Below are positions 1 through 64,000 of a stretch of 64,000 nucleotides of DNA, piece by piece (position 1 is the first letter of the stretch; each line of letters begins with the position of its first letter). The notes under the pieces were generated by a model. That model was not told where the DNA came from. It worked only from the letters and a program-made list of their open reading frames with translations, and ran no database searches. The stretch is from the NCBI GenBank assembly GCA_021234155.1, contig JAJEKV010000017.1, positions 8,995,525 through 9,059,524 of the forward strand. Direction: 5' to 3'. Source of the stretch: Isoetes taiwanensis. Its lineage: Eukaryota; Streptophyta; Lycopodiopsida; Isoetales; Isoetaceae. Made by a program: the position numbers and the translations under genes.

Positions 1-1340
1 CTTCTATAAATGGACAACAGACAGCATATTTCCTGATGTTATAATGATGCGTTCCACTGATGTGCTTGATGTGGTGCTTAATGTGCTTGATGCGCTTGAT
101 GTGTTCCAATACCTTGTGATCAATCCGGCCCTATGGTCTATGAGTGCGTTTAGATGACATGTCAAACCAAGGAAAGCAAGACAAAAGTTAATGGGAATGT
201 TAAGAGCCTGGCCAGATCAGTAGTCGTTCTTTCCGCAAGAATTGAGAGATGCCTTGGTCATATAATACATGATCAGTTTCTGAAATTCGCTCTAATATGA
301 ACAATCATTTGCAATTGCAATTAGAGCTTTGCAATATGCCCATGCTTTAAATCCTTTCAAAGAATCTTTCCATTGGCAGACTTTGGAATCTTGTCCACAA
401 ATAGAACCTTGCGAATTTTCTTGTGGGGCTGATAGTATGTGAACTCTAATTTCTTCCATCTAATCTGTTTTGGAAGAAATTTGTTGCAAGGTGAAGCTTT
501 TTTTTTTTTTGCAAATTTTGGCAGGTTTAACTCTTGAAACAGCGAAAATCTGAAGCTGAAGCCTAGCAGAGGAAGGGGAGGTTTCCATTCCAAAGATTCC
601 AGCACAGGAAAGGGGAGGTTTCCACTTCAAAGTTCTTCTGATCACGAGGGAAATTGGCAAAGAAGAATCAAAGAATTATATACTTGCCACAAATAGTGCG
701 ATGTCAAGTAAGCCTACACAAGGAGATTCTCAACTTTCATATCAGGAAGTTGGCTCAGTATTATTTCTTCAAAACATGGTTTGCATTGAGATATTGTATT
801 CTCACAAGCTTTTCTTGGCAAAAGAGCTCCATGTACGACTCCTTTTTAATAATGAAAATCTTACAAAATTTTCAAAATATTCGATATTGGTTTGTATTGG
901 ATTGGGATTGAATTTGTTTTGCTTTTAGGAACTTTTTTGAGAAACCCCCCCAAGGTTATATTGTAAAAGAATTTCCATGTTATTGGAATTTTGTGAATAA
1001 GACAAGCTGATATGCCTTGCTCTACAGTATTTTCTTTAATCCCTTGTGAATACTGTTTCGTATGATTTTGTTTCAATGGTTAGTGCATTTTATTTCAATT
1101 TCTTTTTATTGTGCGCTATTGTGTGCTATGTACTTGCTAGTATTACCATATTTGGGACTATTAAGAAACATTAAAATTCATTGAAACGGATTCATAATAG
1201 AAAGAAATAATTTTATGCATGGATGTGGTGCTCGTGCAAATGCGAGTTTCGTTAGGGCTGACTTTAGTTTTTCATTGTGCCCTTTCTTTTAGTACTTATT
1301 AGTACTTAACAATATTAATGCTTTTTTTTTTCATACATCT
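1..1340. other. AT-rich stretch without a recognisable gene
   Basis: No long open frame, RNA gene or transposon end was recognised. Short open frames on both strands have no motif I know. A run of T at about 499-511 and AT-rich text are all that stands out. A remote untranslated region or intron of a gene off the left edge cannot be excluded. Confidence 0.5.
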
Positions 1341-1345
1341 TACCT

Positions 1346-1962
1346 TAGATAATATACATGGGGAGGGCGCACATGAAGAGGGTGAGGGTGTGATGCCACC
1401 GCCGCCACCTCCACCTCCACCGATTAGGACCTTTGCGCTTGATGGGTGAGTTCTCTCCATATAAGTTAACTAGATTTATTACATAGTTTAAGGGTCATTG
1501 TTTTAGAGTTTGTTATGTGTATCTTTTTAGTTTTCAAGTTTCTGGGTGCATAGACTTAGGGTTCAAGTTTATTGGTTTAGGGATGTGATCCATGGGTGTT
1601 GGCGGATCAGACGGTTCTTGACAACCATCCCTGGGTTGCCACCTAGATCAGAGGACAGGTGGTTTTGTGTTTACGAGGGTTGTTCACACACCCTCGACCG
1701 TGGAGAGGGTTATATGGGCTTGTTGTTGAATGGTGCACAGAAGCACCAGAAGAACAAGCATCCTGAGGTACCTTGGATTGCTCGACGGCCAGACGCGCGC
1801 AGGACACGGCCAGTTGATCTTGAGGATGAGGCCATACGGGAGAGGGAGAGGGAGAGATTCATAGATCCATTATGGTCAGCCAGGTTTTTGTGGGATAATT
1901 CAAGCTCAAATTTGAATCTCTCCGAAATGTGGGATATTTCGTTTCCTGTTCTTGTTGTCTAG
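1346..1962 (+). CDS. Possible exons of an unrecognised protein
   Basis: A stretch at about 1347-1447 reads as an exon: acidic residues, then ten prolines in a row, then IRTFALDG, ending at GGTGAG, a good splice donor. A second open stretch at about 1600-1930 encodes a segment with WFCVYEGCSHTL and later KHQKNKHPEVPW, which has the spacing of a cysteine/histidine zinc-binding unit, followed by a basic and acidic tail with ERERERER. The two could be exons of one gene, or the accessory (non-transposase) ORF of the Harbinger remnant just downstream. I do not recognise the family, the splice sites between the pieces are not settled and no start is certain. Confidence 0.25.
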
Positions 1963-2026
1963 GTAGCTTTTATGGGATATTGCTTTTATTGTTTTGTCTG
2001 CTTAGGGTTGCTTCGGGCCATAAATT

Positions 2027-2700
2027 ATGGATCCGGTCAATGAGATTGAAGACCTAATGGATCTGTTTAATGACGAAGATCAACATGATAACAATGGTAT
2101 GTTCTTTTGTACTTCTTCAACTTTGATGTTAGCTAAATCCCGTAGGGTCAGAAGACCACCTAGAAGATTTTGGATTGCTCTAAGGCAAAGATTTCAGTGG
2201 AATAATATTATAGATAATAATGTCTAGAATTGTCTGCCATCTTTTGAAGATGTATGAGCACCAATTCTATAGGATGAAAGGGCCAGTTTTAAGAGATTTA
2301 TAGGTTTAGTTGTGCCTTATCTTGTTAGGCCAGAGGTTAAGGTCAGGCCCCCTGTTGATCCAAGGAAGTTGAGTATCAGATCCAATTTATCTATGGTGAA
2401 GGTGGTGTAATCAATCAGCAACAACACATGCGCCTCCCTCCTTTACTGCCAACAATGATGGTACAGTCTTAGGAAGTAAGACTTGAGGCTATTAAACATC
2501 CATACTTTAGGCTTGGGGAGAAGCTTCTGAATGGCTATTAATAGCATGAACCATTTCTTGTTTGAGCACATTGAAGTGATCTTCCAACTCCCCCCTAGGT
2601 ATCTCTGGCTCTTCAAGGATCCTTGGCCATCAAGTAGGGATTCCTAGCTTCTTCAGTCCCTTATGCTGATATGTGAAAGATATCATCAACGTTTATTAGA
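2027..2700 (+). pseudogene. Decayed PIF/Harbinger-type transposase
   Basis: An open frame starts at ATG 2027 with an acidic N-terminus (MDPVNEIEDLMDLFNDED) and a basic RRVRRPPRRFW segment. Past its stop at 2225, related text continues: FKRFIGLVVPYLVRPEV near 2290-2340 resembles the N-terminal helix region of PIF/Harbinger DDE transposases. Near 2605-2655 WLFKDPWPSSRDS and LLQS resemble the family block around WPGSxHDxxVLxxS that carries a catalytic aspartate. Stops and frame changes lie between the pieces, so it cannot make an active enzyme. The call rests on two weak blocks in the right order. A better preserved relative lies on the other strand at 33.4-34.0 kb. Confidence 0.4.
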
Positions 2701-4710
2701 ATAATTGTGAAGAATCCATAAAGATCATGGAATTTCCGTATCTTGTCCACATCTTGCCATCTTAAACATTTTGTGAGCTTTGGTTCAATCCTATATGAGG
2801 CCTAGGACTTTAGCTTTAAGCTAGACATTACAAGGATGTTTACTGCTTATAGAAATTCGGTTTTGTGCTTCCATGTTATCCCGAAGCAAAGGGTTCAAGA
2901 AGTGTTTCGCATCTTACTGTTTGATTCAAAACATTAGAGGGTGTACCCAGATTATGCTAGAAAACCCAGCTCCAAAATTTTTATAACCAATGGTACATGA
3001 GTACATGATTGGAAGTTTCAATCATTCCACATCTCGGGGGCATTTATTAGAACAAAATTTGTTGATTTCTTAGTTAAGATGTAGACAAGGTGTATATATA
3101 CTAAATGAGTGACACCACATTCAGCTCTTCCGTAAGAAGGATACTATGTATATATATCTTTAGGATTTATGCTTTGAAAATTATTGACCTATCTAGGTTC
3201 AAAATGGTGGTAGATCCTGATCAACAGCCAATCCACTTGATGAATGAGAAATATAAAAAGAAGAAGGAGGAGGAAGAGGAAGAACACTACGTTGGACCAA
3301 AAAAGTAGCGTCCCCAGTATTATAGACTTGCTACAAATGACTCTAAGATGGACCTAACGGACGACCAATTTTTTATCGTCCGGCCAAATGATTAACACTA
3401 GAGTCGTCACATGATGTACCAGAAAAGGTGCATTTGCATTATTTAAAATTCATATAAAATCAAAGATTCAATAATCAGTCAAACCCTTCTTACATGTTAA
3501 TATATGGCAGTCACATTGCATGAAAAAAATACCTAAAAATCTATTGGTCCCCATTATGAGAGTTACACTTAGGTAAATGCAAGGCGGTCAAGTCTGTTTT
3601 GCTTCATGTTTAGATAAAGTAAAGCTACCTCAATAAAAATATTTTTATGATTTTTTTTTTCATTATTTTTTTATTTTTCTACACGAGTTAGAGAGTAAGA
3701 CACAAAAAGTTGCACCTCAATTTGATGTCTGAGAAGAGAGATACAGTTATTTGAACATGACAGGGTCAAAACTGTTTTTTGTCTTCCGTGAACCAATACT
3801 GGTTTCCAGAAAGCTATTCCCAAATCAAATCTCTAACTTTTGTAGAGATATGAATTTTGACCTAAAGTTTTGAATATAAGTAGACAACTTGTTTTATCTA
3901 AGAAAAATGTTCATTAGCCTTAATGATGAAGTCTTGATTTTCTTTTATTTTTTTATTTACAAGTGACTGATAACTTATGTATATATAGGAGTAAAATAAT
4001 TCAAAGTCATCCTCCAAAAAATTATATTATGAAAGGTTACCATAATATGGAATCACTCTAAAAACAAACACGTAAAAAACGCACAACGTTTATTCACAAG
4101 AAAGCAAGAAAGGTTTGTTTTTCTGAGACCATATTAAGAACTCCCTCATATTAATCGATTTCAGCTTCAATTGCAAGATATATGCACCTCATGAACTACT
4201 CCATTCTTTAAAAATAATCAATGCTCATGATCTTTAGGTTTAGAGTAAACTTTCTAGCGTTCATTCCAAGTTATGTGTTAGATTACGCGTTCCATGGATT
4301 TCATAAACTTATGCGTTGAATGGTGAACTCAAAACTTGTATTTTCAAACTTCTCAAGTTGTGGAAGTAATGCAAAAGAATGAAGAACAAATATAAAAAGC
4401 TATAACTATGAAAAATAAAGGTAGATTGCTACGTCTGTGTCCTATTGCTGATCCACATGGCTTAGGATCATTCAAAAAGCCAGAACTCCTAAGTAGCAAA
4501 TACGTGTCCTAAGTTTATGATAGTAAAAAATAAGAAGATTTCATTCTGTGTTTTGCACTAAGACGATACAGACTATAGCTTGAACTTCTATCACATGTTT
4601 CGTCAATTGAGTTGCAAAAGAATATTATCTTGCTTTAAAATATGGCAAGCCTAAGTACAAATTAGAAATGATCCATTTCTATTTTAAATCAAATTTTCTA
4701 CATAATATGT
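2701..4710. other. Intergenic, no supported gene
   Basis: AT-rich sequence. A short + strand frame at 3105-3308 ends in a low-complexity KKKKEEEEEE run and has no family resemblance. I see no RNA gene, no terminal repeats and no convincing splice structure. Confidence 0.45.
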
Positions 4711-4939
4711 TACATATTCTAAACGAGGTGCACCCTGGACTACCACAGTCATCGGATTCGTCGATCTTACGACCCAGATCGTATGCTAGGGTCTCTGGGC
4801 ACCTCTCGTTTTGGAAGCGGCTATGATTTTGAAATATGAAATACGATTTCGCCTAAGGTTTTGAGGGAATATCGAACCTCCATACGGCTTTGCCTAAGAT
4901 TTTAGAATATTCGAAATATGGGGGTTCGAACCTCTACCA
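4711..4939 (+). repeat. Dispersed repeat, copy 1
   Basis: This segment is repeated at 9422-9670 with high identity. Shared text includes ACGAGGTGCAC, TCGTCGATCTTACGACCCAG, TTCGCCTAAGGTTTTGAGGG and the end GGGGGTTCGAACCTCTACCA. Copy 2 has about 20 extra bases in the middle. The palindrome GGTTCGAACC near the right end matches the internal B-box promoter of tRNA-type RNA polymerase III genes, but I find no A box at the proper distance, so a SINE is only one possibility. Copy 2 directly abuts a LINE reverse transcriptase frame, so it could instead be that LINE's 5' region. Confidence 0.75.
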
Positions 4940-6110
4940 AAATAACACAATGTTCTAATAAGACTACCTTTAACCAATGTACCCAATGAACTAATGTGAT
5001 TATTTTTTATCTTGAATCTATATTTTTGTTTTTATAACAATCTATTCAATTGTTTAGGGATATATAGTCTATGCCACCTTGTATTTTCTTGCATTTGCCT
5101 AGTCCCGCAGCCTGCGTCAAGTAAATCACTGAAATGCTCTCACCCTGCTTGAACACTGAAATGCAGGCCTCCGGAAACAAAAACATACCTCCGGAAACAG
5201 GGAAAAAAAAATTAAAAACATACCTCCGGAAATCCAAGGATCCTTAAACGTATCTGCCCGGCAACCAGCAAAGCATCTAACCCCTTGAACCCCTTGAACG
5301 TATTTCTAAGTGCATACCCCTGCAGGAAAACTGCTCCTCAAACCGTGGAAATACAGCAGCTCCGGCGCCAAAACGTGGGAGACTCCTTAGGTATACGTAC
5401 TTCAAAAACTCGAAAAAACCCCTTCATCGCCCACGCACATGTTTTGTACGGAAAAAAAAGGTGAACCCCCCGGGTACAAGGTATGCTATCTTTTTCTCTG
5501 CTTTGTGACTTTATCGCAAATAAATCCTTTACATTTCCATCCGTTAAATTTGTGGTGCAGAGATATCGCCATTTTCTGCTCTGATAGTTGCTGCTCTAGC
5601 AACACAGCGACGAATGACATTGCTTGCATCAAAATTCTTGTTTCTACTACTAGGGTTACTCCGTTTTAACTCCAAAGTCTTTCCTATATATATAGAGAAC
5701 ATATAGAGTTTTACTGCTGTTGGAAACATTCAGACAGCGCCTTTGTTCTTGGAGCACAAATGGCCAAGAATAAACTAAATAGGCAGGATATGATAAATCT
5801 GATCAGGGGGCATCGATCTGCAGGCCTTATGCAAAAAAGAAGGGGAGGTCTACGCTCAGCCCAGCAAGATGTTCTTAACGGGCATTGTGGAAAAATACCG
5901 CCTAGCAGACAATCCAGTCCCAAAGAAAGATGGTGGCATCAGCAAATACATTTCACAACCAACCAGTAGCAGGGTGGAGGAAACACAGGGTAGCAGCATG
6001 CACACAGACGAATTTTATGGGAATAAACAAATGCAGAACACCAGTGATGACGACCTGGACTTGGAGCAACAACTGAATCAGGTTTTTATATGTAACAGTA
6101 GAATGGTTTA
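4940..6110. other. Intergenic; one weak coding-like stretch at 5760-6110
   Basis: Most is AT-rich with no recognisable gene. At 5760-6110 two overlapping + strand frames (starts at 5760 and 5869) have fairly balanced composition and could be an exon with a frameshift, for example MAKNKLNRQDMINLIRGHR and later GISKYISQPTSSRVEETQGS. I recognise no family. The motif AGGTGAACCCCCCGGG at about 5460 recurs at about 9330. Confidence 0.3.
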
Positions 6111-6169
6111 ACATAGATTGCATGGAAAACTAGGCCTCTAATGTAGGTCTAGCATTTCTAATGTTCTTT

Positions 6170-7000
6170 AAGCATTTTAAGAAAATCATTATTATGGTTG
6201 AGGTTGTACAGTAGCAAATGGATGTGTCTTTCCCTAATAAGAATAGACTGGCCCTTAGGTAAAAATTGGCCTTATGTTGACTGCTGATTTATTGTGCAAA
6301 GGTAGCACATGAACTCACTGCAGTGCAGCAAGTAATGGTATGGGAGTAGCTTTAAATCCTTTCTTATCGAGAATAGGTTAACCATTAATCTAAGGCACTA
6401 TAGGGACTACTATCTGATTATGCAAGGCAACGCATAAAATAACCGCTGAGCACATAAAGTGACTACAAGATTGATTTTCAGAATAAGAATTCAGGACTTG
6501 GAGCCACAGCCGAATTAGGTTGTTATGAGTAGCAACTGAATGTTTTGAGCTGGATTGCATGAGAACTTCAGCCCTTTAAGCATTTTAAGAAAAACATTGC
6601 TGGGGTTTTGCAGTAACAAAGGGGTGTGTCTTTCCTAAGTTTCCTTCATAAGGATAGGCTGACCTTAATTAAATATTGGCCTTATGATGACTGCTGCTTT
6701 TTTATGCAAAGACAGCATATGTACGCACTGTAGAGCAGGAAAGAAGGGTATGGGAGTAAACATAAACTCCTTTCTTAGTGAGAATTGATTAACCATTAAT
6801 TTAAAGCACTATGATCACTACCGTCTGATTGCGCAAGGCAGCTCATGAAATGACCGCTGAGCATGGAGTGAGTTCAGGAGTAAAATGTTATTCCTTTTTC
6901 TATAAGAGCAGGCTGACCATGAATTGAAAACTGGCCCTAAGGGGACTAAAATCTGAAAATGCAGGGCAGCACATAAAATGACTGTGGAGCGTAGAATAAT
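6170..7000 (+). repeat. Degenerate tandem repeat, period about 408 bp
   Basis: Landmarks recur in the same order: AAGCATTTTAAGAAAA at 6170 and 6578 (offset 408), then GTGTGTCTTTCC, ATTGGCCTTATG, GGTATGGGAGTA, GGTTAACCATTAAT or its variant, and GACCGCTGAGCA or its variant. A third, shorter and more diverged copy follows at about 6870-7000 (GCAGGCTGACC, GGCAGCACATAAAATGAC). No coding potential is seen. Confidence 0.65.
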
Positions 7001-7759
7001 GACATGAGGATAATTTAAAATCCTTATACAGTGAATATCTGGTTTTGGTTTTTGGGTTTTAGAACGGTTATTTTGCAAATGAAATCAACAGGTTTATGAC
7101 ATAAAGCAGCAATGGGAGCAAAGCTCTTGATGAGCTGAGCATTGAAAATTGCAGCAGATACTTTGGAAATACAGCAACAAGAAGGCTCAAGTGACGAAGA
7201 ACAACTTAATCTAGTTAACTGTTAGTAATGTGGTATTTCATTATTACGGCTTTCATGAAGCAAGAAACATTATCTCCATAAACAGATTTCTGGTCTGTCT
7301 AATATCTATTCTAATTTGGTATATGATTTTCTGTCTTTTAAAGTAATTATTTGGTGAAGGCCGTTAAGCCATGCTGGATTATTGCTTACCTGCTAATCCC
7401 TCTCTTAGTTGCCCACATATGGCTAACTTTTGACTGGTTGGATTGCAGGTAACCAATCTTGCATCTCCAAATTTCATTTGGTTATGGATGTTTTGGAGCA
7501 GTGTTACATAAAGAAGTTTGCCCTTTGGGTGGACGGCAACGGATCTGCATTTCTGATTTTTGTTTGAGTAGCAGTCTATAAACTTTTCTTGACCATTTGA
7601 GGTAATACACATTACTCAAAAACTTGTGGATTTTTTTCGCTAGCTTATGGTCGGTGATAGCATGGCCATAAGAGACTTAATTTTTTGAAGTGGCCACATC
7701 TTATTCTTCAGACTTGAGTGACAGTAAGAATTTCTATGTTCTTTTTAAAGTCATAGCTA

Positions 7760-8232
7760 TATGTTCTTTTATTCATACTCTATATGTTCTCTGGGATGCT
7801 TGCAGGGATAGTTGGAGGACTATTGGGGCTTGGTGGAGGAGCAATTATAGGTCCCTTGTTGCTGGAACTTGGACAGCCACCACAGGTAAATGCTTGACTA
7901 TATGCTCCTAGTCATTTGATACTTACTTCACTCATTTGCAGCTGTATACTTGACTTTAGTCTCTATCTTTTCCGCCATCTGGGGACAATATTTGGTGCGC
8001 AAGGCTGTCAAAATGCTCGGCAGGGACTCTATTATCGTTTTCATCCTTGCATTTGTGATCCTTTTTGGGTCTTTCTCGCTAGGTGAGCATGATTACAAAA
8101 TACAGGAAGTTATGGGCAAGTTATCCTTAAGAACTGGTTCTGTGGTTTGCAGGAGGCGTAGGCATTGCAGATGCGATCAGTGACTTTAAAAGAGGGAAGT
8201 ATATGGGAATTAGTGATATCTGCACATCCTAA
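7760..8232 (+). pseudogene. TauE/SafE-family transporter gene remnant (3' exons)
   Basis: Three exon-like pieces match the C-terminal half of plant sulfite exporter TauE/SafE family proteins, multi-pass membrane proteins thought to move anions. The piece ending at 7885 reads [16 protein letters not shown] then [12 protein letters not shown], the signature glycine-rich loop and helix. The second, 7942-8082, reads AIWGQYLVRKAVKMLGR then FILAFVILFGSFSLG. The third, 8153-8232, reads GGVGIADAISDFKRGKYMG and stops at TAA 8230-8232. Splice borders are canonical and pieces two and three join in frame. The family's exon between the first two (around VSSATATF to the next helix) is absent: only 56 bases separate them, and joining them directly gives a stop. 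A broken copy is therefore likely. No convincing upstream exons were found. Confidence 0.75.
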
Positions 8233-9421
8233 AGACACAAATTACTTCATATATTTAAAACCGATCATAGGTGTAAATATTGGTCCTGCAGGCTGGAGGT
8301 TGCAGAGGTCTGTAATTCCAAAGCAAACATGCTGGGAATGACTTGGTCCCTCCTATGTTCTCCAAACATACACAATTGCATCCACAACATCTTGTATTTG
8401 ACGTACATATTTGGAACATATTTGGGTACATCTGCTTTAGAATGTGATAACTTCTTTCTAGTTGCTATGCAATGTTGTCCCTAATATTGTCCATAATAAT
8501 GAACTAATCATGGACCCAACAATGGGCCAAAAGCTGTATTTTATGCACATCTTTAAGTGCAGTGGATATAATTTATTGTTTAGCTTTGCCCCTTTGATAG
8601 AGATGTCTGGTTTAAAGTGTGTCACCACCACTTTCTTCAGACAACAACTAAATATGGGCAAAATGACATTAAATATACCCAATGGCTTTGCTCTTTTGTT
8701 CTGATTTGGATTACATTCATGACCTTGGAGCGATATGTTTGGAGTTATTTGAGTAACTTTCTTCATAGGCATATGAGGCTTGACATGTTTATCCTTAGGT
8801 TTTGTATTCCCATCATGCAATATAAGGCTTCCTTTACATAAAGGAATATGCTGTCATGATCTACTCTTCATGACCAGAGCTCTTTTTTGTTTGAAGTTAT
8901 GATCATAACTTTCTTCATGGAGAGTCTAGGGTATAAAGAAGGTAGACTCGGACTAACTTGCTCAATAAAACAGTACTATGTTTGTAATACACAAAATAGC
9001 AAGTAGAACTTCAAGTGATGGTATAGGCCTGGGTAACGCCAGGGCAGACTTGGGCTCAAGCACTAACGAGGGTTTAATGTTTGGAGTAAATGGTGTTGAA
9101 TGTAAATGTAAGGTAGAGGGTAGGCTACATTAGTGATATACTTGACGTAAAAATACGGTTAAGGGTAGGGTCAATGGGGATTGGACTAGGCGTAAAAGTA
9201 TGGAATCAGGTATTATTTTTCACCAACACCAGACTGTATACATAGGGGTTTCTATGGGGGGCGAGCCGTATACGGAGGGGTTTCTCCCAACCCCTGGAAC
9301 GCACATGCCATATCCCCTTTATATAGAGGTGAACCCCCCGGGAGTCTATGGTTTCAGGAATTGTTATTTTCACATCCATTACATCTATATCAAATTCCCC
9401 TGGAACTCCCTGTTATTTCGC
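8233..9421. other. Intergenic, no supported gene
   Basis: AT-rich, with short overlapping frames on both strands at 8458-8841 that lack any motif. At 9200-9400 the text becomes GC-richer and has paired short repeats (ATACATAGGGGTTTCT and ATACGGAGGGGTTTCT), perhaps the edge of an unidentified element. Confidence 0.4.
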
Positions 9422-9670
9422 TACATATTCTAAACGAGGTGCACTCTGGACTACCACAGTCGTCGGATTCGTCGATCTTACGACCCAGATCATATGCTGG
9501 GGCCTCTGGGCACCTCTTCTTTCGCTTATAGTCATTCAAAATTGGAGGCGCCTATGATTTTGAAATATGAAATACGATTTCGCCTAAGGTTTTGAGGGAA
9601 TATCGAACCTCCATACGACTTTGCCTAAGATTTTAGAATATTCGAAATATGGGGGTTCGAACCTCTACCA
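9422..9670 (+). repeat. Dispersed repeat, copy 2, abutting a LINE
   Basis: Second copy of the repeat at 4711-4939, with about 20 additional bases in the middle (CTTTCGCTTATAGTCATTC region). It ends with the same TTCGAACCTCTACCA only 12 bases before the first ATG of the downstream LINE frame. It could be the LINE's 5' leader, or an older repeat into which the truncated LINE inserted. Confidence 0.7.
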
Positions 9671-11582
9671 TGTGTTAGAGACATGGCAAACAACAAAGCG
9701 CATGGCGCTGATGGCATCTGTGTGGAACTCCTCAAATGGGGTGGTAAGAGTACTATTCTCATCCTTACAAGAATACTGAACATGTGTATCAAACAAGGGA
9801 TGCCAAATAATTGGAGAATAAACCGTGTCCATCCAATACACAAGTCTGAAGATAAGAAAGTGGCTACCAATTATAGAACAATCTTAATTGGCAGCACTTT
9901 TGCAAAGATCCTAGGGAGCCTGCTGGAAAACAGATTAAGTACTTGGGCAGAGGGTGAAGGAAAGCGCTCCATGTACCAGGCAGGTTTCAAAAAAGGACAT
10001 AGCACATTGGATCATGCACTTACACTTCGGGTGCTGGTAGAAAAGGCCAAATCCCCCAACACTGCACTTTATATTGCCTTCATCGATTTTGCAAAAGCAT
10101 TCGATACAATTCCAAGAGGGAAACTAGATGAAAGAATGGCGCAACTTGATGTTCCAATAGAAATCAGAGATGCAATATTGCAATTATATGCAGAGGTGCT
10201 GATCAAGCTTTCAGATAAAGATAGTACAGTTATAAGAAGCACCATTGGAGTGCGCCAAGGATGTCCGCTGTCTCCTACGCTATTCGGCATCTTCATAGAC
10301 GAGCTTGAAGACTGGTTAAAGGAGCGGCATCTGTCTGGGTCAAGAATAGGTATGTACATTGTGCAATTGCTTCTTTACGCAGATGATGTGGTATTAGTGG
10401 CGAATAAAGAGCATATCTTACAAAAGCATTTGCAATGCCTGGAGTGTTTTTGCATGGAAAAGCATATGACAGTTAATGTAGCTAAGTCCAAAATAATGGT
10501 AGTTGGTACCAGAGATAGGCCAATTTTCAAGTACAAGGGGCTGGAGTTAGAGACAGTAGAGTGTTATAAATATCTGGGGATAGACTTTTCATCCAAGTAC
10601 AACTGGAAAGATTGCATCAGACGCAGGGTCATGGGAAGCAAGGCGGCACTATACGGTATGTTATCAAAATGCAGCAGAGCTTCTCTCACAGAATGGGGGC
10701 TAAAAAAGATATTGTTCAAAACTTTGGTTCAGACTGTCTTGTTGTATGGTGCGCCCATCTGGGGCCCCGGAATATCCTCCAGGTTATGGCAGCAGATTGA
10801 ATCCATTCAAAAGATCTTTCTTCGCGAGGAACTAGGCATAAAGCCCCAGATTCCCTATGCGATCATGTTGGCTGAGGCTGGCCTATTCCCGATGGAGTTG
10901 GAAGCACTTTTCTAGACAATAAATTTTGTCAACAGGGTACGAGGCCAACCAACAGACAAGCTATCATACTAGGCTATGTTGAGCTCCGAAACATCCGGGT
11001 GGATGCAAGATGTCCGTGAATGGGCAAGCAGATGGGGTGTGATGGATGCCAATTGGCCAAATAACAAGTTAGATGCACGTGAATTGCTCGAAAAGCGTGC
11101 AGTAGAACACATCTGGGAAGATCCAGGGAAGAAAATGCAGTATTACAGGGCAAACGTGAATCGCCAACTTGATTATGAGAGCCAAGCTTATTTGAACACA
11201 GATATTCCAAGGGGACACAAACAGGTCATTGCCAGATACAGAATAGGTTCACATAGACTTGCGATTGAGACAGGAAGATGATTTAAAATCCCCGTCGAAG
11301 ACTGGATTTGCAAGACATGCGAAGAAAGCCAAATCGAGGATGAGTACCATACATTTATACAATGCCCAGCATATCAACATATCAGGGAAAAGTTCAACAT
11401 GCTGGTGGCTGATTTTCATTCACTTTTAGCGCTACCACCATTACATTTGAGCCTATACATGAGAGCAGTGGATGCACATCGGTCTATACTGCTTAAATTG
11501 TAAAAATTTGTAAAAATTTTCAGGCTCCATGGTCTTTCAAGGCCCTACGTGAGCTAGATAAATAAATAAATAAATAAATATA
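9671..11582 (+). mobile_element. LINE (non-LTR retrotransposon), 5' truncated
   Basis: A reverse transcriptase frame and a C-terminal zinc-binding region are followed by a short 3' untranslated stretch and a simple AAAT repeat (11557-11582), the typical tail of some LINE clades. The endonuclease domain expected upstream is missing, so the element is 5' truncated. I did not find a clear target-site duplication. A related truncated element lies at 31.1-32.2 kb. Confidence 0.8.
9683..11503 (+). pseudogene. LINE reverse transcriptase with zinc-binding C-terminus
   Basis: One reading frame of about 606 codons. It opens inside the fingers region (NKAHGADGICVELLKWG) and has FIDFAKAFDTIPR with a catalytic aspartate, GVRQGCPLSPTLFGIFID, and the active-site box LLYADDVVLVA near residues 229-239. 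The thumb region follows (YKYLGIDFS, LLYGAPIWGPG). The C-terminus has CKTC, H and CPAY (about 11311-11371), a cysteine-histidine knuckle common in plant LINEs. The only damage is stops in the same frame: TAG at 10913, TAG just before ATG 10976, and TGA at 11279. There is no frameshift, so this looks like a young copy inactivated by point mutations. The frame ends at TAA 11501-11503. Confidence 0.85.
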
Positions 11583-11809
11583 AGGATTTAGTTAAACCAT
11601 TTTAGTTCTATTTTTGTCCTGGATTCTGTTTCAAATATTCTTTCATGAAAATTGAGATCAACATGACTTATAAACAAAGTATTATTGGATTACTAGTAAT
11701 GGTGCCCAGTATTGCTGGGCATAAGTTGACTGCATAAACCTTAAGAATTTTACATGAATGGAAGAGTTCATAGAGTACGTGTTACTGGGCATAAGTTGAT
11801 TGCGTGTTT

Positions 11810-11824
11810 ATCTCTTAAAAACTC
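11810..11824 (+). repeat. Target-site duplication, left copy
   Basis: ATCTCTTAAAAACTC occurs here and again at 14034-14048, exactly bracketing the rearranged LINE. A 15 bp duplication is in the normal range for LINE insertion. Just inside lies a run of ten T (11826-11835), the complement of the element's poly(A) tail. Confidence 0.85.
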
Positions 11825-14033
11825 CTTTTTTTTTTATTGAAGAACGACAAACTTTATTGAAACTCCAAGCCAAAAGCAAAATACAAATGCAGAGGCAGGA
11901 ATAAAGTCTCGGAGGATAATCATGATCCACTGAGTAGAACCACCAGCCTATGCATAAGATAGCACACTCAAATAGGACTCAAATATCAACTGTTGCTTGG
12001 CAGGAGCAAGCGAAGAGCAATGGTATGCCTTAGTGATTCTAGCTTGTGCATCCTGGAGGACAACTGCAGGAGGAATATCCAAACCCTGAAAGATACACAG
12101 TCTTCTGCACTTCCAGATGGACCACACAACCATCCTGATGCTAAATGAAATGCTTGACTCCGCAACTTATTCCAAGCATCCGGATAAATAGCCAAAAGCA
12201 CTTGCTGACTTGTCAATATCACATGAAAAAGAGAAAGCAGCCAAGACCAAACAGGCTGGAGATGAACACATAAAAAGAAACAATGCTCAATGGTCTCGTC
12301 CCTTTGCTTGCACAGTGGGCAAAGTGCTGACACTCGAGGATCAAATTTGTGGACAAGCACATTCACACGAGGGATCTGTGAAGAATCTGCCACCAAAGCA
12401 CCGCCACCTTAGGATGGAGTAGTTTATCCCAAGCCCAAGTCCACATACGTCTCCAATTAGGAGGTGAAAGCTGAAGGGACCACCTAGTGGATGGCGGAAG
12501 GATATCACTATTGACAAGCAGCCTATACATAGAGTTCAGAAGCCTATGCTCGTGAACACTCTGGTGGGAAACCCACATGCACCCTTCAATATCCTCTGGA
12601 GCAACCAATGGCAGAGTACTAGCAATCTTTTGCCAAATAGGTCTGTCCCATCGAGACAATGAGAATTTTGTTTGAAAGATTTGCCATGTCGCTAACTGGC
12701 CAGAATCATACCATGCTGCAACTGTCTTCCGTGTATAAAATATTTGCAAAGGCCCTTGTAGACAAAATGCGTGATGTCTTGGCTGTATCAATCTCTCCTA
12801 CTCAATCTGGATTCTTGCCAAGGAGGAGCGTTTTAGACAATGTTGCTGCTGCTTATGAGGGTATGTATTGGGCCAGATTGAAAGGTCAGCATATAGTCTA
12901 TCTTAAATTAGATTTTGCCAAGGCATATGACAGTGTACATTAAGAATTTTTGGAAAAAAAGCCTCTTAACATTGGGCTTTGGTCAGCAGTTCACCAGTGA
13001 TATTATGAAGCTCCATATCTCGGCACGGTCTACTGTGTTGTTTCAGGGGGAACCCTCCACTGTTTTTTCAGTTGGGCGAGGTGTTCGCCAAGGATGCCCA
13101 TTAGCTCCTCTTTTGTTCACAATAGTAGCTGAGTTCCTCTCACAGCTATTTGCTAAGGCCGTGCAGGATGGGATAGTGCAGGGGTTGAGTATGGATGATG
13201 GTTCACAGGAGACTTGTAACCAGTATGCTGATGACACGTTCCTCTTTCTTGTTGTCGATACGGACAACCTTCAGAATGCAAAGCTTCTTCTTGATACTTT
13301 CTCTTTAGCATCTGGAGTTCTTGTTGGTTGGCCAAAGTGTTCTGCATTATGGACGCTTGATGGGGTTGTACCTCCTTGTGTTGCGGAGTTTCCTTGGAAG
13401 GTGCTTCCAAGGAAACTCCGCAAGCATTTATTTTGGTGGAATACTGCTAAGCTCTCTCTGCCAGCGCGAATAACGCTTGCTAAGCATGTTTTAAGTAATT
13501 CCCATGTCTATATGGCCTCTGCCCTTCTGGCTTCTCAGTCAAAATTTCAGGTGATTGTTACTATTGTCCGTAATTTTATTTGGGGTGGGACTGAGGAGCA
13601 TGTTGTGGTCAAGGTTGCATGGTCCAAATGCACCAAGCCGAAATTTGCAGGTGGTTTGGGTATGACAGACTTCCATTTGCAGAGTAAGATTCTAATTTCT
13701 AAATTCATTTGGAGGATCCTCAAGGATCTGGTTGATTCACCTGGAGTGCAGTTGGCGAGGCAGTCACTTGCACATTGTGTTCCTTTTGGGAAAGCTTCAT
13801 TAAAACCGCTTCTTCCTTGGAGTCTCTTTTATCAGCTATGCCCTTTTCCTAATGCCTCTCCTTTTTTGAAAGGCTTGCTGGAGTCTTGGGAGACAATACG
13901 GACCCTATTTCGTATTGATCTTGTTGCATGTCATCAGTCGAGTGCCCCTTGTTGGTGGATACCTGTGGAAAATAATCTTCCACTTTGTGCCTCGGTTCAT
14001 CCATTAACTCAACGGCGCTGGAGGTTAGCAGGA
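11825..14033 (-). mobile_element. LINE insertion with twin-priming inversion
   Basis: The insertion is about 2.2 kb, flanked by a perfect 15 bp duplication. Read on the minus strand, its 3' part (about 12715 to 11836) carries the C-terminal zinc-binding region and ends in a poly(A) tail. The rest (about 12720 to 14033) is the preceding part of the same LINE in opposite orientation, from the reverse transcriptase palm to the end of the thumb. The two parts meet head to head near 12.71-12.72 kb. The protein is continuous if the inverted part is flipped: it ends in RRWRLAGI and the minus part resumes with WYDSGQLATWQIFQ. This is the geometry described for twin priming of LINE-1. Confidence 0.85.
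11930..12712 (-). pseudogene. LINE C-terminal zinc-binding region (zf-RVT), 3' part
   Basis: On the minus strand a frame from about 12712 down reads WYDSGQLATWQIFQ, FSLSRWDRPIWQKIA and WTWAWDKLLHPKVAVLWWQ, then the knuckle CPLCKQRDETIEHCFFLC near 12300, the signature of the plant LINE reverse transcriptase zinc-binding domain. After a frame change near 12100-12150 it continues as VVWSIWKCRRLCIFQG. The stretch above 12720 in this frame is only the complement of the inverted reverse transcriptase. Confidence 0.85.
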
Positions 14034-14042
14034 ATCTCTTAA
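12720..14042 (+). pseudogene. LINE reverse transcriptase, inverted 5' part of the insertion
   Basis: Starts abruptly at the junction with LSSVYKIFAKALVDKM, continues with ISPTQSGFLPRRSVLDN and LKLDFAKAYDSVH, then hits a stop at about 12940. After a frame change it continues with GRGVRQGCPLAPLLF, the active-site box QYADDTFLFL, and the thumb and connection region (LPARITLAKHVLSN, VRNFIWGG, WSKCTKPKFAGGLGM), ending at RRWRLAGI; the final stop lies in the target-site duplication. It belongs to the plant L1-like group, distinct from the LINE at 9.7 kb. The frameshift near 12940 and the inversion make it non-functional. Confidence 0.85.
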
Positions 14043-14048
14043 AAACTC
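14034..14048 (+). repeat. Target-site duplication, right copy
   Basis: ATCTCTTAAAAACTC, identical to 11810-11824. It marks the 5' side of the insertion. There is no poly(A) on this side, as expected. Confidence 0.85.
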
Positions 14049-14094
14049 TTGTATGAGCGTCACGCTCAAACAAATGTTGAAAATTATTTTGAAT

Positions 14095-14600
14095 AGCAAA
14101 AGTTGCTAGGCTACAAGGCAATTGTTGTCCTGACATTTGTAGGATTGGACTTAAATTGCTATGGTGTTGCTGCGCTATGAGATTGGCCTTAAATTGCTAT
14201 GATGTTGCTAGGCTATATGATTGAACTTATATTGCTACGTCACTGCTGGACTATTAGGCGGTGGTTGTCCTGTTCTTGACATTCATAGGATTGGACTTGA
14301 ATTGACATGTTGTTCCTGGGTTATAAGGTGATTGTTGTCCTGACATTTATAGGATCGGACTTGAATTGCTATGTCATTATTGGGAAAATTGCTAGGTTGT
14401 TGCTAGGCTATAAGATTGAACTTAAATTGCTATGTCATTGCTGGGCTATTAGGCGTGTGTTGCTGGGCTATAAGGCAATTGCTGTCCTAACATTTATAGG
14501 ATTGGACTTGAATTGCTATGTCATTGCTAGACCGATTGTTATTGTCATTAAGATTGGACTTGAGTTGCTATGTCATTGTTATATTGTAGGATTTGGTTCC
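14095..14600 (+). repeat. Degenerate minisatellite-like array
   Basis: The words TTGCTAGGCTA, GGACTTGAATTGCTATG, TTGTTGTCCTGACATTT and GTCATTGCTGGGCTA recur many times in shuffled order with unit lengths of roughly 40-90 bases. Related words (CCCAGTATTGCTGGGCATAA) also occur just left of the LINE at 11.70-11.81 kb, so the LINE probably landed inside or beside this array. Reading frames across it have no recognisable product. Confidence 0.65.
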
Positions 14601-15916
14601 ATTGTGTATACTTTACATCCAATGCACCTTGTGGCATTTGGATAATTGAAGTAATTCAAATCTCAATAGAAATCCAAGTTGTTGTTTGGCATAAGCTGGA
14701 ATGTCAAAATGGTGTGTGCAATTCGATGGGCTTTTACATTAAAAATAGCATTTCTATACATCATGGCAAAGACACCAAACCAAATCGCTGGCATAACATT
14801 CATGGCACGTCACACATTCAATAAAGCATTGGCAACAATACCTTGCAAGTAATTTAGTTCCTTCCATTCATTTTACTGAGAGAATATAAACTATTGTGTT
14901 ATTGATGAAAAATCTAGCATACACATTTAGTTGCAAATCTAGACAGATTGGCTTCTTTCTGCATACAGATCAGTTTCTTTTTGCATAAGTGGGCCTATAA
15001 AAATAAAAATACTAAATTGATTTATCATCCTTTATGGAAAAATATTGTCCTTACTCAAAGAAATAGTTGATAGTTTGTACAAATTCCATGAGCAAGTTCT
15101 AGCTATTTTGCAGTCTGTCCGTCGTTGCTCAAGCGAATACAATTGCAAAGCTCGCAAATCTGCTAACCATTCTCTTGTTCATCTGTAGCAGCTCGTGAGG
15201 TATTGTCACAAACTAACATGAGCTATATTTTCAAGCTTTTTAGTGTCCATATCTCTCTAGCTTAGGCACCATTTGTCTCTGTTGATCCAATGCAAAGAGG
15301 TACTTGCCATGAATATATACTTTCCTAGAACATGGCTTTTAATGACAGAGCCATTTGCACATAGACCTGGCTTTTAATGACAGAGCCATTTGCACATAGA
15401 CCTAAAAATTGTGAATTGAGAGGGGTTCAAGGCTCTTGAGCTTCCGGTGATTCCATCTAGTAAATGTAGTACAATCTAGTCAATGCTGTACTGTAACTTT
15501 TTACTTAGAAATTTTATTGGTAACATTGAGTCTAAATATGGCCATGCTCAATCATAGCTATCTTTGATAGATCTATGCCAAAATACAAAATCTAATATTG
15601 TGAGTTTCATAGATAAAATATAATATGGTTTACTGTACTCCCTTTTAGAGATAGTGGTATAAAACAAACCTTTCAAACATGCAGATGCCTCAAACTATTA
15701 AGTCATGATATCTTTCCATGTTGCCAAAATACAAAATCTAATATTGTGAGTTTCATAGATAAAATATAATATGGTTTACTATACTTCCTTTTAGAGATAG
15801 TGGTATAAAACGAACCTTTCAAACATGCAGATGCCTCAAATTATTAAGTCATGATATATTTCCATGTTGCTATAATCTTTTAAAGCACAAATAGATGCCT
15901 CAAAGAGGTTAACTCC
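14601..15916. other. Intergenic with two local tandem duplications
   Basis: No gene is seen. TGGCTTTTAATGACAGAGCC and following text is duplicated with a 35 bp period (15333-15367, 15368-15402). A 146 bp unit starting TGCCAAAATACAAAATCTAA is repeated at 15576 and 15722, almost identical, ending near 15868. The rest is AT-rich and unremarkable. Confidence 0.6.
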
Positions 15917-16756
15917 TGTTATGAATATGGTAGCTCGGGGGAGTGGTCTTGGATGTTAGTCTTGGTGGACTAGCATGGGTGTCTAAGTTTGGCAAAGTAT
16001 TGGCAAAGAAAGGCAATAAAGGCAATCTATGATGTATATTTATGATGCTAAAAAGGTTTAGCCAAATAAAAAAAGGCTAAAGTCGTATCAGAGACCTATA
16101 AATAGACCCTGAACTTCAATTACATATATCTCGGCAAACAGAGCTTTGATGGAAACGATTCTTACTTCGTTGGAACCGGCTCGGAGTCTAGTTTCCGAAT
16201 TGGGGCAGCACTTTCCGTGAGTCATCCGAATAAGAGAGATATAGCCGGAAGAGTGATAGGGGTCAAAGGAGACTGCTCTACACATTCGCTCTTCAATCTG
16301 ATTCTAAAAAAGCCATTACTTTTTTCTAGAGCTTCTGCTGTTCTTATTCAATAGCCTGTTACTATCCTAGAGTCTAACTCTTGGTGTCTTATATTGAGGA
16401 CTGCTAGCTCGAGGGAGGAGCTACTTGTGGAAGCTGATTGTTAGGCCTTGCCATAATTCTGCCAATTCTTAGCACCGAATGACCCAGTTGTGTGGTAAAC
16501 TATCATACATTGGTTATTGCATCTTGAGCTAGCTCTGGTTTTGGTGAACTAAAGCTTGGCCAATCTGAGTTATCCATGTAACTCATATTGTATGTTTGTT
16601 TCAAATAGAGACCTTTTGTCATTACTAACAGTTTGATTGTGGATTATGTAGCAATTCTGGATGGATTACAGATTGGGAGACCATGAATTGATTGAGAAGC
16701 CTTAAATAAGGTTTCAGGGATATAAAAGGTATGGTTGATTGTTGTGATCCATAACA
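15917..16756 (+). repeat. LTR of a retrotransposon with tRNA-Met primer site
   Basis: The 840 bp segment begins TGTTATG and ends CATAACA, a perfect 7 bp inverted terminal repeat of the TG...CA type. Two bases after its end comes TGGTATCAGAGC, the classic plant primer-binding site for initiator tRNA-Met. A TATA box (TATAAATA, 16097-16104) sits in a good context for a U3 promoter. No matching second LTR and no gag or pol frame follow within the window, so this is a left LTR with a truncated or non-autonomous body, or a relic. The 6 bases before it (AACTCC) could not be tested as a target duplication. Confidence 0.75.
16097..16104 (+). promoter_or_regulatory. TATA box of the LTR
   Basis: TATAAATA within CCTATAAATAGACCC, about 180 bases into the LTR. 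The 14 bases CTATAAATAGACCC are identical to those at the minus-strand TATA box at 26837-26844. Confidence 0.5.
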
Positions 16757-16758
16757 AT

Positions 16759-16771
16759 TGGTATCAGAGCC
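16759..16771 (+). promoter_or_regulatory. Primer-binding site, initiator tRNA-Met type
   Basis: TGGTATCAGAGCC, complementary to the 3' end of plant initiator tRNA-Met, lies two bases after the LTR end. It primes minus-strand DNA synthesis in many Copia and some Gypsy elements. Confidence 0.8.
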
Positions 16772-17460
16772 AAGCTATTCCTAAAGTGCAAAGACTTCCA
16801 GTTGGTGTTGGAGATTGCAAACAGGAATAGAGAACTTTATTCTGGCTATTCCTGATGTTTGTAAGTCATCTAGTTGGTGCTAGTGATTGCAAAATGGAAT
16901 AGAATTCCTCCTCCTAAGAATCTAAATATCTTCTTTCCATGAATTTAAAATTTTAACTTCTTGGATCATTCTTTCCAATCCGTTTCTACCTAGAGTAATC
17001 AATCTTTGGATATCGGTACGATAAAATTGTTTGTTGCAGGAAACATATACGTGCAGGTGATTGGTGACGTGGAATAAGCAGAGGGAACTGAGCCTAATCT
17101 TCCTTATCAATCCATTTCATTTGCCAAAATGGATCTCCCTCCAATCAAGCCTAACCAAAACTGACAATCCTTGGCCAGGATGGATCTCCGTTGAAACTTT
17201 TCCTGCATCTACAGAGGGCGTATCTATGGTGGACGGATCAATCTTTATCGGAACTCTCTATCCTTGACAAATCTTGAACTATTCCAAACTAAACAAATTC
17301 TAAAAAAAATGTAAAGTGTGGCCCATTATTTTAGTAAGATGTCCTAATAATGAATATCCGTCTGTAAGAAATTGTAGTTTAAAAGTAGAGGTGATTTCAA
17401 AATCTGTTAAAAGATTTTAAGGGGTTCGTGCCTTTAGAGAAATTGTAAATCCATTTTATG

Positions 17461-17498
17461 ATTGTGTTGCTTTCTTCATTAGAAGAAAGCAACACAAT
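17461..17498 (+). repeat. Perfect 17 bp inverted repeat with 4-base loop
   Basis: ATTGTGTTGCTTTCTTC, loop ATTA, then its exact complement in reverse. It sits at the left edge of the 145 bp tandem duplication, whose second unit lacks the left arm. It might be a fold-back scar or a small hairpin RNA source; nothing else supports either. Confidence 0.8.
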
Positions 17499-17765
17499 GG
17501 TTGGTGCATAAGTGTTGATGTTAATGGATGACATTGAAATTCTAGATTGGTGTCTAGAGTCTTGAGCAGTAGTTGGTGCTACTGGTTGGCGTCGGTGCTT
17601 CAACCGAACCCTTGATCATTCACGCCATTAATAGTTGCACAATGGTTGGTGCATAAGTGTTGGTGTTAATGGATGACATTGAAATTCTAGATTGGTGTCT
17701 AGAGTCTTGAGCAGTAGTTGGTGCTACTGGTTGGCGTCAGTGCTTCAACCGAACCCTTGATCTTT
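17493..17765 (+). repeat. Tandem duplication, 145 bp period
   Basis: Unit 1 starts CACAATGGTTGGTGCATAAG at 17493 and unit 2 at 17638. Both run through TTGAGCAGTAGTTGGTGCTA to CAACCGAACCCTTGATC with only a couple of differences. No coding potential. Confidence 0.85.
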
Positions 17766-17888
17766 TCTTAATCTTGCCTTTATCTAAAAACTTAAATTTT
17801 ATCTAGTAGATCTTAAGCTTTGCTAATATATCTCAAAAGAATAATCAAATCTTCCCTGAATCTTTATCTTAATCTTTAGCCCAACAGT

Positions 17889-19410
17889 TGTGATTGCAAC
17901 GTCCCCTACTCATATACGGTGCACCACCGTATACAAACAGGAGTTCATCCCCCATACCAGCTCCATGCTAATATAGGGCCCTCCACGTAACACTGCAACC
18001 TTGGAATGTTCCAGTGGGAAGAATGAAGGGGTCATTTACCCTGTCTCCCTCAGGGCCTACCTAGCTGCGGAAGCGCAATATACATGTCAGTAGTACATGC
18101 ATCAATAATATATGACCACCACGAGGGGTGGCTCACCACATATCTCCATAGACAAAGATCAATACATCACATAAGGGAGTTCTACCCTGGCTCAGACACA
18201 GGGTTGGACTGACAAGCTTGGGTCTCCAGAGGTCAAGCAGACAGAGTGCAATAACAGTGGAGTTGGCTGGCAAAGGAACATGGCAGTTGGGTAGTCTGCT
18301 CCATCCGCCCCTCCTGTGTTCGCTTTGCAGAGTAGGTTGATAAGTGTTGGGACCTGACTGTAGCCCGCCGGATGCATAGCTAAAGGGGCTATTCCTGGGT
18401 TGCATCTCCCCAGTTCCGATGGGGCAGGTAGGGATCACTCCCTCCAGAGATCTATATGCTGACTCAAGGTGACTAGAGGGCCACTGCCCTTATCCGACTT
18501 GAACCCACTGGAGAGTGACGCATCACTCCACGGGTGTCGAGCCCATGCCTTGCCCACACGCAGTGACAAGCCATTAGACCTAGTTCACAGGGATCCCCGG
18601 TAGGCCTTACACACCAGAGGGATCGTTCTCATGAGTCACGACATGAACCTCCTTGTAAGCCAGTCTGGCCCCTTCACCCACAACCAGGTGTGGCTCTTGT
18701 ACACAGGCCGAATACTAGTGGTGCACTAAAGGGACTAGCTAGGAGCATCAACTACTAGGCTGTAGGTCTCTACCCCCCTTCCCAATACAATGAGTCCACA
18801 GAGATTGTCTATACATCCATATCATCAAAGAACTAAAGAATAATATCTAATCTACATCATAGAAGTTAGGTTCTTTAGTTAGGGCTCGCTATCTAGGTTT
18901 CTATGTGGCTGCTATGGGCAATTCAATAGGCTAAACATGCTAACTCTATGCCCGGACGGCAGATTAGGCTATTGAATTTACGAAATACCTGGTCCCTGGC
19001 TTGCTCCTTTTGCTCCGAATGCGTCCATGTCGTTGTCTTGCTTGGAGATGCGGTCGGAAAAGGAATCTGACGAGTTAGGGTGCTCAGGCAGATCTTGGGA
19101 GTCGGGATTGACTCTTGAAGCGCGCGAACTGGAACTCGGAAGGTTCGTGGACGAAAGGGAAAGTTAGGGTTTGGTTGCCTTACATAGGCTAGCAGTTAGG
19201 GTTAGGGTTTCCATGACCCTTGGTATGCCTCTTAATGGTTAATGGTATAAAGTGCGCACATTAATAAGTGTGCGCACCCTTGCAAGTTGCCACTTAGGGC
19301 GCCACTTGCTTGGCTACACGTCGGCGTACACGTCAATTGGAATGGCGTGTACGCGTGATGGTGCAGTGCGGTATACGTCTTGAGACCGTATATCGTACTG
19401 GAACGTCACA
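17889..19410 (-). repeat. 3' LTR of the Ty3/gypsy chromovirus
   Basis: On the minus strand the segment starts TGTGACGTTCC right after a purine-rich tract and ends GTTGCAATCACA, giving TGTGA...TCACA inverted termini over about 1522 bp. It lies downstream of the minus-strand gag-pol in the correct place for a 3' LTR. No second copy is present up to 35 kb, so the 5' LTR is missing or lies outside what I could align. The left border is inferred from the terminal inverted repeat only. Confidence 0.6.
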
Positions 19411-19428
19411 TTCTCCCCACCTTAAAAA
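19411..19428 (-). promoter_or_regulatory. Polypurine tract
   Basis: On the minus strand TTTAAGGTGGGGAGAA directly precedes the LTR start TGTGACG. A tract like this primes plus-strand DNA synthesis in LTR retrotransposons. The TGTGACG LTR start after a GGTGGGGA-type tract is common in plant chromoviruses. Confidence 0.75.
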
Positions 19429-20266
19429 TGATGCTGTCCGCAGCATTGTGGGTCTCTCCACCTTGGGATCTTCTTGTCCTGCAAACAACTTGATGCATAC
19501 AATTTATTATTACTACACTTCTACATTTATTAACATTATCTTAGGTAATACTTCAAAACATTACTATTTAACCAATAAGTTACAACAATATTTATATTTA
19601 TTCAAGTTTATCAGTTTCATTATGTTTTGGTTGGTACTCTTCATTCCTTCCAACACATTTCAATTACAATTGTGTTGCAAGTCTTTGTAGTGCGACCCCT
19701 TTTTGCCCTCCGGAGCGCTCTATTGGCATGCAGGTCGATACTACGTTAGTATCATTTCAATAGTTAATAATAGTATGGTTATAAGGGGACCACCCATCTA
19801 ATTAACTAAATGGATACATGACTAATCTCCCAGCGTAGGAAGAGGATGCTTCTTCCATCGTGGCCGTGGAGACAGCGCCCTATAATGCCTACATGCCGCT
19901 CGTGCCTACACCTTTAGTTGCCCAAGTGTGGAGGATAGAGTCCTTCCCCTAATTGGGGCGTGAAGGATGGGGTCCTCCCCGTAGGCATTGGCTAGAGGTG
20001 CTTCCCTATCCATGCATTCCTGAATGACCTCTTATCTCTCGAGGTCATCTACTTCCGTGAGACGGAAGTAGACCTTTTAATCTACTTTACAGCTAATCCA
20101 AGCAGAACTGCGGTCATGCCTACAATGACATTACACCACGTTCTAGAGATCACCGTAGTGGTCTCATCATCAGTAACAACGCATGCAACCCATACCTAGC
20201 ATAGGTTGCATGCGTAGATTAATCTTATTTAAAACTGCAATTAATCTACACAACCATCGACATGCC
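19429..20266. other. Chromovirus 3' untranslated region
   Basis: Lies between the chromodomain stop and the polypurine tract. No gene is seen on either strand; the open stretch at 19310-19690 on the + strand crosses the LTR border and has no family resemblance. Confidence 0.5.
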
Positions 20267-23200
20267 TTAGTCGATTTCTTCGGAGATGATCTTGCCGTCC
20301 CATTGCTCCATGAATTCCGGGTACTGCCTTATGAGGTCGTGCTTAAGTACCCACGTCGCGTCTTCCACTGACAAGTGTTTCCACTTGACCAAGTATTGGA
20401 GAAACTCTGATCTCCTTGTTTTCTTGATTGCTTTATCCAGGATCAAGTCTGGGACTATCTCTAGCTGCTCTTCTGTCATTTCCAACACTGTTGGCATGTC
20501 CAAGACTTCTTCTGGATTTGGAGTATGCTTCTTCAACAAACTCACGTGGAAGACCTTATGAATCTTAAGGTGTGCTGGCAGGTCCAGCTTGTAGGATTGA
20601 TTGCCTACTCTCTTGACTATTCTGAAGGGTCCAGCCCACCTTGGAGCAAGCTTCTTGCAATTTTCGATGCGGAGCTTTGCCTACTTTACCTTGATCTTGA
20701 GCCAAACATTGTCGCCAACTTCAAACTCTCTGACTGTTCGGTGCTTGTCGGCGATGCTCTTTTGTCGACTCCTTGCTGCGAGAAGATATCCTCGAACCTC
20801 TTCCACCAACTGCTGCATGTCGGCCAACATTTGCTGCGAAACCTCTACTTTTGACACTGGATTGTGCCAAGTGTCTGGAGTTAGGCATTGGTAGCCGTAG
20901 TTGATCATGAACGGCGACATTTGGGATGATTCCTGCTTGGTGCTATTATAAGCGAACTCCACCAAGTGAATAAACTCTTCCCACATACCCTGCTTGTTCC
21001 AGACATAGTTTCGTAGCATGTCTTCTAAAATCCTGTTGGTCCGTTTCGTTTGCCCATCCGTCTGAGGATGATAGGCCATGCTCATGGACAGCTTCGTCTG
21101 AATTGTCGTAAACATATCTTGCCAAAAGGCACTCATGAACTTCGGGTCTCTGTCGGAGATGATCTCTCTTGGCATGCCATGGAGCCTGAAGATTTCTTTG
21201 GTGAAGAGCTTTGCTGTATCCAGAGCTGTGTTTGTGGTCTTGCAAGGCACAAAATGTGCCATCTTCGATAACTTGTCGACCACGACCATCAAGGCGTCCT
21301 TCCCTCTTACTGTCCTTGGAAGCCCTGTTATGAAGTCCATGCTGATGACCTCCCACTTAGCGTTTGGCACCGCTAATGGTTCCAATGCCCCTGGAATTCG
21401 GAGCTGCTCCGCCTTTGTTTGTTGACACAACTGGCACTCTTTGATGTAGCGAGCTATCTGCTTCTTTATGCCTGGCCAGTAATAGCTGCTTCGGATTTTG
21501 AAGTATGTCTTCATGAATCCTGCATGGCCAGCTATTGGGCTGTTGTGGGTGTCGTGAAGAATCAGCTTCCTCACTCCTGATGACTCTGGCATGCACAACT
21601 TATTCTTGTGATATAAGAGGTTACCTTCCTTCTTGAAATTCTTGAAGGTTTCCCTCTCCTTGTCTGTTCTTGCTTCTTTGCACAAGCTCGCCCACACTTC
21701 CTTGAAATCTGCATCTGTTGGCAAGGTTTCTTCAATCTTCCTTCCGAAGTCTCTGGTGAGCGTGGAGATTGCATTGCAATGGACCCTTGTTGTCAGGGGG
21801 TGCCTTGAAAGTGCATCTGCTACCACATTGAGCTTCCCCGGCTTATAGACTATGTCGAAGTCGTATTCTTCAAAGAACTCCATCCACCTTCTTTGCCTCA
21901 GATTGAGGGGTGGTTGCGTGAATACGTATTGGAGACTCTGATGATCTGTGTCGAGTTGGAACTTCCTCCCCAACAGGTAGTGCCTCCAAATCCGTAGTGC
22001 CCTGACAACTGCAAGCAACTCTTGATCATGAGTCGGGTAGCGTGTTTCGGTGTCGTTCATCTTTCGCGAATCATATGCTACCACTCGCTCTTCTTGCATC
22101 AATACTGTGCCTGTAGCAATTTTACTTGCATCCGTTGCTACCAGCTTGTCCTTCTCGGGGTCTGGCAAGGTTAGGATGGGTGCAGTTGTCAAAGCTTCCT
22201 TCAACAAGACGAATCCCGCTTGGGCTTTCTTCCGCCAGTGCTCTACCCAATCTTTCACCTTTTCCGCCCTTGTCAAATCTGTTAGCGGGGCTGCTATCTT
22301 TGCAAAGTTCTTCATGAACTTCCTATAGTACCCTGCTAGGCCGAGAAAGCTTCTGACTTCATGGATGTTCTTTGGCGCCGGCCATTGTATCACTGCTTCG
22401 ATCTTGGCAGGGTCTGTCGAAATTCCCTCCGCTGAGATCACATGCCCCAGATAGTCCACTCTCTCCGTTGCGAAGTGACATTTTGACAACTTCGCGTACA
22501 ACTGGTGTCTTCTGAGCTTCTCCATCACTTTTCTTAGGTGTTGTACATGTTCTTCTAGGGATTTACTGTATACTAGGATATCGTCAAAGAATACTATGAC
22601 GAATGCGTCTAGGAACTTCCTGAAGATGTCGTTCATGAGTCTCATGAATGTTGCTGGGGTGTTTGACAATCCAAACGGCATCACGGTGAACTTGTAATGC
22701 TCATAACGAGTTCTGAATGCAGTCTTGTGGATGTCCTCTTCCTTGATCCTGATCTGATGGTACCCTGACCTCAGGTCTATCTTGGAGAACACCTTTGCAC
22801 CTTGGAGTTGATCCATCAGGTCGTCTGATCTCGGGAGAGCATACTTGTTCTTGATGGTGTGCTTGTTTAACTGCCTGTAATCTATACATATCCTCAAGCT
22901 ACCATCCTTCTTCTTTACGAACAAGATGGGTGCTCCAAATGGAGAAACACTGGGTTTGATGAAGTCTAGGTCAAGCAATTCCTGCAATTCCTTCTTCAGC
23001 TCAATTAGTTCCTGGGTCATCATCCTGTACGGCGCTTTACTTGTTGGTTTTGTCCCTGGTTCGAGTGCTATCTCACACTCGATTCCCCTGTAAGGAGGAA
23101 GCTTCTTGATCTCGTCTGGAAAGAGATCATGGAACTCCTTTACCAATTTAGCTATTTGTTTGGGTAGCTTGTTGAGCACCTTATCTTCCTCACTATCTCC

Positions 23201-25050
23201 TAACTCAGGCTCTTCCAGCTGTAGCTTGAAGATATAGGCTATCTGCTCGCTCCTCAAGTACTTGAGCAGGCGCTTACTAGACATACATTGCATGATAGGC
23301 ACAACTTCTTTACCTGTAATTTCTATGATTTTGCCATTGGGCGCCGTGAGGGTCACCTTCCACTTCCCACAATCAATGATGGCTCCTGCTGAGCCGAGGT
23401 ACTCCATGCCGATAATTAAATCGTACTTTCCAATGTTCATCACCTCGGCTCCCATGGGGATGTTGATTCATGGCAAGTCGATGTCGAAGTTTATCCTCTT
23501 GCCGGCCGTGTGCCTTATTCCCCCGTTTGCTAACACCACGGGTCTCGGCTTTAACTTCAACGGTTTCAGCTTCAACATTTCGACCATCCTTGGGGACGCA
23601 AAATTGTGGCTACTTCCTGAGTCTATCAGGATTACGAATGACTTGGATTTGGCCTTCCCTACTGTGGATATTACTTGATACTGCTTCTCAGCTTGTTCTG
23701 TATCCATTGCGGCAAAGATGTGACACTCACCCTGTATGAAATCGCGAGCTTCCTCGCCGTCGTCGTCAGAGGTAGTCTCCCATCCGCCCATTTCTGCTAG
23801 CACCGTATTCATGACGAACGGGCAGTTTGCTGTCCTATGGCCCGGTTGGAAGCACCTGAAGCAGAGTTGCTTCTCGATGCACTCCTGCCTCTTCTCTTTA
23901 GGTATTGCCTGCAAAAAGGACCGTACTGCCTTCGAATAATTCGACCCTTCTTGCCGCGGTTTATCTTTGAAGGATACCTGTTTCCTTTCTTGCTGCTTCC
24001 CATAGTTGCCACTGTATGGGGCCTTTGCTGGTCCCGGACTAGTTGCTCTGGGGCTGTAGCTGCCCAATGCTTGGCCCTTGTCCTTGTAGTATTGCTGCTT
24101 CGGCCCACTGTTTGGAGGCCCAGATCCTTGCAGGCTGACGGCCTTTGATTCTGCCTCTGAGACTGTTCGAGGGTTGATTGCCCTCACCAGCTTCCTTATT
24201 TCGTCATTCAGCCCTTCAATGTATCCTTCGACTGCATGCCGTTCACTTAGTTTTGGCACATACAGCCTCAGCCTCATGAATTCTTCCGTGTATTTCTGCA
24301 CGGACTTATTATCCTGCTGCAGCCTGTAGAACTGTTGCATCATATGGCATTTGTGCTCTCTTGGCACATAGTGTCGCTTGAATGCCTTGGAGAACTTCCG
24401 AAACCTGCAGCTGTCTCGGCTTAGCTTGTGCGACTTGGCATATCCTTTTCACCATATGCGCGCTGCCCCCTTGAGGTTGGCTGTGGCCACCTTGCCCTTG
24501 TCCTTGTCCTTCATTCCATAGGCATTACCGTATTCGTTCATCTCATCTAGCCAGGCTTCTGCCTCCATGCCTGGCCTGTTGTCGCCCGAGAACTGTTCGA
24601 GCTTTCTTGCCTTTCACACATTGCTGAGTGCGGAGTCTACCTTCTTTTGATAATCCGAGGCCCCTGCTGCCTTGAGCCTGCCCTCTCTGCGGTCTTGCAC
24701 TTCCTCTTCCTCGAAGTCCGAGTCCGATTTTGAGCTGGTGTCGGAGGTGTCTGTGCTTGGAGACCTCCTTCTCTTGCTCCTCTTCTTATCTTTCCCCGAC
24801 TTTCGAGATGTTGCTTACGGCCCTTGAACATTGTTATCCGGCCCGACTGATGCTTATGCCGCCAGTAGGGCTTTTATTTGCTGAAGTTTTTACTTCATTT
24901 GCGACATTTCCTCTTCTGGGGTTAGAGCGCCGTAATCCTCGAACAGGTTCCTTGCAATGGATTGCATGTCCGGGGTCTCTTCATCTTTGTTGGCTCTCCT
25001 GTCTTTTCGACTATTCTTTGATCCCTAGCTGCATACACAGTTGACCATAG
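20267..25050 (-). pseudogene. Ty3/gypsy chromovirus gag-pol polyprotein
   Basis: Read on the minus strand. Gag (about 25050 to 23700) has FKRHYVPREHKCHMMQQFYR and a zinc knuckle CFRCFQPGHRTANC. Protease follows with the LIDSGSSHNF active site. Reverse transcriptase has [23 protein letters not shown] and the catalytic FFDDILVYS. RNase H has [15 protein letters not shown]. Integrase has the HHCC knuckle ending CQLCQQTK, then MDFITGLP and SDRDPKF. The C-terminus is a chromodomain (LQYLVKWKHLSVEDATWV, about 20420-20290), which marks a chromovirus; in this clade it directs integration to particular chromatin. From about 24.5 kb down it is one frame interrupted by TGA at 24449, TGA at 23468 (inside protease) and TAG at 20681 (integrase C-terminus). 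More stops lie upstream in gag (for example TGA at 24614, TAA at 24815). The copy is dead but recent enough to keep its frame. Confidence 0.92.
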
Positions 25051-25208
25051 CCTTACGGTTAGATTTATTTGCTTTATTGCATTCATGTATTTGCCGATAT
25101 AGTTTTGGAACCAAATACAATCAACAAGACATTTTAAAATTGGCAACAAAATATATTTATTATATATAATATCTTAATTACAATGCTACCGGGATTTAAG
25201 AATCTAAC
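25051..25208. other. AT-rich spacer between gag and the upstream ORF block
   Basis: A 150 bp AT-rich spacer (about 25130-25190 is nearly all A and T). No primer-binding site complementary to initiator tRNA-Met is seen here on the minus strand, which would be expected if the 5' LTR ended just upstream of gag. Confidence 0.4.
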
Positions 25209-26740
25209 TATTCTTGAAATCGCCGGTAGGATGGGTTATCCTCAAGAAATTTCTTAACTTGGGCTGTTCCTACCGAATGTCCCAAGTTCCTGAGAATATT
25301 TGTTGATGTCCCTCCCTGCAAGGCTTGCACCAAGTCTTCTACTCTGCGGTCGGACGTGTAGGCCGCGGCACCGCTAGTCTTCCCTGCCGTCGGTAGGGTA
25401 TGGCGAAGTCGAAGAGGTCAAGTGCCATGGCTCTCTTGACTAGGACGACATGGTCAACTGTTGTGAGCAGTCGAGCGTGCCTGCCAAAGCCGGAGAGCGC
25501 AATGAGCATGAACACTCCTTCCTCGCCTCTTGGACTGAACTTGCGGTGTATGACCGCTATCCTTCCGTCCATCAGCAGAGGCAGATAATGCCTCAATGAT
25601 CTGTCTCTGCTTGCTGCTAACGAGTCGTCATCTCCTCGCCCGCCAGCTCTGTGTCTGCCCGCGTACTCATCGACGTCGACTTCTGTGAGTTCCCTGTAGT
25701 CCGTGACCGTCGATGAGATCCGTCTGAGGTCGATCTCGCCTCTTCTTTCTGCTGGGGCTGTCGTCGAAGAGCTCGGCATTAAAATATTCGTGGTCTTCCC
25801 ACGGATCCCATCCTTTCTTGGACGGCGTAAAACTCTTCTTCAGTTGGTAGCTCCTTAGCTTCCATTATTTGCCTGATGTTGCTGTAGGCTTGTATGTCTG
25901 AAGTTGACTCTCCTGTGTAAGTGTCGGCTTCTTTTACTTGAAGTGGAAAGTCAGAGGCTCCTCGGACGATGAAATCGTCCAGATCTGATTGTTGCCGCAG
26001 TTGGTGCAGCAATTCGTCGAGTCTGTATCCCCTTTCCCTGCATTCGGGAAGGTTCTGGATGTTGTTGAGAAGAAGGTATTCCTCGCCGTCGATGATGATG
26101 GGGGCTAGGCTTGTGATGCCTAGCCCGAGCGGGGGAGCGATCCTGAGGGTCTGCCGCTCGCGTTCAAAGACTGTTGTCTCCTGCTCTGCCAGTCGCCCTC
26201 TCTTCTTCTGGGTCAAGCTCGACATAGTCCTCGTCGTCAGAGTCCTTGTCATCAGTTCTTCCTTCCTGCTCCTGTTGGTACTGTAGAAGGAGTTGATCTT
26301 CCCTTGGGGTCTACATCCATGGGAGGGATGGAGGTTTCCCCAATAGGGTTCTGGGCACGGTGAGAGAGAAAGATTGCTAGGGCTGTGGTGTAGGAGAAAT
26401 ACTTGGTCTTGTCAACAGTCAAGACCATGTAGTCTGGCAGCCTCTGAGCCCTATTGGTCAGGTACTTGGCGATGTTTGGAACATCACCCAAGGCTGCTTG
26501 GAGGGATGGCCTAGGAACAAAATAGCCCGTGCAAGGGGGAGCTGCACTAATGACGGTCCTACCTTGGCTTGGAACTCGGTGAGGACTTCTCTGTAAGCTG
26601 GGGTTGCGTGCAGTGTGGCTTGGACATCAATCTCCTTCCGAAAAACTCGGAAGATGGCATTGACATCGGCCTTGGCTGCATGGCCACTGGCGCTGTATCA
26701 TCTCCTGAAGTCAGCAGTTGCCATGGATCTAGAGGGGAAG
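25209..26740 (-). pseudogene. Unknown protein, decayed, upstream of chromovirus gag
   Basis: A series of minus-strand open stretches in changing frames reads as one protein of about 500 residues. It may begin at an ATG near 26721 (MATADFRR, then TGA), continuing with VNAIFRVFRKEIDVQATL, a frame change near 26560, YFVPRPSLQAALGDVPNIAK and VDKTKYFSYTTALAIFLSH. Then come an acidic stretch (TDDKDSDDEDYVELDPEEE), LGITSLAPIIIDGEEYLLLN, YSNIRQIMEAKELPTEEEFY, LTTVDHVVLVKRAMALDLF, and a last piece ending KKFLEDNPSYRRFQE before TAG at about 25209. I recognise no family. Same strand, composition and level of decay as the gag-pol below it suggest an extra ORF of the same element; a separate host gene is possible. 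Confidence 0.45.
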
Positions 26741-26836
26741 AGACTGTCAAACGGATGCAAAAGCGCCTCAGAGAGCTGGAAAATCGCCTAAAGGTTGGGA
26801 GCAAACTTGTAGGATACTAAATGAGAAATGGGGGTC

Positions 26837-26844
26837 TATTTATA
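26837..26844 (-). promoter_or_regulatory. TATA box for the unknown minus-strand ORF
   Basis: On the minus strand TCTATAAATAGACCC gives a consensus plant TATA box about 115 bases upstream of the first ATG of the unknown protein. Transcription would start around 26805-26812. No comparable TATA box was seen immediately before gag, so this promoter might drive both. Confidence 0.55.
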
Positions 26845-27037
26845 GACAAGGGGACAAACCCTAATTTTTGGGTGACTTGGAAAGCTCTTGAGGTTGGGCA
26901 ATTCTGATCTATTTTGAGGTCATAATGAAGATTGGAATACTACTTTGAGGGTTTGAGCATGACTAGGACTGTCTAATGAACCTATTGCAACAACTAGAGG
27001 TCAATTGGATATGGGATGCTATAGGAAATGCTAGAAG

Positions 27038-27104
27038 GTCTCACGGTGTGTGCCAGGGCACAAAACAAAAAGTTTGTTTTTGGCCTGGGCGCATACCGTG
27101 AGAC
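27038..27104. repeat. Hairpin 1, arms about 32 bp
   Basis: Left arm GTCTCACGGTGTGTGCC...AAACAAA and right arm TTTGTTTTTGGCCTGGGC...ACCGTGAGAC are near-perfect complements around a loop of about 3 bases. A second hairpin of almost the same sequence lies 200 bases away. Confidence 0.85.
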
Positions 27105-27239
27105 ATTAGCCTATTTTGGTCTATACTTGCCCAATTGAGGTAAAGTAAGGGTCAAAACATGATAATCTCATCGAGATAATCAAGATTGGCCCCTTACTTG
27201 GTCGATTTGGTGAAGTTTTGAGCTAGTTTGGGCATGCAG

Positions 27240-27307
27240 GTCTCACGATGTGCGACAGGGCACAAAACTAAAAGTTTGTTTTTTGGCCTGGGCGCATACC
27301 GTGAGAC
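27240..27307. repeat. Hairpin 2, near copy of hairpin 1
   Basis: Left arm GTCTCACGATGTGCGAC, right arm ending GCGCATACCGTGAGAC. Mismatches sit at different places in the two left arms while the right arms are almost identical. Both lie in the roughly 600 bp non-coding space between the H3-fold protein and the TATA box. Confidence 0.85.
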
Positions 27308-27453
27308 ATTGACCTCTGTTTGACCTACAAATATCCAAATTTAGTAAAACAAAAGCCAAATATTACTAATTGAACCTATTTAAGCTCAATTACTCACTCA
27401 TAACTTGCAACAAAACACTTTCTATATTAACAAAATTTTAACATGTACAAAAT

Positions 27454-28585
27454 TTACTGGCGTTCTCCCTTAATATAACTGGCCAGTTCCATGTCTTTCT
27501 TCATCAGTGTGACTCTTTTAGCATGTACTGTGCAGGCTGTAGAATCTTGAAAGTGCTGCACCAGCTTTTGCTCGGCCGCTTCCTGTAGCGCAAGCAGCAT
27601 TTCGTCTGTTACCCTCATCCCGGTGTTAAACTCCTGCGTTACTTCTCTAACTAAACGGGCGAAGGGGGCACGGGGAATCAGGAAGCTGAAGCTGCGCTGG
27701 AAATGCCGGATCTCCCTTAATGCTCTTCGCTGGCTGTCTTTCTTCCCGGTTCTTTTTCCTGGCTTCCGTGGAAGCTTGGGTATCTCGGGAGGTGGCTTTA
27801 GTGTCTGCTTCTTCGATGGCCGTCCACCTTCGATAATTCTGACCCTATTCTCCTGGTAATAGGAGTTGTAGGCCTCCTATTTCTTCATGAATTCAGTGTG
27901 TTCTTTCATTTTCTTCTGGTAGATCCTCTTGAGGTCTGTTACGTATGCTTCTCGGGCAGGTCTTGGCGCCTTCTTCCTGTCCCAAGTCGGGTAGGGGGGG
28001 AGGGGTTTCTGTGCCTGCTCGGGCTGCTCCTGGTCTGGTGCCGCTTGCTCATTGACTGGAGCCTTCGAAGAACTCCCAACTTCAGGGTTGGGGTTGAAGT
28101 CCCCGTCGTCCGATTCGTCTGACGAAGCAGGTTTGTTGGGCGGGCTCCTCAATGATGATCTTCGTTCGTGGAACCTTCTTGATCTTTCTTTTGGGCGGCT
28201 CCACGAATTTGCCCTTCTTCTGCTTCAATTCTTCGGCCTCCTTGGCCTCCTGTTCCTCCCTCTTCCTCTTCTTTTCAGATCTTTTCTTCTCTCGGCGCCG
28301 CTCCTTTGCTTCATGCTTCCGGATCCACGCCGTGAGTTCTTCCTCCTCGGTCAGCTCGAGCGTCGGCTCCCTCTGTTCTTCATGTGGCTCGGCGCCCCGA
28401 TCGTGCTCCTCCTTCTGTTTCTTCTCCTCCTCCATTTCCTCGAGGACTCTTTGAATCTCGTCGCCTCCCTCTCCCTCGAGCACTTCTGTACCCGGCTGCG
28501 AGTGCACCTCCTCTTCATCCTCCCGCTGGTCTACTTCCAGTATCAACTCTAGTGCGAAGATACTTATTCTATTTGGTTAGGGTAT
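27454..28585 (-). pseudogene. Long protein with C-terminal histone H3 fold (CENH3-like residues), decayed
   Basis: The last about 94 residues (27735 to 27454, stop TAA) are an unmistakable H3 core: RALREIRHFQRSFSFLIP (N-helix), APFARLVREVTQEF (helix 1), LLALQEAAEQKLVQHFQD (helix 2), HAKRVTLMKKDMELA (loop 2 and helix 3), ending YIKGERQ. IRHFQ, LIPxAPFxR and VTLMKKDxELA are typical of centromeric H3, but loop 1 has the length of ordinary H3, with no insertion and no tryptophan. Upstream is a long tail instead of the ARTKQTARKS-type H3 tail: glutamate-rich, then lysine/arginine-rich coiled-coil-like (KERRREKKRSEKKRKREEQ), then acidic and proline-rich. Damage: a TAG (KK*EAYN) at about 27877 and a frameshift near 28100. 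No start codon is visible; the frame opens after AG at about 28555, possibly a splice acceptor. It is on the same strand as the chromovirus. Confidence 0.8.
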
Positions 28586-28589
28586 ACCA

Positions 28590-30170
28590 TCCCTGGCATT
28601 TGTACGGAAGCTAATAACCCTAACAGGAACAAGATGCATGTGATATGGTGGCACTTAGTAAGTGAAAAAAGAACAATTACTGAAAAAGAATGCTACAAAG
28701 ATTGTTTCAATATATAGCACAATAGCAGAGGATTCTAAGGGGATTTGATCTAAATGTAAAAATTACAATTCCTGGAACCATAGTTCATATCCCTAAAACA
28801 ATTGAATGGGTTGTTATAAAAAAAATATAAAAAATAATCAGTAAGCTCACTGATTATATTGGTCAAAGTAGTTTTATTAGGATATTGAATTATTTTGGTA
28901 AAGGTTCGAGCAGTGATGATTTTAGTGGCACCATATTGGGACATGACTATAGCTAGTCTGGCGACTAATCTAAGGTCAAAGAAATCCTTTAAGGCAATAA
29001 AATATCCCCATGAACCCAATTTCATAGCACTCGCGGCGATAAGTTTATCCATAAATTTATGTTTTTAATCATTGTGGCGATAAAGTTCACCCATAAATTT
29101 ATTTTCGTAATCATGTTGTCAAATATCTATGCAAGTCCTGGCTAGCACTTTTGCGATATTATGAGATATGAATGGCATCTCTGAAGATGCAAATGAAGAA
29201 CAAATATGGCAGATCTACTTGTACATACAAACTGGTGAACAGAAGACCAAATTTTACAAGATGAAATTTCGATGTTAAGGATGATATTTAACAAGTGCAA
29301 TATTCAACCATTAAATAGAGCAAACAATATTAAACCGATAAACAATTTTCAACCATTGAAAGAAAGTTTAAAAAAACACTATTCATCCAGTGCACTGTTC
29401 ACGCAGTGCGTTGTAGCTTTGCTGACGAACTCGAATCTCTAACTAACTCAAATGCAGGTACTGAACTCAGCCGACTACAATCCGGTAGGTTTTATTATGA
29501 AATCTGTGTGGACGACTACAACCTGGGATGCTTGTCTTACTGCATGCGACCTTAATCCATGCTTGCTTGCGTGACCTACAGGCTACTCCAAACATGCATT
29601 ATGTTTGTTTGAGCTGCAATAAAAAGTCCAAACTTCAAGGCTTACAGTCATAACCAATATAGGTCTCTTACAGTCACAACCAAAACAGGTTTTTACAGTT
29701 CAAGGTCTTTCACAGAAAATTCAAAACCTGTAAAATTAAGCTGCCTACTTATATGCCATTATTGTTTAGCAAGTTACTCTTCAATGACATTATCTCTGAA
29801 CATATTATATGGAGCTGTAGAACTCTCTAATCAGGGCTTTCTACATTTAGAACAACATATTAAGAACAGGAATATATCTTTGAACACTTTTATATGGAGC
29901 TATAGGACTCTCTCAAATATTTAAATCAGGGCTTTCTTTCTACATTCAGAACAACATATTAAGAACATGAAGATTGTCCTTATTTACTCTGTATGTTAGT
30001 ATAAGCACGTATAAATAAGACACACAATTCTAAACAATTAAGAAGATAGACTTAGAACTAATTTTACAGATAAAAGACCATGAATGTAGAAACTTACCTT
30101 TATGCTTTCCAACTTATCGATTTTGGAGGTTCTGGCATTGTCACTTCTTCCTCACAGCCTCTTCGTTCTT
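28590..30170. other. Intergenic, AT-rich, no supported gene
   Basis: Composition drops back to the AT-rich background just above 28.58 kb. The phrase GGAGCTRTAGRACTCTCT plus CAGGGCTTTCT occurs twice (about 29810 and 29890), a small local duplication. A minus-strand frame at 28750-29052 has no family motif. Confidence 0.45.
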
Positions 30171-30172
30171 TT

Positions 30173-31041
30173 TTAAGAACTCCATATTGCCAGTGCACGT
30201 CCATATGGAAATTCTTCAATATCATACTTGCACCTATATGCACGAAGGCAAAGATCCAGATTTTTTGTTAATTTGTTGCGCACCTTATTCTTCAAAACTC
30301 CCATAATGCTGAAGGTCCTCTCGTCTTCCACGGATTCTAGAATCATTGTTTGACATAAATCTACAAGCTTAAAATATTCAGACATGTGTTCACGAAGCAC
30401 TTGACTGTAACCAAGCATGTTCCAGAGCTTTGTGATGCAACCAAATTTAGTAATCTCCTTGTCAGTAAATTGGCCAGCATGTGACCACATAGTTGTGCCA
30501 AAGGTTTGCGATTGTGCTAACAATTTATCTTCATCCGATATGAAATGTATTTGGATACCATTCAACTGTCTAGAATGTGCAAAATGGGCTACCAATATAT
30601 GCAACCTTCGTTTAAACTCAGATTGTACCTTTTCAATTCTTTGGAAATCCAAAATTGTGGATACACAATTGTCATTGCTTCTAATAGCTCATCATTTGGA
30701 AAATGCTCACGAATATGTTTCGCCAATGCTTTTGCAACTTCAGCCAAGTTCTTTCGTACCTTTAGTATGATTGCTTCAAAATCAGATCTCTTGATGCCTA
30801 CTCTACATGGAAGGTGCCCTCTTTTTCTAGGTTTAGTCATATACATCTGTTGGATAATAGAAGACATGAAAACTTGGTAATAATTTAAAACCAAAATAGC
30901 AATACTTACCTTCACAAGTCTTGAATGTGCTTTAACACAAAGGAAACCCGTGCCATTGTATGTAAGAAAGCTTATGCTGTTTTTCCCTTCTATCTGAATC
31001 AACTTGTGCCAAGCTGGAAATTTATCCTTGTTGTACGCCAC
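30173..31041 (-). pseudogene. hAT-superfamily transposase, C-terminal remnant
   Basis: Two minus-strand frames read in order. The first (about 31041-30640) has ALAKHIREHFPNDELLEAMT and IVYPQFW, like the region before the hAT dimerisation domain. The second (30652-30173) ends with ILESVEDERTFSIMGVLKNK and RNKLTKNLDLCLRAY, matching the dimerisation motif (S-x-x-ER-x-FS, then RN-x-L). A frame change joins them near 30640. Catalytic aspartates expected further upstream are missing; a LINE fragment begins about 100 bases beyond. Not functional. Confidence 0.6.
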
Positions 31042-31145
31042 ACTTGAAACTACACGTGTACAAACAATCCAGAGCTGTACAAACCAGCTTTCGAACCCTA
31101 GAATATTCAGAAATGTAGAAACTTCTAGATTGTGCCAGCACCAAG

Positions 31146-32216
31146 GTGGTCTTCATATCATCCTCATGTCAGTCGAGGATTCCCTCCTTCAGTTACCGAG
31201 GGCAGAATATGGAAGTGGCACCCACATACAAATATTTGGGAGTGGAGTTTTCTTCTACTGTGCACTGGGATACATCCATACGGCTACGAGTGACGGGGGC
31301 TGGAAGGCACTATATGCAATGCAAAACAATAGTCATAGAGCGGAGTTGTATGATTGGCCCATTAGTTGCACCTGTTCAAGGTTTTAGAGAGCCTGTCCTT
31401 TTATACGGGATTGAAGTATGGGGCCCAGTAGTGTCCCTCGCTACCTGGAATGACTTGGAGCAGGTGCAGAAAGCCTTCTTGGTACAAGCACTAGGGGTGA
31501 AGTCCACAGTCCCATATTAAATTTTGCTGCAGAAGACAGGTTTCTTAACTCTTCAGAGGGCGGCCCTTGATCGCCACATTGTCTATTTTCAGAAGGTGGT
31601 CAATATGGACGATGCTCGTCTCCCTAACCTAGCTTATATCATGGCAATGAGGCTGCAGCTTCTCAAGGCCTGTTGGAGGGAAAAGAGAGCTCAATGGTTG
31701 GCTAGATGGAATGTGCAGGAGCACAGGTGCATACATGTGCAAACAGAGGCAGATCGCCATAGCTTGAGGCAATATCTTGACGCTTGCTTCCTCAACAAGC
31801 TCTGGGATGCCAATGCCCTTGAACACATCAAGACAGTACTAGCGCAACATAAATCCCACATTGGAACGCGGCCCACAATGCTACATGCATACCCACTTGC
31901 CTATGAAAAGGCGCATACTCATTACCTCCATTCGCACAGGGGCACATCATCTTCGAATTAAGATGGGCAGATGGATTGGTGAGCCACGCCAGGACATGCT
32001 TTGTCAATGTTGCCAAATGGGAGTCATTGAGGATGAATCTCATACCCTTCAAAGCTTCCCAGCATATGATCAAATCTAGATGCACTATGCTGAGTTGGTC
32101 AGGCCTGGCCAATTGCTACATGTGACATTGAGCATGGCTTCTGTATGGATGCTGGGATCATACCTTCAGGAGGTCATGGACATGCGAGATCAGCTATGTC
32201 CTCGGGCACACACTTG
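31146..32216 (+). pseudogene. LINE fragment (reverse transcriptase thumb and C-terminus)
   Basis: Begins YRGQNMEVAPTYKYLGVEFS, matching the region just after the active site in the LINE at 9.7 kb (there YKYLGIDFS), and continues VLLYGIEVWGPVVSLATW. It stops at about 31518 and resumes with LLQKTGFLTLQRAALDRHIV, then KLWDANALEHIKTVLAQHK. A frame change near 31880 leads to the cysteine-histidine region CQCCQMGVIEDESHTLQSFP. The palm with its YADD box is missing. 5' truncation is typical of LINEs. It inserted into or next to the hAT remnant. Confidence 0.7.
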
Positions 32217-33400
32217 ACATGTATATATACATATATTTCATGATGATGTATATCTGTACAGTTTAACAACATTCTTATTACTGCCACGGTTTTTCCCTCA
32301 AAAACCCTTCGAGGCGGGGGTTTTTTAACCCGAACAGTAATAAGTTTGCTACGCTCCTTCTGGATCCCATAGGCCGATTGGCATCAATGGGCGATAAAAA
32401 GCATTCTTTCGTACTTTCTTTCTTTCTTTCTATAAAATTTCATTAAGGCAAATAAGTTTAATTGTTGTTTGAAGCTTTGATGAGCAACACCAAATAGCCA
32501 TATTCCCTAAAATGACCTAGAATCCTAAGAACCCTCAAGGAATAAAAACTACTTGTAAGAGGAAAGCTGGAAATATGACATTAGGCTTTCCAATACAATT
32601 GATAAGAACTTCAACTTCCGTACAATGATAATTTGGACTGGATTAGTAAGTTCATTGCATATCAATGTTAAGATAAATAAATACTACAAGTCAAGCTCCA
32701 CCTTGGATGCATCAAAACAACTACATCTTTGACAGAAAAGGTTATTTTTGCAGGGAAGCAAATAAAGGGGAACGAACCTTATACTAGTGGCCATTGTTCA
32801 TACCTTTTGTAACCAACATGCAATGGAATTAGATCAAATATATAAAGCAGAAATAGTAGAACAAACCACGAACAAGAGTGGCATCTTTTAAAAATACATA
32901 TACACCAGATTCTAAAAACAAAGGTTTGTGGTGTTTAGAAACACTATTTTCTTTCAATACCCATGACTGCCAAGCAAAACATGTAGGAAAAGTTAGCTAT
33001 GAGACAAGGATGCAAAACATCAATAGTAAGTACCTTTTATTCAGATTCATAGTCACTCGTTTGCTTTGTAGAAGTTCTAAGTTTTTGACATATAAAAGGG
33101 CTTCCATTGGGGATCCAAAAGAACTCTTTGAATTCTATTCAAGCCATATGCAGCCCGTGCAATCTCACTTTTTGGATTTTTATACGTTTCACTCGAGATA
33201 CCATTAGTTTTCTTGTATAGGTTTAAGTTCAATTTTAGCCTCAAGCTGTTATTCCATATCAAAGTCATCTCCATGCCATAGGCACACATTGTGTAAAACT
33301 AAGCAAGAGGTCACAACTTCAAGTACATTATCCAATTTTGTATCATTTCTTTCCAACAAGATACATTCATCCTTGTGCTAGAGTGCATGTAATTTGAACT
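32217..33400. other. Intergenic; a GC-rich hairpin and a TTTC microsatellite
   Basis: No gene is supported. CCCTCAAAAACCCTTCGAGG and GCGGGGGTTTTTTAACCC near 32290-32330 form complementary G/C-rich blocks. TTCTTTCTTTCTTTC lies near 32415-32432. The Harbinger remnant on the minus strand may extend weakly into the right end. Confidence 0.4.
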
Positions 33401-34040
33401 TGCTTCAACCTTATTCAGAGAATCTCTATGACCTTTGAAAGGCGAGAGCATCTATGGCCGTGGTGGGTATGCGACGTCACCTACTAGACAACAAAGTCCA
33501 AGATACCTAGCCTTTATACGCTTTCCTTTTCTAATTTTTCAAACAAGTTCCAATCATGAAAACTTCCAGTCACCCCCCCCTCCAAAAAAAACTCCCTCCC
33601 CAAAAAAAAAATAAAAAAATTGTAATCCAATACACAACATTTGGAATCCACAACCGCTTGAAGAAGAATGGCATGGATTCCTTTCCAATTGTAGTAAATT
33701 TTGAGAATACCGACTTTGCGCAATAATTGGCAAGTGGCGTCCATCAATAGCACCAAACATGCAAGGAATTCCTTTCTGGTTCTCAAAGTCCTTTGCAATT
33801 GATTCCGTTCAACGCATTGAAGGCCACTTTATACGTAAGTCATGAAGCCTAAGTTTCATTTCATGGCAAAATTTTGAAACAATCCTTTGAGTAGTAGTGT
33901 ATTCCACACCATAGGTATCATCAATATCCTTGAAACAATTGCTGCTGCTAGCCTAGACAATGGCAAGAAAGTCATTGTTTCTATTGATATAGCCTTATAC
34001 ATCAGCGTGTCTTTATGTTTCAAGAGTGGCACAACCATTT
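33400..34040 (-). pseudogene. PIF/Harbinger transposase remnant
   Basis: Read on the minus strand from 34040: FLPLSRLAAAIVSRI and a helix-turn-helix-like stretch to FQNFAMKLRLHDLRIKWPS, then IAKDFENQKGIP and FGAIDGRHLPIIA (about 33760-33720), which holds the first catalytic aspartate of the family. A frame change follows, then YYNWKGIHAILLQAVVDSKC. Further on (about 33480-33400) GDVAYPPRP and MLSPFKG match the GDxxYPLxPWLLTPF block with a stop inside. Stops, frame changes and an A/C-rich low-complexity insert at 33560-33620 break it. Confidence 0.65.
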
Positions 34041-34621
34041 ACATATTTGGAAATTTCATGACGTGCTTTAAAGTTACGAAATAATATATTTTCATAATAA
34101 AGTACTTCTGATCCAAATTCAACAACACTTGTAGTTTAATTTCTTATCATTGTTATCATGTTAACTGTGTATTATAGCTAAACCGTGTATTATTTTTTTG
34201 GGCCCTTGGATCGTGGCACAATTCACAGCATATTCCCTCTGCATTTGTTCGCCCATGTCAGGTCTTTTTGGGGTCAAACTGGCCCGCTTTTAAAGGGGCG
34301 CTCCTTGATCAAACACCATGGGTTAAGACCGTATTTAGGCACACTGGTACCCATACAGTACACCGGCACATGAATACATAATCTACGACATGGCATAACT
34401 CAAACACAACACCAGCATTCAAAGATGAGACGCGCCTGGGGAATCGAAAGCCAACTAGATTTTAATGCTCTCGGGCTTATAAATTCAAAGATAATTTCCT
34501 GCACGGTGTGTTGCCAATGCTCTTAAGCCCACAAAAAGTACAAATCAAATGATTCAATTTTAACAAATGCTACATTTCCAAAAACCAAAACTCAAATCAG
34601 TCTATCAATAATATAATTAAC

Positions 34622-35022
34622 TCTCAGAATCTTTGGACATGTCGTGAAGTCCGGCATCAACTTTGCTGCCAGCCTTGGCGTTTATGCTTTCCTCCTGCTT
34701 CAACAAATGCAGGACAAGGGCAGTTTATTTTGATGGGCCACTAGCCCAGCCCAGGCAAGGCTGCCACACCATCTTGAATTCTTTCCCTTCCGTCGCAACC
34801 TTCTTTCCACAACCCGCGCTTTCAAATGTCATATTTTAATGAAAAGAAAAACTTTACCAGAGCTAAGGCTTCTTGATTTACGGCTTCAAGAATGACTTCT
34901 TTTGGAAGAGCAGCAGCAGAAGCTGTAGTCTTCTTAGAATCATGTGCATCTCCATAGCTAGCAAATGAGTTGATGTTAAGCCGCTTGGTTGACGCTGATT
35001 TTGGAGTCCGTTCTTTTGCCAT
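34622..35022 (-). pseudogene. Possible small two-exon gene, decayed
   Basis: Minus strand. An ATG at 35022 opens MAKERTPKSASTKRLNINSF, then basic/alanine-rich text to VILEAVNQEALAL, followed by a good donor GTAAAG at 34857. After a short intron-like stretch comes coding-like text, SAGCGKKVATEGKEFKMVW, a TAA, then HLLKQEESINAKAGSKVDA in the same frame. The two parts do not join in frame at the obvious splice sites, and the second has a stop. I do not know the family. Confidence 0.25.
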
Positions 35023-35665
35023 AGCTAAAATGCAGCTTGCAAAATGGTAAACCAACCGGATTACTGATTCTACAATTGAGATTGAAGTCTATTTAGAGCT
35101 CAAAAGATGCAAAAGAGCTTAAGAATCAAGCTCTGCAGCGGAAGATAGGAAAGATTTAAGAATGGAGACATGCATCCTCTCAACTCAAGCCGGGCTAGCT
35201 GACATCTGCATCCGCCAGAATTAGAAGGCCGAGCCCTGGACGCCATCTGCAGCAGCCCACCCGCGCTCCAATCCGATCCTACACCTTCCAAAAAAACCTT
35301 ATACAGTTTCTATTCGCAAACCCAGATGCCAGCATCAGCATTGTACATATTTTGCCACGAATACCCCTATTAACCACTAACAATTTTATGTAACATCTAT
35401 ACGGTTTTTGCTAGTGCAGACATTATCATGCATTTAATGCAAGATGCTCTAACCATACTATCCTTGAGAATGAGACTAATCTCTTTAGATTTCATAGAAA
35501 TTATATTTAAAAAACAAGATGCTAACGCATCAATGAGTTGCCCGTTGAAAGACCCATTGATGAGTCCACAACTGGGCATCATTATAATCATCTATGCCCA
35601 TTAAGAAATGTTGGGTTCACATAATACACAAGATGTTTATTGCAAAGTCCCATACTTTGCCATAA

Positions 35666-37437
35666 TCATAAACGAGAAGAGAGGTAGTTTCATCAAATGT
35701 AACTAAAAGAGTGTTTATTACAGTTTAGAATATCATCCACTGTCATGTTTGAACCAGCGTAAAATCCGAAAAACTCCATGTGCTTTGACTTTAACATCAC
35801 AACACAGAAAAAACTCTTTGTCCACAAACACATGCTGTATTTTCTTTGGTTCAAGATGATATTTAAGACGCTCGGTTTATTACATGATGATTGTCCCTAG
35901 AATCACTTTTTGTAGTTGTTCTGGTACGGAGTGTCTGTCTGTTGGTATCGCGCATTATAAGAGTGAAGATAAATCTAGAAAAATGGAACAAACTAGTATT
36001 GAATTACAATAACATAAATATACAAAGGAATAAATACATAAAAGTTCAAAAATCAATAAGCCATCAGCCACAATGTACAGAATCATAGTTTGGCTATTTC
36101 CACTAAGATTTTTGCACGTAGCATGTCGTTCGTAACACTTTGTCCATGCTTGCTCAAGATCTGCTAAGGTGTACTTGGAATCAACTATCGTTTTCAATTT
36201 ACCATCTTTGATTAAGTCCATTAGAACTTTAAGATCCTTGCTATTTGGTGACCAGAAATAAGGTAGCAACTTTTGCTTTGCCAAGGTAAGGAACATAAGA
36301 CCACTCCTCATGATTGCACCTAAAGTAGCAAGAAGATCGACCACTCACGCTCTTCTAGCAAGAACATGCTGAAATGTAGACCCAAGGAATCCCCTGCTTG
36401 CGCAGATGAATGGCGACATTAAATTTGCAACTTCGAAGGGCTCTTTAATGCAATCCCTTCCGGAGTCTTGTAGTCTAGCACTTCATCAGCACCTAGGCTT
36501 TTGATTAACTCAACATCCGTGCCCCACATGTGGTCATTACATAAGCACCCGGCAAGTTTTGCTAGCTGCATAGAGTACCATTATAAGTTAGGTATCAAAT
36601 GTGTAAATTTGTAATATTCATGAACATTATAAGACCTAATGGATTTACTCATGGATTCAAATGCATATATAATTTCTATACTCGGATGGAGCTCATGATG
36701 GAGCTTCTACAAGGTACGGAATAAAAGGAACGTTGCAACAAATCTACTTTGTTTACCAACTTTGCTCCAAGCTGTGGATGTTAACAAAGCAGTAGTAGCT
36801 TGTCGTATGTACTGTATTTCTGATACACCTGAAGAATGATTTTACCACAGACAGTTAACAAATTGATCTACTCCGAGCTAACATGTGTCTTCTAAAATGC
36901 ATACCGTCCACTTCATTATTAACACTATCACATTGACAAATAGCTTAAGCATCCTTGCTGTGTTCACTATGAGGCAAAACTCTAAAAAGAAGAAATTTAC
37001 CTTAAATGTTCTAGGAAGGATGATAGGATTCTGATTCCCACATATATTCCCTGAGATCTGCTTCTATTAAAGACAGGTACCTACATGCAGAAAACTCACA
37101 ATGAGAACCAAAGCTATCCTTTTTCCTGCACGATGGCAACAATGTGACTAGCAGCGCACAACATCACAGACGGCATCTTCCTGCACCTCCTGCATTGCAT
37201 CACATAGTTTACTTTTAAACAATGAATGCTTTTGAATAATGTGCCATAGAGATTTATTCCCTTAACTTATAATTAAAGATGGAAATGAGAAAGCAAAAGG
37301 AGACCCTGTTACAGTACAAACAATGGCCTTGCATAGCAGGCTATGTGCAGGGCCAACCCTTAAGGTCCAAAAATGCAGCATCATCATTTTCCAATCTGCA
37401 CCGATATGCTTTTTAAGCATTCATCAATGAATCAATC
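35666..37437 (+). repeat. 1.77 kb duplicated segment, copy A
   Basis: Nearly the whole segment is repeated at 55254-57044 in the same orientation, starting at TCATAAACGAG in both and ending around CATTCATCAATGAATC. The copies differ by scattered substitutions and small indels. It contains the last exon and flanks of a quinone oxidoreductase gene. Copies A and B flank the Helentron-rich block. Confidence 0.9.
36083..36565 (-). pseudogene. Quinone oxidoreductase-like last exon, copy A, broken
   Basis: Counterpart of the exon at 55672-56148. The middle is preserved (GLMFLTLAKQKLLPYFWSPN, LIKDGKLKTIVDSKYTLADL). Near the 5' end of the exon several small indels break the frame, and at the 3' end the family motif RHATGKI is damaged to RHATCKN with a changed C-terminus. 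It cannot encode the normal end of the enzyme, and no upstream exons accompany it. Confidence 0.8.
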
Positions 37438-37938
37438 AACCAGTGGCAGCAACAACATCACTGTATCTGAAGATAAAGCAAGGTACAAACATGACCATTT
37501 TACCATCATAAATGTTAGGAATGCTCTCCATATTATGCCTAAAGAGAGAACCAATATGCATTTTGTTTTCTGTCTTTAAACATTCATGTTCATGAAAACC
37601 AAAGTATTTGCCTAAAATCTTGTTTTGCATTTGACTGTTTGCTTTTCCATGATATCGTTACCTCTGCACGAATAATCTATGTGTTCTAACTGTGTAAGTT
37701 GTGAGCTTAAGGTGGAATACAAGATTAGAAGACCAAAAGATCAAAACCAATGTAATGTAAAGGGTAAAGTGATTCTATTGTAATCTTTACTTGTGGCATT
37801 TGATAAATAGGCATTGTAAGATACTTCAATGCATTTTCTAGGTAGTTTTGTTATGTCATTGCAATAGCAAAAATATATTTGGATGGGTTAGAAGCATGGG
37901 TATGAAAGTTTTACACTATCGAGTAAGTTAAATAAGTC
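37438..37938. other. Spacer between copy A and the inverted repeat
   Basis: About 500 bases of AT-rich sequence. It has no counterpart next to copy B, which lies almost flush (8 bases) with the other inverted-repeat end. No gene is recognised. Confidence 0.5.
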
Positions 37939-38030
37939 CAAGTACAATTTTTTCTTAAACGAGGGACTTAGGCATTTTTAGTTTACACAAGTTTGCTTCG
38001 TATTTCCAATCCACGTTGTAGATTGTTGAT
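37939..38030 (+). repeat. 92 bp inverted repeat, left arm
   Basis: Starts CAAGTACAATTTTTTCTTAA and ends GTAGATTGTTGAT. Its reverse complement is at 55154-55245 with only about two differences. The two arms bound 17.3 kb that hold both Helentron copies. Confidence 0.9.
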
Positions 38031-38045
38031 TTGTCTCCTTCAAAT

Positions 38046-41000
38046 GACATGTAATGTATTTCGGCTGACAATAATATGTAATGTATTTCGGGTGACAAAA
38101 AATATGTTTGCCTATTTCGAGTTTTGTTACCCATTATTTTGACATTTTGTCCGTAGTATTGTCGTATGGTCCAACGATTAGGGTACGTGATAATGATTGA
38201 AATCAGCGTTCTCGGTAGACTCAAAAGTTACACCAAAAAGTGGTGCATGGGTTTGACACAAATGTTATGATTGTGGGACAAACAGCATCACATGTTGAAG
38301 TATTCATAGCATTGAACATTGCTTCTTGGCGTATTCATAGCATTGAACATTGCTTCAATGTTTTTAGGTCCATACGTGTGAAACTGTATGTATTGTTGTA
38401 TTGAGGTATATGAAAATGTTTATTTGTACTCATTTTTCCCCCTTTCAAAGTAGCATGCAAAGGTTTCAATGTCGAAATGTTAATGAACTAAAGGGAATTG
38501 CTTTTCTTGAGCCCACGTTATATGCTTTTATCGGTTGTTAGGGAATTGCATCGCGATCACAAGTAAGCCATCGTAAGTAGGTGGCATATGAAATTGTTTT
38601 TGGTCAATTTGTCTTGTTGAATGGGGATGTAGGAAATCGTTTCTTAGTAATGGTCGTTGATTATCATAGGGATACGTTTTACGATAGTTTCGTATGAAGT
38701 TTTTCATTTTTATATCTTGATCTGATATTTTGTTTAGCGACTATTGGATTGCCGTTCATTCTTTTTAACGTAGGTCCTGTGCGTGTTGTCACAATTAGAG
38801 ACTAGGATTTGAATGTTGATTTTGAAGGTACCTGTTGAATGTTTTTTACTATTCAAAATCTATCTGTGAATTAACTTGGAAACAAAAGTTCATACGCCTA
38901 AGCTGCTTCGCAGTCTTTTTTTGTGCTAGATATTTACATTTAGCAATGACGAGAAAGTTGAAGTTAAATATTTGGCCTTCTTGTTATCGTACTATTTTTC
39001 CCTAAAGAATGCAGTAACAATGAACATACAACGATGGAGAATCAATCAGATGAGCTTGCTAAAAAAGCAAGAACTCTAAAAAGTTGGGCTTCATAAGACA
39101 TTACGAGGAAGTAGGATTCCAGTTCATGCTTGAAGACAGTGTACAATTCTCTTCTCAAATACATCTTAACAAATTTTAGGTTAGCACGTTTTTGCGTATC
39201 TTTTTAGAAATATATCACATCAGTCTCTGCCATTAGAAGTAGAAAGGCAAGAACGTTGGAGGAGGACCGTATCTTCTTCGAAATACATTACACTATCTCT
39301 CGCCATTAGAAGTAGAAAGGCAAGAACATCAGGGGAACAATGAATCTAGATTTTTCTATTCACCTGCCCTGTTTTTCCGTAATGTGAGCAGATCGTAGCT
39401 ATTCACGAGAAGTATGTGGTAAATGTTGATTTGTCTTCTATCTGTGGAACGTTCCCCTTATCAGAGTTTGAGTTTGTGGACATCATGTACAAAGGGTATA
39501 AAAAATCATGGTTTAGTTGTTTTCCACTATTACGTGCATTGCTGAATAGTCCATACACATTGTCAAGTACATTTACACCGAACTAAAGATTGGTACTTAC
39601 CTCCTTATCATCGTGGAAAATATATCACATCGGTTTCCGTCATTAAAATTACAGAGACTAGACGTATTCATGAGAACTAACTGATAAATGTTGTTGGTCT
39701 TCTCCCTACAGAACGTTTCCCTTAGCAGAGTTTGAGTTTAGGTTTTGCTTTCACAAAAAGAACATATTATGAATGTAAGGACAACATTTTGTTAGTTAGT
39801 GTACATAAATATCTATATTTTTCTGTTTGAGAGCCAAGTTTGGATCGCTCTTCAGCATGGACGAAGCACTACGTTCATTTTAAGCATGCATGCCCCATAG
39901 ACACTGAAAGGAATATCCATTAGTTCCGTGTTCGCCCTCCTTCTAAGTTCTTTAATTTGCGTTTGTTTTGTTGTAGTGTTCACTGTGGTTGACTTTTTTT
40001 ATCAACTAGACAGTTAGCAAACTTCCACAACTAGAGAGTAAGCATTTGAGTGTTAACTTAGTGAATATACATAATAAATGGCCTTTACTGTTGAAATTGG
40101 ATTGGTAAAGTAACTTGTAAGCAGTTGTCTCTACTTTCCAGTTTGTACCACAAACTATTGTACTAGACATGCATGTAACGAGATGGTCAATAAATTGAAC
40201 TCAGGTAATTGAGTTTCTTGTCATCAAACTTCCTTTCCTCTTGATGTAGTGTCCATCTTCACCGTACACTGCGCTACTCACATTGTTCCTTCGGCCTTTA
40301 ATTGCTAGTGCCCTAGTTAGATTAGCTCTCTCTCTTAAGTGAGAGTACATTGTTGCTACAGTAGAACTGTAATATATATTCTTCGTGGCATTTGCACGAA
40401 TATGTGTTACGATGCTTCTGAGCGCCCAAATGATGTAGTGGACATGATTCAAGTATCTGCAAGTTTTATTCATCGCTCTTTTAGATGGCAGCATCTTTTT
40501 TTTGCTTTTTATATCCTATTAAGATTATGGTTTCGTAGATTATTTTATCTTCAAAAAAGACATTTTTTTTTTTTGTCTTTTGTACATTTCGTAATTTAGT
40601 ACGTATGTAGCATGTGTTTTTTCATGTAGAAATAATATGCAGCATGGGAAATAAATGACAAAAGATTCATTAGCACTGTTTGTAACAGATGGCTGGTCGT
40701 CCAAATTGTGGATGGGATGCACGATATGCACGTGTGTATGATGAATTCTGTAGTTCTATTGAGCACAGATCGCTCACAAACAAAAGGTGTGCAGAATTGT
40801 TTTTAGAGGCAAACCCTGACATAAAATTGTCAGCTAAAACGATATGCAATTACACGAGCAAGAGAAAGAAGTATGAATGCCAATCCAACACGGTTTGTTC
40901 GAGGAGTGTAACTGCAGCAAGATGGTCGCAAATCTTATGTAGTTTCAACGAATTTCGTCGTGTCAATGAGCACAATTGTTTGTCAGTGAAACAGAGTTTG

Positions 41001-42710
41001 GAATTGTTCGTAAAGGCGACCCCGGACCTGGAAGTAAATTCCGCAAGTATATTCGACCATTTATTTGAGGGTGGGGAAACAACCACAATCAATAATGTGC
41101 AAACAAGCTCTGTTCACACCATCCAAAATTTGGCTTATCCCACAGGCATTTTCGATGAGAAAGAATGGTTGCAGTACGAGGGTAGATTCTATGATTTTCG
41201 TAATGCTCCTGAACGAAGATGTTTGTCGGAAAAACAGTGTGTAGACATGTTCGTAAATACATTGCCGGATGTTCGTTTGTGCCTTGAATCCATATGTCAC
41301 TATTTGAGCATGTGCGAAAGAGCAAACCAGAATGTTGATGTTCAGACGGAGGTCAATGCAATGTTAGAAAATTCTCCTAATTTGAACATTGATCGTGCTT
41401 TGTCTATGAGATTACAGATCGAAACTACATGGGGAGAACGATATGCTGCTAAGTTTCATGAATTTCGAAGCTCTTCTTCTTGTAGATGTTTATCTGAGAA
41501 AAGGTGTGTGGAATTGTTCGTACGGGAATTTCCTGATGTCGGCATCTCCGCCCGCACTATACGCGATATTTTAAGCAGGACTAGAAGAGCAAATGATTGT
41601 TTTGATGATGCAATTTTGGAGTTATTCAACGAGCATTCTATAGACATACCTATATTTACATGTGATCTTTGCAACAGATTGTGCTTTGCAAAGCAAATGA
41701 TGTGTTCAAAAACACACTTTAAGAATATTTGGAATGTAGTTAATGGTATGTCATATAATGCTCGTAGTCATACATGCCAAAAGTGTCATGGGAAAAGAAA
41801 ATACATTGTACCTCAAAACATCAGGATGAATTTCGTACCTGAAGAGGTGAAGAAGTTATCAGAATTGGAGAATCGACTCATATCATTGAGAATTCCGTTT
41901 GCTTTAATATTTGGTCAACATCGTTTGCGCGGTGGCCTAATACATGTTGCATCAGATATCGAAGGAACACAAGTTGCGTTGCCACGTCTACATGATAATG
42001 ATGTCGTGATAAGGTTGCAATTGAAAAGGAGAATGTCGGATCCGAACGTACACATGGAAGGTCCTGTTAGACCATTTGCTGTTATGTCTGCACTGAATTT
42101 TTTGCGTACTAAGAAATTGTATGAAGAAGCGAACGTAAAAATTGTTGATGATTGGAGTGTTTTTTTTGAACATAATGTTGATGTCATCAACATTGTCGCA
42201 ACCGATGACGGTGTAGATCAAAGTAGCAATGGACATGAAGGGGACACCTTAATTTGGAATGTAACTCCTGAGATGGTAAGGGACTATGAAGACTCAGTTG
42301 TTGCTGTAGCTCCTGGTGAAGGTTCTCATCCTTTAGGTTTGTATGCTATTCCACATGCAGAAGAAATGTGTTTCCCAGAATTGTTTGGTGGTGAACCTAG
42401 GCCATCTATTACGTACGATACGTTTACTTACAAACAGATATGTCATTGGGAGTTAATGAATGCTGATCGACGTTTTGCAAGGTCCATATCGAACGCATTC
42501 TTCAAGCTAATAAAAGAGGAACTGAATTTTGTCAGTGGTTCAGCTAATTTTCGTATACGCCATGGTAAACGAAATGATTTCAACCTAACAGCAACGGATG
42601 TTTTAGATCCCTTGAAGTTGCGAGAAGCTTGCAAAGCAAATATGGGGTACACTGATTTGAAATCATTGCGTTCGTCGCCTCAAAAATTGGACACTGTGAA
42701 GAAGGATGCA
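38046..42710 (+). mobile_element. Helentron/Helitron2-type transposon, copy 1 (truncated)
   Basis: Collinear and almost identical to 44689 onward (offset about 6.64 kb) from ACATGTAATG at 38047 to GAAGGATGCA at 42710, where copy 2 continues into Rep and helicase but copy 1 switches to unrelated sequence. The 2.6 kb before the coding region has internal short repeats, for example ATTCATAGCATTGAACATTG twice near 38.30-38.36 kb and CCATTAGAAGTAGAAAGGCA twice near 39.23-39.33 kb. The nearby 92 bp inverted repeat may be part of the element's end. Confidence 0.8.
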
Positions 42711-42773
42711 TCAGTTCTTCACAATGTAGGCAATGAAGGCTACAATGAAAAGGCAGTAGGGGCATTTGCATAA
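40689..42773 (+). pseudogene. Helentron protein, N-terminal part, truncated (copy 1)
   Basis: ATG 40689, 694 codons; the last about 20 codons (after residue 674) come from unrelated sequence. Residues 8-58, 77-127, 158-208 and 247-298 are four tandem versions of one unit (aromatic and F-x-E/D-F start, CLSxKxCxxLF middle, PDVxxSxxTI end). Residues 310-450 hold CDLC and CQKC pairs and then ENRLISLRIPFALIFGQ...RGGLIHV, matching the region (DUF6570-like) found before Rep in Helitron2/Helentron proteins. Residues 560-660 start the Helitron-like N domain (CFPELFGGEPRPS, MNADRRFARSISNAFF). The Rep catalytic motifs and helicase are lost. This copy keeps an open frame where copy 2 has a stop (48779), so it preserves the ancestral N-terminus. 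Confidence 0.85.
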
Positions 42774-42985
42774 ATGAGCCTTTCCTGGGTTGAATCTGTC
42801 CTTCTTATCTTTTGCACTGCATAAGATGTATCTTTTTTTGTCATAGTAAGAGAGGCAGGCGCAGTTGCAGCTACAGTCTTCACCATGTCCATTTGGTACT
42901 TCAACTCCAAATTGTGTCAACCAGAGTGCATTTGCATGGAGATTCATTCTCTTCCACCTTAGTCTTTTGAACATAATCAAAGTAT
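42714..42985 (-). CDS. Possible captured exon, cysteine-rich
   Basis: On the minus strand, TTCCTTATTTTCAG (a good splice acceptor) at about 42985 is followed by an open stretch: MFKRLRWKRMNLHANALW, then CSCNCACLSYYDKK and HLCKCPYCLFIVAF, ending at a TGA right at the break point of Helentron copy 1. The CxCxCxC and CKCPYC spacing suggests a metal-binding piece. I do not know the family. It could be a host exon carried in by rearrangement, or the 3' end of the LINE just upstream. Confidence 0.25.
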
Positions 42986-43216
42986 TACCTGAAAATAAGG
43001 AAAAAACCAACATAAGTAATTATGTACCTTATTGCTGATTTCCATATACCTCAAGGACCCCGTTAATATCATATTGGTGCGCTTAATGATGGCATAGGCC
43101 ATATAATTTCCTCCTTAAAGATTAAGGAGTTTCTACCCTTCCACATTCTCCACATGAGAATATATCTTCTCCACTCAATAGGGTTTTCGGGAAGAAGAAT
43201 TACGCGGATATGCATA

Positions 43217-44580
43217 TTAGAAAGGCACGGAATGTTCGGTCAGATTCAGCCGACTCCTTAATCCATTACGCCCATAGGCACTCTTTAAAAGGTGTGCTTC
43301 ATCTTCTTGATCCCCGCAAGCATCTAACACGGATATCGAGTTAGACATATTAAGCCTCCATCTCTTCTTGTTCGTGGCAAGGGCTTTATGCCAAAGTTGC
43401 CACATAAAAGCTTTGATTTTAGGATGAATTGGGCTCTTCCACATAAAGTTCAGGTTTCTAAGAACCCTGTCAGGTTCAATGTTCCATTTCGAATGAATGG
43501 TAACTTCTTGGTCTCTATTGAGGTACCTGTAAGCTAAGCTGACTTTATAACCACAAAACCCATTAATGTGCCGTAAAAACATTAGTATCATGCCAATCTC
43601 CATAAGCCAATCTTTGAGTAATACTATTGAAAAGTCTGCTCGAGTCATCTCCTAGATCTGCAAGACTGGAATCTTGGTAAACAAATTCATCAATAATATC
43701 ACTTATGTAGATAACTCCCCGTTGAGTCCATTGCTTGGCTAACTTAGGGAAGTTAGTGGCAAGACAAATGTTAGGGTCATCCAGAATCAGAGAAGGGCTC
43801 CAAAATATAGGCTGGTCCTGTGAAAGTCCTTCTTTCCAAGTATACATACCTCTAACCTTCAACCATGCCCTAATCCACTTCTTAATAATTAAAGGCATAG
43901 TGGTAGGGATAGTAAAGTCGAAGTAGATACTATGAGGAAGTCGCATATTAAGATTTCTCCAGCCAAAGGGGTGGCATTTCTTAATGTAATAGGAGATGAG
44001 AGTACTCACTGTGGTGATTAATCTGGTTATTACAGCCCTAAAGAAGTACTTTGCAGCCAAAGCGGTGGCCTCCGCTTCTCAATGTTTATGACCCCCGGAC
44101 CCCCATTCTTTTTTGTGCTTGCAAACATTCTTCCATAGAAATAGGAATCCAACATCTTCTGCTTGATCCACCTACTATAAACCTTCCAATGATGCTCTGC
44201 ATTTTTGTCAAGACTTTCTTAGGGGCCATAATGATGGAGGATTGATAGACCTGAGAGGAAGAGATGACCGAGTTTGCCAGAATAGCTCTCCCATTTTTGG
44301 ATAGAAACTTGGAATTAAGGGAGTCAACTTTTTTATAAAATTTATCAATTAAATCCTCCCAAAGATCACAAGCATTAACTCTAATAGCAAAGGGGATACC
44401 TAGAATTTTAGTTCTAGTATTAGGGGAGAGATACATACAGCCCAGTCTTGCTGCAGCAAGCTCACCCTCCTCTTGATGCCTAGAAATCAACTTGGTCTTG
44501 ACAGGATTGATTCTACATCCCGAGCATTTGCCAAATTCTTCCAGAGTGGCCAGAGTATTCTGGATGGATTGGTCCTCCAA
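43217..44580 (-). pseudogene. LINE remnant (reverse transcriptase C-terminus and zf-RVT)
   Basis: Minus-strand frames in order. 44580-44086: FGKCSGCRINPVKTKLIS and SKFLSKNGRAILANSVIS, the end of the reverse transcriptase. 44060-43563: a connection region with WTQRGVIYISDI. 43648-43217: FMWKSPIHPKIKAFMWQLWH and KALATNKKRW, the plant LINE zinc-binding region, with its cysteines partly lost. Frame changes separate the blocks. It is 5' truncated, of the same broad plant L1 type as the element at 11.8-14.0 kb but a different family. It sits between the two Helentron copies. Confidence 0.75.
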
Positions 44581-47377
44581 ATGTAGAAATAAGACCGATG
44601 GCCGAAGTTGAATTTATGTATGGCATAGTTTTAGTTGTCTGTGAAACCGTTGAAGATTGCCTAAATGAATTCATCTTAATCAGCAGTCGACATGTAATGT
44701 ATTTCGGCTGACAATAATATGTAATGTATTTCGGGTGACAAAAAATATGTTTGCCTATTTCGAGTTTTGTTACCCATTATTTTGACATTTTGTCCATAGT
44801 ATTGTCGTATGGTCCAACGATTAGGGTATGTGATAATGATTGAAATCAGCGTTCTCGGTAGACTCAAAAGTTACACCAAAAAGTGGTGCATGGGTTTGAC
44901 ACAAATGTTATGATTGTAGGACAAACAGCATCACATGTTGAAGTATTCATAGCATTGAACATTGCTTCTTGGCGTATTCATAGCATTGAACATTGCTTCA
45001 ATGTTTTTAGGTCCATACGTGTGAAACTGTATGTATTGTTGTATTGAGGTATATGAAAATGTTTATTTGTACTCATTTTTTTCCCCCCCTTTCAGTAGCA
45101 TGCAAAGGTTTCAATGTCGAAATGTTAATGAACTAAAGGGAATTGCTTTACGAGCCCACGTTATATGCTTTATCGGTTGTTAGGGAATTGCATCGCGATC
45201 ACAAGTAAGCCATCGTAAGTAGGTGGCATATGAAATTGTTTTTGGTCAATTTGTCTTGTTGAATGGGGATGTAGGAAATCGTTTCTTAGTAATGGTCGTT
45301 GATTATCATAGGGATACGTTTTACGATAGTTTCGTATGAAGTTTTTCATTTTTATATCTTGATCTGATATTTTGTTTAGCGACTATTGGATTGCCGTTCA
45401 TTCTTTTTAACGTAGGTCCTGTGCGTGTTGTCACAATTAGAGACTAGGATTTGAATGTTGATTTTGAAGGTACCTGTTGAATGTTTTTTACTATTCAAAA
45501 TCTATCTGTGAATTAACTTGGAAACAAAAGTTCATACGCCTAAGCTGCTTCGCAGTCTTTTTTTGTGCTAGATATTTACATTTAGCAATGATGAGAAAGT
45601 TGAAGTTAAATATTTGGCCTTCTTGTTATCGTACTATTTTTCCCTAAAGAATGCAGTAACAATGAACATACAACGATGGAGAATCAATCAGATGAGCTTG
45701 CTAAAAAAGCAAGAACTCTAAAAAGTTGGGCTTCATAAGACATTACGAGGAAGTAGGATTCCAGTTCATGCTTGAAGACAGTGTACAATTCTCTTCTCAA
45801 ATACATCTTAACAAATTTTAGGTTAGCACGTTTTTGCGTATCTTTTTAGAAATATATCACATCAGTCTCTGCCATTAGAAGTAGAAAGGCAAGAACGTTG
45901 GAGGAGGACTGTATCTTCTTCGAAATACATTACACTATCTCTCGCCATTAGAAGTAGAAAGGCAAGAACATCAGGGGAACAATGAATCTAGATTTTTCTA
46001 TTCACCTGCCCTGTTTTTCCGTAATGTGAGCAGATCGTAGCTATTCACGAGAAGTATGTGGTAATGTTGATTTGTCTTCTATCTGTGGAACGTTCCCCTT
46101 ATCAGAGTTTGAGTTTGTGGACATCATGTACAAAGGGTATAAAAAATCATGGTTTAGTTGTTTTCCACTATTACGTGCATTGCTGAATAATCCATACACA
46201 TTGTCAAGTACATTTACACCGAACTAAAGATTGGTACTTACCTCCTTATCATCGTGGAAAATATATCACATCGGTTTCCGTCATTAAAATTACAGAGACT
46301 AGACGTATTCATGAGAACTAACTGATAAATGTTGTTGGTCTTCTCCCTACAGAACGTTTCCCTTAGCAGAGTTTGAGTTTAGGTTTTGCTTTCACAAAAA
46401 GAACATATTATGAATGTAAGGACAACATTTTGTTAGTTAGTGTACATAAATATCTATATTTTTCTGTTTGAGAGCCAAGTTTGGATCGCTCTTCAGCATG
46501 GACGAAGCACTACGTTCATTTTAAGCATGCATGCCCCATAGACACTGAAAGGAATATCCATTAGTTCCGTGTTCGCCCTCCTTCTAAGTTCTTTAATTTG
46601 CGTTTGTTTTGTTGTAGTGTTCACTGTGGTTGACTTTTTTTATCAACTAGACAGTTAGCAAACTTCCACAACTAGAGAGTAAGCATTTGAGTGTTAACTT
46701 AGTGAATATACATAATAAATGGCCTTTACTGTTGAAATTGGATTGGTAAAGTAACTTGTAAGCAGTTGTCTCTACTTTCCAGTTTGTACCACAAACTATT
46801 GTACTAGACATGCATGTAACGAGATGGTCAATAAATTGAACTCAGGTAATTGAGTTTCTTGTCATCAAACTTCCTTTCCTCTTGATGTAGTGTCCATCTT
46901 CACCGCATTAATCGCGCTACTCACATTGTTCCTTCGGCCTTTAATTGCTAGTGCCCTAGTTAGATTAGCTCTCTCTCTTAAGTGAGAGTACATTGTTGCT
47001 ACAGTAGAACTGTAATATATATTCTTCGTGGCATTTGCACGAATATGTGTTACGATGCTTCTGAGCGCCCAAATGATGTAGTGGACATGATTCAAGTATC
47101 TGCAAGTTTTATTCATCGCTCTTTTAGATGGCAGCATCTTTTTTTTGCTTTTTATATCCTATTAAGATTATGGTTTCGTAGATTATTTTATCTTCAAAAA
47201 AGACATTTTTTTTTTGTCTTTTGTACATTTCGTAATTTAAATAACGTATGTAGCATGTGTTTTTTCATGTAGAAATAATATGCAGCATGGGAAATAAATG
47301 ACAAAAGATTCATTAGCACCGCTTGTAACGGATGGGTCGGTCGTCCAAATTGTGGATGGGATGCACGATATGCACGC

Positions 47378-50300
47378 GTGTGTATGATGAATTTCAGAAG
47401 TTCTATTGAGCACAGATCGCTCACAAACAAAAGGTGTGCAGAATTGTTTTTAGAGGCAAACCCTGACATAAAATTGTCAGCTAAAACGATATGCAATTAC
47501 ACGAGCAAGAGAAAGAAGTATGAATGCCAATCCAACACGGTTTGTTCGAGGAGTGTAACTGCAGCAAGATGGTCGCAAATCTTATGTAGTTTCAACGAAT
47601 TTCGTCGTGTCAATGAGCACAATTGTTTGTCAGTGAAACAGAGTTTGGAATTGTTCGTAAAGGCGACCCCGGACCTGGAAGTAAATTCCGCAAGTATATT
47701 CGACCATTTATTTGAGGGTGGGGAAACAACCACAATCAATAATGTGCAAACAAGCTCTGTTCACACCATCCAAAATTTGGCTTATCCCACAGGCATTTTC
47801 GATGAGAAAGAATGGTTGCAGTACGAGGGTAGATTCTATGATTTTCGTAATGCTCCTGAACGAAGATGTTTGTCGGAAAAACCGTGTGTAGACATGTTCG
47901 TAAATACATTGCCGGATGTTCGTTTGTGCCTTGAATCCATATGTCACTATTTGAGCATGTGCGAAAGAGCAAACCAGAATGTTGATGTTCAGACGGAGGT
48001 CAATGCAATGTTAGAAAATTCTCCTAATTTGAACATTGATCGTGCTTTGTCTATGAGATTACAGATCGAAACTACATGGGGAGAACGATATGCTGCTAAG
48101 TTTCATGAATTTCGAAGCTCTTCTTATTGTAGATGTTTATCTGAGAAAAGGTGTGTGGAATTGTTCGTACGGGAATTTCCTGATGTCGGCATCTCCGTCC
48201 GCACTATACGCGATATTTTAAGCAGGACTAGAAGAGCAAATGATTGTTTTGATGATGCAATTTTGGAGTTATTCAACGAGCATTCTATAGACATACCTAT
48301 ATTTACATGTGATCTTTGCAACAGATTGTGCTTTGCAAAGCAAATGATGTGTTCAAAAACACACTTTAAGAATATTTGGAATGTAGTTAATGGTATGTCA
48401 TATAATGCTCGTAGTCATACATGCCAAAAGTGTCATGGGAAAAGAAAATACATTGTACCTCAAAACATCAGGATGGATTTCGTACCTGAAGAGGTGAAGA
48501 AGTTATCAGAATTGGAGAATCGACTCATATCATTGAGAATTCCGTTTGCTTTAATATTTGGTCAACATCGTTTGCGCGGTGGCCTAATACATGTTGCATC
48601 AGATATCGAAGGAACACAAGTTGCGTTGCCACGTCTACATGATAATGATGTCGTGATAAGGTTGCAATTGAAAAGGAGAATGTCGGATCCGAACGCACAC
48701 ATGGAAGGTCCTGTTAGACCATTTGCTGTTATGTCTGCACTGAATTTTTTGCGTACTAAGAAATTGTATGAAGAAGTTTAACGAAAAATTGTTGATGATT
48801 GGAGTGTTTTTTTTGAACATAATGTTGATGTCATCAACATTGTCGCAACCGATGACGGTGTAGATCAAAGTAGCAATGGACATGAAGGGGACACCTTAAT
48901 TTGGAATGTAACTCCTGAGATGGTAAGGGACTATGAAGACTCAGTTGTTGCTGTAGCTCCTGGTGAAGGTTCTCATCCTTTAGGTTTGTATGCTATTCCA
49001 CATGCAGAAGAAATGTGTTTCCCAGAATTGTTTGGTGGTGAACCTAGGCCATCTATTACGTACGATACGTTTACTTACAAACAGATATGTCATTGGGAGT
49101 TAATGAATGCTGATCGACGTTTTGCAAGGTCCATATCGAACGCATTCTTCAAGCTAGTAAAAGAGGAACTGAATTTTGTCAGTGGTTCAGCTAATTTTCG
49201 TATACGCCATGGTAAACGAAATGATTTCAACCTAACAGCAACGGATGCTTTAGATCCCTTGAAGTTGCGAGAAGCTTGCAAAGCAAATATGGGGTACATT
49301 GATTTGAAATCATTGCGTTCGTCGCCTCAAAAATTGGACACTGTGAAGAAGGATGCAATGGCAATGATTCGAGAAATAGGTCCTCCTACTATGTTTGCGA
49401 CGTTTAGTATGGCTGAATCGAATTGGCCTGACCTAGTAGCTGCACTGAAGTTTTTAAATCCTGACGTAGTAGAAAACGCAAATGAACAGCAATGGACAGA
49501 AAAGAAACTGATACTTGAACTTGTTAGAGCCGATCCTGTAACTTGTACAAGGTACTATGCAAATAGGATAGCCGGACTGAAGTTGGTTCTCCGTGAGGAG
49601 TCAATTCTGGCTGGTGGCGTTGTGGATTTTGTATGCGTTACACAATTTCAGCATAGGGGAAGCCTACATGATCATATGATTTTATGGATTAATGGAGCTC
49701 CACAATATCCATACGCATCGTACGATGAGATAACTCGATTCATTGACAAAGTCATCACCACGGATGTCAGTGAACTACCAACGGAATTACAGCAAATGCA
49801 ACTCCACATGCATACTCGTACGTGCAAAAAAAAAAAGAATGTGGACTGCAGGTTCCAGTTTCCAAAACCACCGATGAAAGAGACACGCATTTTGGAGCCT
49901 TATAACTGTCAGGGCAGTGAATCGAGATCATTATTAGAGTGCAAGAAAAGTTTGAAATCATGGCTCAAAGCTAACTGGAAAAATAGTAACAAAGAGTACG
50001 ATGACATGTTACATGATTTGCAATGGACAGAAATTGAGTACTTCAAAGTAATTTCGTACCTTTTAAAAGGACCTACAGCTTTTTTGAAGAGAAGAGTTAA
50101 GCATTGCAAAGTGAATGGATTCAATTTGAAAATTGCGCTTCTATGGAGGGCAAATATTGATTTCCAATATATTTTCAATGCGTATGCCGTTGCCACATAT
50201 TGTTTATCGTACATAACCAGTCCAGAAGCCGAAATATCCACGACAATGGCAAAGGTAATAAGGGCATGTGAAGAAAATAAGGATCACGCTGTAGAACGAA

Positions 50301-50590
50301 TTCGGAAAATAGGAAATGCATTGATTCGTTCCCAAGAAATATGTATCTCACAGGCTTTGATGTTGTTGTTGAGCATGCCATTGCAGACTAAGTCACGAAG
50401 TGTTGTGTACATTGATACACATAGACCGTGCGACAGGACGTTCGTGTTGAAGTCAAAAGCAGAGTTGCAACAATTAGAAACAGAAAGTACAGACATTACT
50501 GCGAGCAATGTCATCGATAAGTACAAGGAAAGATCATCCGAGTTAAGTCAGTTGAGCCTAAAGATGTTGGAAAAAAGTTTATCAATATAA
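47378..50590 (+). pseudogene. Helentron Rep part (copy 2), with one in-frame stop
   Basis: The N-terminal region equals copy 1, with small indels at its first codons. A TAA at 48779-48781 interrupts the frame (copy 1 has sense codons there), and the same frame resumes. It continues FCPELFGGEP-type text, MIREIGPPTMFATFSMAESN, FVCVTQFQHRGSLHDHMILW (the Rep two-histidine motif, here H-D-H, without the usual hydrophobic residue between the histidines), and YAVATYCLSYITSPE (the tyrosine motif; the usual lysine after YIT is a serine). The frame is lost at an A run near 50570; the next frame carries on with FINIRRTDRSGALKNAVIRF. Confidence 0.8.
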
Positions 50591-51440
50591 GACGGACAGA
50601 CAGGTCCGGAGCATTAAAGAATGCCGTTATTCGTTTTGTTAATTTCACTAAAGATAGGGACATTGAGGCATGGGCATATGAACGACTGTTACTTCATGTA
50701 CCGTTCACAAGCGAGAACGAGTTAGTACGTGACGGAGAAACATGCTACGCTGCCTATCTTCGAAACGCAAAAGTAATTGAGGAAGCACACTCGAAATTGT
50801 ATTTTGTGAAAGAAGACGAATGGAAAAGTATTGAGAACTTGATTGATGATGATGTGGACGGTTCGCTTGAACATCGCTCGGAGGTCGACGAGTTTGATGT
50901 AGCTTATGAACTCCCGTTTCAAGGTTCGTTCACACATCTCGATAATGAACGATTTTCATCAAGAATACCAAACGTTGATGTAATGCCAAACAAGGTGTAC
51001 CATGCGATGATTCGGAGTTTGAATTCGGAACAACGGTTACTGTTCGATGACGTAATGTACAAGAAGATGATGGATCCCAATTATCAAATGTTACTTTTTT
51101 TGACTGGGGGTGCTGGTGTCGGTAAGCCTAGGCTTATTCAATGTCTAGTCGATGGGTTGAAGCGCTTTTATCAGCAACAATTTTCGAACGATTCAGGAAA
51201 AACAACAACAGTTGTAACAGCATACACGGGAAAAGCTGCCAAAAACATAAATGGAATTACAATACACTCAGCATTTGGGATTCGTCCTACAGCTGCAATG
51301 GGCGCACGTCTCAGATTGCCAGTAGGTGAAGCATTGCAAGTGACGAGGAACGCACATGAAGATGTTAGAATGCTCGTAATTGACGAGATATCAACGGTGG
51401 GGTTGGTGTTCTTTTCACATATTGATGCTTTATGCAACAG

Positions 51441-51482
51441 GTAATATTTCGTTAATCGGATTATGTGTCTTTTTTGCCGCAG
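51441..51482 (+). other. Putative 42-base intron in the helicase
   Basis: GTAATATTTC to TTTTGCCGCAG. Removing it joins TGCAACAG to CATTAAGAGC in frame and restores the helicase sequence. 42 bases is shorter than the usual plant minimum of roughly 60-70. A T-rich stretch precedes the acceptor. Confidence 0.6.
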
Positions 51483-51861
51483 CATTAAGAGCACACTTAA
51501 CATTCCGTTCGGTGGATTGGATGTCATTGCTTCTGGAGATTTCTATCAGCTGCCACCACTGTTTGACAAGATGGTTTTTGCTAACCTCGATGACAAGGAC
51601 CGAAAGCGTCTCGGTTCTATTTCTATATCGGGGATCAACCATTCGTGGAAATCCAATTTCAGATACTATGAACTGTTTGAACTTGTCAGGCAACCCCATG
51701 ATTTACCTTTTGCACAATGCTTATCACGCATTAGGATTGGAGAACAGACGGATGCAGATATTGAATTCATAAATAACACATGTTGGAAACAACCCCCTAA
51801 TGATTTGACACTTCCATATTTGTTCTCGAAATACAATGATGTGATGGCACATAATGAGCAG

Positions 51862-51927
51862 GTATCTCACAAACTTTTTGCTATATTTAAATACGTCAAC
51901 GTCGTAAAATAATGTGTTCATGTGTAG
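51862..51927 (+). other. Putative 66-base intron in the helicase
   Basis: GTATCTCACA to CATGTGTAG. Its removal joins GAGCAG to GTCTTACAG in frame. It contains a stop in the reading frame, so reading through would truncate the helicase. Confidence 0.7.
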
Positions 51928-52409
51928 GTCTTACAGAAGACGCACGAGTGTGCTTACAGTTTCACAGCCGTTGACGTACGACAGAAAGATTGTCCACAGG
52001 CATCATGTTTGTCAACTGATGCCCGCAAGACCTACAGGTTGCATAAGGAATTGAAAGTGAAGTTGGGTATGCTTATCGAAATAACCTCTAACATTGATCT
52101 ATCAGACGGCTTAGTTAATGGAGCAGACGGGATACTAAGATACTATAGCACAATGGCAGGAAAAGAATTGTTATGGGTGGAATTCCCATCATCTTCCACA
52201 GGGGAAAAAGCTCGACGTAGTCTAGAACATCTGCGTCCTGCAGAAGTCGATAAGTCGTGGACACCAATAGAAAAACAAAAGAAATTGTGCCAAGTTGGCA
52301 GGAATGAGAAGCACAACATCATGCGCGAACAATTTCCTATGCAATTAGCAGCGGCACGAACTGTGCATAGGGCTCAAGGGGCGACGCTCCAGCATATACA
52401 GCTTTATCG

Positions 52410-53180
52410 CGAGTGGAGTCGAGTAGCGCTTTATATCTCACAAGTCCAGTACGGCACTACAATTTTAAGATCAATGCAGCAGTTGATGCCGAAATGGACC
52501 GATTAAGGAGGAAAATGGCATGGCAAATAACAATTCCAAATTTGCAAACAGTTAAACCTCCTAACATCATACTGACAACATTGAATACTTGTTCTGCCAT
52601 GGCTTATCAAGAGGATATATGCGGAGATTATCAGTTGATTTCATCTGACGTGATATGTCTACAGGAATTGCGAAGTCATGTCCATGGGTGTATAGATTCA
52701 GAACGTTACGTGGGGATTTACAACTTCAATAGGAATGGTATTGCAACCTTGTACAACAAATTTAGATTTGAGTTAATTGAGCAGAATGAAGTGTCTTCAG
52801 CAAATCTCATATCTGTCATTATTTCCTTCGTCGACAAATTTTATGGGAAGGCAATTTCGGTTACAAACATATATAGACCTCCTAATTCATGTACACGAGG
52901 TTTTTGTGGTGACGTACAAAATATTGTTAAACAAACAGAAACTGGGGTGGCATCTGCGATTTTAGGAGACTTCAACATCGATATGCTGAAGGATAACGCA
53001 TATGCGACAATGCTAAAAGATGTTATGTGTCGGTACACTCAACATGTCTGTAAACCAACAAGACAAAGCGCTCTTTTAGACCATATATGGACCAACTTTT
53101 CAATTCAAATGTGTGGTGTCGCTCCATGTTATTGGAGTGATCACCACAGGGCTTTCATTGTTTCACGTTCATTGCAATGA
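52410..53180 (+). CDS. Endonuclease/exonuclease/phosphatase (EEP) domain of the Helentron
   Basis: Continues from the helicase tail (AAVDAEMDRLRRKM) directly into an AP-endonuclease-like fold: IILTTLNTCSAMAYQE (first strand with the Asn), SSDVICLQELRSHV (metal-binding Glu), VTNIYRPPNSC, AILGDFNIDML (catalytic Asp-x-Asn), SALLDHIWTNFS and CYWSDHHRAFIV (the Asp-His pair), ending SRSLQ at TGA 53178. All expected catalytic residues are visible, so this domain could still fold. Among rolling-circle transposons an EEP domain C-terminal to the helicase is characteristic of Helentrons; a role in target cutting has been proposed. The last 65 bases lie in an 86 bp duplication. Confidence 0.85.
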   Translation, partial: RVESSSALYLTSPVRHYNFKINAAVDAEMDRLRRKMAWQITIPNLQTVKPPNIILTTLNTCSAMAYQEDICGDYQLISSDVICLQELRSHVHGCIDSERYVGIYNFNRNGIATLYNKFRFELIEQNEVSSANLISVIISFVDKFYGKAISVTNIYRPPNSCTRGFCGDVQNIVKQTETGVASAILGDFNIDMLKDNAYATMLKDVMCRYTQHVCKPTRQSALLDHIWTNFSIQMCGVAPCYWSDHHRAFIVSRSLQ

Positions 53181-53201
53181 AAGTTCGGTTGCCTTGAAAT
53201 T
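53116..53201 (+). repeat. 86 bp direct repeat, copy 1 (covers the endonuclease 3' end)
   Basis: Starts GTGTCGCTCCATGTTATTGG and ends GGTTGCCTTGAAATT; exactly repeated at 53454-53539, 338 bases on. The 252 bases in between are unlike either side. Confidence 0.9.
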
Positions 53202-53453
53202 TCCAAAGCCCGGTTGGGTTGGAAGCCATCTATATCTTAAAAGCTAGGTCCTTGAAATAGTTTTGATGAAGCTGACACCGTCAAATCCCCGGTGTAATCT
53301 GATACTAATTTCTTTTCTCTCGTCACCGTCTCTTAAATAGGAATCTTTTAGTTCATTTTGAATATAAGATCTCGATTTTGAATATATACATTATTTTGGA
53401 CAAGTTAGGCCAAAAATTGCGCCGATGCCGGGGATCGAACCCGGGTCACCCGC
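53202..53453. mobile_element. 252 bp insert between 86 bp repeats, with a tRNA-like T arm
   Basis: At the left a small hairpin (TTCCAA/TTGGAA with an inner CCC/GGG) is followed by ATCTATATCTTAAAAG, which resembles 5' ends of canonical plant Helitrons (A|TCTATA..). At the right, the complement of 53428-53444 is CCGGGTTCGATCCCCGG, a perfect tRNA T arm or B box, followed by an acceptor-like CATCGGC; no A box or anticodon arm is present. It may be a small non-autonomous element or SINE fragment. Confidence 0.35.
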
Positions 53454-53539
53454 GTGTCGCTCCATGTTATTGGAGTGATCACCACAGGGCTTTCATTGTT
53501 TCACGTTCATTGCAATGAAAGTTCGGTTGCCTTGAAATT
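53454..53539 (+). repeat. 86 bp direct repeat, copy 2
   Basis: Identical over its length to 53116-53201. It re-encodes the last endonuclease motif out of context. Far too long for a target-site duplication, so it was probably made by repair or unequal exchange. Confidence 0.9.
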
Positions 53540-55153
53540 CTGTTATTGTAATTGAAGATGCATACTATTTTATGTACATGTCGCTTCATTACCTTGGATT
53601 CAATAGTTTTCTACGTTGTATCATTGAAATGCATTTTAATTGATTGTTTTAGCAATAAATTGTATAAGAATGTTACTAGGACTAGTCATTATTTAATGTA
53701 ATGTGGCGTAAAGCGCGTTCAAAACTTAAGTTATACATAAATGTTTTATACGAGAGGGAATAATATATGTTAATATCGTGGATCGAACGAATTAGTTTGA
53801 CATTAATTTCCGAAGCCACATTGGCCAAGTGCTAATCATTTATATCGGGGGGGGGGGGGGTTACGACATCATGTAATCGATTAATAAATCCAATACTCCA
53901 ACTGTTCATTTCCTAAAGCATTAACAGAAGCATTCATTTAGTTTGTTGAAGCTGCACTACAAAATTTTGTCATAATCTTAAGCAAAATGCATTTTGCCTT
54001 CTTAAGGCGCGTGTCCTACTCTATGGTGGCCTAATTATATTTAGCAAGATAAGCAAATTGAATTAACTAGGGGAACGAACCGTAATTGAGATGTGTTGAC
54101 ATACTATGAACAACTGAACCTGGCTTTAGGTTATAGTTGGGGGGCAGCCCAAAACTATTGAGCCATGTCTTGGATTGGTGGAAGATCTTGGCACGCACGC
54201 ATCTTCATCACATTGCTGATAACCTGTCTGCCCTGACCCATATGTTGACCATTGTGGCATGTGTTTCTTTGTCCGGCGCTCCCGGATTCTGCAGGTCAGG
54301 GGGAAGCAAGAATGGCTTCCCCCATTCCGTTCTACATCACAAGATGTTTTGAGATGGATTAAGAGGGCCACCTAGATTATTATGTGGCGGAACAAGATGC
54401 AAAAGCATAACTAAGTGTTCCTCGGGAGGCTTTTAGAAGAATTGTGCAACTTGAATGTCACGGAACAAATCCATTACTAAGCAAGCACTGCGTTGTTTAA
54501 ATATTGGACATCAGTAGTGGGTCTAACTGCACATGCATAGGCTTGAACCGAAGAAATGTTTGCGGGGGCGATAAACTTCTTGTAAATATAAGTTCTTTCA
54601 ACACTTTGTTGTGAGACAATGTATATTTTGTTGTGGATTTGACTCTAAACACTATGACAGAAGGTGATCTGAGATCTTTGAAAGGAGCCAAAATGCAACA
54701 ATGGCCTTGAACATAACACCAAGCAAGGACCTAGAGAGTTGCTATGGTTTTGGGGAAACAAGCAAATTTAAAATTATTACAAAGACATTATTAAACTGGT
54801 CATCTCACACAACACATTTTTGGGTTCTTGCACTAGAAGACCTAATGTTCAAAATTCTAGTGATGTCACAATGGATTGACTGCAAGATTCAATGGCTTTT
54901 AAACCGTATTCTTACTCTATAAACTTCATATATTAACTCTGTCATAAGGAACTTGAGCTGAACTGGAGTTTTTTTCCCACACTTAAGTCGTACCATATGC
55001 TTCCCCTTTGACCATTATAATCACTAAGTCCATTGTGTTTACATCCATTCAACGCATATGATGTAAAACATTTAGTGCAATGGCCAATAACACCCCTTGA
55101 GGCCAGCAAACATGGGATGGGAAGGAACATTAAAGGACAATGCTTCATGTGTT
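53540..55153. other. Non-coding right part of the inverted-repeat block
   Basis: No gene is supported. A run of 14 G (53847-53860) is an obvious weak spot for sequencing or replication. Short frames at 54126-54922 have no motifs. Confidence 0.45.
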
Positions 55154-55245
55154 ATCAACAATCTACAACGTGGATTGGAAATACGAAGCAAACTGGTGTA
55201 AACTAAAAATGCCTAAGTCCCTCGTTTAAGAAAAATTTGTACTTG
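55154..55245 (-). repeat. 92 bp inverted repeat, right arm
   Basis: Reverse complement of 37939-38030 with about two differences. Copy B of the 1.8 kb duplication starts only 8 bases further on. Confidence 0.9.
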
Positions 55246-55253
55246 AAGAGAAG

Positions 55254-57044
55254 TCATAAACGAGATGAGAGGTAGTTTCATCAAATGTAACTAAAGGAGT
55301 GTTTATTACAGTTTAGAATATCATCCACTGTCATGTTTGAACCAGCGTAAAGTCCGAAAAACTCCATGTGCTTTGACTTTAACATCACAACACAGAAAAA
55401 ACTCTTTGTCCACAAACACATCCTGTATTTTCTTTGGTTCAAGATGATATTTAAGACGCTCGGTTTATTACATGATGATTCTCCCTAGAATCACTTTTTG
55501 TAGTTGTTCTGGTACGGAGTGTCTGTCCGTTGGTATCGCGCATTATAAGAGTGAAGATAAATCTAGAAAAATGGAACAAACTAGTATTGAATTACAATAA
55601 CAGAAATATACAAAGGAATAAATACATAAAAGTTCAAAAAATCAATAAGCCATCAGCCACAATGTACAGAATCATAGTTTGGCTATTTCCACTAAGATTT
55701 TGCCTGTAGCATGTCGTTCAGAACACTTTGTCCATGCTTCCTCAAGGTCTGCTAAGGTGTACTTGGAATCAACTATCGTTTTCAATTTACCATCTTTGAT
55801 TAAGTCCATTAGAATTTTAAGATCCTTGCTATTTGGTGACCAGAAATAAGGTAGCAACTTTTGCTTTGCCAAGGTAAGGAACATAAGACCACTCCTCATG
55901 ATTGCACCTAAAGTAGCAGTAAGATCGACCACTACTGCTCTTCTAGCAAGAACATGCTGAAATGTAGACCAAGGAATCCCTGTTGCGCAGTGAATGACGA
56001 CATTAAATTTGCAACTCGAAGGGCTCTTTAATGCAATCCCTTCTGGAGTCTTGTAGTCTAGCACTTCATCAGCACCTAGGCTTTTGATTAACTCAACATT
56101 CCGTGCCCCACATGTGGCTGTTACATGAGCACCAGCAAGTTTTGCTAGCTGCATAGAGTACCATTATAAGTTAGGTATCAAATGTGTAAATTTGTAATAT
56201 TCATGAACATTATAAGACCTAATAATATTTTCAACCACTGGATTTACTCATGGATTCAAATGCATATATAATTTCTATACTCAGATGGAGCTCATGATGG
56301 AGCTTCTACAAGGTACGGAATAAAAGGAATGTTGCAACAAATCTACTTTGTTTACCAACTTTGCTCCAAGCTGTGGATGTTAACAAAACAGTAGTAGCTT
56401 GCCGTATGTCTTGTATTTTCGATACACACCAGAGAATGATTTCACCACAGATAGTTAACAAATTGATCTACTCCGAGCTAATATGTGTCTCCTAAAATGC
56501 ATACCGTCCACTTCATTATTAACACTATCACATTGACAAATAGCTTAAGCATCCTTGTTGTGTTCACTATGAGGCAAAACTCTAAAAAGAAGAAATTTAC
56601 CTTAAATGTTCTAGGAAGGATGATAGGATTCTGATTCCCACATATATTCCCCGAGATCCGCTTCTATTAAAGATGTGTACCTACATGCGTAAAAACTCAC
56701 AATGAGAACCAAAGTCGTCCTTTTTCCCGCAGACGATGGCAACAATGTGACTAGCAACAAGACAACATCACAAAGGCATCTTCCTCGCACCTCCTCGCAT
56801 TGCATCACATAGTTTTCTTTTAAACAATGAATGCTTTTGAATAATGTGCCATAGAGATTTATTCCCTTAACTTATAATTAAAGATGGAAATGAGAAAGCA
56901 AAAGGAGACCCCGTTATAAAGATAAACAATGGCCTTGCATAGCAGCTATGTGTGGCCAACCCTTAAGGTCCAAAAATGCAAAGATCATCATTTTCCAATG
57001 CAGACCGACATGCTTTTTAAGCATTCATCAATGAATCGATCTTA
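55254..57044 (+). repeat. 1.79 kb duplicated segment, copy B
   Basis: Direct repeat of 35666-37437. Here the oxidoreductase exon is intact, so this is closer to the original. Copy B has a short extra piece (AATATTTTCAACCACT near 56222) that copy A lacks. Confidence 0.9.
55672..56148 (-). CDS. Last exon of a quinone oxidoreductase / zinc-type alcohol dehydrogenase-like gene (ceQORH type)
   Basis: Minus strand. After a good acceptor (CTCTATGCAG) the exon reads LAKLAGAHVTATCGARNVEL, SLGADEVLDYKTPEG, VIHCATGIPW, GLMFLTLAKQKLLPYFWSPN and YTLADLEEAWTKCSERHATG, ending KILVEIAKL and TGA at 55672. This is the nucleotide-binding second half and C-terminus of medium-chain dehydrogenase/reductases, closest by eye to plant chloroplast-envelope quinone oxidoreductase homologues, which use NADPH to reduce electrophilic carbonyls or quinones. 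The exon is intact, but I cannot find the upstream exons (catalytic half) between here and 59 kb on this strand, so the copy may be an orphan exon. Confidence 0.75.
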   Translation of the reverse strand, partial: LAKLAGAHVTATCGARNVELIKSLGADEVLDYKTPEGIALKSPSSCKFNVVIHCATGIPWSTFQHVLARRAVVVDLTATLGAIMRSGLMFLTLAKQKLLPYFWSPNSKDLKILMDLIKDGKLKTIVDSKYTLADLEEAWTKCSERHATGKILVEIAKL

Positions 57045-57442
57045 GGCAAAAAACCGACATACACCTATGACTACTTGCATGATGCAGCCCGAGACGAGAA
57101 TCAAACCTATGCCCTTTCCTTTGCATGTAGCTATACAAAAAAAATCTACGTTCTGTACCAACTTGCAAAAAGTGCCTGTGGACTCACATGGATTTTCCTT
57201 CCACAATCTCCACAGTTTCGGTGAAGGCATCTTTTGGAATACTTGCAAAGTCTCATAGCCGTAAACAATGGCAATAATAATATGGTAAAGAGAAACTTTG
57301 ATTTACAATAGCATTTAATATTTGCAGAGAAATAATTCAACAAGAGGAGCCCCTTCTAAAGGTTGCCTAGTTCCAACCTATCCACAATCTTCAATAAGAG
57401 ACATCGAAACTAATGCTTTCAATAATACCGCCATTTGATCTT

Positions 57443-57830
57443 CTAATCGACACTCACGCCTTCAACCTTGCTATTCCAACACTCGGCCACATCAAACACT
57501 TGTCGCTTCAATGCCAACTCACGACTCTTTCCCTTAACGCCAAATACTTCCACTAAGGTATCCCGCTTATATTTGGAGCCTTTTGTCCACAAGGTGAACG
57601 TAGCCTTCGCCAAACCAATCGTGGTTATGGCTTTTCTATCTCTGATCTCCCACTCTTGAAGTTTAGAGGCATCTACCGGTTTTGCTTCTGGGCCATCAAT
57701 TATGCTACAAGTTCCGTCTCTCATTAAATTAATTGAAGCGTTATCGATCGCACCAACAAACCTAAAACCGAAATTGTTGGGCCAAATGGACGGGCATGGA
57801 AATGCAGAGAACACCAAAACAGACCGAAAC
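57443..57830 (-). pseudogene. Ty1/Copia gag N-terminal fragment
   Basis: Minus-strand frame with NLMRDGTCSIIDGPEAKPVD, WEIRDRKAITTIGLA and DTLVEVFGVKGKSRELALKR, resembling the start of Copia gag (W-x-x-KD-x-KA...I-x-L, then W-x-TL-x-x-xF, then LKRQLFxxK). Part of the region between these blocks is out of register, and no zinc knuckle, protease or polymerase follows. It starts and ends abruptly. A small dead scrap. Confidence 0.55.
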
Positions 57831-59552
57831 GCATTTAACAGGGAAGAAAACTTCGTTAGAAAATATTACTGACAGAAAGAGAACCCATAAGGTAGAAAAT
57901 GCCAAATAAAACACATATTTACAAAATTTGATTAGCCATGGAAAGCTTTGTTCGAGAGGCCTCCACCAAGCATGACCATGGCAGTGCAAGCCGATTAAGC
58001 AGTCGGTCATGTCCCGGCAAGAAACCTAGCAAAGCAGTCAACAGAGAGACTACAACAGATCCAACAAGAAATCCTATGACCATAGCAGCTTACCCAAAAT
58101 CCGTCCCTGGTACAGGCATCAGCGGACGACGGGCTTGGACCCTGAGAGATCTGCCGACCACATCCCCACCCTCCGCCAAGCTCGTGTAAAATCCACGCCG
58201 TCTAAGTGTATTGAGGGGTCCCTCAAATCCCAAAATTCCACAGCCGTCGATGACGAATATGCTACAATATTCTTCAATCTCGGCCCTCTATCCGTCTTGC
58301 CCCATACTCCCCAAGGGTTGCCCTACGGGCAACCCAAAAAAAAAGTAAAACACAACAATGCATAGATTGAACGTGTATGAGCCTCCTATGCGCCTCGAAA
58401 ACCTCTCTTTGTGGAAAATTTCTTAGCCCCCACACTTCAAATCTCAATGGCGCAATGCTTACTTAGCACTAGCGTGGGCGTGGGGATGACAATGGATCGT
58501 GACCGGTCTGTGTCACGTTAAATGGACTGACAATTTAGCAATGGCTACCTTAGTTAACTTCCACTAGTGGGATTTGGGCCTAAATGGTACACGTCCAAGT
58601 TGTGCCCCACTAAGGTTTACGCTAAATTCATTCATGCAATCGCCCAATTTTTGAAGTGAGGTGGCCGAATTGAACTTTTGGTGGCGAATGATGACATGGC
58701 ATTGTGTGACAACCCATGCGTGTCCCTTCTTGCCACTAATGCAATGCGGCCTTGGTGTACAATTTTAATGATTACCACTTACCAGTCACAATAACCTAAA
58801 GAATTACAACACTGGAGCTATTCAAGGTGTAAAGGTCCCAGCCAAATCATGTGGGATCCTAGATCAAATTTTGATTTCAAATTTCAGCCCTGACGCATGG
58901 CCAAAAAATGTAGCCCTGCCGCACGAGGACGTGCTAGTAGTTAGCTTAAAAGCGTATTTTGCTTGAAAGTGAGAGCATTTGGTATCCGACGTACACGAGG
59001 CCACTGATGATTATAATTGGTGGGGGAGTAGTACTACATGTTTTTTTCCGGTGGCTAAAACAAGTTAGGGAAAACATTCCGGAGTGCAGAATGTCTTGCA
59101 TTTAGCTTCACTACCTCCAAATGTAGCATTCCGACAAATTGCAGGATAGTGGCACGGACGTCCTTATGTTCTCGTGAAAGCAAGGGCAACAGATATGCGC
59201 CAACTCCAGATGCAACACAGCATTAGGATTGCCGGATCAATAAATCTTCTGATCCGCAACATCTCTCAAAGGCTCATATGCGGCATTTTGTGAGAATACC
59301 ATGAATTTTGATCCTTTTGCTTGAATTCTGCGAGATTTTGATCTATTGCTTGCTTGTGCTGGAGCCCAGGGATCGTTGTAGGTAGGCGACAAGAACTTGG
59401 CGTCCTGCTTGCTCTTTTGTAATGATAATCTGTATAAGATGGATCTAATCTGCAGAGTCTTGTTTCTGTTTAGAGTTTCAAAATGCTCCTCATTTTTTGT
59501 TATAGCAAGAATACGGCGAAAAATTTTCTAACCATTCTGCTGCAGTGCAAAG
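57831..59552. other. Intergenic, then likely 5' region of the meiosis gene
   Basis: 57.83-58.4 kb is GC-richer and may be the rest of the Copia element, with no LTR found. 58.4-59.2 kb shows no gene. 59.34-59.55 kb has pyrimidine-rich text and a strong acceptor (TCTGCTGCAG at 59544) nine bases before the ATG of the next gene, suggesting a 5' untranslated intron. A hairpin with an A run lies at 58315-58344. Confidence 0.4.
58315..58344 (+). repeat. 9 bp perfect hairpin followed by A run
   Basis: GGGTTGCCC, loop TAC, GGGCAACCC, then nine A. It resembles the 3' end of a small retroposon or, read on the other strand, a terminator-like structure; neither is supported by other signals. Confidence 0.6.
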
Positions 59553-62500
59553 ATGGCCGAAATCGGTGCAAAGGACCAGTGGCTGAGCCCGATTATGAGC
59601 CAAAAAGATGGGAAAAACATGTACACAGCTTGCCGGACGAGGCATGGCTTGCGTTTATCGACTGGTAGATGAGTCTTTACTCTCAACGATGACATGTGAC
59701 TCTTACTTTCCGATCCCTTAAATTTCATGCTCGTTTTATTATAGGCGATCATGTATACTTGCTTCCGGCAGATCCGTCCATAGATCTTTTTATTGCTAAA
59801 ATTGAAAGCATGTACCAAGACGTTAACAGCAAAAAGATGCTTCATGTTCGCTGGTAAAGAACAATCCTTCTTTTATGATTCTGATTTCTGAGTTATTATT
59901 AGATAGATCAGATAATCTTTGTTCGTGCTCATGAATGAGCCGTGTTTCGACTGGATATTAAGCTTAAGATTTCTGACCTTATGCATAGTATGTTTTGAGT
60001 CGTGAGTCTCTTATAACGTAAAGGATGAGCCCGGAGAGGACCCGGTTTCTTGAGTATGGGCTTTTTTCTTTTGATTTTTGAAATTTCATATAACCAGGTA
60101 CTATCGATCGAAAGAACTTCGTCACGAACCACCTTCTGATCCACTGGATAATGAAATATATTGTATCCCTTTGTTATTCTATCCGATTCACGATGTTTGC
60201 CCAATATATGTCTATTCCTTAAGTTACATCGGAAAAAGACACGGATTACTTCGACTGTCAACCAATCGATTCCGTTTATGGTCATTGTAAAGTGCTTACA
60301 AAGAAGGAATACTGTGAGCTAACTGCAAGGTAAAGCTTAGTTTTTGTTCGTGAAACGACGCAGCATTTTCAAACTCCCGCCTTGTTTGTTTGTTCGTTGC
60401 TCAGAAGCGGCCCAAAACTAACGGAGGCAGTTTATATCTGCGCATTTGCTTACTCTGGAGATAAGGGCACGTTCACAGTTCTGCAGGGCGCATCGGAAGA
60501 TTCACCAAAGCAGCTTATTCAGGTTGGTACCTTTCATGTGGAAAAGACGAACTAATCGCCGTCGTCGATGAGACTTTTAAGATACTTTAAACATGTTTTG
60601 TATTAGGTCTTGTTAGAAATCGAAAAATGTATTCCACTAGAAGCTGTTCCTTCGTCTTGGCAGTCGGATCGGCCGGTACAATCGCTTTTCTTCCTTACTT
60701 AACATGTTTGTACTCGGTTCATATTCATAGATATTGATTGCAATCGGCAGGAATGGATCTTAAGTACCAAGTCCTCTACCACACCAGAGCAGATTGCAAA
60801 GGCATTGCTAGCTCTAGAAGAGGGTATGCATCTATTCCATGATAAGCGGCCCAATACGACAAGCTGCTGGAGAAAATCGATCAACGAGATCCACTCTTTC
60901 GAAGCGGTATAGTTAAACTTATCGTCTTTTTTCATAGGATTCGCTAAATGCTTACACAAAATTATTCAACAGCTAGCGAAGCACGTCAGGTACTTCAAAA
61001 ACTGGATTTTCCAGAAGCTGAGTATTCTGCCGCAATCTTGTGAGAAGAAGAGAAAGCGCCAAGACCGGACGGGGATCCAACAATGTTACGAAGTAGAGTC
61101 GAGGAAATCGAGCGTTAGGCAAGTCAATCGTGAAATGGGTAAGCCAAATTATGAACAACATGGCCTCCAATAATTTGGCTAAATGGAGATCCTGAATTCA
61201 AATGTTTGAACAGACCGGATACTTCCTGGTTGCTTTTATGAAGTAAATCATACAAATTTGCCACTGCAGTATCCCCACCAGATGAAGGCTATCCGAGTTC
61301 TCCAGGTATTGCACTTTTATATTTATGAGCAATGTTATATACCTGGAGCAGTAACATATGGAACTTGCATTTTGGTAGGTTGTAGAGAAAACGAGGTCGC
61401 ATATGACTGTCAAGTTCCCGGGTATGGTCTCCTTGAAATCATTCTTCAAACCCAGTGCATCGCCAAATAAAGGAACCTTAATGGGTTCAAGACCCGAGTT
61501 AGACGAGGAATTTGTAATGGACCTACAGGTTGCAGGACAGATTATACTTCGTCAAATTTCGTGCACGGAATACCTCCATCAAGGCCACCTTAAGGAATTT
61601 TGGCTGGTCAAACAAGCCAGTTTGATGGAGTCTACATACGATACTGTAGACAATAGAAATTTTGAACTGGAGTGTAAGAATGAGAAAGTTGCATCCGATG
61701 TTGAGAATTCCCCAAAGAGCAGTAGTAGAGATGGCCCTTTGCTTCGTGCCTGTGGTTTGACACCTGATACCAATACGAGGTTCTTTCTTGATTCCGTGGG
61801 CAAAGATACTCGTGAACATTCTTCTATTGATGGGAATGCTACACCAAAGTATAATGGTTCCTTGGAACTTACAGACTTCTTTGAGGAAGCTGCAGAAACC
61901 TTAGCCCAATTTAATAATTCTAATTCCGCTTCTTTGAACCTTGAAGATGACGCTGGTGAAGAGCCAATACGGTGGGGAAAACGGAAGAAAGTAAGCAATA
62001 TGAACAGAATTCGAGGACACGTCGAATCTGCAAACTGTTACGAGGGTGCTAGCGGCAGTCTTGTTAAGACAAACAAGGCCGACGATCAAACTGCAGGATA
62101 TAAGGCTTATGATATTCAAAACATAAGTATTTTGAAGCTTCCCAAAGATATGCAGGGAAGATGGTCGAGTGAAAGGTTTGTTATTAAAACATTTATCCTA
62201 AAGAATGCAGGGCTGTTAATGAACTTATTAAAGCTATTTACAGATACAAAGCAGCTCAGCTGAAGCTTCTAGATATCATGCACGAACGTGGAGCATCCCC
62301 AGGGAAGCCTATTTTGAGACCTTCTTTAAGAGAAGAAGCTCGAAAACATATTGGCGATACTGGCCTACTTGATCATTTGCTGAAACACATGACTGATACT
62401 GTTATCTGTAACGGGGAAAGATTTAGACGTCGCCATAATTCTGAAGGAGCTATGGAATACTGGCTCGAAGATGCAAAATTGCTCGAAATAAGAAAGATGG

Positions 62501-64000
62501 CGGGGGTGAATGATCCCTTTTGGATTCCACCACCAGGATGGAAACCGGGGGATGAGGTGCCTGAAATGGGAGGATATATCTGTAAGGGCATGTCTCCTTC
62601 GGAAGCAGCAGAGATGCAGGAACTAAAGATAGAGATACAGGATTTGAAGAGGTAAACCCTTTCATTGTTTGACCACATGGCATATTCTAATCGTTTGTTT
62701 TTGTCACTTTGAAATAGGGAGATTCAGCAGCTATCAAGGAATCCAGAAGACTACTTAAAAGATCAGATAGAGGTTAGAGTTCTTGTTTTTTGAAATATAT
62801 GCTACATTTTGCTGACGCATCATTACTGGCAGACCATAAGAGAAATGAAAAACGAGATCGCTAGCATTAGAGATATGCAACAAGACTTATCAACGCAATT
62901 CCAGACCACATCAAGCATGGTAAATCTTATTAACACATTGACTAATGTTTGGAATTGTGCGATAGGCTCCTAATCGCTTTTCTGACAGAAGAATACTGGA
63001 TTGCAAAACGTGAGAGACAAAAGTGCAACTCAAGTGGAAAGCTCGGACACAAGGCATGAGTTGGAAAGGTGTGGGAAAAGTTGCATCCGTTTCTGCTTTA
63101 AACCAATATTAAGCTTAGTTCCTGTTTTCATATGCCACGTAAAACATTTTTCCAGTAATTATTCAATGATATGTCAACGTCTGGATAAATTGGAGTCATA
63201 TACACTGGCAATAGAGGTAAGGCAAATTTTATGTCCTTTTATATATGGGTAAATATGTAATCCTTCACGATGCTAAGTTAGGTCACGAAGACAAACGTCG
63301 AAATCCAATTCTCTAATTTGTGGAAGGCCATCATGTCTATGGAAGTAAGTAGCAAAAGAAGCAATTGAGCAACTATTACAAAAGTTTACTGTTGACACAG
63401 TTCAGTCCGTTTTGCAGGAGAAATTCGCTTGTATGGTAAATACAGTAGGAACGCTTCAAGCTAGATTGACTACGAATGCAGAGAATAATCCCTACCCTAC
63501 TTCCTGCTCTATACCTGTTGTCAGCCCCAAAACTCCTGGAATGTGTGAAGGAGAGACTGTCAATCATAGACAGCAATCTGTAAATCCTGTTTCGGCGAGT
63601 AGCACAAATGATGCCATGAGCCCAGATCAACTGAGAACTTCGAGTCCATCAGAAGTTGAGGGGGAGTTATGGAGGAATATTAGCAATTCTACATCCCAAG
63701 ATCAGAAGAATATAAGATCTATCCAAAATTCCTTAACAGCAAATCAGTCAGCCATGTCCGAGCAGCAACATGGATTCAAAGTCTGCAGGCCTCCAGGAAG
63801 TTTTGTGTGGCCAAGTATGGCAAAGACGAGACCATTTGACAGCACCGCTTTCAGGGTTGAAGATGTGTTATCCTCTCATCTTTATGCTGCGGAAGTAGCA
63901 GATGTTACCTCGCGTGCTTCTGTAGATGGTTTTATGAACAACATTTTGTCGAAGCAGCAATTTAGCCAGTCAAACAACAATGATAACCAACAGGGCGCGA
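59553..64000 (+). CDS. BAH domain fused to AMEIOTIC1/SWITCH1/DYAD meiosis protein (3' end beyond window)
   Basis: Exons: 59553-59664, 59745-59853, 60098-60162, 60224-60329, 60405-60522, 60751-60906, 60973-61138, 61214-61305, 61379-62175, 62211-62651, 62718-62772, 62833-62919, 62989-63068, 63156-63216, 63282-63344, 63418 to the edge. All joins are GT-AG and keep one frame (about 1030 residues so far). Residues about 37-135 are a BAH domain (GDHVYLLPAD, HVRWYYRSKE, NEIYFTSEKD, VYGHCKVLTK). Residues about 278-720 are the AM1 family: GCFYEVNHTNLPLQYPHQMK, VKFPGMVSLKSFF, LDEEFVMDLQ, GDTGLLDHLLKHMTDTV, ERFRRRHNSEGAMEYWLE, DPFWIPPPGWKPGDE. Coiled-coil-like exons follow, then GFKVCRPPGSFVWPSM. In Arabidopsis, maize and rice this family is needed for entry into meiosis, sister-chromatid cohesion and early prophase. 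The start ATG (AAAGATGG) is the only one in frame with the BAH. Oddity: the 35-base intron at 62176-62210. Confidence 0.88.
59745..60329 (+). other. BAH domain exons of the fusion gene
   Basis: Three exons carry the domain. The order (GDxVYL, AKIESMYQD, WYYR, NEIY, DCQPIDSVYGHCKV) and spacing match BAH domains of plant chromatin readers such as EBS/SHL, which bind methylated histone tails. There is no PHD finger after it. The following exon (60405-60522) reads AVYICAFAYSGDKGTFTVLQ, like the strand pair after BAH in that group. Confidence 0.8.

What the first reader, a model, noticed from the sequence alone, without database searches (positions are those of the whole stretch)
27454..28585. Histone H3 fold at the end of a long protein next to a chromovirus
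Seen: about 94 residues with all H3 helices in order (RALREIRHFQ, APFARLVREVT, LLALQEAAEQKLVQHF, HAKRVTLMKKDMELA) after a charged tail of more than 250 residues. Known: centromeric H3 has a variable tail and LIPxAPF and VTLMKKDxELA-type residues, but a longer loop 1; here loop 1 has canonical H3 length. Inferred: a divergent H3, possibly derived from centromeric H3, in a setting of retrotransposon ORFs. I know of no described element with this.
Basis: partly seen in the sequence, partly recalled or inferred. Interest (0 to 1): 0.88.

Follow-up and report, generated by a model that had tools for sequence, protein, structure and literature searches.

The report
Retrotransposon that carries histone H3
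A high-copy jumping element in what appears to be a quillwort genome carries, between its two end repeats, its own gene for a histone H3, the protein that packages DNA, and natural selection has preserved that gene as the element spread; we found no report of such an element.

Summary
The H3 fold is real (Pfam Histone 1.4e-26) and is not a host CENH3 gene. It ends the first open frame of a Ty3/gypsy chromovirus. In copy C941 an H3 frame, an unknown ORF2, gag-pol and an integrase chromodomain lie between 1,071-bp LTRs 98.3% identical. Of 20 copies taken by rank, 17 have same-strand gag-pol 4-6 kb downstream and 13 the LTR upstream. All 150 scored genome matches share 75% identity or more with the window's H3. 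The H3 region shows strong purifying selection: median dN/dS 0.084, against 1.57-1.85 in wrong frames and 0.74-0.89 in the adjacent spacer. Of 54 copies, 35 show the H3 tip MARTKxTA, with V or K at position 9; a charged linker and an H3 core with its pairing and DNA-contact residues follow. Most copies are decayed: only 4 of 54 are open from tip through fold. The window copy is broken, tipless and permuted. I think the element made its own nucleosomal H3 whose tail avoids heterochromatin marks. Mechanism is inferred; origin is unresolved.

The parts
27454..27876 (-). C-terminal 140 aa of the element's first protein: end of linker plus H3 histone fold, stop codon at 27454-27456
   Evidence: Pfam Histone 1.4e-26; H3.3 7.2e-26; purifying selection
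27877..28224 (-). middle linker of the same protein, same frame, cut off by an in-frame TAG at 27877-27879
   Evidence: homologous residues run through without a stop in L027
28082..28576 (-). N-terminal charged linker in another frame (frame change in this copy); the MARTK tip was not found here
25339..26626 (-). ORF2 of the element, unknown protein, in three broken frames
   Evidence: colinear with ORF2 of other copies; dN/dS 0.12-0.36 in four pairs; no Pfam, significant PDB or protein database relative
23468..24448 (-). gag and protease
   Evidence: Retrotrans_gag 8.4e-13, RVP_2 1.2e-4
20681..23467 (-). reverse transcriptase, RNase H, integrase
   Evidence: RVT_1 4.9e-39, RT_RNaseH 2.4e-32, Integrase_H2C2 4.8e-19, rve 8e-9
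20267..20680 (-). integrase C-terminus with chromodomain
   Evidence: SH3_Tf2-1 1.2e-19, Chromo 1e-9
18403..19411 (-). LTR at the 3' end of the internal region
   Evidence: blastn with the C941 LTR: 84% over 612 columns and 81% over 162 columns; its middle part (LTR 161-471) did not match
17899..18402 (-). 5' leader sequence that follows the LTR instead of flank: permuted or tandem copy
   Evidence: matches C941 5141-6237, i.e. LTR plus leader

Best explanation
A family of Ty3/gypsy chromoviruses in this genome (Isoetes taiwanensis, inferred from assembly size) encodes its own histone H3 variant, 416-456 residues in the four copies open from the tip, as the first ORF after the 5' LTR, upstream of an unknown ORF2 and gag-pol-chromodomain. 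SHOWN by sequence: position between LTRs, high copy number, a conserved H3 tip ARTK[QE]TAR, an H3 core that keeps the residues for H3-H3' pairing and DNA contact, and purifying selection during the spread of the family. INFERRED: the protein pairs with host H4 and is built into nucleosomes, probably on newly made or transcribed copies of the element. There it keeps the K4 end of the tail (open chromatin) but lacks the ARKS context of K27, and in 25 of 35 readable tips lacks K9, the site of heterochromatic silencing. The element would thus make part of its own chromatin and resist silencing. Whether any copy is active today is not shown.
For: H3 frame, ORF2, gag-pol and chromodomain between LTRs of 1,071 bp, 98.3% identical. 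Linkage in 17 of 20 (gag-pol same strand; antisense in 0 of 20) and 13 of 20 (LTR) copies taken by rank. Median dN/dS 0.084 over 480 of 528 pairs of 33 copies, 0.052 in the fold; wrong frames 1.70, 1.85 and 1.57; spacer of 30 copies 0.74-0.89; ML omega 0.120 for 33 and 0.147 for 54 copies. Tip and linker, outside the search query: 0.255-0.366 in four pairs, 0.099 in a fifth of 82 codons. H3 dS between window and C941 is 1.18, like RT 1.34 and integrase 0.70, so the H3 is about as old in the family as pol. Tip MARTKxTA in 35 of 54 copies, with silent codon changes; position 9 is V in 25 and K in 9 of those 35, and one more has a stop at position 8. No ARKS in 54 of 54 held stretches, three frames each. 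R69, C110, H113, K115, D123, L126 in 54 of 54; R83 in 53 of 54 (roles recalled).
Against: No expression, protein or chromatin data. Most copies are decayed: 4 of 54 are open from the tip through the fold, three of them fetched because their frames were long; about 40 of 150 rows have a stop inside the matched stretch (counted by eye); the copy with the best LTR pair has a damaged start. K9 is kept in 9 of 35 readable tips, so loss of K9 is not universal. Copies were ranked by similarity to the query, which lowers dN. A very long acidic-basic linker is unlike a canonical tail and may act otherwise. The chromodomain lacks aromatic cage residues by eye, so it gives no link to K9 methylation.
Confidence: 0.45

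Rival explanations
1. The H3 is a beacon for integration: it marks chromatin (possibly centromere-like) and the integrase or its chromodomain recognises it, so that new copies land in safe regions.
For: Best named database matches are plant CENH3s; LIP-APF segment as in CENH3; the element has a chromodomain integrase.
Against: 150 copies on 85 contigs; 6 pairs within 100 kb against about 1.4 expected, so dispersed with weak local clustering, not confined to a few centromeres. Loop 1 is not CENH3-like.
Confidence: 0.2
2. The H3 is a packaging protein: together with the charged linker it condenses RNA or cDNA in the particle or pre-integration complex, and nucleosome formation is secondary.
For: Long basic and acidic linker; first ORF of the element.
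Against: The H3-H3' interface residues and an H3 tip are conserved, which mere nucleic-acid binding would not need.
Confidence: 0.12
3. The H3 acts as a decoy or poison: it competes for host H4, chaperones or tail-modifying enzymes and so weakens silencing everywhere.
For: Exact ARTKQTAR tip, with V or K at position 9, on a divergent body.
Against: Conserved DNA-contact and dimer residues suggest incorporation.
Confidence: 0.13
4. A host gene fragment was picked up by chance and hitch-hikes without function.
For: LTR elements are known to pick up host genes (recalled); most copies are broken now.
Against: Strong purifying selection in the true frame only; between window and C941 the H3 dS (1.18) is like that of RT (1.34) and integrase (0.70), so it is no recent passenger.
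Confidence: 0.03
5. Host CENH3 or H3 gene next to an unrelated element, or an assembly artefact.
For: None found.
Against: Multicopy, between LTRs, same layout on separate contigs.
Confidence: 0.01

Closest known systems
Ty3/gypsy chromoviruses of plants with group II chromodomains (PMC3350952; passages seen)
   Same: LTRs, gag, PR-RT-RH-IN, chromodomain at the integrase C-terminus; W of the cage kept, Y24 and Y48 absent (by eye with HP1 recalled; the paper says CHD_II lack Y24 and usually Y48).
   Different: Two extra ORFs before gag, one of them a histone H3; the motif TWE, which the paper calls extremely conserved, reads TWV.
Plant CENH3 (P0092, P0094, P0096, P0097)
   Same: EIRHFQ, LIP-APF, VTLM-KD-LA; these four are 50-62% identical over 63-86% of the query.
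   Different: Loop 1 one residue shorter; RW-T/Q-AEAL replaced by RVTDEML; far longer N-terminal part; carried by a mobile element.
Canonical H3.1/H3.3
   Same: ARTKQTAR tip identical; loop 1 length; 48 of 88 core positions have the same majority residue as H3.1.
   Different: V at position 9 in 25 of 35 readable tips and P at position 10 in 30 of 35, no ARKS (K27) context found, long charged insert.
Histones of giant viruses such as Medusavirus and Melbournevirus (search listing and start of abstracts)
   Same: A selfish element that encodes histones.
   Different: DNA viruses with doublets or all core histones; here an LTR retrotransposon in which only an H3 was found.

Membership tests
Ty3/gypsy chromovirus | LTRs in direct orientation around the coding region | tested here: met
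   C941: 4670-5740 and 16382-17451, 98.3%
Ty3/gypsy chromovirus | gag, protease, RT, RNase H, integrase in that order | tested here: met
Ty3/gypsy chromovirus | chromodomain at integrase C-terminus | tested here: met
   Chromo 1e-9; C941 piece matches the chain named Chromo domain protein 1 at 2.8e-5
Ty3/gypsy chromovirus | target site duplication and primer binding site | tested here: inconclusive
Histone H3 | H3 histone fold above curated cut-off | tested here: met
   93.5 bits against 26.4; the model has four helices but mean pLDDT only 62.9 and pTM 0.30; Foldseek best 4.5e-5 to a nucleosome chain with TM 0.32 by query length
Histone H3 | H3-H3' and DNA-contact residues | tested here: met
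   C110, H113, D123, L126, R69, K115 in 54 of 54, R83 in 53 of 54; roles recalled
Histone H3 | incorporation into nucleosomes | not testable with these tools
   needs experiment
CENH3 | longer loop 1 | tested here: not met
   same length as H3.1
CENH3 | groups with plant CENH3 in a tree | tested here: inconclusive
   not in the best tree; union not rejected, p-AU 0.397
CENH3 | localises to centromeres | not testable with these tools
   150 copies are dispersed on 85 contigs, which is indirect
Passenger host-gene fragment | no selection on the captured frame | tested here: not met
   dN/dS 0.084

The most novel reading that the evidence does not exclude
A retroelement that makes its own chromatin: it supplies an H3 with an activating-mark end and without silencing-mark lysines, loads it on its own copies, and has kept this system through long diversification. 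This would be a chromatin-level counter-defence that I know of for no transposable element.
Probability: 0.3. Interest if true: 0.97.

Novelty: new variant of a known kind. Interest (0 to 1): 0.9.

Why it matters
Transposons are silenced through marks on histone H3 (recalled). An element that encodes its own H3, with marked residues changed in many copies, would turn the target of silencing into a weapon. It makes directly testable whether selfish DNA can write its own chromatin state, and it offers a natural H3 with a tail insert of some 300 residues. It also warns that H3 or CENH3 counts in this lineage may include element copies.

Tried and rejected
Host gene: rejected. Chance open frame or passenger: rejected by the frame controls. 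Universal loss of K9, my reading, was dropped as K9 copies were counted. CENH3 origin: the LG tree grouped the element H3 with a mosquito protein at 99, but the mixture-model tree gives 82/38 for that and does not decide; judged a long-branch effect. The top hit P0002, named CENH3, is two canonical H3 in tandem. A first dN/dS of the integrase core (C907a 1.081, C1056 0.557 over 50 codons, window 1.940) was read out of frame by my slicing error; in frame it is 0.294 for C907a and 0.053 for the window. One search had an index error and was redone. Pairs with undefined dS were dropped: 48 of 528 in the true frame, three rows. Not achieved: host H3 and CENH3 genes, total copy number, H3-free relatives, target site duplication, and relatives in other lycophytes. 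ORF2 has no relative found (PDB matches no better than E 0.18). For copy C907b no LTR was found in the 14.5 kb held. Two sampled copies have gag-pol whose best piece is only 38% and 62% identical (L053, L056), not followed.

Full report
What was checked. The 140-residue frame at 27454-27876 on the minus strand matches Pfam Histone at E 1.4e-26 and H3.3 in the PDB at 7.2e-26. The upstream charged region belongs to the same protein but is broken in this copy by an in-frame TAG and a frame change. Gag, protease, RT, RNase H, integrase and chromodomain follow on the same strand.

Where it is. The genome holding the window has 1,658,258,908 bases in 1,110 contigs. The Isoetes taiwanensis assembly is given as 1658.30 Mb, in 204 scaffolds and 909 unplaced contigs (PMC8566536, passages). 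The species is therefore inferred, not stated by any tool. That paper gives Gypsy elements as 10.7% of the assembly, and a find in its main text shows no occurrence of 'histone'.

Copies. Searching the window's H3 in its own genome gave 10,411 first-look candidates, of which the best 150 were scored; all 150 matched, 75-94% identical apart from the window itself, with open frames of up to 507 residues and a stop inside the matched stretch in about 40 of 150 (counted by eye). They lie on 85 contigs with mild local clustering: 6 pairs within 100 kb against about 1.4 expected. The total copy number was not obtained.

The element. Copy C941 (L035+L036) has LTRs at 4670-5740 and 16382-17451, 98.3% identical. 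Between them are the H3 frame (6809-8266), ORF2 (about 9130-10514, in two frames), gag-pol (10662-14744) and integrase end plus chromodomain (14937-15500). This copy's own start region is damaged. C1056, C907a and C1038 show an LTR before the H3 frame too; for C907b none was found in the stretch held. To test linkage I took 20 copies by rank, spread by hand at roughly even steps over ranks 31-150, without knowledge of their layout. Same-strand gag-pol lies 4-6 kb downstream in 17 of 20, antisense in 0 of 20, and the C941 LTR 1.5-3.3 kb upstream in 13 of 20. The window copy is colinear with C941 over 9.3 kb at 80% (28381-19250), is followed by an LTR (19411-18403) and then by leader sequence (to 17899), so it is permuted or tandem; no 5' LTR and no tip were found for it.

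Selection. Over 33 copies the median pairwise dN/dS in the H3 region is 0.084 (480 of 528 pairs usable), 0.052 in the fold and 0.150 in the adjoining linker. The same sequences read in shifted frames give 1.70 and 1.85, antisense 1.57, and 400 nt of spacer after the stop in 30 copies 0.74-0.89. ML estimates are 0.120 for 33 copies and 0.147 for 54 copies. Ranking by protein similarity biases dN down, but the tip and linker, which lie outside the query, give 0.366, 0.310, 0.264 and 0.255 in four pairs and 0.099 in a fifth of 82 codons; pol gives 0.045-0.233 in RT (four pairs) and, read in frame, 0.294 and 0.053 in integrase. H3 dS between window and C941 is 1.18, like RT 1.34 and integrase 0.70.

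Anatomy of the protein. Copy L027 reads as 416 residues: MARTKQTARVPPGD, a long Glu/Lys/Arg-rich linker, then the H3 fold. Of 54 copies, 35 have a readable MART[K/R]xTA tip: position 9 is V in 25 and K in 9, and one has a stop at position 8. Ten more align but carry substitutions, stops or frame changes, and nine, the window among them, could not be found. The codons of the tip vary silently. Only 4 of 54 copies are open from the tip through the fold (L027, C907a, C1038, C1056; 416-456 residues), and the last three had been fetched for their long frames, so most copies are decayed; no ARKS stretch was found in any of three frames in 54 of 54. In the fold, H3 residues R69, C110, H113, K115, D123 and L126 are unchanged in 54 of 54, and R83 in 53 of 54 (their roles are recalled). 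R63 is P and L65 is A in 54 of 54, as in the LIP-A segment of CENH3. An AlphaFold model has the H3 helices but low confidence (pLDDT 62.9, pTM 0.30); Foldseek returns nucleosome chains first, E 4.5e-5, TM 0.32.

Relatives. In the protein database 509 proteins match, 120 listed; the best named ones are plant CENH3s, the first 62% identical over 63% of the query. A search for proteins of similar full length with this H3 end returned 90 hits, none above 55% identity. The best tree sets the element H3, with two long-branch database proteins, apart from canonical H3 and plant CENH3 (92/90); a union with plant CENH3 is not rejected (p-AU 0.397), nor one with canonical H3 (0.174). ORF2 has no relative found. 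The chromodomain is of the plant group II type by eye (PMC3350952 passages).

Mechanism. Shown: an element gene about as old in the family as pol, selected as a protein, with an H3 tip and the residues for pairing and DNA contact. Inferred: pairing with H4, deposition in chromatin, and relief from silencing through the altered tail. Present activity is not shown. Rivals are an integration beacon, a packaging protein and a decoy; none is excluded.

Literature. Searches that answered (listings and start of abstracts, several capped: 20 of 254 papers, 20 of 41, 10 of 56, 6 of 14) showed no retrotransposon-encoded histone H3. They cover open-licence PMC papers only, and four further searches failed, so absence in print is not established.

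Noticed in passing
17899-19411: The LTR of the window copy is followed by 5' leader sequence, as if a one-LTR circle or tandem had inserted; C1038 likewise shows tandem copies sharing LTRs.
   Followed up: partly
25339-26626: ORF2, a conserved element protein with no Pfam, significant PDB or database relative.
   Followed up: partly
38046-41045 and 44689-47692: Nearly identical direct repeats 6.64 kb apart, with a DUF6570 frame and, further on, Helitron helicase-like and PIF1 frames.
   Followed up: no
35666-37311 and 55254-56916: Direct repeats 19.6 kb apart, pieces 95-98% identical; the second holds a zinc-binding dehydrogenase fragment.
   Followed up: no
9629-10915 and 12912-14042: Reverse transcriptase frames in which only RVT_1 was found.
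   Followed up: no
61379-62655: Long frames without a Pfam match; they recalled a plant meiosis protein to me, untested.
   Followed up: no
27036-27111 and 27239-27310: About 70-nt unit repeated in the spacer between the H3 and ORF2 frames, present also in L002 and L003.
   Followed up: no
P0002: A Nymphaea colorata protein named CENH3 is two canonical H3 proteins in tandem.
   Followed up: yes
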